Translations under genes and position numbers: made by a program | Assembly (NCBI GenBank): GCA_964019135.1 | Contig: OZ025248.1 | Coordinates: forward strand, 10,795,574-10,859,573 | Reading direction: 5' to 3' | Length of the DNA stretch: 64,000 nt | Origin: Arenicola marina | Lineage: Eukaryota > Annelida > Polychaeta > Arenicolidae | Shown here: in pieces, positions 1-64,000 of the stretch | Layout: each line of letters starts with the position of its first letter | Position numbering within the stretch: position 1 is the stretch's first letter | The notes under the pieces: generated by a model | Told to the model about the DNA's origin: nothing | What the model saw: only the letters and a program-made list of their open reading frames with translations | The model's database searches: none

Positions 1-605
1 GCCACCTATAGCACTCAACCTCCACAGCCGCCCTGTCGAACGTTCACCCATCTCTGCCGTAGTGATATATCTATTATTACAAGGAAAAACCAGTGTTACT
101 TATGTTAGCGCGTCTAGACAGGTGGGCCTGGCCTGGCCTGGCAGTCTGTCGGCAGTCGGGTATCCAGAGCTTTGCGTAGGACAGGGAGAAAGTAGAAAGC
201 GCTGGCAAATATACTATGCAATGAAACTGGCTGAGACATGTTCAAACTATGAAAGAAAGAAAACACTGTGGGTCTGGAGGCTTCGAACGTCGTGTTTTCG
301 GAAGGAAAGGCTTTCAAAGAAGAAGTTACTTGGTGCATTTTTCTGACTGTGTCTGTGTATATATGTATATATATGTATATGTAGGCGGCAGGGCTATCCA
401 GGGTCGTCCCTTTTGTGGGTGTATATATCCCATTGAATTGTCAAGGGTTAGTCAACTGAGAATAGATAGAACGAGAGGAGAGGGGCTTATGGCGAGGATA
501 GCGTATGGATGGGGGGAAGGGGCGGGGCTGAAATGGCGGCAGAGCTATATTTCTGAATCTTACGGCGTAACGGATGAGGGAAAGTCTGAGGATGTAACCA
601 TGGGT

Positions 606-1397
606 GATAGGGAGGGTTTGGGCAAGGAGGGTGGGGATACGGTAGCGAATGAGGGGTGGGGAGGGTTTGGGCAAGGAGGGTGGGGATACGGTAGCGAATG
701 AGGGGTGGGGAGGGTTTGGGCAAGGAGGGTGGGGATACGGTAGCGAATGATGGGTGGGGAGGGTTTGGGCAAGGAGGGTGGGGATACGGTAGCGAATGAG
801 GGGTGGGGAGGGTTTGGGCGAGGAGGGTGGGGATACGGTAGCGAATGAGGGGTGGGGAGGGTTTGGGCGAGGAGGGTGGGGATACGGTAGCGAATGAGGG
901 GTGGGGAGGGTTTGGGCAAGGAGCGTGGGTATACGGTAGCGAATGAGGGGTGGGGAGGGTTTGGGCAAGGAGGGTGGGGATACGGTAGCGAATGAGGGGT
1001 GGGGAGGGTTTGGGCAAGGAGGGTAGGGATACGGTAGCGAATGAGGGGTGGGGAGGGTTTGGGCAAGGAGCGTGGGGATACGGTAGCGAATGAGGGGTGG
1101 GGAGGGTTTGGGCAAGGAGGGTGGGGATACGGTAGCGAATGAGGGGTGGGGAGGGTTTGGGCAAGGAGGGTGGGGATACGGTAGCGAATGAGGGGTGGGG
1201 AGGGTTTGGGCAAGGAGGGTGGGGATACGGTAGCGAATGAGGGGTGGGGAGGGTTTGGGCAAGGAGGGTGGGATACGGTAGCGAATGAGGGGTGGGGAGG
1301 GTTTGGGCAAGGAGGGTGGGGATACGATAGCGAATGAGGGGTGGGGAGGGTTTGGGCAAGGAGGGTGGGGATACGGTAGCGAATGAGGGGTGGGGAG
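606..1397 (+). repeat. 49-base G-rich minisatellite, about 16 copies
   Basis: Unit contains gatacggtagcgaatg followed by gggtggggagggtttgggca. Recurs every 49 bases (636, 685 and onward) with few changes, one copy being 48. The G-runs could form G-quadruplexes. Long antisense ORFs here are artefacts of the repeat. Confidence 0.95.
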
Positions 1398-3839
1398 GAG
1401 CTGCGGAAGGAGCGTGCGGATGAGGCGGAGGAGGAGGGCGGGCATGAGTTGAAGAAGGGAAGTGAGATACGGTAGGGATGGAGGCGGGGGGAGGGGTGGG
1501 GGTGCGGTGTGGTAAGGCACAGTCGTATTTCTATAACACGTAGGTTGATAGATGTGAGATGTGAGTCAATGTGAGAGGGAGGGTGCGCTGGGTTCCGTTT
1601 CTTCTTCTTCTTATGCCGTCAGGTACAGGATATCCTAGAACTTGTTTGGCCAGGAGGAGGGGTTTGGGGGTTGGAGGGGGTGTGGTGGTGTGGATGTAAC
1701 AGATGTCTAGACGGTAACGTGCAGCAGCTGGGGTTTGCCAAGCTTCGACGCTCCTTGCAATAATAAAGAAATCCTTCTTTACGTCTATGTTAATCTGTTT
1801 ATCGCGGATGTGGTATAGCAGACAAGTGTTACTATATGCGGAAGGTACTGTACCGGGAGGTATGAGAGGGTGCGGGTGCGGGCGCGGGTGGTGATTAAGG
1901 TACATACTGACAGGAACCGGGCGCGGTGGGAGGTTCAGCTGGGGTGGGGAATGGGGGGGGGGGGAGTTATATAGTGCAAGCCCCGGGATATGGAACAGGT
2001 GTACCCGGTGGCCAACGACATTAGCGATACCTGTTATGTGGCAACCCGAGTCTCATATCTGACTTGAGATACCCACGCAACGCTTGTCCTGGGATGGCAG
2101 GGGGGGGGGGGGGTATGAAGGGGAGGAGTGGCCGCTCGGGGTACTGATACTGTTAATCTCGGGGTTAATAAAGCGCCTTTTACAAATTATTATATCTGTT
2201 CGAGGACCACTCGTTGCTGTGCCTGGAGTGCCACCAGGCAGACGTTCGATCGTCAGGGGGGCGGGGAGTATTGGTTCCACGTCGGTTCCCTTTACCTGGA
2301 ATCCGGTGTCTGGTTTGTCCAACCGGGCTACTGTCCCGGTTGTGAGCTCCACACTATGTAGGGAAACATGCCCCGGCTCTAGCTCCTGAATCCAGCTGTA
2401 CGTCCTTAATCTTTGTTTTAACATTATTCTCAGACACGCCGGGGGTCTGGGTTGGCGGAGGGGAAAGGGCGGGGGTAGGGGGGGGGGGGAGGGGGTGCTG
2501 ACAGTAAGCTATCTTTCCATGTGATGAAATACTGAGAGCTCTGGTGTACATTGTGTACAGTGAGGGAGGGAGGAGGAGGGGGTGGGGGGGGGGCCTAGCA
2601 GATAAGATATCGGCGGCCCCAGACCAGGATGTGAAGCGAGTGGCTATAACCAGCTCCCGTGTTTGTTGCCCAATGACAACACGGTTGCCCATTTCGTTGA
2701 TTTCTCCCCGACCTTTAACTCGGCTTACATACAGGCCCGATATCAAGTGTAAATGATCCACCCGGATCCCCCCGGAACAAACCTACCCACCCCCAGGAGA
2801 CCCCCCCCCCCCCCCAGGGCAACATAGCTTCCCCCCCAGTAAAACCGGGTATCCTGCCCCCCCCCCTCCCCATCGTGGTCTGGGGGCTCCCAGGGCTCTC
2901 TACCTCTAGAGAGGGGCGAGTTATACATTGTTCCAAGGGCATTTGTTTGTTACATCGTTTGATGAGATAATCTGTGTGTAAGAATAAAGTAATCTTTAGA
3001 CAGAGTAAACAAAATCACCAAATAACACCATTCTCATTGAAGTTGTCGACTACCTGGTCCTAGATAATTTAGGTGTAATTGGCCAAAATACTAGTCTGGA
3101 CGTATGTATCAAATGCAAAATCAACTCCATAGTGGACTTCGGGCCCATTTGTATCATGTTAAGCCTAAATTACACAGGTAATCCAAATCTCCGTTATCTG
3201 CAATAGAACATGCGATCAGTCGACTAAGGTTTCTGGCTAAGGCGTTTACCATATACGTCGACAACGTGGCGATTAAGCCTACGTTTGCTGCCTCGCTACC
3301 AGTTTCACGATATCCCATCTTCAAAAAATTATGCTCGCTCCTAGCCCCACCATCTTGCTATGCCGCGGGGAAGATACATGATACCTGTGTAGATTGACGG
3401 GATATAGGATTGCTGCAACTTGTATGTTGTTCAAAGCGATGCTGGATAGAGCCGTATTCAATTCCCCGCTGCGCTTCTGGGATTGATTTGTGACCTAGAT
3501 CCGTCGACTTCTCGGAATGCTCCGTTCAGCCACCCAGCATTTTTACTCGTAGGTCGTAATTTTGAAAGCCGTAGACTAAGGCCTCCCGCTGTCGACTTCA
3601 TTATGGGATTTCGGAATGATGACCCGTGTCTGGGTTTTGTCGTCTGCTCGCGATGACTTTGGCGCAAAACTAAACCCGACTGGTTTCTTTATTATATGAT
3701 ATATACGAAAGAGATAAAGTGATAAAAACGTGCTGACCCACAGGCGGCGAAAGGGAGGCTTTAAAACCACTTAAGTGTTGTGTTGTGCGTGTGCCGATAG
3801 TGCCCACTCAGGGTTTACACATAACACGTGATCGGTGTA

Positions 3840-4127
3840 CCGGTAGCGGCTCCCCCGGGGTGCCCCGACTATAATGGCCGTTCCCGAAGTGCAGTCGGTG
3901 GGCTAGAGCGCTCGCATTGAGTGTTCTGGTCACCTGAGAGCCTAACGGCACGTGGATCGGTGGTTCGAGCCCTGCTGTGGCCATGTCTGTGTGGTCGCAA
4001 GATAAAGATCCCATGTCTTTCTTCGTAAAGAGTAGGGGTTACCCCGGGGAACATGGCTCCACTCTTCCCTCCCATTGACGCGGTATACGTGGTTAAAGCG
4101 TCCTGAATATATAACCAACCAACCCGA
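3840..4127 (+). mobile_element. SINE-like element, copy 1
   Basis: tRNA-like B box ggttcgagccc at 3963, with an A-box-like gggctagagcgctcg about 60 bases before it. Then comes a body with gataaagatcccatgtcttt, a 3' domain (gagtaggggttacccc, cccattgacgcg) and a tail of aacc repeats. The same body and tail recur at 35.4 kb; the 3' domain alone recurs at 44.4 and 49.3 kb. The 5' edge is uncertain. Confidence 0.75.
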
Positions 4128-4645
4128 AGTGCAGGATAGCTCCCCCCCTCACATGAAACATGACCTCAGTCTTGTCCCTATCATGCCTCTCACTATCTCG
4201 ATGGCACGTATTATGGAGTGGGGTTGGGGGTGTGAGGAATGGGGAAATGGCTTCACCGCACGCACATATATCACGCGCGCGCACTCTAATTAGACGTCCA
4301 ACATCCAGCATTTATAACTGGAAGGATACATAAAATAAATGTCCTTTCTTACGTATTTTCTGTCAAATATTGTAAGGGTGATTAAATGTTTGCTGTAGCA
4401 TACTTTAGATGTGGCACACCATAGTGCCATGCGGCCCGGACTTGGTTTCCAAGGGACGGCAGTTTAGGGGTCTTGCTCTTGTCAATAGTTTATCACATAT
4501 TAAAGAACGTGTGGACGTTATTAGACCATTAGGCTGTCTCTGATACTTCAAAGATGTCGGGGAAATATCTCGCAAGGGCGCTGTATGTTTGCCTTTTTCG
4601 TCAACGATAAACGTTCATCCCTAAGATAAACTGGCTCAATCTGTG

Positions 4646-4746
4646 GTGGATTTCACAAACGCAGTTTAGCCAACTACGCGGCTTAGTCGATTAAAGTGAC
4701 CATGTAAGCCCCGTGGGCGGCTAAAGTATTACGTGAAATAGGCCAC
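4646..4746. mobile_element. MITE-like foldback element, copy 1
   Basis: Begins gtggatttcac and ends gtgaaataggccac, which are near-perfect inverted repeats. Internal gtttagcc and ggctaaag also pair. A related copy lies at 45827-45943. No coding capacity. Confidence 0.7.
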
Positions 4747-4747
4747 T

Positions 4748-5070
4748 GATGTAGCATACTTATAAAGAGCTCAGTATTATGTAGCATACTTATAAAAAGC
4801 TCAGTATTTTGTAGCATACTTATAAAGACTTCAGTATGATGTAGCATGCTTATGAAGAGCTCAGTATTTTGTAGCATACTTATAAAGACTTCAGTATGAT
4901 GTAGCATACATATAAAGAGCTCAGTATTATGCAGCATACTTATAAAGAGCTCAGTATTATGTAGCATACTTATAAAGAGTTCAGTATGATGTAGCATGCT
5001 TATAAAGAGTTCAGTATGATGTAGCATGCTTATGAAGAGCTCAGTATGATGTAGCATACTTATGAAGAAT
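4748..5070 (+). repeat. 30-base minisatellite, about 11 copies
   Basis: Unit gtagcatacttataaagagc plus tcagtatgat, exact 30-base spacing (4751, 4781 and onward). It abuts the end of the MITE-like element and may have grown from its flank. Confidence 0.93.
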
Positions 5071-5271
5071 ATAACATCGTGCTATTCCTTCGCGATGCGT
5101 ACAAATGTTACCTTATTTACTTGATGTTTACTTGCGTATTGTTGTACTTTGAGGCTGTGAGCCTACAGTGCACAATCAACTTATTATTACGAAGAATTGT
5201 GTGTTGAGAACTCAAGTATAATATAATATGATGTACTAACGTTTCTGTCTGCTTTTATTCCTCGTCTATAG

Positions 5272-5419
5272 CTGATTAGGCCTGAAGAGATGACCAACCC
5301 CAAGATAGACGAGCTCAGCATGATGACCTACCTGTCTCAGTTCCCCAACGCCAAGCTGAAGCCAGGCGCTCCCCTGCGCCCCAAGACCAACCCCGCTAGG
5401 GTCAGGGCCTACGGTCCCG
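5272..5419 (+). CDS. filamin exon w1: end of CH2, linker, start of repeat 1
   Basis: Acceptor ctatag and donor gtaagt; ends in phase 1. Encodes [20 protein letters not shown] and then [10 protein letters not shown], the invariant filamin sequence leaving the second calponin-homology domain, followed by RAYGPG, the first strand of repeat 1. The upstream actin-binding exons are outside the window. Confidence 0.96.
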
Positions 5420-8400
5420 GTAAGTCGCTCACCGCCCCTGTTGTCGTACGGTTGCCATAGTAATGCAGAACCTTTAACGGTGTCTGCGACATTTGTTACC
5501 GTTGTGATGAAATAAACAAAAATAATGGTGTTGGAGAGTCTATTATCGACACCTCCTCAATGAAATATCAGCATGTTGCAACGTGTGCGCTGATATGTTG
5601 CTTCAGCAGATCATCAGGTCGTTGGTCCATCCCCTAGGTACCCGGGTCCGTCCCCTAGGTACCCGGGTCCGTCCCCTAGGTACCCGGGTCCGTCCCCTAG
5701 GTACCCGGGTCCGTCCCCTAAGTACCCGGCTCCGTTCCCTAGGTACCCGGGTCTGTTCCCTAGGTACCCGGGTCCGTCCCCTAGGTACCCGGGTCCGTCC
5801 CCTAGGTACCCGGGTCCGTAACCTAGGTACCCGGGTCCGTCCCCAAGGTACCCGCATCCGATGCTAGCGTCCGCCATCCCCATTGCGTTGTCACGGTAGC
5901 GTTTCAAATTTAGCCTTTGTGTGCACAAAAGTGGCCTAAAACGCGCCTCATTTGCTTTGTGTCTCGCCAGGTATCGAGCCGACGGGTAACTGTGTGGGCG
6001 CTCACGCTCGCTTCACCGTGGAGACCTTCAGCGCGGGTCGCGGCGAGGTTGAAGTCATCGTCCTCAACCCCAAGGGAGTCAGGGAGCCGGTGAGTACAGC
6101 GGTGGTAGCAGGGTACCAGGCTACCCCCCTCCGCCCACCCACCCTCTTTGCCGCCATACTCCTATATGCTTACGTCCATGCTGATCCATTGTGAAGCAAT
6201 GAGGAAGTATATGTCTATGCAAAGAGCTCCATAACCAGACCAGCTAACCAATCACTTCGGGTAGCCTGAATATCAACTAACCTTGTGAGATATCCTTCCC
6301 GGAAATCTAGTCAGTTTCGCAGTTTAGATAACGATATTTGGTAACAATCCCCATTGACATAACACAAACCACGTTGTTAGAAGGTTTGGTTGCGAGGCAG
6401 AACTGCTGTAGCTATCGTAAGAACTGCTTACAGCCTGATGTCGAAGCGGTTCTGGTCATTCTCCTCTCCTGTGTGGCTTTTACTTAGTTTTAACTTTGTG
6501 TGGCTGTGTTTACGTTTGTTTGGCTTGCCACACCCATAAGTCGCGATCAATAACATTTATGTTGTATATGTTGTGGACAAATAACCTGTAATATTTAATA
6601 AATATTACCTTGTTTTACTTCCCACTTTCTACAATATAACCGCATTTACTCAACATGCGCCTTGTAGACGTAGATCCTAAAGCTGACTCTGTTACTGTGC
6701 CCTCAACCCATCTCTTGCTTTATGTACAACAATTATGTAGGGGTCCTACCCAATTCTCACTCCGGACAAGCTGTATACTTATATACAATGTACAATGTCC
6801 ATGTGTTGACAATGTAGTGTCGTCCCTTGTAGGCTGGTGTATCTCCTGATGTTCCTGCCTCCCAGGTTTGGTTTGTCTCCCCAGTATCTGATGACTTTAA
6901 CCCTCCGCTACAAGCTTGGGAGATCACTTTAAAATCCAATCGTATGAGATAGAAACAACATAAACTAGGAGTCTGGAAGGGGGTCCAGTGTCGATTTTTC
7001 AAAATTCTCAGCGTCGAATGTCGATTTTCACGGCGTTTCGTGTCGCTTTTTGACTAAGTGAGGTTCTAAAATATCCGTGTCGATGTCCCTTTTTCAGATC
7101 CTCAGTGTCGAAATTTGGGGGTCAATGTCGAATGTAGATTTCTCATATATACCTGTGTTGCATGTCGCCATTTACCCCTGCCAGATCTCTCGTACTTCAT
7201 CTATGATCGATTGGCAATTAGTGTATAATAACGTGATTAAGTCTATCTCAAGAAATTCTTTTGAGCTGACCTCAACAAAAGTATAAATATACGTTAAGTT
7301 AAGTGGAGTTAAGTATTCGAAAGTAAGATCTAGGCCGTTAATTCATCCGCGACTCCCCCCCCCCTCCCCACCGCGTCGAAATCCCCCCCCCCCCGACATC
7401 CAGATGCTTTCGTATATAGCTTTGTTTTTAACAGATCTACAGTGGACCCGCCCATGTAAATATTGACCATAATTACCAGTCGTTTGATAATGTCCGTTAA
7501 CCCTTGCACAGTACAATTTTGTGGGAAGACGCACACTGTTTGGAAATGTAAATGATGTAATGCATTACATGTCCAGCGACATAGTGAAGGTTTGTCGGGC
7601 GTAGTGAAGGAATGTGGGAAGAATGGTGATTACTATGGTGATTACCAGTCCGGATTTGTGTCGCTTGTAAGGTTGAATTTCTAGCTTGGACCCTTGATAG
7701 CCGTTCTTGATTGTGTCCTGCTGTAACCCTTTTCGTCATTGGCCCGTCTATTGTTTCAGTGTGAGGTGAATTTCAACAATGACAGAAATCTGACCTACTC
7801 CTGTGTTTACATGCCTACCATGGAAGGAACCTACAAGGTAAGATTTTTCTCTTTATAACTATCATATTATTTAATATAGCCATCCGCTATACCTCTCTCA
7901 ATATCAAACTGTTTGCGTTAATGATGCTACACATTTTTTACTGTGACAAGAGAATCTGTGTTTGTACATAGCTTATCTGATTTTTTAAATATTACATGTA
8001 TGTAGATTTGTATCTATGCCGCGTGGCAGGACATTGCGTAGGTCGTTGATGTCTGAAACCCCTGTTGTCCCTCGGTTTCTTGCAGGTGATCGTGAAGTTC
8101 GCCTCCAAGGAGATCCCCAAGAGCCCGTACGACGTGTTGATAGAGGGCGCTGCGGGTGACGCCACCAAGTGCAGCGCACGTGGGCCTGGCATCGAGAAGA
8201 TCGGAGTCATGGTCAACAAGAAGACCTACTTCGAGGTCATCACCAAGAGTATGTACCCCACCTCCTGATATCTTTTATAAATATTCATAATTAGACTTTA
8301 ATGTATGTATCTAGATGTTGAAACAGTATATATACATTTCCGAATAGAATGGGTGAATTGTATGACGTTGCTATGTGGTAGTGTAGTTACAGAGTACATT

Positions 8401-11400
8401 TGTATGTATTTGGGGCTCGCATCATCTCAAATGGAAATATGACAAAGTGCTTAGCTCATCTACAGATATAATTAATAATTCCATATTGCTGTTATCACAT
8501 GCTAAGATTAAGCATACAATCTCTAAAGACTACACGATCTTCGCCGTATTTCCTTATTACATATTACACTTATTACCTTATCTCCCATTTCCCCAGACCA
8601 CCAGTGGTTTATCCTCCCATCTTATTGCCCACGAGTTCTTTGACCCAATGTACTATTCCTTTTACTATGCACACAGTGCCATTTACAATGCGACCATCCT
8701 GTGTCTCCAGACGCCGGTGTGGGTGTGGTGGACGTGGCCGTTCTGGATCCGGCCGGACACAAGGACACCATTCGCCCCATCGTCAGCAAGAAGTCCGACG
8801 AGCTGTGGTACGTGGAGTACACCGCCAAGGTGGAGGGTCTCCACTCGGTCAACGTCTTCTACGCCGGCAAGGCCATCCCACTCAGCCCCTTCGGTGTGGC
8901 TGTGTCTCCTGGTAAGTGGTCTGTCCATTCTTAGCCTGGGAAACCCAGCCACCCAACCCAACCCCGGCCCCGCCCACCCCCTCCAGCCCATTCGGCCATT
9001 CAGACAGCCCTGTCAGTGGTAGTACAAACCCGGGCTCTCTCACCGACAACCCCACCCACCTCTTGGCCTTATGAACAGTTGGTTGAATTACTAGCTGGGA
9101 AGTAACTATGATGCCGTAAGCTTAAACTGTCCTCCGCTCTTACCCTGTCCTCGCTTAACTTTTCGCTTTCGGGTTTTGACGTTTAATTGATCTGAAAAAG
9201 ACCTGCTCTGCTGATGGTTATGTAATGATATTATGTGACTTAACATTAGTCGATCAAGATAATGCAATATAGACCCCCCCCCCCCCCCCCAAAAGTAAAC
9301 CTGCTGTGAATTTCCGGTGGATTGAAAATGTATCAGTTAATTGGTGATCTGAGGATCTACGACATCTGGCTATACGTGTCGTTTTAACATGTAGCGTGTG
9401 GGTGCAAGTCGTGGCGGCAATCTGAAGACATAGAATATACAGAACATACGAGAAAGTCTCGTGTACCGAGTTTAAAACGGGTAGTCTGTCCAGGAGTGTT
9501 CGAATGCGTGAACAAATGTGTGTGTGTTCCTTTGCTTCTCACCTTCTTTCTTCTCTTTCGTATCTCTTTATAATTGCACTATTTAATTGTCGATGACATT
9601 GTTTTCGTCTGGCAGAGGGCAAGCAGCTGGACCCATCGAGTAAGTTGAAGCCACGTGGCTTCTCCCGCATGCGTGGCTGTGACGAGAACCTCGTTTTGCA
9701 GTGATCGATATCATATTATAGCCCACCCGGTTTCTTTTTCATAACATCCCACGCCGTTTGATTGCCTTGGAAACCGTTGTTGCCAAAGTAACCTTCCAGC
9801 CTTGTGCAGTGTCTCTGTTCTTCATTTCGAATGCCGAGGACTATGTCTCTCCGTGACCGGAGCTCGTTGCCTGGCCAACCGTTCTATTGCAGGTGTCGTT
9901 TGATAGCATCTCCTTGTTGTCGTCTACAATATGTGTCCTTGCAGGCATGTTGACGTGTTGTGCATACAGTAAGAGGAAAAAGAATAATGACACCTCCACG
10001 GTGCATTATAGGTTGTCATGTGCGACAGATTTTAAATTAAACGTTGCTACCATATCCTTTTTTATTTCGTTTTTCAGACTAACCAACTGTATGTTTAGTA
10101 TTTGCTTAAATCTTGCCACTATGTTCTGTTGAAATGAAACCTTTTCATTTTGCGTTTGCATGTAGTTTTTGTTGATGAGCATGATGCCGGGGTTTGAATG
10201 TAGGTGTTATTTCAGCCGTCTGTTTGCTGTGTGTCGCATAAGTCATGTCAATTTACCAGCGACGCCCTGAAATGTATAGACTCCATAAGTGTGGTGTGTT
10301 ATGCAGCGGAGAGGGGGCATTCAGCATGGTATGTGGTAAGCTCGTCGAACTCGCATTGGGGTCAACATCAGTGTTAAATTAACTTAATTAACACCGAACC
10401 AACCTGTAAAGTTGATCAAGGAATATTTTTAAAGATACAGTGCTGTATATGAGATAACAAGTTTCAAGTAACGCTTCTCATTCTAAGACGTTACATGAAG
10501 GGAAGATAATAAAAAAAATGCATCGCTTTCAAGACCTCGTTAAACTTATTTTTGTTACTTAGATATGCTATTATGTTATAGATAGCGCCTAACGGCTAGC
10601 CGTGTAATTAATTCTCGAATAAATACGGCACGCATAACATTATACGACTTCCTTTACGTAATATTTCAGAGCTGCCCAAAGCACAGCCAGCTAAACCTGG
10701 TAAGCTGTTAACTATTTATAAATATGATGCGTTCTGTGAAAGTGAAATATAGTTTCGTTCAACGCTGCATTTAAGTTTAATTGCTACTTATTTACGTTTT
10801 AACGTTTGAGGCAATTCCACGTGTTCCTATTGTAAATAGATGTTTACGCTTTTGAAGTTAAATGCGATATTTCATCGTCGATGTAAAGCAAAAGATTTAG
10901 ATATTATTTGTCTTTATGATTTACAGTCGAAGCCGCAAGAGCCTCCCAGGCACCTCGTAAGTACAATTTCATTCTAACCGTCATTGATTATATATGAGTG
11001 ACAATATTGGCGTATTACGTATGGACTGGAATTCTACAAGCGCCGAGTGCCCTTTAAAGCCGTAACTGTATTAGTTTAAATTCATGTCCTGCTGCGCGGA
11101 AAGGAAAGCAGGTAGGTAGCTTCTTTTCGTCCGCTTCATTGACATATATAAATACCATTGTATCCGTATGGTCTTTATGTAAATAGTGACCTATATCACG
11201 GTATAATTGCTCACGTGATCGTCTACGCTTTTTCTGTATTTTTTCCATTCTCCCCAATTGTTATTATTACTACCTGTTATGTTTACAATAATATTTATGT
11301 ATTCGTTGGTAATAGTTTATAAATATGGTGTTTATTGGTATATAAATATATATTTATGCCGTGAAGAATATTGTTATTGTACCGTTCATTTACATCTCTG

Positions 11401-14400
11401 ATGATATAACACTTCATTAACCCCGTGAGTTTGCAAGACGTAAGACCCCTCTAGATAGCCTTTTAGGATAACGACACGATATTTTTTTGCCTTTATGTCT
11501 ACATGCAAACTGACCGTCGGTTCAGTACAAAACGCACAGTTCCCGATATTTTATATCGTAGCAGATATTATTAGAGCACTTGTTGATGCCCGTTTTGGCT
11601 TCGCAATGGTGTTGCAAACTACGGGGTCGTCCACACAGCCCTTGTTCTCATCCCCCGTGCCCAGTCATTCATCAGACCTTCCTTGGGCAGTGCGCCTAGC
11701 ATGGCGACTTCGTGTTCAGCATGAAGCATAACTCGCCTTAGCAAAAGCTTCCTAGCTTTTGTTTATATATTTTTTATTTATTTATTTGACTTATTCCGCA
11801 CCTAATACCTCTGTATTGTTGACTTTTAGTCGCACCATATTATTATTACTTTCTTTTCGTCTGTTTGTTTATGAAAAAACACACAATATTTTCACACCGA
11901 CATCTGCTTTTGTTGATCACGTTCCTTAACACTCTATGTATTTATTTCATTTTGTTTGCCATGTGATTTTGAATTTTTCTTTTCCGTAACTTCTTATAGC
12001 CCCACGAGGGGGAGTACCGTTTGCTCCTGACCAGTATATTCAGCGTAAGTAGATGACATGTTTGCTGTTGCTGTTGTTCTTGATTGTGAACGTAGTAGGG
12101 AGTCACATATTGGTGAACACATTGTATAGATCCATGGGATCGGTTCGCCAGTCTCCCCCTCCCCCCCTTTGCTCCTACTTGGGCGCCAGGTGGCGTACCT
12201 CCCAACACTGCATGTGTGACATTAGACGGTCGGATAGTCCACGGCGTTTGTAAAGGCCGCCGACAGAGGCTCTGATGATTGGAAGTCCAGACGGGACGGA
12301 ATTTCTTCTTAGATAGTTGAGATTGAGAGTTTTTGTTTAAACCTCGTCTTGTTTTCCGTGAAGTGTTGCTGAAGGCTTTTTGCTGTTGCGTAGCCTTTTG
12401 ATCTCTTGGTTAGGAAATGGTCCATGTCCATTCCTGTTTTCATAGTCAGTTTCTGATTCAACTCCCGTGGGAGATAGGGGTATTTTAATTATGAGTTTAA
12501 AAAGCAAAGGGTAGGAGATGGGCCAAGTGATGACTAAAAGAATGCGAGGAATATGAAGATTGGGGGTTTGCGGGCTTTGCAGTGAGAGGAGAATGGGAGG
12601 GCACGCTGAGACTGATGATAGTCAGGAAGATTGGGGGTGGGCAGGCTGGGGAGTGAGAGGAGAATGGGAGGGCACGCTGAGACTGATAATAGTCATAGGA
12701 AGATTGGGGGTGGGCGGGCTGGGGAGTGAGAGGAGAATGGGAGGGCACGCTGAGACTGATAATAGTCATAGGAAGATTGGGGGTGAGCGGGCTGGGGAGT
12801 GAGAGGAGACAGGGAGGGCACGCTGAGACTGATAATAGTCATAGAAAGATTGGGGGTGGGCGGGCTGGGCAGTGAGAGGAGAATGGGAGGGCACGCTGAG
12901 ACTGATAATAGTCATAGGAAGATTGGGGGTGGGCGGGCTGGGCAGTGAGAGGAGAATGGGAGGGCACGCTGAGACTGATAATAGTCATAGAAAGATTGGG
13001 GGTGGGCGGGCTGGGCAGTGAGAGGAGAATGGGAGGGCACGCTGAGACTGATAATAGTCATAGAAAGATTGGGGGTGGGCGGGCTGGGCAGTGAGAGGAG
13101 AATGGGAGGGCACGCTGAGACTGATAATAGTCATAGGAAGATTGGGGGTGAGCGGGCTGGGGAGTGAGAGGAGAATGGGAGGGCACGCTGAGACTGATAA
13201 TAGTCATAGAAAGATTGGGGGTGGGCGGGCTGGGCAGTGAGAGGAGAATGGGAGGGCACGCTGAGACTGATAATAGTCATAGGAAGATTGGGGGTGAGCG
13301 GGCTGGGGAGTGAGAGGAGAATGGGAGGGCATGCTGAGACTGATAATAGTTATGTTACAGAGATATCTTTCGTATAAATTTATTTAGTAAGGACTTTTGT
13401 GGTATCAACAAAGACTCGGAGAGTTTATACGACTTTCTAATGTCGTCTTCAATTAGATGCCGGATAGCTGAAAGAACCGGAGAACCTTATTTTCTTTGAT
13501 CTCTGACAAATAGAACAATTCTTAACTACTTGAGGAATTAGGCGGACCCTGCTTTCTTAATTCGAGATAAAGGAGCATCTTTGGTTTTTTTACCCTTTCT
13601 TCGTGAACTTGCAATTGTGGCAAGCGTTGATAGTGGTTTGGGGTGATTTTAATTAGAAGAGCCCCACTTACGACGCTATGCCTTGACGATGGCGACGCTA
13701 TGCCTTGACGATGGCGACGCTATGCCTTGACGATGGCATAGCGCTCATCTCCCATGTTGGCGTGTGCCACGTCTGGACACAGATGGCTCTTTCTGTATAC
13801 TGTTATATGTGTAGAGAGGTGTTCTGTGGGATGCTTCCGTGATTAGTAGTCAAGCCTGATGCCATTTTGGTGTGAACGTAGAACTTATTTGTTGCGCCAT
13901 TTAAGGAAGAGACCGAGTCAGATATACAAGGCCAGCCGTAATATTCCGGAGTGGCAGAGCGCATGGAGGTTTAACGCACAACAGATTTATAGGGATTCAG
14001 TAGCATAAACTGCACTTATTGGCTGAGGACAGCGCATGGTCATTATCTGCGCATACAATACAATTTAATAAAAGTATAGAGCTTTAGATATTGCTGGGCA
14101 GTTGCTTTTTCGAGGTTTAAGCTAAAAAGCTACTGAACTGCAAAGATTTCATAATTTTTTTTTTTTTAGAAGCGCTCGTAGATTATCTCATTCTTAGTTA
14201 GCTGGTTGTGTTGGTTTATTAGTGATTCATGTAGACGCCGATTTTGCTTCTGTGTAATGAAACAAGCCTCTTGTTTTACTCGTTGTCAGCCAAAGCTGCA
14301 CCACAGCGTAAGTGTTCGGTGTCACTAACCCCTTGTCGTCTGCTTCTGTGTGACGTATGCGTGTTTGTCTGTCTCTGTGTCTGTATTGGCTGTCCAGTGG

Positions 14401-17400
14401 CGGGAAACCGCCACAGGAGGCCTGCCCCTCTCACCCTCCTCCAACAAGGCTTCACATCTTACATAACATTGGCCTATATACAATACTTTGCTCTAATGAA
14501 ATCAGTCCTCTTTAATAACTCTTGGATGTGTTGTCTCTTATCAATCATTTGCCAATTATTTGGCCCAAATAATAGTAATATTTATATTTTGTCTCTTGTG
14601 TTTTAGTAACCAATTTAACAACATGGCAAAATGCTTCTTTTGATTTCAATATATTTGAAAAACATTTTCCTTGGATAACTTTTAACCAATCACTTTATTT
14701 GCTATTTTCTGACCGGACTAATCATTTCTATATACCCAAATGGTGATATATTTATAACTGAAGTTAATAACAATATTTTGTAACTGGCTAATATTTTTAT
14801 TTCAAAATAATTATTTTACAAAATCCAAATTACCCTCCTTGCTGCCCATCAAAGTAATCTTCCAGTGTCCACAAATGGCTTTAAAATATTGGTGGAATTC
14901 TATCGGAAACTAACGCTTGTTATTCTGTCTATGTTGTTGTGGATTGTCATCTTTGTTTGTCGTTGTGTGTCATTGTTGGTTCGCGGAGGTAAACTAAGCA
15001 AACATTTGACAGTGTGGTGGAAAGAGTCACGCAAAAAAACTGCATTTTTTGCATTTTACGTTCGGTCTCTAAGGTATATTAAACATACCGGCCTTCAATA
15101 TATATTAATCGTAACCCCGTCTTGAGTGAACCTATCAGCGTACACCGCGTAGGATAGCTAAAGACTGGACATGTTGTCAAGCTGAAGCGTCTACGCACTC
15201 TTAAAGAATCAGCCACCCTCTCCCCCCTATTGCGTGGTGTCTCAAGCGACTGACTTTCCTATTTGCTTATTTGCCTCTGTGGACGCTCTGAGCTTATCAT
15301 AACGCTCCCCTATATACCAAAATGGACAACCAGATGCCTTGAATGATCACTATAACTGCCATTCACACCATTACACCATTTATAACACCGCACATTTAAG
15401 ACCATTGCAGAGCGTCGCTGATAGCATAAAACATAAAACGGTTGATCGTCTCACCAAACGGTACCGTTTTTTATATTTTTGTTTTTTTTAAATGATATTA
15501 TTTCGCTGACATATTTTGTTGTAGCTTTGTTAACTCTTCTTCGGGTGCAATAAAGTCGTTTCTCTTGCCGGATCCTGTTTTTCTGTTGTTGATACCCAAT
15601 CTTGATAATGAAGCACCTTATTTGACTGGACGACTTGCTGGCTTTGCTCTTTGCCTGGGATTTGATGATCGTCTCTCGGTTTCCTTATGTGAGGTATCCC
15701 TGTTCTTTTTGTTGGTTGTCTGGAAGCTTGGACGAGAGCGTGTGCACCTGTCTGTCTATGTCACAGCGAACTTTTATCATAGTTCGCTCAGCGGGGAGTC
15801 GAGACCAATAACATTTTGCACTGAATGCGCATGTGTGGGCCTGACTTCCGGTGTTATATTCCGGGGATCTTATTGTTTTGTTTTGGTTTTTGCGCAGCGC
15901 CATGCCGTCACGTGACAATTGATACCTCACCTCGTATTGCCATTGTTATTAATGAATGGATCGTTCCTTAACGAGCTCTGGCCGTCTTTCCTCACCCAGG
16001 CGGAAGCGCCCTTTGCCTCTTTCCTCTCTTTAAACACTGAGATTGAATGCACTTGTTCGACGCGCATCGAATTCTAACACTATTGTTTTGACTTTACAAA
16101 ACACGTGTTATCATATTCTCTTTGCTTGGCGATGACTTCCTCTTGTCCTGTTGTTCGCTGGAGCCCTTGGACTCTGCGCTCTATCATGTCCTACTCACGG
16201 TCCATTATACACTTGTACCCAATCCCGACTCCGTCCTTTCACCTCTTGTTATTGTGCCTTTCATTTATTGATCACCATGTATACAGTTGCACCATGCTGC
16301 ACCGCAGTTCAGCATGGTGCAAGCATTAGCCGGGTGCATCCCCTCACCCCCACATTTTCCCCAGACGTTCATACCCCCTCCAGTCATCCAGTCTCCGCGT
16401 AACCTTTTTGCTTGTGTTTCCAATCCCGTGCCCAGTCGCGTACACTGTGTTTGATTCTTCTCTTCCCCACTAGCGGTCATATACGCTCCTCTGCCCAAGA
16501 GAGCTGCCGGGCCTGAGCCGAAAAAAGCCGAACCTAAAGGTAAAAGGCCGCCACCTAAAAAAATGGGCCCGAAGCCTTCTGGTAAAAAGGAGCTTCCCCT
16601 TATTAAAACGCTTAAGCCGGGCGAGAAACTGCCCGGCGCCACCGATGCTAAGAAGGCCTATGCTGAAGGCCGGGGCATTCTGCCCAAGGGTCTACGCGTC
16701 GACGACGACGCGGATTTCAACGTCTTCACCAAGGACGCCGGCAAGGGTGAGGTCAAGTGCAAGGTCATTGCCCCGGGCGGTAAGGACGAGAAGGTGACGG
16801 TGACCAAGGTGGACGAGATCACGTACCTGTGCATGTACAAGCCCAAGAAGGCTGGCAATTACGTGGTCAATGTCACGTACGGCGCCAAGGAAATCCGGGA
16901 CGCGCCCTTCAGGGTGGAGGTGTTGGCCGGCCTCGACATGTCCAAATGTTCGGCCACGGGTCGCGGCCTCCAGCCCACAGGGGTCCGCGTCCTGGAGAAC
17001 GCCAACTTCCAAGTGTTCACCAAGGGAGCCGGCGACGGCGAGCTGGAGGTCAAGGTCACCGGGCCGGACGACAAGGACGTGGAATGCGCTGTGGCCAATC
17101 TGGACCAATGGAGCTACGAGTGCTACTACAAGCCCCCCAAGCCCGGCATGTACACAGTCACCATCCGTTTCGGCGGGAAAGAGATCCCCAAGTCCCCGTT
17201 CAAGGTGGAGGTGTCTGAGGTGGACGCCAAGAAGGTTTATGCCCAGGGCCGTGGCATAGAGCCCAAGGGGTTGCAGGTCAACGACGACGCCGACTTCAAG
17301 GTGTTCACCCAGGAGGCCGGCCCCGGCGAGCTCAAGGTGCAAGTGGCTGGGCCCAACCGCTCCGAGGAGAAGGTTACCATTAAGAAGTTCGATGAGTGGA

Positions 17401-20400
17401 CCTACGACTGCGTCTACGTTCCGAAGAAGCCCGGAAACTACGTGGTGACCATCACGTACAACAGCAAGCCCATCAAGAATTCGCCCTTCAAGGTGGAAGT
17501 GACCAAGGCCATTAAGCTGGAAAAGGTCACGGCCAAGGGACGCGGTATCGAACCCACGGGCGTCCGCGTCGGTGAGGACGCCGACTTCAAGGTCTTCACC
17601 AAGGAGGCCGGCGAAGGAGAGGTCAAGGTTCAAGTGACGGGCCCGGGCCGCATTGACGAGAAGGTCACAGTCAAGAAGGTCATCCGCGACCAGTTTACGT
17701 TCGACTGCCTGTACAAGCCGAAGAAGGCTGGCGAGTATATCGTCAATGTCACTTTCGCAGGCAAGGTCATCCCCAAGTCCCCTTTCAAGGTCCAGGTTCT
17801 GGCGCCCGTTGATGTCCGCAAGGTCACGGCCAAGGGTCCCGGCATCGAGCCTAAGGGCGTCCGCGTCGGCGAGGATGCCGACTTCAAGGTCTTCACGAAG
17901 GACGCCGGCGACGGTGACCTGAAGGTCACGGTCACCGGCCCCGGGAAGGTCGTGGAGGAGATCGTGATCACGTCGGTGGACACGACCACTTACCTGTGCG
18001 TGTACAAGCCCAAGAAACCTGGCCAGTACATCGTGACCATCACCTACGGCGGTCAGGCCATCCCGAGGTCTCCGTTCAAGTCGGAAGTAACGTTAGCGGT
18101 GTCCGCGCTGAAGGCCACGGCGAGCGGCCCCGGCGTGGAGCCCCAAGGATTGGTGGTCAACCAGGATGCCCCCTTCAAGGTCAATACCAAGGACGCCGGA
18201 GAGGCGGAGCTCACGGTCACCATCATGGGTCCTGACAAGAAGCCAGAGAAAGTCACTGTGAAGAAGACGGATCAGCTGAATTGGGATTGCGTCTACAAGC
18301 CCCAAAAGCCGGGCCAGTATGTCGTGGATGTCCTTTACGGAACCCAGCCAATCAAGAACGCTCCTTTCAAGGTCATGGTCAAGTTGGATTCCCAAAAGGT
18401 CACCGCCACTGGACGCGGCGTGGAGCCTGAGGGAGTCGTCGTTAACGAGGACGCACCTTTCAAGGTCCATACCAAGGACGCCGGCGAAGGTGAACTCAAG
18501 GTTAAGGTCACTTCCCCTGATAAGAAGGAAGAGAAAGTTACCACCAAGAAGGCGGACCAATTCACTTACGACTGTGTGTACAAGCCGCAGAAACCCGGAC
18601 AGTATGTGGTCGATGTCACATACGCCGGACAACCCATCAAGAACTCCCCTTTCAAGGTCATGGTCAAGCTAAACGCGCAAAAGGTCACGGCCACTGGACG
18701 TGGCGTGGAGCCGGAAGGCGTCGTTGTGAACGAGGATGCTCCTTTCAAGGTCTTCACCAAGGAAGCTGGTGAAGGTGAACTGAAGGTCAAAGTTATTTCA
18801 CCCGACAAGAAGGAAGAGAAAGTTACGATAAAGAAAAGCGAGCAGTTCACGTACGACTGTGTGTACAAGCCGCAGAAACCCGGACAGTATGTGGTCGATG
18901 TCACCTACGCCGGACAACCCATCAAGAACTCCCCTTTCAAGGTCATGGTCAAGCTCGACGCTCAAAAGGTCACGGCCACAGGACGTGGTGTTGAACCGGA
19001 AGGAGTTATCGCCAAGCAGGATGCCCCATTTCAGGTACACACCAAGGATGCCGGAGAGGGGGAACTCAAGATCAAGATTATTTCGCCCGACAAAAAGGAA
19101 GAAAAGGTCACTATCAAGAAAACAGACCAATTTAAGTACGACTGCGTCTATAAGCCCGAGAAGCCCGGACAGTATGTCGTTGATATTTCGTATGCCGGAC
19201 AACCCATCAAAAATTCGCCTTTCAAGGTCATGGTCAAGATGGCCACAGATTCCCAGAAGGTCACTGCCACTGGGCGCGGCGTGGAGCCGGAGGGCGTGGT
19301 CGTGAACGAGGACGCTCCCTTCCAGATTCACACCAAGGACGCCGGAGAAGGAGACGTGGTGGTGAAACTTGTAGGTCCCGATAACAAGGAAGAACCGGTA
19401 ACTGTCAAGAAAACTGACCAGTTCACTTACGACTGTGTCTACAAACCCGAGAAACCAGGTCAGTACGTGGTTGCCATTTCGTACGCTGGACAACCTATCA
19501 AGAATTCACCTTTCAAGGTCATGGTCAAGATGGCGTTCAACCCGCAGAAGGCGGTCGCTTCCGGTCCTGGAGTGGAACCCAAGGGCGTCGTGGTCAACCA
19601 GGACGCTCCCTTCAAGGTTGACACCAAGGACGCTGGGGTCAGCGAGCTCAAGGTCAAGGTGACCGGTCCAGATAATAAGGAAGAGCCGGTCGATGTGAAA
19701 AAACCAGACCAGTTTACGTACGACTGCGTCTACAAACCCACCAAGCCCGGCCCCTATGTGGTGGATGTTCAATATGGCGACCAGCCCATCAAAAACTCCC
19801 CTTTCAAGGTCCAGGTCAATATGACCTTGGATACGCAAAAAGCCGTGGCGAGTGGACCCGGCGTGGAGCCCAAGGGCGTCGTGGTCAATCAACCGGCTCC
19901 TTTCAAGGTCGACACTAAGGAGGCCGGAGTCGAGGAGCTGAAGGTCAAGGTGACGGGGCCGGACAACTCGGATGTGCCGGTGACGATGAAGAAGCCGGAC
20001 GACGCGACGTTCGAGTGCGTGTACCAGCCTACCAAGGCGGGACCCCACGTGGTCGACGTGCAGTACGGGAACAAGCCCATCAAGGACGCGCCCTTCAAGG
20101 TCCAGATCCAGCTTCCGGTGGAGGCCCAGAAGGCCGTGGCGAGCGGCCGCGGCATCGAGCCGGAAGGCGTGGTGGCGGGCGAGGACGCGCCCTTCAAGGT
20201 GGACACCACGGAGGCCGGGGACAGCACCCTGGTGACCAGGGTGGTCGGTCCCGATAACAAGGAAGTCAAGCTGGACGTCAAGCGGCCGGACCAATTCACC
20301 TACGACTGTTCCTACAAACCCGAGAAGCCGGGCCAGTACACCGTCTACGCGACCTACGGCAACCGCCCAATCAAGAGCTCCCCCTTCAAGGTCAGAGTCC

Positions 20401-23400
20401 AGCCCGCCAAGGTCGATGCTCAGAAGTGCACTGCGAGCGGCCCGGGGGTGCAGCCCGAGGGCGTGGTGGCCAACCAGGACGCGCCCTTCACGGTCGACAC
20501 CAAGGACGCCGGCGGCGTCAGCGACCTCAAGGTCAAGGTCACTGGTCCGGATAACAAGGAGGAACCCGTGGTCGTTAAAAAGCCGAGTCCGGATACGTTT
20601 GCTTGCGTGTACAAGCCGGAGAAGCCTGGTCCCCACACGGTGGAGGTGACCTACGGCGACCAGCCGATCAAGAATTCCCCTTTCAAGGTGCAGGTGAAGC
20701 CAGCGCAGCCCATAACCGAGGAGCCTGTGACTGGAGTGAAGGCTCAGCCCGCACAGTTCGCTCCCGCCGATCAGTTGGACAGAGCTCGTAAGTGATCCAC
20801 TGAAGCGATATGACTCTGGCTCAGGGACTAGCGAACGAACACGACGCGAAATAACCCAGCTTCATCGACTGGACTAAACCCGGCCATTCGATACGCTCTA
20901 TACCCATCAAATATTGATCAAGTGCAGTGTAGGCCTCGTATGCTCCATCAGGTCACATAGGCTGCGTAAGGCTGACCCTATACCCCCTATGCAGTCGCAT
21001 AGTTTCATATCCTTCTTTCGTCTTTTGCAGCTTTAAAAAGGTCCAGTACCTTAGTTTCAGAGGCAGAACACAGTTCGGCGGTATATATCAGCGCAGGTTA
21101 ACCCGTGGAGCCCCATTATTCCATATATTAAATACCCATGTTTGGCAAGGTGGCGGCACCAACATTTAGGTTCGACTTGTATTCATTTGCGCGTATGCGT
21201 TATGTTTTCTTTCTGTTCATTCAGATTATAATATATATTTCTTAAATGGTATGCAATATTTATATTGACCCTACGGGCAACGGAAGAGAATGCTGCGTTT
21301 GGTTTCTATGACGGCAAAGTCGCGCATGCGCGTCGCATTCTCAAATGTGTGCCCTCTTGTGGGTTTCGTTTTTTTCTCTCATAGTGCTTGCTCACCTTGT
21401 CAACATATTCCGTACATTTGCTTGTAGGAAACCCCTTGTTTGTGAGGTTTGATCCCCTTTCTATAGGTCGTTCTGTCGTCTTGCCTTCATGTTCCCATCA
21501 TATTCACACTCCCCCTCTGATGGTCCTTTAGCCACGCAGCCTTGTGACTTTATGTAGCTTGAAGGGCTTAGCGTACACGTGGAAATTATTCTTTTCCTGG
21601 AGAGTTTTGTCAATCAATCGTTGTTCTGACCTGAGCCAGTGTTTATTGCTGTCGAACCTGCCAAATGCCTGTCTTTGTTCATAAGTACATTAGTCGTTAG
21701 AATGTCGCCATTATCGAGAAATCTGCCACACGAGATATAATACAGAATTATTATAACAGTGAAAAGGAATCACATGGTGTCGTGCTTTTGCGTTGCATTC
21801 AATTTTGTGATTTCTTTGGTGTTTATTTTCGTTGACAATCTTACCTACAATCTGTGTTTTTCGTTTTGAAACTGTCTTACAAATGTCGTTATGTATCAGG
21901 TGAGTTGATTTCAGAGGACACCTTGTGTCATTGGTATACCACAGAGCTCTGCAATGGTCTTACTGCGTCCCCCTGTCACGAATCACAACATACACTGATA
22001 TATATATACGTATATATCAACAACTACACAACAAAAAACAACAATACCAAACGAACTTATTATGTAAGTTCAAGACTCAATATCTTCTCTCATGCGTTTA
22101 GACATCTGGTTGTCCACTTTGTGCTTTGAGCCTTGTTATGCTTGCCTAATACATATTTATCCGTATTATATTTTATTTCTTCGTTTAATAAACATATATT
22201 TGATTGCATAAGCACTAAATAAGAAATACGAAATAACAAAGAAAACTGCTGAATATGATAACATTATTTTTTTGTAATATAATATTGTGAAATATTTTGA
22301 TATACTTTTCATTCTTTGTCTTATTTATTACAATAACCATTCCTAGGGCGTAACGTAAATAGAGAGATAAATAGAGTGAGAGGTTTTCAATCTGTCTGGA
22401 TGCAAACACGATGCAGATAAATTAGTTTACAATATATACATTTTAATAGGAGTCCGAGCCACATTCCTCAATAATGTATTTAATGTTGTATCGTTACGGA
22501 CTACAGAACCGATGGGAGCGCCACCTATGAAGAAGCCTCGTAAGTATATTCGCATTCCAACATGAAGAGTGATTTGTACTTATCGTGTAGACATTTTAAG
22601 AATGTGTTGACAAATTGTTTTGATTACTTGCAGAAGAAGTTCTCATTTTGTTCCATTTTTTGTAGACAACGACTTGTACTGGCAGACTTCTTTATGATGA
22701 TGCGTTTTTCTTGAATGTCTTCATCTTTGCTTACATTGAGTGACTGACGTGCGTGCGTGTGAGTGTGTGTGGAGCGTTACCGAACTACCCTTGTAATGAT
22801 ATTAGCTAAATGGGTGGTATACTATTTATTGTGGGCAGTGTCCAGATTAATAGCAGCGTCAACCTGTGGGCAGGTTAATAGTGAATGAGGGGGCCTTGCT
22901 GAAAGACCGGCTGAATAATGTGCGGTAGAGCTATCCCGCCTCTTTATAAACCGTCATATATCACTGATATTCCCTTCCGAAAATGATATATTATAAAAGC
23001 GGAAGCAAAGCATGCGGTTTGTTCGCAATAATAACATAAGAACAGTACCATTAATATTCTTGTTTTCTTCCCTCCTCCCCCACTTCCCACAACCTTTGCG
23101 CACCCCCACCCACTTCCCCCCACCCTCCTCCTCCTCACCGTCACAGCCGTGGACGCCAAGAAGTGCTACGCTACGGGCCGCGGCATCCAGCCCAAGGGAG
23201 TCCGTGTCGGGGACGACGCCGACTTCAAGGTGCACACGAAGGGCGCCGGCGAGGGTGACCTCAAGGTGCAGGTCATCGGGCCCGGCGGCGTGGAGGAGCG
23301 GGTCATCGTGCGCAAGGTCGACCAGTGGTCCTACGAGTGCGTCTACAAGCCCACCAAGCCCGGAAACTACGTCGTCAACGTTATGTACACCGGCCAGCAC

Positions 23401-26400
23401 ATCACCAAGTCGCCCTTCAAGGTCGAGGTCGGACCCTTCAAGACGTCCAAGATCCGGGCATTCGGTCCCGGGCTGGACGGCGGCGTGGTCGGGTACCCCG
23501 CCAACTTCACCGTGGAGACTAACGGAGAGACCGGCGCGCTCGGTGGGTGGCGACTTCACACGCTAGATACTTAGAGAGTTATGCAGATATGTGGCCCAGT
23601 TTAGTATTCTTATAGAATTATGCAGATGTGGCCCAGTTTATTATTCTTATAGAGTTATGCAGATGTGGCCCAGTTTAGCATTCTTATAGAGTTATGCAGA
23701 TGTGGCCCAGCTTAGCATTCTTGTGCAAAATAGAACAGAAACGTCCAATACTTCAACTAAAAGGAAATAATCGACAGTCTCTGTAGGCGATTGTGAAGAA
23801 CGTATATGTTATATGGGTATTGAATACAAACCATAGTTTTTAGGAGGTTGTAAATACATGAGCTATCGAATTGATATTGAGTTTACATGATTTAATTGCG
23901 TGCTGGAAATTAGCTCTTTAGTGCTACACATATATAAACGGAAATAATGAACTAATGTAGGACAGCGCGCCTGTATGGGTTCCTGACCTATTGACCGTTG
24001 ACCTGCAGGCTTCTCCATCGAGGGTCCGTCCCAGGCTAAGATCGACTGCAAGGATAACGGCGACGGGTCTGCTGACATCTCGTACTGGCCCACCATGCCC
24101 GGCGAGTACGCCGTCCACATCCTGTGTAACGATGAGGACATCCCCAAGTCGCCCTATATGGCCGAAATCCAGCCCAGCACGGACGCCTTCGACCCCACCA
24201 AGGTACGTCATATATATATATATATATATATATATAGCTAGAGATAGATAGAGGGAAAAATAATATAGTTAATGGAGTATTTTCTGTCAATTTGAGCTGG
24301 TGTTTATATATTCTGGTGTCATCAAGTATACATATATAGTTAGATTTGTCTTTCATTTTGTACGAAATCGTTATATTTATGCATGTATCACGTAGCATAT
24401 GATATAAGTCACTTAAGAAAAAGGTACGTGCTATATATATATAGAGAGAGAGAACCCACCCTAAACCGAACCCTGAGTCAACCGTCAATATCCACCTTTT
24501 CCCAGGTCTCAAGTTTTTACTACGAAAATATCGCTCTGTCCGAAGCATTCGTTTTATAGAGCTTCTGATGTGACATGCGTCCGCTAGGTGCCGCTAGCAG
24601 TCTTCTGGACTAGTGTGTGGCTCATGATGTGTAGAGCGCTCTGGTTGGGGCATATCTGCCAATGGAGTATCGTAACCACAATTGAATTAAAAAATTAATA
24701 ACATACTTTTAACTTACCCCATAGATCAATACACAAGCCTGGTCTAAAAACCGAATTTTTTTTGAGGACGCACTTAAAACCATATGCTATGATGATAGCC
24801 GAGGCACGCCCCTCATCCCCTCCCTCCCTCCCTGCCTCCCTCAGGTGGTGGCCTCGGGGCCTGGCCTGGAGAAGACCGGCGTGGTGGTCAACAAGTGGGC
24901 CGAGTTCACGGTCGACGCGCGCCGTGGCGGCCGCGCCCCGTTGCACATCGCCGCCCTGGACGCCGACTACAACCCCGTGGACGTCGTCATCAACGACAAC
25001 AAGGACGGCACCTACCGCTGCCGATACATGCCCAAGACGCCCGTCAAACACACGGTCGTCATCTCCTACGGCGGCGTCAACATCCCCAACAGCCCCTACA
25101 GGGTACGTGTCCGTGTGTGTGTGTGTGTCCGCGCTGGCTGGCGTTAGTTGTGTAACACGGGTTGTATATTGGCGTATAGCGTTGATGCTGGGATGTAGTG
25201 TTGTTATCGTGATGCTGTTTCGGGATTGGTTGGTCAATCCAGAAATGTTTGATATCGTTGTGTGATGTGGAATATCTAACGTAGTTTTTTATATAGAAAA
25301 TATGAATTGATCGTATCGTGTCGGATGGAGGTCATTGCGTTGGCAAGTACAATTTTTCGGTACTGGGTGTTATACGTAGTCTGTAAAATGTTACATGAAC
25401 ACGAATGAAGAAAGAATATGAAGAAACTACAGCAATGTAAAAATCGCTTGATTTGAATGACAGATATTGTGAACGGTGTTTCCATGATGTCCTGCTTTCA
25501 CCCCCAGGTACCCGTCCAAGAGGCCAGTAACCCTGCCAACGTGCGTGTGTTCGGCCCGGCGGTGGAGGGGCCCGTGAAGACCTTCCAGCCCACCTATCTC
25601 ATTGTGGACTGCTCTCAGGCCGGACCAGGTCAGTCCCAGTCGCAGCCTCTGCACCTCATCATGTAAAAGACACACCGTCATTGTTGTGTCAATATAGTTC
25701 AAAAGGTTTGAGATTGCGAACTTGTTTTTTATCGCCATTCTATATACTTTTACCGAACTATATGCACTTTGAATAAAATATGTGAAACGTGACTCACGAA
25801 GCTACGCATCAAACCCGGCCTGAATCGGTCGTTGGCCCTAGTATAGCATTGCTGCACACAACATTCGCCTGATACTAACACCAACCCTCTCCCCCGCAGG
25901 TGACGTGGCCATCGCGCTGACCAATGAACGCGGTCTGGACGTGCCCGTCAGGACCACCGACAACCAGAACAACACCTTCAAGATCGACTTCGAACCCCCG
26001 ACCGTCGGTTTGTACAACTGCAGCGTCTTCTTCGCCGACCAGGAGATTCCCAGCTCGCCCTACAAGATCAACGTCGAGCCCAGCATCGACGTCAGCAAGG
26101 TGCAAGTCCTGGGCCTGGACGACAGTAAGTTACCACTCCTTCCGGCTATAAGTTACCGCACCATGCGTCACGATGTGGTTCGAGGTGGTCCGTGGTGGCC
26201 GGGCTGTCTGGTCTATGGATGGGTGAAGAGGTCGCTGCTCTTAGCCGGGACGACTTGGTGTTGGGTTACATATTACATGTTGGAGATATCACCTTGTTTT
26301 ATATTATGTCGATTTTTAAGAATAATGCGTTTGGCTTCAAGAAATTCAAGAAAGTGAAGAGACCTTAGGATTATACACGTTAAGTAAATACAAGTCTACA

Positions 26401-29400
26401 ACACAGGTCCTCATCTTAAAGTAAGCGACAATTAGTGTTTCATGAAATTTGGTTTGGATAAATCAGCCCAATCTGATATATGTGCTTATTGATAAATTAT
26501 AGTAATCGGACCAGTGATTTCGCACTGACCAAAAGGTGGTTAGGATAATATGCTTTTCGCTTAGAATATTAACAAATAGACCTACCATACATCAAGACGT
26601 CTGGTAAAGGTTACGAACCAAATTGATGTATGTAAAGAAAATAACGAAAGTGCATTTCTGCCAGTGCGCAATCATTGGTACGTGAACAATCACTCTTCCA
26701 CCTGCTATACATCTTGAGGGGACTGGTATTCTTGGTTTAGTTTGTTTATGTTGATGCCGACTCTGTAAGGCCGTTAGCGCCGGTTTCATGATCTTTATGA
26801 CTACCTTCACCACTGATGATCACCATGGACCATTGTTTCCCTCTCTGTTGGTGATTACTATGGCCCAGCCTTGGCCCACTTCTCTCGTTTCCACTGCTCG
26901 GTGTCGGTCTCTATCAGTGTCTCCATTGGGTCACACGAAGTGTAGATGGCGTTGGTGTTTTTGCTCAATGTCTGGGTGGTGGCGCTTCTCAAAACAGAGA
27001 TCCCCGTCGGCAAGGAGGTCGACTTCGACATCATCACGACCAGCGCCGGCAAAGGTCAGGTGCAGGTCACCATCGTGAGCCCCTCGGGCATGGTGATGGC
27101 CGCCCGCGTCGAGGAGACCATCGACGGCTTCGGCGCTAAGTTCACGTGCGCCGAGCCGGGACCCCACACGGTCCAGGTGACCTTCGCCGGCCAGCCCGTC
27201 CCCAAGAGCCCCTTCAAGGTGACGGCGTTCGTGGACGCCGCCGCCGCGCCGGTCAAGGGCGACCCCAACAAGGTGAAAGCGTACGGCCCGGGCCTGCTGG
27301 GCGGCACCGCCAACGCCCCCGCCGACTTCACCATCGACACGCGCGAGGCCGGCCCCGGGGGCCTAGGGCTCACCATCGAGGGGCCCTGCGAGGCCAAGAT
27401 CGAGTGCTTCGACAAGGGAGACGGCACCTGCGACGTGCGCTATTGGCCCACCGAGCCCGGAGAGTACACCATCAACATTCTGTACAACGACAAGCCCATC
27501 CTGGGGGCGCCCTTCAAGTCTGCCGTCATGCCCAGCAAGCGGGTTGACGTCAGCGGCCTCCGCGCGTACGGACCCGGCCTGCAGCCTGGTAATTAACGGC
27601 AACACCTGCCCACCCGCCCCTCAGCACGACTCCCTCGTGTGACGTGACGCCGCCCTCCGTCCACTCATCCCCTCCTTCATCTTGCGCCAGTCCCGGCATG
27701 CACTGCAGGAGTGTTTTACACAAGAATGTTTCATGGGGACAGGGCGTTCGGGAATAACCCGAAATGCACCACGAGATTTGAGTATTTGGATCCATCCCGG
27801 CATGCACCGCAAGAATGTTCGGATCCATCCCGGCATGCACCACGAGAGTGTTTGGATCCATTCCGGCATGCACCACGAGAGTGTTTGGATCCATCCCGGC
27901 ATGCACCACGAGAGTGTTTGGATCCATCCCGGCATGCACCACGAGAGTGTTTGGATCCATCCCAGCATGCACCGCGTTGGGAACGTTAGTCAAAAGCCTG
28001 ATATCGTTTGGCTTTTGGACTTGCGGCGATGGTTGCGACCGCGTGTTGTTCTCCCGTGTTGTTCTCGCGTGATTTGTGTCGTTACCGCTTTTGTTTTGTT
28101 TATTTCCTGGTCTTGCTAACCGTGTGCAGTGGTTTGTCTCCTAATTTACTGACAGAAATCTGCAGGACTCCCTCTAAAATAAACCGTTCAGTTTGTTCTG
28201 CTGATTTGTTTATGTCTATCTTTTCATTCATTTTCATCTAGCTTCGTGTCTTTTTGTTTACTTATTTATTTTGACAGTGATGTCGAGAGGTTAACTTTTG
28301 CGAGCTGGTGAATCGTTTTATCTGTGTTTAGTTGTATTTTCTGTCCAGTTTATTGATATATTTTACATGGCTATGCACGATATGAAATCTTTATATGTGC
28401 GGATGAAAATGGTTTCGTGTGGTCGCATGAAATGTGTGTTTATTTCGCGCTGTTACGCTGTTGTAATTTGAGAATGTGGGAATCGCAACGTAATTTATAT
28501 GTTTTGTCTTATTTATATTATTCTGATTTAAATATGGTGTATACATTTTCAGTTGAGCACTTTCGTATGGTTTAATATACCATTGATTATTTGATAGATA
28601 ATCTGCTTTTGATATACTTGTCATTTTCGGTTCAGCTTTCTCGTTACCAGTGGATTTGCTTTGCTACCTATATTGCAAATATGGCGACCAATCATTGATA
28701 ACATTTCCTCCTTCGTCCGCTAGGAGTCTTCTTGGAGTCGACCACCGACTTCACCGTGGACGCCAAGTCTGTGACCCCAGTGGGTGAGGGCAAGGTCAAG
28801 GCCTTTGTGACAGCTCCCTCCAACACGAGAATGGAAGCTCTTGTCAACAACAACAGCGACGGCACCTACAAGTGCATGTACACTCCATTCGAGGAAGGTA
28901 GGAATCGTCGCTTGTTAACTCCTTCCCTTGGAATAAAAATAGTATAATAAATATAACCCATTCCAGAATACCATAGTAATAACCAATAAATATCACCCAA
29001 TAAGATTATTATTCTTTTGTTCCATGATGAGTAGTGTGCCGATGTTTGATCTTTAATCTTACTCTTAATCTTAATCTACTCTGAATTTTTTAATTGTTTC
29101 TTGTTTCCGTCTTATCCTCTTCCCTCCATGCCCATGACAACTGTTAACCGGCCCGTGCTACGCCATGTTTGCAGGACCCCACAAGATCGACGTGACCTAC
29201 GAGGGTCTGAACATCCCCAACAGCCCCTTCAACGTGAGCGCCGTGCCCGGCAACGACCCGACCCGCGTGCGCGCCTACGGCCCGGGGCTGGAGGGCGGCT
29301 TCACCCACTCCCCGCAGAACTTCACCGTGGAGACCCGGGGGGCGGGCCAGGGCGGCCTGGGCCTCGCCATCGAGGGACCCTCCGAGGCTAAGATGACGTG

Positions 29401-32400
29401 CAAGGACAACCGTGACGGCAGCTGCAGCGTGGACTACCTGCCCACCAAGCCCGGCGACTACGACATCAGCGTCCGCTTTGCCGAGCAACACGTGCCAGGT
29501 AAGGGTGAAGCGGAGGCGGTAGAGGGGGCGGGGGAGGGGAGGGGGGTGAGGGGCGCCGAGGAGGGAAGGGGGTTGAGGGGCGCGGGGTGGGGGGGGGGGG
29601 GTAGGGGCGGGGGGCGGGCAGAGGAGCATGTATTGTGTGGATTTAGGTGTATCGAGTCACATTTTTATATATGTGGGATGGGATGCAACAGAGTCAAGGA
29701 ACCATCTGAGATAATAGAAGGAACGATATATTTATAGGCAAATAAAAAGGAGGAATATATATAGACTTGTAGATAGATGGTATATCTCTATGAGGGAATA
29801 AATAGTTCATGAATTTAGCGTGATTTTGGCCTAATGGTGTGAAAAGATTTTAAGTTTTAATTTATCTGTTCTCTTTGCAGTTAGTGTGTTTCACCAATAT
29901 TTTGTAGGCATTCCGCTTTTAAATCAACCCGAAAAAGTCCACCAATTGTATATATTGTATTATTCTGTAACCCCCTCCCATGTATGTTGCTTGCAGGAAG
30001 CCCCTTCCACGTGCACGTCGCCGACGAGGTGAACCCCCAGAAGGTGCGTTGCTATGGTCCCGGCGTGGAGCCGGCGGGCGTCAGGAAGGACACCGCCGCC
30101 GTCTTCACCGTCGACGCCACGGAGGCCGGACAGGCGCCGCTAGAGGTCACCACCACCGACTGCATGGGTCAGTAATGCTCAGCTTTAACATAAAATGTTT
30201 CTATTTCCTTGAACATTCTATATATCAAGATTCAAGATTAATTTATTTGCCCAAGTACGACCTAAATACAAACCAGAAGTAAAACAAATAGTGAACTTGG
30301 CCGAGAGACTCGAGCTAAGACCTTTAAAGGTCGCTGGTGCTAGAGCCACCCAACATTGTGATTTTTAGAGTTATATATTCACCCAGAAATAACCAAAAGA
30401 TAACATTAATATATAGACACTAAAATGTATCAAATTAACAGGCAACGAATATTTCCGTTACGACCGACGTCGATTGGATAGTCATTTGAACGAAAACTGT
30501 CCAAAATATTGTATTGACATGCTGAGTGTCTTGACCTTTGACATGACCTGTTTCCAGGCCAGAGGAGGCCCGCCCAGGTGCGCCCACGTGGCGATGGCAC
30601 GCACGAGGCCGTCTATTACCCAAGCCAGGAGGGACCCTTCGCTGTCGACGTCACCTACGCCGGACAACCCGTACCCAAAAGGTAAGTCCTTGCCTGACCA
30701 ATTCGTACCCCGTTATGACCATATCCCTTATTCGAGGAGGTGAGACGCTTGTTAGGGGTGTAATACCCTTGTCTGTGGTTTGAGCGTTATTCTATAATCT
30801 GTCTATAATCGAAATATAAGAGGCAAGATTAAAAAGATCTCGTATTGTTGATGCTGAAAATGGCCCTTGTCTAAGAGTCGTGAACCTCTTGAAATGTATG
30901 GCGTAGGGTCCTTTCTTTTGGTTCATTCCCCATCCCTTTGCCGGGTAGCCTCCCTAGGTCAGTTGGCTACCGCACAACAGATGGGCTACAATCCTGGCGC
31001 CCCCTCATCTGGCGCCCCCATCATCTGGCGCCCCCATCATCTGGCGACCCCATCATCTGGCGCCCCCATCATCTGGCGACCCCATCATCTGGCGCCCCCA
31101 TCATCTGGCGCCCCCATCATCTGGCGCCCCCATCATCTGTCGCCCCCATCATCTGGCTCGTGTTTCAATCAACCCCATTTCATCATCACAAGAGCTTTCT
31201 TGTGCCAGTCTGGCCTTCCCATGCACAAAGATGGCCTGACAACAACATTTCATTTCATCTAAGGGTACTATAACATATCACTTTATGATTATATATAGTA
31301 TGAATGTAGCCTAAAGGACCCAGCCACCCGTCCTTACCCCACACCCCGTCTCCGCCGCTTGCAGCCCCTTCAAGACGCAGATCCTGCCGGCGTCGGACGC
31401 CTCCAAGGTGCGTGTCAGCGGCGACGGCGTGAAGCCTCAGGGCAACCTGGCCAGCATCCCCGTATCCTTCGTCATCGACACGCGCGAGGCCGGCATCGCT
31501 GACCTGGACGTCGTGATCCAGGACTCAGAAGGCAACTTCGTGCGTCCCAAGATCCAGGACAACGGAGACGGCACGTACATCGTGACCTACACCCCGGACG
31601 ACGTGGGACGCTACTCGGTGGCCGTCAACTTCGGCGGCAAGCCCGTCCCCGGCGCCCCCTTCACCGTCGTCACCAACCCCACGGGAGACGCCAACAAGGT
31701 CAAAATCGCCGGTAAGTCAAGGGCAAACTTCACTTTTCAGGCCACGATGGTGGTTATCTTGAGTGTCAATATTTCAGTTTTTATATATTACAGGTTTTAA
31801 TATTATGCTAAGGGGTGTATTTGGTGCATCTTTCGCATGACTGATATGGAAAATAGGATGTCTCTGGCATCCCCGGTTTGTTTAAAGCCTGTAGTAGATG
31901 TACTTTTTGGCATTACATGATACACAGTTTCTTTCCTGCGATTACAATAATTGGTATTGTTTTCAAAAGGTTTTGGTTTCGTTTCTCGCCGCCAGATGGC
32001 ATCAGCACCACGATCCCGGTCGGCGAGGAGTGTGTGATCAACATCAACACCGCCGAGGCCGGCTACGGTAACATCACGTGCCGTATTCATAGCAACACCG
32101 GAAGTGACGTTGACATTGACATCGTTGACAATGGCGACGGCACCGTCAGTCTAATGTACACCCCCCGCGTACCCGGCGCCTACACCCTCAACATCAAGTT
32201 CGGCGGCCAGCCGGTACCGGAAGGACAGTTCACCCAGCAGGTAAGGGAATGCCGCCTTTTGATTGGCTGAAATATATATTCCCGCATGTCTTCTATTCCC
32301 GGAATTTTCCACGCGACGAAACATAATATTTCCATTTCGCTTCACGCCATTAAACTCTTATCTTTTACCTATATCATTATGAATATTTATCCAGCATTTA

Positions 32401-35400
32401 TTTCTATTGCATTCACAATGCATCGACTCGCTTTGAGGGGGTAATTTATGTCCGTATAACCTGGTATCTTGTGTCTTTGATGCATGCTGCGTATTAGTAA
32501 TTACTGGCTCAGATCTATCTGGCGAGGGACATTCTCACTGTAGACTATCAAATAGAAGGGCAGCATGGCATCAGGTAAATGTTATTGCCGGATAATGCTC
32601 AACTCATGACTTAATCTTCTTCAAATATTGTCAACAATGGTGCATTTCACATATTTATACCTATATGGCTGTGGTGGCAAGGATTAACGTCATCTGAAGG
32701 GCTGTAGTAATGCCACGGGCATGCCGCATATTCCACTTTCATATCATATGTCTCGTCATTCAGTCGATATCTATATATATACGTAGTCCTATAGCTGGCA
32801 TGTCACCACCTATATGTGTGGTGTGTATCCACGTGTACACGTCTATCCTATGTGGAGGTCTCCTGTCAGTCGCATGCTGTACACTGTCCCGTGTCAGTTC
32901 ACGATCACACTATCCCCGCTGGAATAACTCTGGCGACCGTGCTGGGGGTCGGCACAACACGTGGTCTGTCTGGGCACAACACGTGGTCTGTCTGGGCACG
33001 ACACGTGGTCTGTCTGGGCACGACACGTGGTCTGTGTGCACAACACGTGGTCTGTCTGCACGACACGTGGTCTGTCTGGGCACAACACGTGGTCTGTCTG
33101 TGCACGACACGTGGTCTGTCTGGGCGCAACACGTGGTCTGTCTGTGCACAACACGTGGTCTGTCTGGGCACAACACGTTGTCTGTCTGGGCACAACACGT
33201 GGTCTGTCTGGGCACAACACGTGGTCTGTCTGGGCACAACACGTGGTCTGCCTCAGTATATCACGTGGTCTGTCCCGGTATATCACGTGGCATGCCCCCG
33301 GTGTACCACGTGATCCGCCTCTGGTATGTCACGTGATCCCCAGCCTGGTCAGCCTTAACATATCACTTGGTCCTTTCCGTCCTAAAGTAATATTCCCCAC
33401 TCCCCCACATCCCTCTCCATTGATACACCATCAGACACCCATTGAGGTCTCGGTACACCCCATTGGGTTGTGGTCTGCCGTCCTTGCAGTGATGATAATA
33501 ACCCTATACATACACACTCCGGTCACCGTGCTTATTACCATCACAATTCAGGACGCTCCCAACGCTAATTATGTATGCAAAGATACATAAACTCGAAAAC
33601 ATATGTATATAGATATCTAATTATGTATGCGAAGATAATCAACTCGAAAACATCATATGTATATATATCTGATATATAACATATGATACAGAACATGATA
33701 AATACATGTTATACATTCTGGGTAAATTGCGGTAAAGTCGCTTACACTCCACGAAGGAATTAAGAGAGTGAAGTTTTATTATAATATGATGCGTGCAGTG
33801 GGAAGTACTCCAGGGAAGGCATATCGGGGGCTCTCTCCAGAGGCTGGGTGAAGGATCCAGAGGTTTGGTGAAGACTTCAGAGGCCAGCTTCATAGGCTAG
33901 GTGAAGGCTCCAGAGGCTGGCTCTTCAGGCTAAGAGCCTGGGTGAAGGCTCTAGAGGCTGGCTATTGAGGCTAAGAGGCTGGGTGAAGGCTCTAGAGGCT
34001 GGCTATTGAGGCTAAGAGGCTGGGTGAAGGCACCAGAGGCTGGCTCATGTTGTTGGGTGAAGGCTCTAGAGGCTGGCTATTGAGGCTAAGAGGCTGGGTG
34101 AAGGCTCCAGAGGCTGGCTCATGTTGTTGGGTGAAGGCTCCAGAGGCTGGCTCATGTTGTTGGGTGAAGGCTCCAGAGGCTGGCTCATGTTGTTGGGTGA
34201 AGGCTCCAGAGGCTGGCTCTTCAGGCTAAGAGCCTGGGTGAAGGCTCTAGAGGCTGGCTATTGAGGCTAAGAGGCTGGGTGAAGGCTCTAGAGGCTGGCT
34301 ATTGAGGCTAAGAGGCTGGGTGAAGGCTCCAGAGGCTGGCTCATGTTGTTGGGTGAAGGCTCTAGAGGCTGGCTATTGAGGCTAAGAGGCTGGGTGAAGG
34401 CTCTAGAGGCTGGCTCTTCAGGCTAAGAGCCTGGGTGAAGGCTCTAGAGGCTGGCTATTGAGGCTAAGAGGCTGGGTGAAGGCTCTAGAGGCTGGCTATT
34501 GAGGCTAAGAGGCTGGGTGAAGGCTCCAGAGGCTGGCTCATGTTGTTGGGTGAAGGCTCTAGAGGCTGGCTATTGAGGCTAAGAGGCTGGGTGAAGGCTC
34601 TAGAGGCTGGCTATTGAGGCTAAGAGGCTGGGTGAAGGCTCCAGAGGCTGGCTCATGTTGTTGGGTGAAGGCTCTAGAGGCTGGCTATTGAGGCTAAGAG
34701 GCTGGGTGAAGGCTCTAGAGGCTGGCTATTGAGGCTAAGAGGCTGGGTGAAGGCTCCAGAGGCTGGCTCATGTTGTTGGGTGAAGGCTCCAGAGGCTGGC
34801 TCATGTTGTTGGGTGAAGGCTCCAGAGGCTGGATCCTGAAGCTAGCGGAAGGCATATCAGGAGCTGTCTGATGGAGGGGCCTGTTTCTCCTCAGATGTGT
34901 TTATCTCATTGGCTTCACCCGAGTTATGCATTACGTTCCCGCTGATTGGGTTGATGGCTGGAGGCTGTGTGGGGTGCCGCTGGTTGGGTTGATGGCTGGA
35001 GGCTGTGTGGGGTGCCGCTGGTTGGGTTGATGGCTGGAGGCTGTGTGGGGTGCCGCTGGTTGGGTTGATGGCTGGAGGCTGTGTGGGGTGCCGCTGGTTG
35101 GGTTGATGGCTGGAGGCTGTGTGGGGTGCCGCTGGTTGGGTTGATGGCTGGAGGCTGTGTGGGGTGCCGCTGGTTGGGTTGATGGCTGGAGGCTGTGTGG
35201 GGTGCCGCTGGTTGGGTTGATGGCTGGAGGCTGTGTGGGGTGCCGCTGGTTCGCTCTGGCACACCGATATCGGACGTCAGGTCTCAGTACAAAACTCTGA
35301 ACCTTAAAGTTTGCACGTTGTGCGCTATTTATATCCCGCTGAACGGCCGTGCGAATACGTCTGCAGCTCGTTCTCTGTTTCCACGTCTCACTGTTCTGGT

Positions 35401-38400
35401 TAAGTGTTTGCCGCTGTATTCCGGAATCTGGTATGGGGCCTAACGGCACGTGGATCGATGGTTCGAGCCGGGCTGTGGCCATGTCTGCGTGGTCGCAGGA
35501 TAAAGATCCCATGTCTTTCTTCGCAAAGAGTAGAGGGTTACCCCCAGAGACATTGCTCCACTCTCCCTTCCTTCTCCCATTGACGCGATATGACCAAAAG
35601 TGGTTAAAGCGTCATGAAGAACAAACCAACTTAAAGTCTGGTGTATCCTGTTGCTCCATGGCACGCCCGCCTGGTTACAACGATAGAGCGGTCCAAGTCG
35701 AATCCCATGCTGCGCAGTTGTCTGCCTGTTTCTGTCCAAACATGCCCCGGTATATCACATGGGTTCGCAAAGGTAGCCTGAAACACTAATTCTTCATCAT
35801 CATCGGTCAAAAGTAAGGTTTGCAGGTGGCGTTACCGGAAGTAAGATCTTACTCACTGAACTGATCGATGGATCAGTCCGAGGGATGTATATGGTGAACC
35901 GCTTTGATGTTGACAGTGGAATAGATACAGTAGGGGACAATAGGGGATACATCTAGAACGAGAAGTCAGCGTGTTGATGTCTGACTTGTCCTTGCGAGGA
36001 ATGTGCTCCCCATCTTTTGCCCGTCTTCCAGCAGATAATAATAGATGGAGGGATGATTTGTGGGCTTCCGTGGAAACCTATTTTAAATCGGTGACGTAAG
36101 AAGACGTGGGCGGGGTACGGTGTGTGGGGGGGTGGGGGGTGTAATGTTGCAATGCGGCCTGAGGAACAGGAGGGCGGAGTGGAGGAGTTGCTGGATGGAA
36201 ACTACAGGGTGTGGAGGCGGTCAGTGGTATGGCATTCACCATGACTGCCACCTTAGCAATGAGGAACTATGGGTTAAAAGTGGGTGCCCTTTAGCATAGA
36301 TCAGTTGATCGACCATTTAAACTTAGGTATGCATGAGCACATAGGGTGCGTCTAGCCTACGTCGGAGCGGGGTGGGGTGGGGGGGGGGCATGTGGGGTAT
36401 TATGGCAGCGCTACCTAAGAGTTTGGTGTTGCGTCGAGGGGGGTGGGGGGTGGGGGCAGGTATCAATTGCGGTTGATGCCAAGTTAATAGTAGCTGTTGG
36501 GTATAGAAAGTGGGGCGCTTTCCACAGCATTACATCACATCATTCAGTAGTTTTTTGGGGGTTATCGGCAAGGCTGTCTGATCCTTGTTGGGCGTGGAGG
36601 GGGGGGGGGGGTGGCTGTAGCGTGGGAAAGTAGGCAGAATGGGGAGGGGATCGGGAGACGAATCGGTGGGGGTGGTGGGGGGTGGGCGGGAGGGTACTAG
36701 TCTTTTTACCAAATAGCGATCTGGTAAAGCGCCAACCTTCGGCAACATTCTGGAATGCCCGGTAGAGCAGATCACCCTTGGCACCCCCCCCCCCCCCCGT
36801 CGTTCCATCACCCGCCCTCGCCCACCTTGTCTGGCCTCTCTCTGGCGTCGAGGCTAGAGATCCCCCCCCCTTCCCCTCTTTGTCTGCAGACACGGTGCCA
36901 TTATTCTTAAAGCGGAGCGGCAGCCTCCATAAAGATTCACTTGTCTGGATTCCCTTTGGCGGTCGGCACAGTTCCTTCCCGCAGACCCTTGGCGGAGTTT
37001 GACTTGGATTGCTTCTCGGGTTGGATGCCAATGGCTTACGTGTGGTTCTTGTGAAGAAAAGGTGTGTCGCGGTACTTTGGATATCTCATCATATTACCAA
37101 GAGTTTCGGTGCTGAAGCGAAGGAGATCAAACCAGCGAAGGTCCTAGGAATATTGTAAGGTTTTGACAAGATGCCTTCCGCCACTATGGATATTGAGGTC
37201 AAGCCGAAAGACTCTTCTTCATGGTAATTATGATTCGACATATTCTTCTCAGCTCTAGGAATTTGAAAGACGGTTTCCAAACTGGATACAATCTTGGCTG
37301 CACTTTGCGTGTTATTAAGGAAGGGATAAGTATATCCTGTGAGCATGAATAACTTCTGAAATTGATCGACGTAGTTTTAAAAAGAATCATTTTGCATTGA
37401 CATTGGAAAGGTAGAACATTTTCTCGGCATATTCTGCTAACGTAAAGATTTGTGATTTTTCTGATTCCGTCTCGCTGGTGAGTGGTCATAATCTTTGTTT
37501 GATGGGTCGGTATCTCATGCGATGGTGTTCAATGTCCACATGTGCTCTCACAGGACGAGCTCTAAAACAGTTACCCAGAAAACCATCACTAGAAAACATT
37601 GGACGAACAAAACTGTCGAGGTGAACGTATACGATGGCGCGGGAAACCTCAAGTGGGGAGACTCGCAGCGAATCACCATCACGGTAAATGCGCTGGCGAG
37701 TGGTGCCATCTAGCGGGCCATGTGGCGGATGTGGGGCGCATGAGATTCGTGCGTAGAGATAGTCGCGGAATTTGTGTGCGATGGATGGAGGTGAGATAGA
37801 TGTGCTCAATCAGCTTCTATCGGTAGAGACGTCGGCAGTTCGCTATGGCAGTAGTACATGGGCATTATGTGGCATTATGTGGCTAGTTTATTGTGGTCTA
37901 GGAATCTTGAATTCCAGTCGACGACGGCGGCAGCTGCGGGGAAAGGGAATGTCAGATGCTTTGCATGTCGATCAAAACCTGCAGAACCGCTGGATGGAAA
38001 CGCAGGACGAGTGTGGCTTCGCTTCAGTTTCTCCATCTGTTGGTCGCTTTCCGAAATATCAAAGAAATGTGATACGTTAGTGTTCAAATTAGCATAATTT
38101 ATCGCAGTTTACCCAGAAATAAAACAGACCTCTTAAAAGTACTTTTAAATGACCTTTAAAATAATTTTAGGCCGTAGTAAATATGTACAGCAGTGATTTA
38201 TTCGGGTTGTGGATAGAGATTAGAACATTAGGTATCAGTACTAAAGGTGTGTTTAAAACAGTGTTGATACTTTTTGGTTAAAAAAATACTTTTCTCAGAA
38301 GGATTACCTAACCTATGCGCTTTGATAGAAGGAAAATAAGGGTTCTGCCAACATTTCTTTCCATATGTCAGTGGCTTGAAGTTGCTTGCTATTTGCCATC

Positions 38401-41400
38401 TTAGGCTGTACCAGGCTTAAACATATGGTGGCTGTTATCTTCTCATGAACATGGCTGGCATATTTGTTAATAATTAACAGATATTACATGGTTATTGAAT
38501 CACAAAACTAATGCTTATTGCCTATCCGATTTATAATTACCTATCTATTTAATGTCTGCATCACTTTAACATCTTGCGATACAGCATCTAATAATATCGT
38601 TCGAGTGCTTATGCTAAAACTGTTAATTCCGGCCAATACGGCTTTGGTAACGTTTCCCATTGAGAGACCAACCACAACCGTGCCGATACTACCTCGATTG
38701 TCACACCTACACTACAATACAAACAATACGAGACCATGGATTAAACATGCCTACCGTGAACAACGAATAACTCCATTGCATTGACCGGTACTGACCCCAC
38801 CACCACTACCACAACCGCTCATCAGTCACCATCACCCCCCCCCCGCCCCCCCGCCACCGCTCCCCACCCTCACGCCGTCTCCTTTCACTTTCCGACCCCA
38901 TCTTTCTGCCCCTGGCTGACGTTTGGTGCTTGCTGCCTGATCTGCATGCCGTGTCCTCTACCCTGTTTTTTCTAGGCCGTGGCCCCTGAGGACTATGATA
39001 AATGGCTTGAGGAACAGGAACGCCTGCAGGTATTTCCGGCCCTAGTCTTAGCGCTATCGTTCAGAATCCAGCCAAGTGTAGATGTATTCTATATCGATAT
39101 ACATTCTATCGCTTTCTCTCTTGATGTAAACGTACATTGGAGTTGATGGGGTTATTTTAAAATTCGAGATTTAATATTTAATTTGGAGTCTTAATTTTAT
39201 TATTTATTTACGTTTTATGCCGACATATTTCCTTTTTGAATATCGGACGGGTAAACAAAACGTTAGTGTGAGTACATGTAATAATGCTAGGATATCTCAT
39301 AATTACCTAGTCTTTTTTCCTGAATCTGTCCTACAGAACAATTGTTTTAACCTTATTTTGCCCTCACTTTACTAAGTGAAGCTAATTAATATTCCATTTT
39401 TAATCTGTTACCTTTCATCCGGATTTAAACTGTGGCTGCTGTGAACCACAAACACTTGTTTTTAACGTATTAATACCACACACGTTTTGTGACGTCACAT
39501 CCTGTTTTATGTCTTATTAATCACTGTGCCACCACCTCCACCGTCACCATCAGCACCACTTCCACCCCCACACACTACAACCGTCCGCACTGCCAGCACG
39601 TCTATATATCGAGTTTGTTTTAATTAAAAAGTGGTTACGTCACGAGTTTGTGTGTTGTACGTCACTCAGGCGGGAGACCAGATCATCCCGGAGTCCGTGC
39701 AGCAGGTGGAGAGCATGGCTCCCACCGAGTCCGGAAACTTCCACCCAGTGGACTTCTGTATCCCGGTCGGACCAATCTTCAACTTTGTCTCCGGTAGGTG
39801 GCGCCTTCCTCCAAATAGTAGTTTTCCCGCGCTATGACTCTGCATGAAATGACGTTCTTAAAGAGTATTAACAATACTGTAATCATATTTTAGTTATCAT
39901 TTACAAATTTAAGTAAAAATATCGGTTGGTGGAGAAAACGACTACAGCTCTTATGGAGATGTTCATTCAGGGCATTAAATACGCTTAAATCGTATATCCT
40001 CTCCTATGGCACGCCATAAGTCTCATGTCTATTTATATCACGAGGGATATGGCATCGCATAAAACCCATCAATACTCATTCACGAGATAACTATCGGGAA
40101 GACAGCGTTGAGCGCATTTCAAGGGGGGAGGGGGGTGGTAACCGACGCGTTCTCGAACCACGCCGCAATGTCTGCGTCGCCATTCCAGCTGTCGTCACCA
40201 CCCCCTCGGGCCAGAAACACTACCCGAAGATCGTGGACAACGGCAACGGGACTGTGAAGATCAAGTACCAGCCGACGGAGATCGGCCTGCACACCCTGGA
40301 TGTGGCTTACAACAACGCCCCAGTGAACGGCAGCCCCTTCAAGTTCCGTGTAGACGCCATCAACGCCGGCTACGTGACCGCCTACGGCCCCGGCCTCAGC
40401 CACGGCATCGCCGGCTCGCCCTGCTACTTCACCATCGTCACCAAGGACGCCGGACCTGGTCAGTAGATCCGTCGCTCGCCCTCGCTCTGTTGGTTTTTAC
40501 AAATAATATTTCAAAAAATAGTTAGTGATAGGGATCACTAACTGAAAGTTAGTTTCGAATTGTCTGAATAAAATTTACCTAGCGTCGACCGCTGTTACAT
40601 TAAAACGATGGACCAAGTTGCTTCTTAGCGTTGCCACCAGATCTTTCTCATCTCGCGGTATTAAATAACTTTCAAGTTACGAAACACAATTTCCCACAAT
40701 CAAATACAACGTTGTTGTTCGGCGTCTCCGCCAGGTGGCCTTGCGCTGGCCGTGGAGGGCCCGTCCAAGGCGGAGATCAAGTGCGTGGACAACAAGGATG
40801 GCACGTGCTCCGTGTCCTACACCCCCAGGCTGCCCGGCGAGTACAACATCGTCATCAAGTTCGCCGACAAACACATCAACGGCTCTCCCTTCTGCGCTAA
40901 GATCACCTCGCCATGTGAGTACCGCCACGTCTCTGGATCCGGTCTGGATCTGACGATTGATCCCTGTCTCTGGATCTGGCGATAGATCCGTTTGTCACTG
41001 TCGATCGATCGATGGATCTGTCTGGATTGGGATCTGGATCTGCTTGAATCGGTTTTTGGGATTTCCCTGAAATATACAAAAATATATAAAACAATCCATT
41101 ATAGTCGAAGAAGAAGTAAAGTAATAAAAATGTATATGCACAATTTTCAATGCCGTTCCCTGCATGTATGGATATTGTAAGCGATATGTTATCCAATACC
41201 TGCATGTTAACGCACGGTAAACTAACCCGTGAGATGAACCTTGATACCCAATCTCCACCCGTCCCTTGCAGCCGGTGACGACCAGAAGAGGTCGCAGCTG
41301 TCGGTGGGCAATAGCAGCGAGGTGTCGCTCAAGGTGACGGAGACTGACATCAGCACGCTGATGGCCACCATCAGGAGTCCCTCCGGCATGGAGGAGCCCT

Positions 41401-44400
41401 GCTCCCTCAAGAGGCTGGCCAACGGACACTTGGGTCAGTCGCCAACTCCCCATAGTATATCTACAATATATGGCTTTATGTGACATTTGGTTACAGAAAT
41501 TGATGGTTTATAATTTGTTTTCGAGGGCCTAGTGTGTGATTTATTTAGCAGTGTGTTTTAAAGTAAATAGCGTCCGGTAATGTGAGAACTGCCTCTACTA
41601 TTGTCGGGAACAGACAGTTAGAGTTAAGGATAATGTGACTTTATACCATATCCTTTTGAATATACTTGAATATCCTGTTGTTAACCTTGTATATACTTAA
41701 ATATCCTATTGTTAATATTGAATACGCTTCAAAATCCTATTATAGACTACTGATGCATGTGTTAACATGTCACTGTTAACCATAAATACACTTTCCTACA
41801 CAATATCCTATCGTTAACCTTGAATATACTTGAATATCACATTGTTAACCTTGAATATACTTAAATGTCCTACTGTAGACTACTGCTGCATATGTTAACA
41901 TCCCTTGGGGTGTCTTGTAGTTTACGTATACGCGTTGTCTATGTCTGAATGTCCGTCTCTATAAATGGCTGTAGCCTGCAGCTACCTCTTCATGTTATAA
42001 CGCCATTTACTTCCAATTGTGTAATATTAGTGGTTATGTCGTCCCCAGGCATCTCCTTCACGCCGCGTGAGGTGGGCGAACATCTAGTCAACGTGTTCCG
42101 TAACGGCGTCCACATCCCCAACTCGCCCTTCAAGATCTTCGTGGGCGAGAGCGAGATCGGCAACGCCAGCAAGGTCAAGGTCTACGGCAAGGGGCTGACG
42201 GAGGGCATGGCCTACGAGGTCAACGAGTTCACCGTCAACACCAAAGAGGCTGGTGAGTGGTGGCGCCACCACACGGGAGATTTACAAAACCTATATGTAT
42301 TTTCAGTAAGACTTCAAGATGGAATAATGGGCGTGGTGTGATTATTCGGGGGTCGTTGCGTTGAATTTAGATATTCATATTTATTATCACGATACTGTAC
42401 GCAATTTGCATGAAAAACGAGAAAGAAATTGATCCAGTTATATACTAAGCGACGCCAGCAACACAGGATCGCGGACTGACAATATAACTCGCGGTAATAT
42501 GGTGAAATGTCATGAAAATTGCAAACAAACTGTGATAATATACTAATACATATTTGGCGGTACCTCCTCAGGCTATGGCGGTCTGAGTCTGTCGATCGAG
42601 GGCCCCAGCAAGGCGGACATCGAGTGCCATGACAACGAGGATGGCTCGTGCCGCGTCACATACAAACCCACCGAGCCAGGAAACTACATCGTCAACGTCA
42701 AGTTCGCCGACGAACACGTTCCCGGTTAGTGGAGGAGGGGATGTTATTGCCAGTTTTCACATTATTTGAATGGAAGATTGTTACTTAACGGGGGAGGAAA
42801 TCATTATAAATGGCCTTCTGAAACAGTTGGTTACCAAGCGTGCCTAGAGGCTAGTATTTGCGTTATGAATAGCTCACATATTATTCACGTTTAGTAACGA
42901 AGTAACAGAGGATCGGCACCCCGACGGGAATGCCAGTATGACATGAATTTGGGTCTCTTACAATGAGACAATGACACGTTGATTTGTCTTCACTATCAAG
43001 AGTTGTAAGACCATTGCCGGTAATATTACTTACCCCCTGGCATGCACATACTGAACATATGACCTTAACCCCTGACAGGAAGCCCGTTCCTGGTCAAGAT
43101 CGGCGGCGAGCCTTCCGGTCGCGTGACCGAGAGGATCACGCGCCAGTCACGTGCCGCTGACGTCACTCATGTCGGCAGCCAATGCGAGCTCAGCCTTAAG
43201 ATCCCTGGTGAGTGGACTTTAGCTCCGTTGTTTACGTATTTTCACCCGCGTCTGTGCGGATGGCGCATGTCGTAATCCCCCCGCCCCCCCCCCCCCTCAC
43301 GCCTACACCTCGCTCGAAGCCATGGACTCACACCCTATCAGGTTGTCGATCCCCATAGCAAGACCTGTTATCAGCCAACGAAAATCTTACAAATCTTGCA
43401 AATCATCGGCTTGTGATCTGATCTACGGTACATTACAATTATGTTTTTCTAATTGATTGTTGCTTAGTACAGTTTTTGTTCAGCTTCTATCTAATTTTGA
43501 ATATGTTCAGCGTACAACGGATACGAAGTGTGTAAGTACAATGTGGTTTCCCGTATATGTTATACGCTGGATATGTTCACCTCCGGGGGTTTACCTCTGG
43601 ATGTTTACCTTTGGGTATGTTTACTTCCGGATGTTGACCTCTGAGTGTTCACTTTCCGGATATGTTTACTTCCGGATGTTTACGTCTGGATAAATTTATC
43701 TCCGGATGTGTTTACTTTTGGATGTTTACCTCTTACACTCCGGATGTGTTTACCTCCGGGTGTTTACTTTCGGATGTGTTTACCTCCTGGTGTTTACTTT
43801 CGGATGTGTTTACCTCCAGGTGTTTAACTTCGGATACATTTACCTCCTTGTGCACGTTTTTGGGATGTCTTGTACCAACTACACTGCCACCTTTCCCATT
43901 GGTATCAGCGAGTTTAATGTTATTTATTGAGTCTGACCACATCTCTGGGAACAACAAATATTCAATAAGCTCTACTGTGATAACCTTAACCTAAACTTAA
44001 CGTTGTCATTTATGAAATATGAAGTTAAATCATATTAAACTACTCTTTGCAAAATCATATACTTGTATTATTCATTGAAGCAGGAACACTTGCATGAGTC
44101 CCTTCGCTATTTTATGGCAGTTTGGTGCGCACACATTATTTTCTACATTTGACACTTACCTACTCAATGGGGTATTTATTCGACTGATTTTATTTGGTGT
44201 TTCTTCTTGTTCGTCGTGAAATGTTTTCTCAATTGCGGTTGGAAGCATTTACGCGTGACGTTAATGTACACGACTGAAGCTGCACACGACCTCACAGGGT
44301 CGCTCGATATTGTCACATGAGCTCCGCGAGGCTGGCCATCGTGCCGCAGTTCTGGAGAGAATCTGATGTTCGAGAAAAAAAACTGTTCCATGTTCTTTTT

Positions 44401-47400
44401 TGAATAAGTAGGGGGTTACCCCCTGGAGACTTGGCTCCGCTTAACTTATGATCCTCCACACAGACGCGATATAACCCTCAGATAATTATTTTTTTATTCA
44501 TATCAACCCACCGACGCATTATCGCTTGTGATTTAGCCGATATTTTTCCAAATCATCGTTGAAAATACCGATTTTATGTGAATCTCGACTGGGGTGTTTG
44601 CGGCGTTACGTCATGGATGTCGATACTGACGGACGCTCGGTGTCGTCTGCTCCTTGCAGGGACGAAGCTGTACGACATGGAGGCGTCCGTGACCAGCCCG
44701 TCTGGAGTGACGGAGATGTGCGACATCCAGGAGATCCAGGAGGGGCACTACAGCATCAAGTTCGTCCCTAAGGAGATGGGCATCCACACCGTGAGCGTCA
44801 AGCACAGGGGCATGCATATACCAGGTGGGTGCACGGTCCAATGCTGGTGGGCTTCAGGGGTCAATCCGCTCATAGCATGGTCGCCAGTGACTTAAATTGA
44901 AGCTATAGCCCGAGGCCGGTATTCCTAATAATGGCCTAAGTTCCTAACGAAGAACGTCTTGTCGTCATAGCCTCTAGCATTCCTGGTGTTAGTAATCAGA
45001 ATCAAAACATGTTGCTGACTTTTGGCACTTCGCTCATTCTACAAATACCCTTGTTGAATGGGCGTGTTCGGTGTCTGGCCGGTAATTCACATTTTCTACT
45101 TGGAAGGTTTGCGAAATACGGCCTCAGATTAGCTTCCGTGTACATATTTTGTTATTAATGTTCAGGCCGATCCTTCAAATATGGACGGAAATATCACTTT
45201 CATTCACACTCGTAAACGTACGAAGACAAGATGAGGGAAATGCGATCCAGACCACCAAAGGCCCATTAGCAATGATATCTGTTTTCCGTTTCCAGGCAGT
45301 CCCTTCCAGTTCACTGTGGGTCCGATCACTGACGGAGGCTCCCACAAGGTCAGGGCCGTTGGTGATGGTCTGGAGCGTGGCGTCGTCAACCAGCCCGGTA
45401 AGTCACCTTGCCCCGCGCAGTCGGCAGGCGGATTGCCTCCCTATTTTGATCTAGATTGAAGAACAATTGTATTTGTATTTATCAATGATTATATCTGATG
45501 AAAGCCTTGGACACGAATTTTAATGGCCACCGTAGACCCCGTTATCTAAACGTCTTCATGGATCAAACATTTCCGCGAGACTCCCGACCCTTAAAAGGGC
45601 GGGAAAGTGTTTCTTTGACGTAGCGTGGCGCGTCGCGCGTGACAAGGTTTATATGTATCGTTACGACCTCTTGCAGCCCACTTCAACATCTACACGCGAG
45701 AGGCAGGTGCCGGGGGTCTGTCCATCGCCGTGGAGGGGCCCTCCAAGGCCGAGATTGACTTCCAGGACAAGAAGGATGGGTCGTGCGAAGTGGCCTACAC
45801 CTGCACCGAGCCAGGTCAGTGCAGCGGTGGATTTCACGAACGCAATTTAGCGGATTACGGGGCTTAATCGACATGTAAAGGATCGGCGATTTTAGTCGAC
45901 TAAACCATATAGCCGGCAAAACTATGGACGTGAAATAGGCCACAGATGTCGACATGGCCACTTGCCTACCACTGCCAGTAGTGGTATGGCGACAGTAACG
46001 TTACTGGGGGGAATACGGCTTCAAGTCACATGGCAGTCCTCACCCACGATATAAGCGCAGACATGCTGTGTTTATGGCACTGGAAACGGTTTAGTTGTGC
46101 ATTGGCTAATACGGTTCCACTAGAAGAACAGGCGATTGCGGAATGGATGGGTTATATCATTTAAGTCTTACGTTTTCTATTTTAGGCGAGTAACTGGGTC
46201 CGTAAGTTGAAAACGGCTGGAGCTGAATATTTCTCCCTCGAATAAGACATTAGAGGGCTAATTATTCGGCCCCAGCTGAGTTGTCAGTTTCACATCGATG
46301 ATGAAATGTTTGGTTGTTTATTTTAGGCGAGTACCTGGTCTCTGTCAAGTTCAACGACCAGCACATCCCGGACTCTCCGTTCCGCGTGTACATGTCACCC
46401 GCCAGCGGCGACTCGCGGAAGCTGACCGTGCAGAGCCTCCAGGAGCAGAACCTGCAGGTCAACCAGCCCGCCGCCTTCACCGTCGACTTCAACGGCGCGC
46501 AGGGCAAGCTGGACGCCCGCGTGGTGGCGCCCTCTGGAGCCGAGGACGAGGCCATCATCCAGGAAGTGGATAAGGGTGAGCGACGGGGGGGGGGGGGGTG
46601 TGAGGGGGGGGGGGAAGGCTATGGTTGGGAGGGTGAGCGGCGCGGGATGAGGGAGGCTAGGGATGGGGCTGAGGGTGTTTGGTTTATTTAAAGTGCAGTG
46701 AGCCGACAGAGGGGGGGCGGGGGGTAGTGGCGGTATTTCTCTTAAGGGTGAGCAGTAGGGTTAATGGGGAGCATTTTTCAGACAGGTATTCGTTTTAATG
46801 GTGAGCAGTAGGATAAATGCGGGGTGTCTGTTTGACGGGTGATTGGCAGTACGTGGGTAGTGAGCGTAAAGTGTGAGCAGGTGGGGGGCGGGTATAGCGG
46901 TGGTATTCGTTTTAATGGTGAGCAGTAGGATAACTTGGTGGGAGGGGGGGAGGTGGGTATTTGAGTGACGGATGGGAGGTTGGCATATCCAATTATGCGA
47001 AGCCTTTTCGTATTAACGCTTAACAAATGAGCACGAGTTCAAAATGGCATTATGCACTGAAACAGCTTCTGGACTGAAGGTCATGACGTCAGAGAGAGTC
47101 CTGCCCTTCCGGCTGGTACTTCTGCAGGACCGCAGGACCCTTTAACCCTCCATTGCCCAGAGAGATGACGCACCTTTCCCCCTTTGGCCTGCAGATCGTT
47201 ACGCCGTCCGTTTCATCCCGCGTGAGAACGGCGTCCACTACATCCACGTGCGTCTCAATGGCAACCACATCCCAGGCAGTCCCTTCCGCGTGCTGGTCGG
47301 CCAGCAGGATGCCGACGCCGGCCGTGTCCGTGCCTACGGCGAGGGTCTGTCCCGCGGCAGGACCGGTGAGTGCGCCAACCGGGCCCTGCTGCTCCGGCGG

Positions 47401-50400
47401 CCGTTATATCCGTCAAAAACGCTTGTGGCGATGGATATATCGAATATTTTATATTGAATATCTTATATAGTATTACACGAGTATTACACGTATTGCGGCT
47501 TGATTTAGTCTTAATTTAGAAATTGACAATTAACACAATTTCGTTAATTCCTTACTTTTGCTTCATGGCTCTCAGACATCATCAAAATATTGTGTTATTA
47601 TGGTTATAAATGTTTAAATATAAAATTTGTTTTAACTATATTATTAAAATAGAGTGCGTCTAAAAATGGGTATAATTATGACCTAGACTCTTTAAATAGC
47701 GCGTATACACTTTCCTGTGTCCCAACACGCCGTGTAAGTTACTTAATTACTAATCCGCGTTTCCGCCCTCCGCCGACCCTCCAGGCCAGCACTGCAAGTT
47801 CATCGTGGACACTACAAATGCTGGTTCCGGGGCCCTTGCCGTGACCGTGGACGGCCCGTCCAAGGTGCAGCTTAACTGCCGCGAGGTGGAGCAGGGCTAC
47901 GAGTTCACCTACACCCCCGTGGCCCCGGGAGACTACATGATCACCATCAAGTACGCCGGCAACATCAACATCCCCGGCAGTCCCTTCAGGGCCAGGATCG
48001 AAGGTGAGCCCCAGATGTCTCGTCTGCTCTCGCCCCGTCCCGTCGCGGTCACGTGTTCTTGACTCTGGGGATTTCCAGTTTCGAAGATATTTATATGTAA
48101 TTTTGTTATTTTTTATTTTTTTGGCGGGGTGGGGGGGGGGGGATCATTTACAATGGCGGATTTATATGCAATATGACCATGAAGGAATAGTTACATAGGA
48201 CATAAATAGAATGGTCATTGTTTTATCAACTGGTTGTCGTCGCAAGGCGTTGAGACCTACAGCTGTTGGTGTGATTACTTTTGAATGTGATTGGCTTTGG
48301 TCTTATTTACGTGCTGGTATTGGTAACTGTATGGTGTGTAGTATCAAGTGAATTGCATTAGGTTAGTTTGCGTTTACGTTCATTTACATCTTATTATTTT
48401 GCTTATGTTGACACCTCTTAACATTAGTAGATCTATAGTGTTCATTTTATGTTCTTTGCGGCTTTTCGTTTTATTTATGCTGAGCGTAAGTTCATACATA
48501 GGATAAAGCTTCAGTATGTAGTTGTTCACATAATGCACCCTGCCTGCACGTTGACGGTCAACTCAGCTGCACGCATGTAGGATTTCGCTACAGTGTACCG
48601 CAAATTGTACAAGCGATCCAAAAATGTGCGACAAAAAAAGACACGTTTTAACACCATTCCATTTCCATTTTGTTGGTATGTGTAGGCCCGGATGGTCCGC
48701 TAGGGGATGAACACGCAATGGGTATAGAACCTGGTTCATGTGCATCGACTCGATGTATTACTGATAATCCATGGTTTAGCGTAGTAGTCACTGTAATCGG
48801 TAACCTTATTGCCTCCTCGTGGGGTGGGGTGGGGTAGGGGTAGGGCTGGCTGGTTGGTGGTAGGAATGGGACGATAATTGGAATGCTATATGTGTGTGTA
48901 CATCTGTGTATTTCCCTGGTTGTACAGCTAGCTGTGACTAACCGTTATAACGCCTGTCGACCGTCGCCGTGTTGTGGGGTCGTATCCAGTGGCTACCGGG
49001 AACGTGTTTCACCTTGGACCTACTGCCGGCGCGAGCCGCGCGGGTCCGTTCCCCTCACCCCATCGGCCTAGGCATATAACTCCGCTCCTCCCTTATATAA
49101 CTGTCTCTGGCTGTGTGACACACCGTAATGCCGCACAAGCCAGGCGTCTATCTTTTTGAGCATGTGGTCCTACTGCGAGACAGCCTGAAAGCTATAGCCT
49201 CCCGCTTGGCCTCGTGGTCAGCGCATTCGGAGTGCCCTCTGCCAGACCCGCAACCCTCGGGTGGTTCGCGCCCCACGGTGCGAAAGACTATATCCGTCTT
49301 TGTTCGAAAAGAATAGGGGGTTTCCCCGGGACATGACTCCGCTCTACCCTTGATCCTCTCCATTGACGCGATATGACCTTCATATATCCTTGCCATACGA
49401 ACGAACCGCCCCAACGTTAAGGCGGTATGATATATATAGATGTTAAATCCTTCCTAAACCGAGCAAATATTCCACCAGCCGACCAGCCCTGGAACACATT
49501 TTCTCCGGATATTATGTTATTCAGATACGAACACGTTTCATTGTGTTTAGCCTTTAACATCAGTTACTGCAATGGTCCAATGAAATCGTAGCATTGTGCG
49601 CATATTAATCATATGACCTCCCTAACTGTGGCTACTAACTGTGACGTCATAAAGGATTCACAGGGGAGGAAATTGCCTCACTGAATCCGCTTCTTTGGCA
49701 TATACTTCAAACTAAACTGTTACAGAGCATGCTTTACAGTCACATTGACCTCTTGATTCAAGGAATATTGCTGTATTGATGCATGTAAATTGAATACCTT
49801 AATGTCTGCAATTATCGCTAACGCTTACAAAAACAAAGCTTCATACTAGTACCTCTGATATCGTTCTTTGGCAAAGCCAAATGAATGGATAAATCTCGAC
49901 GCAAAGCACGTCAAATTATATTCCTTGAGGAAACCTCATTAGCGGTTAACGCCTAGCATGATGAATCAATACTTACGAAAACTCACAGTTGGAGACCTTT
50001 GACCGGTAGTTTGTCAACCCTGGCATTGTCAATGCAACGGGCGCGACTAAACCGTGGTCAAAGTGTTCGCTTCTTTGTCTTTGAATATAAATTAATTTTG
50101 AGGCATTGTATTGGATCGAATTTACATCTCATTGTCCCTGTAGCAATTAGTCATTATGTTGACGAAAATGGATGATCATACAAACTTAGAATAATAGTTA
50201 TATATAAAGATCATAGTCGTAACGTTATATTGGTTTGTAGTGACGCACCCACTAGTCCTAAAGCACCTTACCTCTCGTTGTTTCATTGGCACCAGCCGCT
50301 TGCATTAGTCCCGGTCCCTACGCTATTAAGGTTCTCTCTATCGCATCCCTTGGCGTCACCGACCTGACCTGTCGCGACCTCTCGTGACCTTTGACCTGAC

Positions 50401-51136
50401 CCCGTTGTCTTGCAGGTCCCGGCACACCGGCGGCGTTCTCTGAGCAGAGCCAGGTCGTCGTGGAGACGGTGACCAAGACGAGCACGACCCAGAAGTTCTC
50501 GTCCGTGCAGCCGGCTGTGGAGTCTGACGCCAGCAAGGTGGTGACCACGGGCAGCGGCCTGCAGAGCGCCTTCATCAACAAGGAGGCCACCTTCACCGTC
50601 AACGCGTCCAACGCTGGTTAGTATACACACCGTCTCTCAAACTATGAACCGGCAGCGTTATGAAGTATTAACGTTAATCATTATAGATGTATACACAATA
50701 AACGGCTGGCTAGTCCTTGTGCCATTCCGCCTGTGTCTGTATCTAGTGAAAAACGTCACCAGGAATAGTGTTTTTTTTTTAGTTGATGTATTAACGATGC
50801 TATTTAATATTTGTGTTATTATGAAAAAAAGATTGCATGGAACGATATATATTCTATATATAGTTATACTGAGTACCTGTTGTGTTGTGTAGGTAGCAAC
50901 ATGGGATGTGTATATAGTGATACTTAACTCCCACCCTCTGTTGCCCAGGTCTCAACATGCTGATGGTGGGCGTCCTGGGTCCCCACACGCCATGCGAGGA
51001 GATCCACGTGAAGCACATCGGTCGCAACCAGTACACGGTGCGCTACATCGTCAAGGAGCGCGGTAACTACGTGCTGGTCGTCAAGTGGGGAGACGAACAC
51101 GTGCCCGGAAGTCCCTTCCACGTCACCGTCCAGTAG
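5272..51136 (+). CDS. filamin, 3' part of gene (41 exons w1-w41), extended rod with 14 additional Ig-filamin repeats
   Basis: Filamins are dimeric actin cross-linkers: an N-terminal pair of CH domains binds F-actin, a rod of Ig-filamin repeats acts as a spring and scaffold, and the last repeat dimerises. The exons listed separately join without frame break to 11,187 bases (3,728 aa plus stop at 51134-51136). They align in order with vertebrate filamin: end of CH2, R1-R2, inserted block, R3-R6, R8-R9, R11-R15, hinge 1, R16-R23, hinge 2, R24. Repeats carry the family signatures (GPG.EP.G near strand A, SPF.V.V at strand G). R7 and R10 of vertebrates are missing inside exons w17-w18 and w18, so this is not an assembly gap. 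With the inserted block the rod has 36 repeats; vertebrate filamin has 24. CH1 and most of CH2 lie upstream of the window. The family call is certain; orthology to FLNA, B or C is not implied. Three exons (w10, w12, w25) are less secure than the rest. Confidence 0.97.
5629..5855 (+). repeat. 21-base minisatellite of overlapping palindromes, about 11 copies
   Basis: Unit cctaggtacccgggtccgtc plus one base. Each copy overlaps CCTAGG, GGTACC and CCCGGG palindromes. It is open in several frames on both strands, but no coding role is supported. Lies in the intron between w1 and w2. Confidence 0.94.
5971..6089 (+). CDS. filamin exon w2: repeat 1, first half
   Basis: Starts G|GT after ctcgccag, ends in phase 0 before gtgagt. 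Encodes [19 protein letters not shown] and [14 protein letters not shown], which match the B-D strands of repeat 1. Confidence 0.95.
6090..7759 (+). other. filamin intron w2-w3
   Basis: No exon seen. Contains a run around 7000-7140 with several variants of tgtcgatttt or tgtcgaatgt (degenerate short repeats) and C-runs near 7350-7400. Confidence 0.5.
7760..7837 (+). CDS. filamin exon w3: repeat 1, middle
   Basis: 26 codons, phase 0-0, between tttcag and gtaaga. Encodes [20 protein letters not shown], equivalent to the DNKD.T..V.Y.P...G segment of repeat 1. Because it is symmetric, its loss would keep frame but break the domain. Confidence 0.93.
8086..8248 (+). CDS. filamin exon w4: end of repeat 1, start of repeat 2
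   Basis: Acceptor cttgcag, donor gtatgt, ends in phase 1. Encodes [15 protein letters not shown] (strand G of repeat 1), then [20 protein letters not shown], the start of repeat 2. Confidence 0.95.
8711..8911 (+). CDS. filamin exon w5: rest of repeat 2; exon before the inserted block
   Basis: Acceptor tctccag, donor gtaagt; starts and ends in phase 1. Encodes [20 protein letters not shown] through [12 protein letters not shown], completing repeat 2. Its phase-1 end is compatible with every one of exons w6-w13, so it is the natural upstream partner for skipping all or part of the inserted block. Confidence 0.95.
9616..9639 (+). CDS. filamin microexon w6: linker
   Basis: 24 bases, phase 1-1, between tctggcag and gtaagt. 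Encodes EGKQLDPS. Not part of canonical filamins. It is supported by good splice sites, matching phase and the same design as its neighbours; no homology can support so short a peptide. Confidence 0.7.
10670..10699 (+). CDS. filamin microexon w7: Pro/Ala/Lys linker
   Basis: 30 bases, phase 1-1, between atttcag and gtaagc. Encodes [10 protein letters not shown], low-complexity and basic. Likely a flexible linker between repeat 2 and the additional repeats. Confidence 0.7.
10927..10956 (+). CDS. filamin microexon w8: linker
   Basis: 30 bases, phase 1-1, between tttacag and gtaagt. Encodes [10 protein letters not shown]. Its ending CCTC|gtaagt recurs at w12, which suggests that these microexons arose by duplication. 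Confidence 0.7.
12000..12044 (+). CDS. filamin microexon w9: linker
   Basis: 45 bases, phase 1-1, between cttatag and gtaagt. Encodes [20 protein letters not shown] resembles FAPADQ at the end of the giant exon, hinting that the linkers on both sides of the additional repeats are related. Confidence 0.68.
12545..13350 (+). repeat. 73-base minisatellite, about 11 copies
   Basis: Unit includes agaatgggagggcacgctga, gactgataatagtcatag and gattgggggtgggcgggctg. Spacing is 73 bases. Variants (gggcgg or gagcgg; ggaaga or gaaaga) alternate between copies. Confidence 0.94.
13671..13738 (+). repeat. 21-base triplicate
   Basis: gacgctatgccttgacgatg plus one base, three exact copies in a row. Confidence 0.9.
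14290..14307 (+). CDS. filamin microexon w10: linker
   Basis: 18 bases, phase 1-1, between gttgtcag and gtaagt. Encodes PKAAPQ. This is the smallest exon called and rests on splice sites, phase and composition only. Confidence 0.55.
14308..16473 (+). other. filamin intron w10-w11
   Basis: No exon or clear repeat recognised. AT-rich from 14.5 to 14.8 kb. A pyrimidine-rich tract (cttctcttccccactag) precedes the giant exon and makes a strong acceptor. Confidence 0.5.
16474..20787 (+). CDS. filamin giant exon w11: basic Pro-rich head plus 14 additional Ig-filamin repeats
   Basis: A single 4,314-base uninterrupted exon (1,438 codons), phase 1-1, between ccccactag and gtaagt. The first 56 codons are basic and Pro/Lys-rich ([28 protein letters not shown]). 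Then come 14 Ig-filamin repeats of 94-98 aa starting near 16644, 16932, 17220, 17511, 17808, 18099, 18384, 18669, 18954, 19245, 19536, 19827, 20118 and 20412. The exon ends with the tail [13 protein letters not shown]. Each repeat has the pattern GRG(or GPG).EP.GV, a DAPFKV- or DADFKV-like strand, one Cys in YDCVYKP-like context, PGQYVV and SPFKV. They resemble canonical repeat 3 (exon w13) more than other repeats, which suggests amplification from it. Canonical filamin repeats are spread over many exons, so an intronless block of 14 is odd. It should act as a long spring-like extension; binding partners cannot be read from the sequence. Confidence 0.96.
16644..20700 (+). repeat. coding tandem array of 14 Ig-filamin repeats, period about 285-297 bases
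   Basis: Unit starts differ by 285 to 297 bases, always whole codons. Repeats 1-5 are the most divergent, with [13 protein letters not shown] sequence. Repeats 7-10 form a homogenised core sharing [25 protein letters not shown] and long near-identical DNA stretches exactly 285 bases apart (for example 18570 and 18855). Repeats 11-14 share [15 protein letters not shown] starts and VTGPDN. The gradient fits unequal exchange or gene conversion acting on the centre of the array. Confidence 0.93.
20788..22506 (+). other. filamin intron w11-w12
   Basis: No confident exon. A possible acceptor at 21030 (ttttgcag) opens a short frame that does not rejoin w12 in phase. AT-rich after 21.7 kb. Confidence 0.5.
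22507..22539 (+). CDS. filamin microexon w12: linker after the additional repeats
   Basis: 33 bases, phase 1-1, between gactacag and gtaagt. Encodes [11 protein letters not shown]. Same style as w6-w10, but on the far side of the giant exon. Confidence 0.65.
23147..23542 (+). CDS. filamin exon w13: canonical repeat 3 and start of repeat 4
   Basis: Acceptor cgtcacag, donor gtgggt, phase 1-1. Encodes [38 protein letters not shown] and [20 protein letters not shown]. This corresponds to human repeat 3 running into repeat 4, so the canonical rod resumes here after the inserted block. Confidence 0.96.
23573..23722 (+). repeat. about 38-base tandem repeat, 4 copies
   Basis: Copies of gagttatgcagatgtggccc followed by agtttagtattcttata, with small indels. 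In the intron between w13 and w14. Confidence 0.88.
24009..24202 (+). CDS. filamin exon w14: rest of repeat 4
   Basis: Acceptor cctgcag, donor gtacgt, ends in phase 0. Encodes [20 protein letters not shown] and [20 protein letters not shown], the conserved second half of repeat 4. The intron opens with a (TA)n run right after the donor. Confidence 0.95.
24845..25102 (+). CDS. filamin exon w15: repeat 5
   Basis: 86 codons, phase 0-0, between ccctcag and gtacgt. Encodes [20 protein letters not shown] to [11 protein letters not shown], repeat 5. A (GT)n run follows the donor. Confidence 0.95.
25508..25628 (+). CDS. filamin exon w16: start of repeat 6
   Basis: Acceptor cccccag, donor gtcagt, ends in phase 1. 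Encodes [20 protein letters not shown] and [10 protein letters not shown], strands A-C of repeat 6. The usual GPG is GPA here. Confidence 0.93.
25900..26124 (+). CDS. filamin exon w17: rest of repeat 6 fused to start of repeat 8
   Basis: Acceptor cccgcag, donor gtaagt, phase 1-1. Encodes [20 protein letters not shown] (end of repeat 6), then [11 protein letters not shown], which aligns with the start of vertebrate repeat 8. Repeat 7 is absent from between them. Confidence 0.94.
26998..27588 (+). CDS. filamin exon w18: repeats 8 and 9, start of repeat 11
   Basis: 591 bases, acceptor aaaacag, donor gtaatt, phase 1-1. Encodes [20 protein letters not shown] (repeat 8), [20 protein letters not shown] to [15 protein letters not shown] (repeat 9), then [16 protein letters not shown], the start of vertebrate repeat 11. 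The direct 9-to-11 join inside one exon shows that repeat 10 is truly missing. Confidence 0.95.
27784..27978 (+). repeat. 33-base minisatellite, about 6 copies
   Basis: Unit ggatccatcccggcatgcac plus cacgagagtgttt, 33 bases, so every frame stays open through it. Lies in the intron between w18 and w19. Not coding by any evidence. Confidence 0.92.
28724..28897 (+). CDS. filamin exon w19: repeat 11
   Basis: Acceptor ccgctag, donor gtagga, phase 1-1. Encodes [20 protein letters not shown] and [13 protein letters not shown], closely matching repeat 11. Confidence 0.94.
29175..29498 (+). CDS. filamin exon w20: end of repeat 11, most of repeat 12
   Basis: Acceptor tttgcag, donor gtaagg, phase 1-1. 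Encodes [20 protein letters not shown], then [20 protein letters not shown] and [20 protein letters not shown], repeat 12. Confidence 0.95.
29997..30167 (+). CDS. filamin exon w21: end of repeat 12, start of repeat 13
   Basis: Acceptor cttgcag, donor gtcagt, phase 1-1. Encodes [20 protein letters not shown] and [14 protein letters not shown]. Confidence 0.93.
30558..30681 (+). CDS. filamin exon w22: repeat 13, middle
   Basis: Acceptor tttccag, donor gtaagt; starts in phase 1, ends in phase 2. Encodes [20 protein letters not shown] and [10 protein letters not shown]. This is the only phase-2 junction in the visible gene. The first codons ([10 protein letters not shown]) are unusually Arg-rich for the family. 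Confidence 0.9.
30994..31155 (+). repeat. 16-base minisatellite, about 10 copies
   Basis: Unit catcatctggcgccccc (16-17 bases). In the intron between w22 and w23. Confidence 0.92.
31365..31711 (+). CDS. filamin exon w23: end of repeat 13, repeat 14, start of repeat 15
   Basis: Acceptor cttgcag, donor gtaagt; starts in phase 2, ends in phase 1. Encodes [40 protein letters not shown] and [10 protein letters not shown]. Repeat 14 is complete. Confidence 0.95.
31996..32240 (+). CDS. filamin exon w24: repeat 15
   Basis: Acceptor cgccag, donor gtaagg, ends in phase 0. Encodes [20 protein letters not shown] and [20 protein letters not shown], repeat 15, the last repeat before hinge 1. Confidence 0.94.
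32951..33300 (+). repeat. about 21-base minisatellite with an E-box in most copies
   Basis: Unit cacaacacgtggtctgtctgg, roughly 15 copies plus diverged ones to 33330. CACGTG occurs in most copies; some units are shortened (gtgcacaacacgtgg). Confidence 0.94.
33836..34835 (+). repeat. mosaic minisatellite, two alternating unit types, about 1 kb
   Basis: Type A has aggctctagaggctggctat plus tgaggctaagaggctgggtga. Type B has aggctccagaggctggctca plus tgttgttgggtga. They alternate as A-A-B blocks and form a higher-order pattern. A third variant has cttcaggctaagagcctggg. Confidence 0.93.
34938..35255 (+). repeat. 38-base minisatellite, about 8 copies
   Basis: Unit ggttgggttgatggctggag plus gctgtgtggggtgccgct, nearly identical copies, which suggests recent expansion. 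Directly follows the mosaic array. Confidence 0.94.
35438..35632 (+). mobile_element. SINE-like element, copy 2 (5' part absent or diverged)
   Basis: Matches copy 1 from gcctaacggcacgtggatcg through the B box, the gataaagatcccatgtcttt body and the cccattgacgcgatatgacc tail, ending in aaccaac. Confidence 0.78.
37579..37683 (+). CDS. probable filamin exon w25 in hinge 1
   Basis: 35 codons, phase 0-0, between ttacccag and gtaaat; both flanking exons are also phase 0 at these junctions. Encodes [20 protein letters not shown] and [16 protein letters not shown] know no vertebrate counterpart. It sits alone, 5.3 kb after w24, with a weak polypyrimidine tract. A stronger acceptor 22 bases upstream (ctcacag) would be out of frame. 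Probably an optional hinge-1 cassette; it could be a chance ORF. Confidence 0.5.
37684..38975 (+). other. filamin intron w25-w26
   Basis: Nothing recognised. C-rich near 38.8 kb just before the w26 acceptor. Confidence 0.5.
38976..39029 (+). CDS. filamin exon w26: hinge 1
   Basis: 18 codons, phase 0-0, between ttttctag and gtattt. Encodes [18 protein letters not shown], an acidic, helix-prone segment between repeats 15 and 16. Skippable in frame. In vertebrate filamins hinge 1 is the calpain-sensitive site and is also alternatively spliced. Confidence 0.78.
39670..39793 (+). CDS. filamin exon w27: end of hinge 1, start of repeat 16
   Basis: Acceptor actcag, donor gtaggt; starts in phase 0, ends in phase 1. 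Encodes [20 protein letters not shown] and [15 protein letters not shown]. The second part aligns with the A-less start of repeat 16. Confidence 0.9.
40189..40458 (+). CDS. filamin exon w28: repeat 16 and start of repeat 17
   Basis: Acceptor attccag, donor gtcagt, phase 1-1. Encodes [20 protein letters not shown], then [20 protein letters not shown], matching repeats 16 and 17. Confidence 0.95.
40735..40914 (+). CDS. filamin exon w29: rest of repeat 17
   Basis: Acceptor cgccag, donor gtgagt, phase 1-1. Encodes [20 protein letters not shown] and [16 protein letters not shown]. In vertebrates repeat 17 carries a partner-binding CD face; the strand sequence is conserved here. Confidence 0.95.
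41272..41433 (+). CDS. filamin exon w30: repeat 18, first half
   Basis: Acceptor cttgcag, donor gtcagt, phase 1-1. Encodes [20 protein letters not shown] and [20 protein letters not shown], typical of repeat 18, whose first strand differs from the GPG type. Confidence 0.94.
41640..41900 (+). repeat. degenerate AT-rich tandem repeat
   Basis: Several diverged copies of cttgaatatcctattgttaa and of tagactactg.tgcat.tgttaacat. In the intron between w30 and w31. Confidence 0.65.
42049..42252 (+). CDS. filamin exon w31: end of repeat 18, start of repeat 19
   Basis: Acceptor ccccag, donor gtgagt, phase 1-1. Encodes [20 protein letters not shown] and [23 protein letters not shown] replaces GPG, and the matching vertebrate repeat also departs from GPG. 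Confidence 0.95.
42572..42724 (+). CDS. filamin exon w32: repeat 19, second half
   Basis: Acceptor cctcag, donor gttagt, phase 1-1. Encodes [20 protein letters not shown] and [13 protein letters not shown]. Repeat 19 is an integrin-tail binding repeat in vertebrates. Confidence 0.95.
43079..43207 (+). CDS. filamin exon w33: end of repeat 19, start of repeat 20
   Basis: Acceptor ctgacag, donor gtgagt, phase 1-1. Encodes [20 protein letters not shown] and [20 protein letters not shown]. This is the repeat 20 strand that in vertebrates masks the binding face of repeat 21. Confidence 0.94.
43575..43860 (+). repeat. degenerate 18-24-base tandem repeat
   Basis: Copies of tttacctccggatgtgttta and variants (tttactttcggatgtg), with uneven spacing. 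Confidence 0.85.
44401..44482 (+). mobile_element. SINE-like 3' domain fragment, copy 3
   Basis: Shares agtagggggttacccc, ggctccgct and gacgcgatataacc with the other copies. No tRNA-like head was found. Confidence 0.6.
44660..44824 (+). CDS. filamin exon w34: repeat 20
   Basis: Acceptor cttgcag, donor gtgggt, phase 1-1. Encodes [20 protein letters not shown] and [20 protein letters not shown]. Confidence 0.94.
45296..45397 (+). CDS. filamin exon w35: end of repeat 20, start of repeat 21
   Basis: Acceptor ttccag, donor gtaagt, phase 1-1. Encodes [20 protein letters not shown] and [12 protein letters not shown]. Confidence 0.94.
45677..45814 (+). CDS. filamin exon w36: repeat 21 (mechanosensing and integrin-binding repeat)
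   Basis: Acceptor cttgcag, donor gtcagt, phase 1-1. Encodes [20 protein letters not shown], nearly identical to the vertebrate strand C-D face that binds integrin beta tails. This suggests the force-regulated repeat 20-21 module is conserved. Binding itself is inferred. Confidence 0.95.
45827..45943. mobile_element. MITE-like foldback element, copy 2
   Basis: Same termini as the element at 4646: gtggatttcac at the left and gtgaaataggccac at the right, with internal atttagcgg, ggcttaatcgac and tagtcgactaaac. It begins 12 bases after the w36 donor. Confidence 0.7.
46327..46575 (+). CDS. filamin exon w37: end of repeat 21, repeat 22
   Basis: Acceptor ttttag, donor gtgagc, phase 1-1. Encodes [20 protein letters not shown] and [20 protein letters not shown], repeat 22. 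Confidence 0.95.
46576..47194 (+). other. filamin intron w37-w38
   Basis: G-run-rich, with several copies of gtgagcagtaggataa in a degenerate tandem arrangement (46745-46940). No exon. Confidence 0.5.
47195..47365 (+). CDS. filamin exon w38: end of repeat 22, start of repeat 23
   Basis: Acceptor cctgcag, donor gtgagt, phase 1-1. Encodes [20 protein letters not shown], one of the most conserved stretches of the family, then [14 protein letters not shown]. Confidence 0.96.
47785..48003 (+). CDS. filamin exon w39: repeat 23
   Basis: Acceptor ctccag, donor gtgagc, phase 1-1. Encodes [20 protein letters not shown] and [20 protein letters not shown], repeat 23. Confidence 0.95.
48004..50415 (+). 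other. filamin intron w39-w40 (before hinge 2)
   Basis: 2.4 kb, AT-rich. Contains SINE-like copy 4 at 49.2-49.4 kb. No exon seen. Confidence 0.55.
49196..49411 (+). mobile_element. SINE-like element, copy 4, with a different tRNA-like head
   Basis: A box ttggcctcgtggtcagcgc at 49206 and B box ggtggttcgcgcccc about 50 bases on. Body aaagactatatccgtctttg, then the shared 3' domain (gaatagggggtttccccg, cattgacgcgatatgacc) and a tail of acgaacgaacc. Confidence 0.75.
50416..50616 (+). CDS. filamin exon w40: hinge 2 and start of repeat 24
   Basis: Acceptor cttgcag, donor gttagt, phase 1-1. Encodes a Ser/Thr/Val-rich hinge ([20 protein letters not shown]), then [20 protein letters not shown]. As in vertebrates, hinge 2 separates the self-association repeat from the rod. 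Confidence 0.95.
50949..51136 (+). CDS. filamin exon w41: repeat 24 (dimerisation) and stop
   Basis: Acceptor tgcccag. Encodes [20 protein letters not shown] and [20 protein letters not shown], followed by TAG at 51134-51136. Matches the vertebrate dimerisation repeat to the last residues, so the C terminus is complete. Confidence 0.97.
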
Positions 51137-53120
51137 GCCGACACCACGTGGCGGCTTCTGATTGGCTCGCCCGCCGCACCAACCCCAGTGACGTCATAAT
51201 GTAGCTTTATACGATGTATTATACTTTGTTATCTTATATAAGTTTTTTTTTATATACAGGATGAAAACAAAAGACGAAACACTTAATGAAATGAAGTGAC
51301 AGGAGAAAATATTGCTTCGGGAGAAACCTTTTTTGTTAGGGATTTGTTGTGTTTAAGAAATGTTTTACCGCGGAGATGGTAATAGCAGAAGGTGTCCAAG
51401 AAGCCTACCGTTCTTAAGTGTTAATGTGTTAATGATGATGGTCAGTAGAACAAGTTGACGACTGCGAAATCGTGGTTTGACATCTATCTTGATAAAAGCT
51501 ATTTTGAACATGAATAGTTAATAGCTGAACTAATGAAATTTAGTATTTGTTATTGGGCGTTCGTAGCCGCATAAAACGTTCGACGGACTGAAACAATTAC
51601 GTGGTGCTCAATGAGCTTATAGTTCGTAGGTATCCCAACAGTGACCCTCCCATTAAAAACGCCGTGCGAAATTGGTATCTATGCAATTAATAACTAATTG
51701 ACATGACCGAAGAGGGGGGGAGGGAAGTCTTAATGGTTCGTGTGCTATATTTTTGTAAACGTTCAAGAGGTGCTGTCCCCCAGTGATGTGCTTCCATGAT
51801 AGGTTGTAAGGCAGATGATCCAGGGTCACGTGACCAAGGAACCGGAAGTAGCCCCCAGAGGGCTGAAGGAGTGATATGGGGACACTCCCATTTTAGGCCT
51901 TGCCTTCTTTTGTTTTCATATAACATCTTGGGTGATGTATTTGTTAACTGTACCGCTGGTAACTACCAGACGCTTTATATATAGAAACAGTTGTTCGTAA
52001 TAAATACTTAATTATCATCCTGCTGAATTTTGATCGTAGATAGTGTTAGTTACCCGTGTAATGTTACGAACGTACCCCCTCCCCTCGGCCACGCCGGAGT
52101 TCTTGTAGAAGGGCCTTGCTGGCTTATGGTCAGTGGCAATGGTGCCTTATAGATGGACCCTTTAGATGCTACATACACACCAGCTGATGACGTGGGAGAT
52201 CAGTGGTCTTACAACATGTTAACGAATTGGAGTCTTAATACATGACGTGTTTGCCATGGAGAGAGAATCGCTTGGCACCTGTGTATATAAATCCTTCCTA
52301 TAATTAGTCTGATTAAGGATTGTTCTCAATGTGGATGGGTTATTGGGAGATTGGAAACTTAGTCTCTTTTTTTCTTGATTCTCCTTGTGAACATCCAGAC
52401 GGAGCACTCGATGGAATAACGTTGTAACATGATGTTACTTAATTTACTCAAATTGTTACTGTCGCTTCGATTTTGTATGTAGGCGATACTGTGCGTCTAT
52501 AATAAATGTTCACATTGGTTTTTAATGTGTATATTTACGTTTTTTTATATTGTTCTATGTACCACTTGTTTCTCTCATCGACTTAGGTAGCCATCGACGT
52601 TAATTAACCAACTTGTGTTCGGCTCTGAAGGGTTCACCTCCCCCTCGCGCCTACGCACATTTCATGTTTTTATTATGATTTCACTGTTAACTATGATACC
52701 CGTTCCCGAAAAGTAGGTCCTTAGCTCTGTCAACTAATTTGACGTTAGATTTTCTACATGTGGTCGTACCTCTTTTAGTTCGTGTCCAGTGTTCTTAGAA
52801 CTGTTTAGTAAGCTATTGAATGTTTATTAAGAGCTAACTGAATTTTCCGATACTGGAAAATCACAGAAATGAAAACCAAATTTTTGTCGCCTTTGTCTTG
52901 TGAATACATGTGTTACAAAGATGCAGAAAGGTTCTGAGAACTGCCAGAAAGACATCAGTCTGTTCTAAGGTATATATAAGGCTTCAGATGTTAGCTAAGA
53001 CGGCCAAATCTGCCACTGCAATAAACTTCATTTACTTGGTGAACGTTGGGTCTTTTCTCTTTAGTTATTATTGTTGGCAAACTTTTAATACTAAATAAAG
53101 TACAAAATGTCAACATTGTC
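51137..53120 (+). other. filamin 3' UTR region with several candidate poly(A) signals
   Basis: AATAAA occurs at 51999-52004, 52501-52506, 53020-53025 and 53094-53099. I cannot tell which are used. AT-rich, with no ORF of note. The last candidate would give a 3' UTR of about 2 kb. Confidence 0.55.
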
Positions 53121-53217
53121 TGAGCGCCCCTTACGACCAACACTAACAGCGATTACCGAGCTGTCGAACAGTTTATATCTTCAATCGGGATCACACAAAT
53201 AGTTAGGCACTTTGTCT

Positions 53218-53331
53218 TTTATTGCCTTGAACATGACTGCTTGATTTACTTGCTGAGCGTCAATGTCTACGTATGACGGAGGTTCGGGTCGTGACTTCGC
53301 TTGATGGCGGCTGTGTTTTTATACGGTTGTT
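53218..53331 (-). other. kinase 3' UTR with candidate poly(A) signal
   Basis: AATAAA on the minus strand at 53223-53218, about 110 bases after the stop. Nothing else is seen between this and the last filamin candidate at 53094. Confidence 0.5.
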
Positions 53332-53890
53332 TTATTGCATTGAGTTATCCGAAGTCCTAGGGTTCTTATATCCAGTCGCTAGATCAGTTTTGGTTTGCTT
53401 GGTTCGATTCAAAGGAATCGGCGTTTTGTAAACGTTAGCTGCAGATGGCGCTACACATTCCGTATCATTAGCAACGGCGACACAGTCGCTAGATGGCGCC
53501 AGGCACTTTGTATCGTTAGCAACGGGAACGCACTCACAAGATGGCACCACGTACTTTGTATCGTGGGCAGCGGCGATACATGCACCAGATGGCGCCACGC
53601 ACTCCACGTCATCAGCAACCCCGATGCATTCGCTAGACGGCGCCGCGATGGAGCTTCTGTGCAGGTCACTGAGCGCCCCCTGTATAAGTTCGAGATTGAC
53701 GTAGCCCTCGTGCGGAGTCATGGTGCTCTGACTGTGATGGCGGTCTGTAGTGTGAGGCACGTAACTGCTCAGACTGGTAGCGGTACCCTCGTCGGCGCGC
53801 GCCATGAAGGCGTTGAACTGTCGGACGATCCAATCGAAGGTCGGTCTGGCGTCTGCACTGTGTGACCAACACTGCTGCAATACGTTGTAG
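53332..53890 (-). CDS. kinase exon k17: end of C-lobe, cytoplasmic tail and stop
   Basis: Minus-strand acceptor tttccag. Encodes [20 protein letters not shown], which ends the kinase domain, then a roughly 155-aa tail and a stop at 53332-53334. The tail holds [11 protein letters not shown], similar in form to the MET YVNV docking site, and four copies of a 16-residue repeat ([16 protein letters not shown] type), then a Lys/Thr/Asn-rich end. Cys-rich repeats in a cytoplasmic tail are unusual. Confidence 0.93.
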
Positions 53891-56800
53891 CTGGAAAGGA
53901 ATACATGAACTCGTCACATAGCACAGGGGGTATTATTACATGCACAGTTCACTCATTAATATTATATGAATATATTGCTGCAGTGAAAGCGCGCGGATAT
54001 ATCCCCAATCAAATATATTTTCACCGGCTTTCCATTTCTCCTTTCGAAAACATAAAATGCTGGTGTCGTAGGCCGCTTTTGTGCAAAGAGAAAGCTATAG
54101 GGCCTATTAGTCAAAAAACGTCACGCGACAATTAAATGGGGTCAGACAAAACTCCCCAGCAGCAGCTAGGGGTCAGGGCCACGAACTGTGGATCCGCAGC
54201 CGACGTCCTTACCAACTGATCTTGTTTCCAAATGAAACGATTGTTGTCCTAGGCCCGTCTTGTGCACACGAGGGATAACTTAACCCAAAGAACCTCACGA
54301 GACCATGAGTGCTTTGGCTGAAATGTGTCCCATATCCCCTGTTTCCAAGATCGTAGCGTTCAGATAGGAGCATGACACTCACATTTCCTGGGGCGCTGAC
54401 GTCGGTCTCGCCAGTCGGTGGCCAGACAGCAGGTAGGCCTCGAGCTCCTCGTTGTCAATGCCGGAATAAGGCTTCTTCCCGCGAGTTAAAGTCTCCCACA
54501 CCAACACCCCATATGACCACTGCATCAAACAAGAAAGACGGTGACCACATGAACGGAATGAGAAATAGAAATATGCAGGAAGTACTACAATGTCCAAATT
54601 GCAAAGTACGACGTATAAGTACCATCATGTCAATATTGTAGTGTAGGAAGAACCATGGTGTCAATATTGTAATGTAGGAAGAACCATGATGTCAATATTG
54701 TAATGGAGGACGTATAGAAAGTACCATGATGTCAATATTGTAGTGTAGGAAGAACCATGATGTCAATACTGTAATGTAGGAAGTATAGAAAGTACCATCA
54801 GGTTAATATTGTAGTGTAGGAAGAACCATAATGTCAATATTGTAATGTAGGAAGTATAGAAATTACCATCATGTCAATATTGTAGTGTAGGAAGGACCAT
54901 GCTCTCAATATTGTAATGCATTCATACTCGAAAATTTAATTGGCATCAAATACACCACTGTTTATCATTTACTGGGCTACTGGTACCGTACCTGACGAAT
55001 CCATTTAAACTTTGATGAATGAGAAGCCACGCTACTTATGATTTCGACATCGATCGAGGCCAAAGGCGTGAAACCCTTTAAATTTTGACCCCGTGTTATT
55101 TTGAAATATTGTTTTGCTTAAATCTTTCATTGCGATCGTACGACAACGGAATATCTATATTTTTCCACTTCAGCATTGAAAATACAAAATTAAACATAAA
55201 TAAAACCATTTCGTGACCCCAGCACGGCTTAGGTCAACCGCGAGCTTGGCGGTTACGTGGGGCAGACAGAGGTGATGTGAGGACCGAGCTCCCTCTGCTG
55301 GCCGAGAAAGTGGTATTGCCTACCACGTCGTTGCTGGTGGTGAAGAGCTGCTCGCTGAGCGCCTCGGGGGCCATCCACCTCCAGGGCACGGGGCGATTGC
55401 TCTTGGACCGGTAGTAGTCGCTGCTGCAAATGTCTCGTGCCAAACCGAAGTCGGCTATCTTGATGACATTCCTCGCGCTTACCCTGCATGAAGACATATA
55501 TATGTACAGCTCGATGAGCAACGTGTGACTTTCACAGGATATAGTGAAGGCTTCTGGCTGGAGGCCACTATCTATGTGTACAGTTTGTTGGCGATGTATG
55601 ACAATCAATTACAGACACAGCGTCTTACATTTTAAGGCGAAACTATAACTCGGTGTATTGAATAATTCAAGCACATTGAATAATTGAGTACGCTTGTGTA
55701 AAAAAATCATTGATTCAAAATCCTGACAATATTATATCAATGCATGTGTTTGATATAATATTTGGCACAAATTTACAATATCCTATCTAATCTGCTAATT
55801 GGATGAATTGTGGTACAATATATAAAGTCATCCGTCAAACAGTTGCGCAAATACTCGACGTGTTTCTCAGATAGAGTCTTACATGCAGTTTCTGGCGGCC
55901 AGGTCGCGGTGGACGAACTTGAGGCCGGCGAGGTACTCCATTCCCTGCGCCACCTGGAGGGCGTACTGCAGCAAGTCCCGCACTGTGAACGTCTGTGGAA
56001 CGCGATTGGACAACAGGGAAATACGTCATTACGGCGAATGCTCGTCAAAGTCAACAGCAGTTTGTAAAGCGGCGATTGTGCTTTTAATCACTAAAGAGAA
56101 GGTAATACGAGAAAGAGAATTTAGTTTTTAGAGAAAATAAGGCTTCAAATAAATCTATCATTCGTACAAGGATTATGGTTTCGGATGTAAATATTGCTTT
56201 CGATATAATCGGTTACGAAGCGCTTCCGACTGCATTACAAACAGATTCGAGAACTATGAGCATCCTGCAAAAGTGACTTGAGGATCGAGTGACAGCTTGC
56301 AGACGCAATGGAAATATGCTGCGATGGGTGCCACAAAGTATGGATTTAAGGCTTAGTGGACATCGTACATTGTTCGGGTTGAGGACGAAGTTGCGGAGGT
56401 CGCCATTTTCCATGAGGGGCAGCAGGACGAAGGGTCTTCCTTCCTTTAGGACGACGCCCACCAAGTTCAAGACATGCACGTGGTTGAAGTCCTTCATCAA
56501 GGTCGCCTCCTCCAGAAACTCGCACCATTCCTTCTCCGTGGCGTTATGATCTTAAAGAACAATTAACGAATTACTTTGAATTTTTTGTTTCGAATGGAAT
56601 TTCAGCTTTTGTGTAAAATATAGGGAGCGCAAGACGAGAATCAGATCTACAGAGAGGATATTTATTATTAACAATTCGTTTTTCGCAGGTGCTACATTTT
56701 CTATTAATTAGTGAGCTAATTTATCATTATTGAAAACCGATACTCGATTTACGCGAAAGTTGTGCATCTATACCTTTGATTGTCTTTACGGCAACAACAG

Positions 56801-59800
56801 TTGTGTCGTTCACGCCTTCCATATATTCACCAACATAGACACTCCCAAAATTACCTGAAGCATAAAAAAATATTGAGACATAACCAAGAACACTTCGATA
56901 AAAAAAATAGAAATACGTTAAATAAAAAAAAATGGCTCAAAATCAAAATATTCTGCAGCGGAACATTCACCTGTGCCTATTTCTTGACCTACGCGCAATC
57001 GATCACGATTCCTGAGACATGGATCAAGTTCCGTTCGAAGATCAACGGGAAGGTCATCCCAGAGGTCAGGGCGTCCATCTGATGGAGACAAAAATATACC
57101 ATTTCCGCTGCGTCGCTTAATTACTTAAAACGATTCACTTCCGTGGGAGAATTTGATCAAATAAAAACAAAGAGAACGAATAATTAGTTAAATAATAATA
57201 TTCAATATTAATATCTAGACGTTAACAGGGAGATCAACACGCTTCAAAAGTCTGGAGGTTCCAGGATCGTCAAAGCCATTATACACTAACTGTTACCTGC
57301 CACGACCTCCTTTCGACGCCTTATAATTACTGCTCCCACGCGCTCTTGGTATATTTTTGCTTCTATTTGCGATGACAATACAAACGTATCGTCATCGCGG
57401 GGACCTGAAACCAGTCTTTCGTCTCCCTTAGATAATTGTACGAACCTGTTCTAGGCATTCTGTCGACGTCCTGGCCGTTCAGACACGACGTCATTTCGTG
57501 TTGGAGACCTGAAGTACCGTACGCACTAGGGTTTTTCATCAACGCACATTTTTGTCATAGAATTAGGGGCCAAAATGCCAAAAATGCCAAAAAGACACGC
57601 CATTAATTAGCTACCAATTCGACATCAGGAAGTACCATGTAAATTCAGAGAAGCCAGTGAACATATTAGACTGCTGGTAATATAATGAGGTGCCTACATT
57701 CGACATGATAAATCCCCTTAGTAGGATGATATGACGGTAGTATGTTAACATGCAATGATGCGCGTACATTCGTCACGTTAATCTACCTGGCTATAACCTG
57801 CCGGAAAGATATACTGATTCAATGATGCGTTTTGTTACATGTCAAAATCTGTTCCATTGTGGTAAATATAGTATAGTATATAGTTGTCATTACGGCATTT
57901 AGCCGGGCAGTGGAAAGACCGCTTCACTTACCGTAATAATTATGGCGAAGTTTTCGACGATTCTTCTTTTTGTATCTCTTCCAGCAGACCACAATCATTA
58001 TAGCAACGGTTGCCATGACAACCACGACAATAACGACGGTGACGGGAGTGTAGACATCGGGGTCATCAAACGGCTTCGCGTAGTAATCCAGATATCCGAC
58101 AAAGTCCCGGATGTTGCCCACAATGACCTTGGAGGAAACGACAGGTCAGGTTTGATCAGTGATAGATAGGAAAATAAATGTATGTGTACATTGTGTGCAA
58201 AAGTTATTGGATAGTGCCCAGAAGGATATGAGCAAAAATGGTGAAAAACCTAGTGAGCGTCGAATCAGATGGCTCATATGCATACACATCTCATACTGGC
58301 ATATTTAGGCTAGTTAGTAGGCCCCTATGCATGGTGTTCAGTATCTGGGCCGCCTCTGGCCGGATACCGCATCTTAAAGCCCATCCAGTGTTTAATCTCT
58401 CTCAAAACAGACACATAGCTGTAGCATTATGCATGAACGTGAGCAGGAAGGGGGTCATGCCAAGGCTCAAGAGTCCTTGATGTATTCTTACCAGCACCGC
58501 CGGCCTCCCACCGCTCGAACGTGGCTTGTTGACGGGTGGCTGACACGTGATGATGTTGGAGTACAACTCGGAAATATTGCAGACGCCTCTGCCGACCTGA
58601 ATGAGGTAGTCCTTCTTCTGGCAGCCCCCGCTTAGGCCCTCGCCCTGAGGGTAACATGACATCACCTTCATTATAGCAGGCCATACGCACATGCCACGCA
58701 CTCACGCCATTCACAGGCTACGCCGACGACAGGCTACGCCGACAGGCTACGCCTACACGCCCCACACATACACCACGCCCACACGCCCACACGCCACACC
58801 CACACGCCAGACTTACACGCCACACTCACACGTCATGCCCATACGTCACACCCACACGCCACGCCACGCCCACACGCCACGCCCACACACCACGCCCCAC
58901 CAACACGTCACACCCACACGCCACACACACGTCACACCCACACGCCATACCCATACGTCACGCCGCACCCACACGCCAGGCCCCACGCCACACCCACACA
59001 TCACACGCACACGCCAAACCCCCACGCCACACCCACTCGCCACACCCACACGCCCCACCTAAACGTCACACCTCCACGCCACACACACAGGCCACGCCCC
59101 CACTACACGCCCCACCTACACGTCACGCCCACATGTCCCACCCACATACCATGCCCACACGCCACGCCACAAGCACACGCCACGCCCTACCTACACGTCA
59201 CACTCCCACGCCACACCCACACCCCACACCCACAAACCACGTCCACACGCCACGCCCCACCTACACGTCACACCCACACACCATGCCCACACGCCACGCC
59301 ACGCCCAAACGCCACACAAACGCGCCACGTCCACACGCCACGCCCCCACGACACGCCCCACCTACACGTCACACCCCCACGTCTCACCCACACACCACGC
59401 CCATACGCCACACGAACAGGCCATACACACACACACCACGCCCGCACGCCACAAGCACACGCCACGCCCACGCGCCACGTCCACACGACACGCCCCATCT
59501 ACACGTCACACCCCCACGTCTCACCCACACACCACGCCCATACGCCACACGAACAGGCCAAACACACACACGACGCCCACACGCCACAAGCACACGCCAC
59601 GCCCACACGCCACGTCCACACGACACGCCACGCCCACACGCCACACACACACACCACGCCTACACGCCACGCCACAAGCACACCCCACGCCCACACGCCA
59701 CACACACACACCACGCCCACACGCCACGCCACAAGCACACGCCACGCCCACACACCACGTCCACAAGCACACGCCACGTCCACACGACACGCCACGCCCA

Positions 59801-62800
59801 CACGCCACGCCACAAGCACACGCCACGCCCACACGCCACGTCCACACGACACGCCACGCCCACATGCTACGCCACAAGCACACGCCACGCCCACACGCCA
59901 CGTCCACACGACACGCCACGCCCACACGCCACACACACACACCACGCCCACACACTAGACTACCACGCCCATGTCTCGTTCGATGTGTTACCTTGATGGT
60001 CAGCCCTGAGTCCCCTCTATAGGCGTAGAACGGCCGGATATAGTTGCCTTCCTCAAACAGGGACACACTGGGATTATTGTAGACGTGCATGGCGCCGTAT
60101 GACGGAAGCACTTCGCTCACGTTACGGTATCTCTCCACCCCGTCCAACCGGAAGCCCAAATAGAACCGGAAGTCTGGTCTATCGATGCGACCTCCACTGG
60201 CCTCTAGCTTCCCGCCCTCCTTCCACATACCATTCGGCAAGTGCCTTATGCTGGGCGTTTGGCAAATCATGTGGGTATTATTGAGAGCTTCACATGGCTG
60301 GAAGTGAACGAAATGAGGAAGTATAAGTCCCAACATGTCAATATTGTAATGTAGGATGTATGTAGTACCATTATGTCAATATCGTAGTGTAGTGTAACGT
60401 TTATGAAAAATCAAAATTATGCCTAACAACATGGACCATTTATAAGGTATCCGAAAGAATAGTATAATTTTTTCTTCAGACTTAGGCTATTAAACGTATG
60501 AACCTTATTCCTGGATTGAATCTCCCATATGCAGGATAGACGATTTTTGCTGAGTTAAACCCACTTTGCACAAGAAGCAATGCCATATGCATTTATTCGC
60601 ATGAATCTCAACAGTTTATGCCTAGTTGCGTGGGGCGATATGGGTTTATCACAGAGCTAAGTGCACGAGCATATTGTACCATATATTGGTTTCTCACCGA
60701 TTGCTTTTGTTCATACTTCTGCGAATGCATGTACACGATGGTGACGGTCATGTAGGGTTTGTACACTGAGTCCAGGTGTCGACCGACCACAGTCTGGTTA
60801 ATTCCCCCTCTGCACAGGGCGAGAAAACAGTACGCATGGTACAATGTTGATGTATAGTTTAATACATAGGCGTAATATACGTAATATATAGTCTTCGGTC
60901 TTGAGGACGTCTTTTCAAAGCTGGTACAGCCATGTTCCTCCTTTTTTCAGTTATGCCCCAAGTGTGCCAGACATGTTTTACTTACAATTTCCACAATCAC
61001 ACCGTGGGTAAATTGAATAACAGGCCACAGAGATTCTCGACTACTATAAGACTAATCGCTGTTGCGGGGTCAAATACCCGGCATTGTTGCCACTTATAAT
61101 ATGTGTGCTTGGGCAAGTCGTGAGAGACAGATCATTTGCAGTCATTACCGAAGGAATGTTGAACGAGGTTCGATGGATTCGATGACTGGGTCCTCCTTGA
61201 AGGTGAACTTCTGCCTCGTTTTCAAAACGTACTGCTCACTACTGCCATTGTAGAGAGTGATTTCAAAGCCAGAGGGCGCCTCGAGCGCGGCAGACCCCAG
61301 CGCTCTCACATCCGGGGACTCGGCGATGATATACGTATAACTACTGTAATGACAAAACAACCGGCCACGTGGGGAATCAAGAGAAGATAACTGTATTAAG
61401 ACAAAGTCATACAAATTTATACAAATACAAAATACGGATGTCGTATTCGCATTACAAATGTTATAGTTATTGCTTTATCATACACTTATTTTAACAATAT
61501 TGTTAATATCTCCACCAAATCCTCTTCAATGCACTTCCTGTTCTTCACGGAGGCGTGCTCCAAATAATAACATACGGATCATAAATAAATTTCTCTTTTT
61601 CATTTGTTCATTGACATATATCCTATGAACTATGGTGATCAATATATGCAATATTCTGTAATGACAAACCTATAAACGACTTCTAATGGTACAGATGCTG
61701 TATGTGTCAAGATGGCCGTCGTATTCCCCAAGTACCCGCCGATGATGGTGATTTTCGTGCCCCCGGATGCCGGGCCGAAGTTCGGTTCAATGACTGCTAC
61801 ATATGGAAACTGCAAACAAACTTATTCAACTGAGTACATTAAAAAAAGTATGTTGCGTTATGTGAATCCAATAAAAAGGCTTCGTTACGTGGAACAAATG
61901 GAATTGATCCCCCACAGCTGTCACGCGATACATAAAAAAAAACTTGCCAACCCTGCCCATCCATAGTTTATTCATTCAGCACTTGAGAGCAGAGTGGAAT
62001 TTTTTTTTTAGTAACAACAGCATAACATCCGGCTTAGTTGACGTAATTAATACGGCCATGTGTCCCAGAGTATATATCGAGGTCAATTTTATATCCGGTT
62101 AACCCTAACACGCGAGGAAACCAAATTAGAAGTGACTCGATCTGCCTATTACGTACACAGGTGTGTTGTGAGTCTGCGGGGCTGCCCTGTCCCGGCAGAC
62201 ACTGACACTTGGCGCCCTCACACACAGGGAACACGCCTCCGTCACGCCGAGTCGCGCCGCTAAAACACTTACACTCCGTCTCATTGGCCAACCTGCAACA
62301 GACACGTGATCATAGTGCTGCAGCAAATACACACAAAAAACACTAGGTGAATTACCAGTGCTTCACCTGTCACCTGTTGCAAGCAGGAATTTGCATTTTA
62401 GTTTAATTGGCCTCAAATGAACGAGAGGTGCCATTGGTAGGCTAAACAGGGTGCAACGGTATAGCTAAGTCTTTGTGGCATTATTGGTACAGGTGATACA
62501 AGTGGTATTAAAAAGATAGGTTAGTTAGATGGCACTGGTGATAACGGTAGCGTTACTGCTACATATGTACATGAGATACAATCAGCATCACCGGTAATAA
62601 ACCTACAGGGATGCAGCAGATACAGAAGTTAGAATTAATAAAGGTGGACAACTCATGCAGGTAGTATAACTGTTAGCCTACAGACGAACAGGTATCCAGA
62701 GACATGACACGAACTGGTTCCCGATCTAAATTGTTGACAGTCTACTCGGGTCAAATGTGCACTTCAATATATCGGAATATATTAGTAAATAACGGGTCGT

Positions 62801-63643
62801 ATGGAATGTTAGTAGTGTCCTGGTTTTGACACACCGCTGGACTAGCTGACGTACCAGCCGGTCGCCTCCAGGTTGACCAGGTTGTGGACGGGGCCTGTTG
62901 GGTCCGTACTACCATGTATAGTCAGCCTGAGGGCATCCCCCGTCAGGAATTCCCTCACATAGGGATGAATGACGTAATCAGGGTAGGCGTCATCGACTAA
63001 CTCGCGGTTCCAAAGCAACCCGATCGAGAAATACCGTCTGAAATGATGAGCATGCGAAGTAAATTATGAAAAAGAAGATTTCGTTCCATTTTGGTAAAGA
63101 GTGCTAAAGGAAACTTGTTTAGCCTTAAACAATTTTTTTTACCCAGAATCTCGCTGACGAAGAGTATATCATGATAATGGATGTCACGTAATGTATATTT
63201 AACACGGTAAGAGGCTAAATGATAATATAATATGATAATAATAATATTCGAGTAACGAGATCAGTAAGTACTCTTGCAAGATGGTGTCCCATGGTTTCCG
63301 CATCCTGGAAAGTTAAATATAATGTTCCTGATATGCGTTGCTTCTGTTGGCTTTCCGATGGGCACTGCATCGTAATGAAAGAACTTGCATACGCTATTCC
63401 CTCGAGTTCTGCAGAAAACAGATCGGCATACCCATGACCGCGGAAATGCATGTAGGCCTACCTGATAAGCTGAGCATCTAAACAGCCGATGCCGTTATAG
63501 GCTAATGCGCCTTCTGACGTCATATCCCGTGACGTGCAGTTTGTCACGTGGTATATGTCGTGCCATTCGGAGCCTCTCCGGAGGGCGAAGGTCAACTCAC
63601 TTCCGGCGACCTTGACCTTCCGTTGTACCGTGACATTGTATAT
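53332..63643 (-). CDS. MET/RON-like receptor tyrosine kinase with IPT domains, 3' part of gene (17 exons k1-k17)
   Basis: Single-pass receptor kinases of the MET family bind an extracellular ligand through Sema, PSI and IPT domains and phosphorylate tyrosines in the cytoplasm. Seventeen exons join in frame to 3,003 bases (1,000 aa plus stop). From N to C: beta-rich extracellular sequence, a small Cys-rich module, IPT-like domains ([39 protein letters not shown]), a transmembrane helix rich in Val followed by [10 protein letters not shown], juxtamembrane exons, a kinase domain and a roughly 155-aa tail. All catalytic motifs are present: [35 protein letters not shown] in the activation loop and [21 protein letters not shown] and GDLRNFV are MET/RON-like. 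No Sema domain is seen; the gene runs off the right edge. MET family is my best call; another IPT-bearing receptor kinase is possible. Confidence 0.9.
53443..53645 (-). repeat. 48-base coding tandem repeat in the kinase tail, 4 copies
   Basis: Each 48-base unit encodes 16 residues of the form [16 protein letters not shown]; four full copies and a partial one lie inside exon k17. Units differ at many positions but keep the frame. Confidence 0.85.
54383..54519 (-). CDS. kinase exon k16: C-lobe
   Basis: Minus-strand acceptor gatgcag, donor gtgagt; starts in phase 0, ends in phase 2. Encodes [20 protein letters not shown] and [20 protein letters not shown]. Confidence 0.95.
54585..54920 (+). repeat. 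about 36-base minisatellite in intron k15-k16
   Basis: Copies of ccatgatgtcaatattgtag with tgtaggaagaa or gtatagaaagta between them. Related copies lie in another intron of the same gene at 60.33 kb. Confidence 0.88.
55324..55483 (-). CDS. kinase exon k15: DFG and activation loop
   Basis: Minus-strand acceptor catgcag, donor gtaggc; starts in phase 2, ends in phase 0. Encodes [20 protein letters not shown] and [20 protein letters not shown]. The paired activation-loop tyrosines of MET are conserved. Confidence 0.96.
55883..55992 (-). CDS. kinase exon k14: catalytic loop
   Basis: Minus-strand acceptor ccacag, donor gtaaga; starts in phase 0, ends in phase 2. Encodes [20 protein letters not shown] and [12 protein letters not shown] with the catalytic Asp intact. 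Confidence 0.96.
56369..56550 (-). CDS. kinase exon k13: helix C to hinge of kinase domain
   Basis: Minus-strand acceptor ctttaag, donor gtacga; starts in phase 1, ends in phase 0. Encodes [20 protein letters not shown] and [26 protein letters not shown] carries the helix C glutamate. GDLRNF is typical of MET/RON. Confidence 0.95.
56774..56854 (-). CDS. kinase exon k12: ATP-binding loop and catalytic lysine
   Basis: Minus-strand acceptor cttcag, donor gtatag; phase 1-1. Encodes [20 protein letters not shown] and AVKTIK. The VAVK lysine is the invariant ATP-anchoring residue. Confidence 0.94.
56971..57078 (-). CDS. kinase exon k11: juxtamembrane and start of glycine loop
   Basis: Minus-strand acceptor ccatcag, donor gtgaat; phase 1-1. 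Encodes [20 protein letters not shown] and [11 protein letters not shown], the last being the start of the ATP-binding loop completed by k12. Confidence 0.88.
57446..57508 (-). CDS. probable kinase exon k10: juxtamembrane cassette
   Basis: 63 bases, phase 1-1, minus-strand acceptor acttcag and donor gttcgt. Encodes [20 protein letters not shown]. Frame works both with it (k9-k10-k11) and without it (k9-k11), so it may be alternative. No homology is claimed. Confidence 0.55.
57932..58127 (-). CDS. kinase exon k9: transmembrane segment
   Basis: Minus-strand acceptor ctccaag, donor gtaagt; starts in phase 0, ends in phase 1. Encodes [16 protein letters not shown] outside, a helix centred on [17 protein letters not shown], and the stop-transfer run [10 protein letters not shown] inside. 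Confidence 0.9.
58492..58644 (-). CDS. kinase exon k8: membrane-proximal IPT
   Basis: 51 codons, phase 0-0, minus-strand acceptor ccctcag and donor gtaaga. Encodes [20 protein letters not shown] and [20 protein letters not shown]. The C.......I.C..P pattern fits the final IPT. The upstream intron holds a 1.2-kb minisatellite. Confidence 0.86.
58695..59960 (+). repeat. 1.25-kb degenerate CACACGCCACGCC minisatellite
   Basis: About 90 short units of cacacgccacgcc with cacacgtcac and cacaagcacacgcc variants; longer blocks such as gccacgccacaagcacac repeat after 59.4 kb. It keeps frames open on both strands, giving spurious ORFs of up to 287 codons. Lies in intron k7-k8. Confidence 0.93.
59992..60297 (-). 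CDS. kinase exon k7: IPT region
   Basis: 102 codons, phase 0-0, minus-strand acceptor cttccag and donor gtaaca. Encodes [40 protein letters not shown] and [11 protein letters not shown]...M.C.TPS is the usual end of an IPT strand pair; LTIKGEGL with exon k8 resembles the last IPT of MET. Confidence 0.9.
60325..60392 (+). repeat. two copies of the 54.6-kb minisatellite unit in intron k6-k7
   Basis: catgtcaatattgtaatgta and ttatgtcaatatcgtagtgt, matching the array at 54.6-54.9 kb. Confidence 0.75.
60698..60809 (-). CDS. kinase exon k6: second IPT domain
   Basis: Minus-strand acceptor tgtgcag, donor gtgaga; starts in phase 2, ends in phase 0. Encodes [20 protein letters not shown], matching the GG..I.V.G..L.SV pattern of MET-family IPT domains. 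Confidence 0.88.
61149..61343 (-). CDS. kinase exon k5: rest of first IPT, start of next
   Basis: Minus-strand acceptor attacag, donor gtaatg; phase 2-2. Encodes [20 protein letters not shown] and [20 protein letters not shown]. The end is the start of a second IPT domain. Confidence 0.88.
61670..61809 (-). CDS. kinase exon k4: IPT domain, first part
   Basis: Minus-strand acceptor tttgcag, donor gtttgt; starts in phase 0, ends in phase 2. Encodes [20 protein letters not shown] and [13 protein letters not shown]. The IEP.FGP.SGGT.ITI.G signature is diagnostic of IPT/TIG domains. Confidence 0.9.
62157..62292 (-). CDS. kinase exon k3: Cys-rich module
   Basis: Minus-strand acceptor gttgcag, donor gtacgt; starts in phase 2, ends in phase 0. 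Encodes [32 protein letters not shown] and QHTC: six Cys in 45 residues just before the first clear IPT domain, where MET-family receptors carry a PSI module. The spacing also allows an EGF-like reading. Confidence 0.75.
62855..63037 (-). CDS. kinase exon k2: extracellular
   Basis: Minus-strand acceptor atttcag, donor gtacgt; phase 2-2. Encodes [20 protein letters not shown] and [27 protein letters not shown] has the rhythm of an IPT or related beta-sandwich strand, but I cannot assign it. Confidence 0.78.
63462..63643 (-). CDS. kinase exon k1: extracellular
   Basis: On the minus strand, acceptor tcacag and donor gtaggc; starts in phase 0, ends in phase 2. Encodes [20 protein letters not shown] and [20 protein letters not shown]. 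Secreted-protein character with two Cys and two NxT/NxS sites (NVTV, NCTS). I do not recognise the fold. Confidence 0.75.
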
Positions 63644-64000
63644 CTGTGATAGTGTGAAATAGGACAATAAATACAGATATAGTTATATTATATATTTGTT
63701 TAGTATTAAACACACCAATTAAACAAAATTTAAACAAGCGAACCCGCGGAGTATAACTTATCTTTCGATTAGTTCTAGAATAGGCCTAACGAGTTTTCTT
63801 CAAAAGTGATGACCATTAAACAAACTTGCCATCATCGGGAATGAAACACACAACCCTACGCTTTAAATGTTATCTGTTCTGCCGACTAAGCTAACAGAAA
63901 TGCCTTTGAACTCAAGAATTCCCTTCCGCCAAATGTGTGCGGTCCGTCGATCCAATGTAACGTTTTTGTTGAAATAGTGACTTTAAACGTCTGTATAGAT
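63644..64000 (-). other. kinase intron upstream of k1
   Basis: No exon or repeat recognised; the gene continues beyond the window edge. Confidence 0.5.

Follow-up and report, generated by a model that had tools for sequence, protein, structure and literature searches.

A 14-repeat rod extension, putatively optional, in a filamin gene of the polychaete Arenicola marina

Background

Filamins are proteins that cross-link actin, and the length and flexibility of their arms bear on the stiffness of actin networks and on force sensing. In leech, work by Venkitaramani (2004) reportedly describes filamin as an antigen of muscle, with a mass of about 400 kDa. It is described as having 35 filamin repeats and is linked to muscle development (PMC3081291). 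Repeat number varies substantially across invertebrate filamins (PMC7714767); the filamins of Hirudo and Trichoplax carry lineage-specific repeat expansions, in Hirudo mainly through single-domain duplications, and the 18-filamin set of the same study spans 5 to 36 domains (Light et al. 2012, via PMC8275333). The filamin of Hirudo medicinalis, with about 35 repeats reached by domain duplication within the gene, is thus similar to the gene described here, which encodes 36. However, the passages available from those papers give neither the place, the exons nor any optional use of the leech expansion.

A filamin block that differs between tissues is known from Caenorhabditis elegans, in which the pharynx skips exons 20-36 of fln-2 and the hypodermis retains them, so that the number of filamin domains differs (PMC6581053). 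Like the reading proposed here, this involves a large internal block of one filamin gene. Unlike the present gene, which is of the FLNA/cheerio class, fln-2 belongs to a divergent, jitterbug-like class that has three CH domains (PMC3143143), and its block, as far as the available passages describe it, consists of 17 exons with low-complexity parts, whereas a single giant exon, filled with copies of repeat 3, dominates the block here. Drosophila cheerio and C. elegans fln-1, which share the class of the present gene, have about 20-22 repeats and make several size isoforms through internal starts and splicing (PMC5521747, PMC3143143). One of them, fln-1b, is truncated and carries two repeats that the full-length form lacks (PMC3143143). 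The passages on cheerio and fln-1 report truncations and small in-frame exons, in contrast to an internal extension of 14 repeats. Vertebrate FLNA, FLNB and FLNC have 24 repeats, without a block between repeats 2 and 3. Hinge 1 of filamin is alternatively spliced, which affects flexibility (PMC4170960).

A preliminary description of the locus stated that no filamin with a skippable block of 14 additional repeats was known. In view of the 35 repeats in leech and the tissue-dependent skipping in fln-2, a filamin with some 36 repeats has precedent, and so does the skipping of a block by tissue. The statement needs narrowing to genes of the FLNA/cheerio class, for which the open-licence PMC matches listed, most of them judged by title entry, describe no skippable block of filamin repeats. 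For a gene of this class the matches listed likewise gave neither a giant exon of copies of repeat 3 with microexons around it nor proof of both lengths.

The filamin gene model

The window, a stretch of 64,000 nt from contig OZ025248.1 of the A. marina assembly, carries on its plus strand most of one filamin gene, with exon borders placed from the sequence and tested by joining. An array of filamin/ABP280 repeats is present and the gene belongs to the FLNA/cheerio class. The model comprises 40 exons from e1 (5272) to the stop at 51136, in a single frame of 3,693 aa with AG/GT at the internal borders, and contains 36 filamin repeats according to a profile HMM built here. When exons e6-e12 are left out the frame stays open, giving 2,195 aa and 22 repeats with the same HMM. 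The estimated masses of the model are 397 kDa with these exons and 235 kDa without them, or near 425 and 265 kDa once about 30 kDa is added for the missing part of the actin-binding domain. The candidate exon e26 was excluded from the model because it breaks the frame, and fits another transcript. The frame is also open when e27 is dropped.

The model begins with:

e1, 5272..5419, plus strand: C-terminal end of the actin-binding domain, then the start of repeat 1

The 49 aa of e1 match the C-terminal ends of the actin-binding-domain chains of Filamin-B and Filamin-A (best match 4b7l, E 2.7e-17), and the nine solved chains listed as matches with E no greater than 1 all belong to filamins. Only this C-terminal end was found in the 40-exon model; the remainder of the domain, with its two CH domains, probably lies upstream of the window. 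The repeats are well conserved and the gaps between them measure at most 14 aa in 32 of 35 cases, with longer linkers of 51 aa ahead of R14, the hinge between the rods, and of 41 aa ahead of R22, the last repeat. Searches for RNA families and tRNAs found none within the window.

Structure of the inserted block

Seven exons, e6-e12 (9616-22539), separate canonical repeat 2 from canonical repeat 3. They measure 24, 30, 30, 45, 18, 4314 and 33 nt, together 4,494 nt or 1,498 codons. The block and the two exons that border it are as follows:

e5, 8711..8911, plus strand: end of canonical repeat 2, ending in phase 1; its donor would serve the long form and the predicted skipped form alike
e6, 9616..9639, plus strand: microexon of 24 nt, phase 1-1
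e7, 10670..10699, plus strand: microexon of 30 nt, phase 1-1
e8, 10927..10956, plus strand: microexon of 30 nt, phase 1-1
e9, 12000..12044, plus strand: microexon of 45 nt, phase 1-1, with a nested in-frame acceptor giving 12009-12044
e10, 14290..14307, plus strand: microexon of 18 nt, phase 1-1
e11, 16474..20787, plus strand: giant exon of 4,314 nt, phase 1-1
e12, 22507..22539, plus strand: microexon of 33 nt, phase 1-1
e13, 23147..23542, plus strand: canonical repeat 3, then the start of repeat 4; nearest canonical relative of the 14 inserted repeats

All seven block exons are phase 1-1 with AG/GT borders, and e5 joins e13 in frame. The preliminary description had placed seven exons here with these phases and with lengths divisible by three, and had spliced the exon before them in frame to the one after (its w5 and w13); the borders and phases were confirmed. 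It also held that the block could be removed whole or in parts, and indeed each of the 128 possible subsets of the seven exons leaves the frame open. Its repeat counts of 22 without the block, 36 with it and 14 within the giant exon agree with the HMM counts and with Pfam, since e11 is one open frame with 14 PF00630 stretches.

Within e11 a Pro/Lys-rich linker is followed by the 14 filamin repeats (about 16653-20696) and then by the start of a second linker. The linkers that flank the 14 repeats are 111 and 46 residues long, with 23% and 22% proline and a pI of 10.2 and 8.4, respectively. By eye the residues of e9 resemble the end of e11, and a duplicated linker was considered. The local score of 34 for the two linkers was reached in 930 of 1,000 shuffles, so the two linkers are alike in composition and nothing more.

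Coding constraint on the giant exon

We numbered the inserted repeats I1-I14 and the canonical repeats R1-R22. Among I7-I14, dN/dS was 0.044-0.095 in six unsaturated pairs, while the pair I7-I9 was saturated. Older pairs gave higher values, namely 0.25 for I4-I5 and 0.25-0.45 for R3 against I4, I3 and I1 (four pairs in all), and the median pN/pS over all 91 insert pairs was 0.41. Differences among I7-I10 fall mostly at third codon positions, with 57, 30 and 250 at positions 1, 2 and 3. GC3 of e11 is 0.76, compared with 0.75 in the coding sequence before it, 0.87 in that after it and 0.44 in the intron control. The third-position bias, the low dN/dS and the coding-like GC3 together make a dead or never-translated block unlikely as judged from its sequence. 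That e6-e12 constitute a real coding extension of the rod we regard as almost certain.

Origin of the inserted repeats

I1-I14 form one clade with canonical R3, with a support of 97/99 for which the bootstrap is unsettled. Their identity to R3 is 0.48-0.63, against 0.46 or less to every other canonical repeat. None of the 14 inserted repeats contains an exon border and neither does R3, whereas 19 of the 22 canonical repeats do, some of them near the edge. The clade with R3 indicates that the 14 repeats arose through duplication of R3, and serial duplication of R3 inside one exon would be the simplest history of I1-I14.

A foreign exon or a mobile element was also considered as the source of the block and was rejected, because the inserted repeats have their nearest relative, R3, in this very gene. 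Elsewhere in the window e13 is the sole match to the DNA of the block, leaving aside a minisatellite in an intron that matches itself. Searches for relatives in GTDB and IMG/VR contigs gave 12 and 8 pattern matches, respectively, none of which was confirmed by tblastn; both collections are poor in animal sequences, so that this null says nothing about animals.

The best solved-structure match of e11 is FLNA 4m9p (E 1.1e-45). This structure covers FLNA domains 3-5, which in human FLNA and FLNC make up a compact module (PMC4170960), and it follows that the block directly precedes the repeat 3-5 module and leaves it intact.

Support for the microexons

The introns of the block (9,921 nt) were scanned for phase-1 microexons of 15-60 nt. 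Seven candidates were obtained, these being the six microexons and the nested acceptor of e9, and all seven have GTAAGT or GTAAGC donors. The same scan gave 11 candidates in the gene's remaining introns (25,042 nt) and five on the minus strand of the block, none of which has such a donor. The score cut-offs were set post hoc so that the known six would pass; because the microexons were known beforehand, the scan compares regions and is no blind test. Read in this way, it offers good but not blind support for the six predicted microexons being real.

Phase and splice signals

The preliminary description took phase symmetry as a mark of optional use, and this does not hold up. Phase 1-1 is found in 20 of the 31 other internal exons (e1, e42, e25 and e26 left out) and is the default of this gene, so that frame-neutral removal is to be expected for most exons. 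Exons e29-e41 are an unbroken run of 13 phase 1-1 exons that can be deleted whole with the frame still open, as it also is in 485 of 500 random subsets deleted from the run. Since that run is equally removable, in-frame removability fails to discriminate the block, and we rejected phase symmetry as a sign of optional use because it is non-specific.

The block is distinctive in other respects. Of its seven exons six are only 18-45 nt long, while the 33 other exons all exceed 51 nt, and its introns have a median length of 1,036 nt against 466 nt elsewhere. With matrices built from the rest of the gene, acceptor scores average 4.5 bits in the block against 7.8 bits (p 0.028, uncorrected) and donor scores 6.9 against 9.1 bits (p 0.032, uncorrected). 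Donors without G at position -1 number six of seven in the block and three of 32 elsewhere (p 0.0002, uncorrected); perfect GTAAGT donors number six of seven and six of 32 (p 0.002, uncorrected). The low donor scores of the block are due to the exonic bases, the intronic part being near perfect.

The donor data of the block thus point both ways, weak on the exon side and strong on the intron side. To judge from the sequence, the near-perfect intronic GTAAGT would speak as readily for efficient inclusion as for regulation, and the C at position -1 can also stem from codons for Pro or Gln that the junction divides. The block may be subject to regulated splicing. We take e6-e12 to be a real rod extension that is probably, but not demonstrably, put to alternative use.

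Interpretation of the block

The reading that we prefer, at a probability of roughly 0.55, is that of a 14-repeat extension derived from R3 which would be included in some tissues and skipped wholly or partly in others. In this reading a gene of the FLNA/cheerio class has lengthened its first rod by 14 repeats through serial duplication of R3 inside one exon, and Pro/Lys-rich linkers, partly made from the six microexons, set the extension off. At least one tissue would include the block and make a 36-repeat filamin, muscle being the likeliest by analogy with leech filamin. Other tissues might join e5 to e13, or skip some of the microexons, and so make a 22-repeat filamin or intermediates. The parts of this reading differ in strength. 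The long form is very probably made somewhere, and it is likely that some of the block is alternatively spliced; for skipping of the whole block to leave 22 repeats we would put the odds at even.

The main competitor is a constitutive block, in which case the gene would always make a 36-repeat filamin with microexons that merely code for linkers, and would be a plain case of an expanded filamin, as in leech. We consider this quite possible, if not the favoured account. It agrees with the GTAAGT donors of six of the seven block exons, with the strong purifying selection among the later inserted repeats and with the description of a 35-repeat leech filamin (PMC3081291), and phase symmetry, being uninformative, does not count against it. 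However, the exons of the block stand out from the gene's other exons in length, in acceptor score and in the base at donor position -1, and the filamin genes of worm and fly are described as making many size variants (PMC3143143, PMC5521747).

The long product could also end early. If intron 11 were retained and polyadenylated, the protein would consist of the actin-binding domain, repeats 1-2 and the 14 repeats, without the dimerisation repeat, beside the 22-repeat form. The intron would then supply a stop:

TGA, 20793..20795, plus strand: in-frame, two codons beyond the e11 donor; stop if intron 11 is retained

Intron 11 contains two polyA-like hexamers, AATAAA at 22187 and ATTAAA at 21127, and the truncated fln-1b of C. 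elegans (PMC3143143) is a precedent. The stop and the AATAAA fit such an isoform, but the latter is found some 1.4 kb further downstream and hexamers of this kind are frequent, and the e11 donor is a consensus GTAAGT with e12 following in frame, leaving a truncated product improbable. More improbable still is that e11 forms a nested gene of its own, or that it is a dead copy never spliced into filamin. The first Met of e11, at residue 30 (position 16563), would suit a separate start; yet the exon has no in-frame stop ahead of its donor, its phases match on both sides, the six flanking microexon candidates are in phase, and dN/dS is below 0.1 among the later repeats.

Under the preferred reading of an R3-derived extension used in some tissues, one gene would make 22-repeat and 36-repeat filamins together with graded forms through a giant exon and six linker microexons, and the cell would set the reach of its cross-linker by splicing in a manner like that of titin. 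For this full version our confidence is tentative and a little short of even. The titin-like spring, proposed in the preliminary description, is an analogy, and the block may give softer networks. If the reading is true, a gene that adds or drops about 162 kDa of rod beside the actin-binding domain would offer a natural experiment on how long a cross-linker is, and the switch would spare the second rod as well as the module of repeats 3-5. The long filamin of the leech may have arisen likewise, by duplication of one repeat inside one exon.

The gene also has a plausible internal second start, the product of which would be a short filamin of 963 aa; size variants would therefore suit this filamin gene.

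Possible internal start and hinge 1 of the filamin gene

When exons were joined, e25 and e26 together with e27-e42 gave an open frame of 963 aa, the product of which holds the last nine filamin repeats and is without the actin-binding domain.

37171-37223, + strand: e25, ATG exon, in frame with e26
37554-37683, + strand: e26, in frame with e25 and with e27-e42
38976-39029, + strand: e27, 54 nt, encoding hinge 1

This product resembles the short worm and fly filamins made from internal starts, as described in PMC3143143 and PMC5521747, and the arrangement of the exons suggests a second promoter within the 6.7-kb intron. The frame of the main filamin model stays open when exons are joined without e27, so hinge 1 may be alternatively spliced, a possible likeness to vertebrate filamins, in which this linker is alternatively spliced.

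Possible minus-strand kinase gene

Ten minus-strand open stretches were compared with Pfam, of which three matched PK_Tyr_Ser-Thr.

54379-54621, - strand: PK_Tyr_Ser-Thr match
55234-55605, - strand: PK_Tyr_Ser-Thr match
56213-56548, - strand: PK_Tyr_Ser-Thr match

From these matches, minus-strand 54379-56548 looks like a tyrosine kinase gene oriented towards the filamin gene. One further stretch gave a weak DAG1 match, below cut-off (57924-58142, minus strand), while six of the ten had no Pfam match.

Repetitive sequences

A minisatellite (12551-13350; 11 copies of a 73-bp unit) is located in the e9-e10 intron, within the block of exons e6-e12. Further tandem arrays are numerous (610-1398, 4747-5068, 33894-34832 and 58782-59953 among others); in one of them a 49-bp unit occurs 16 times, and in another a CA-rich 13-bp unit is repeated about 90 times. 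Three stretches alike by eye, at about 3940-4110, 35430-35600 and 49190-49390, look like copies of a putative short dispersed element.
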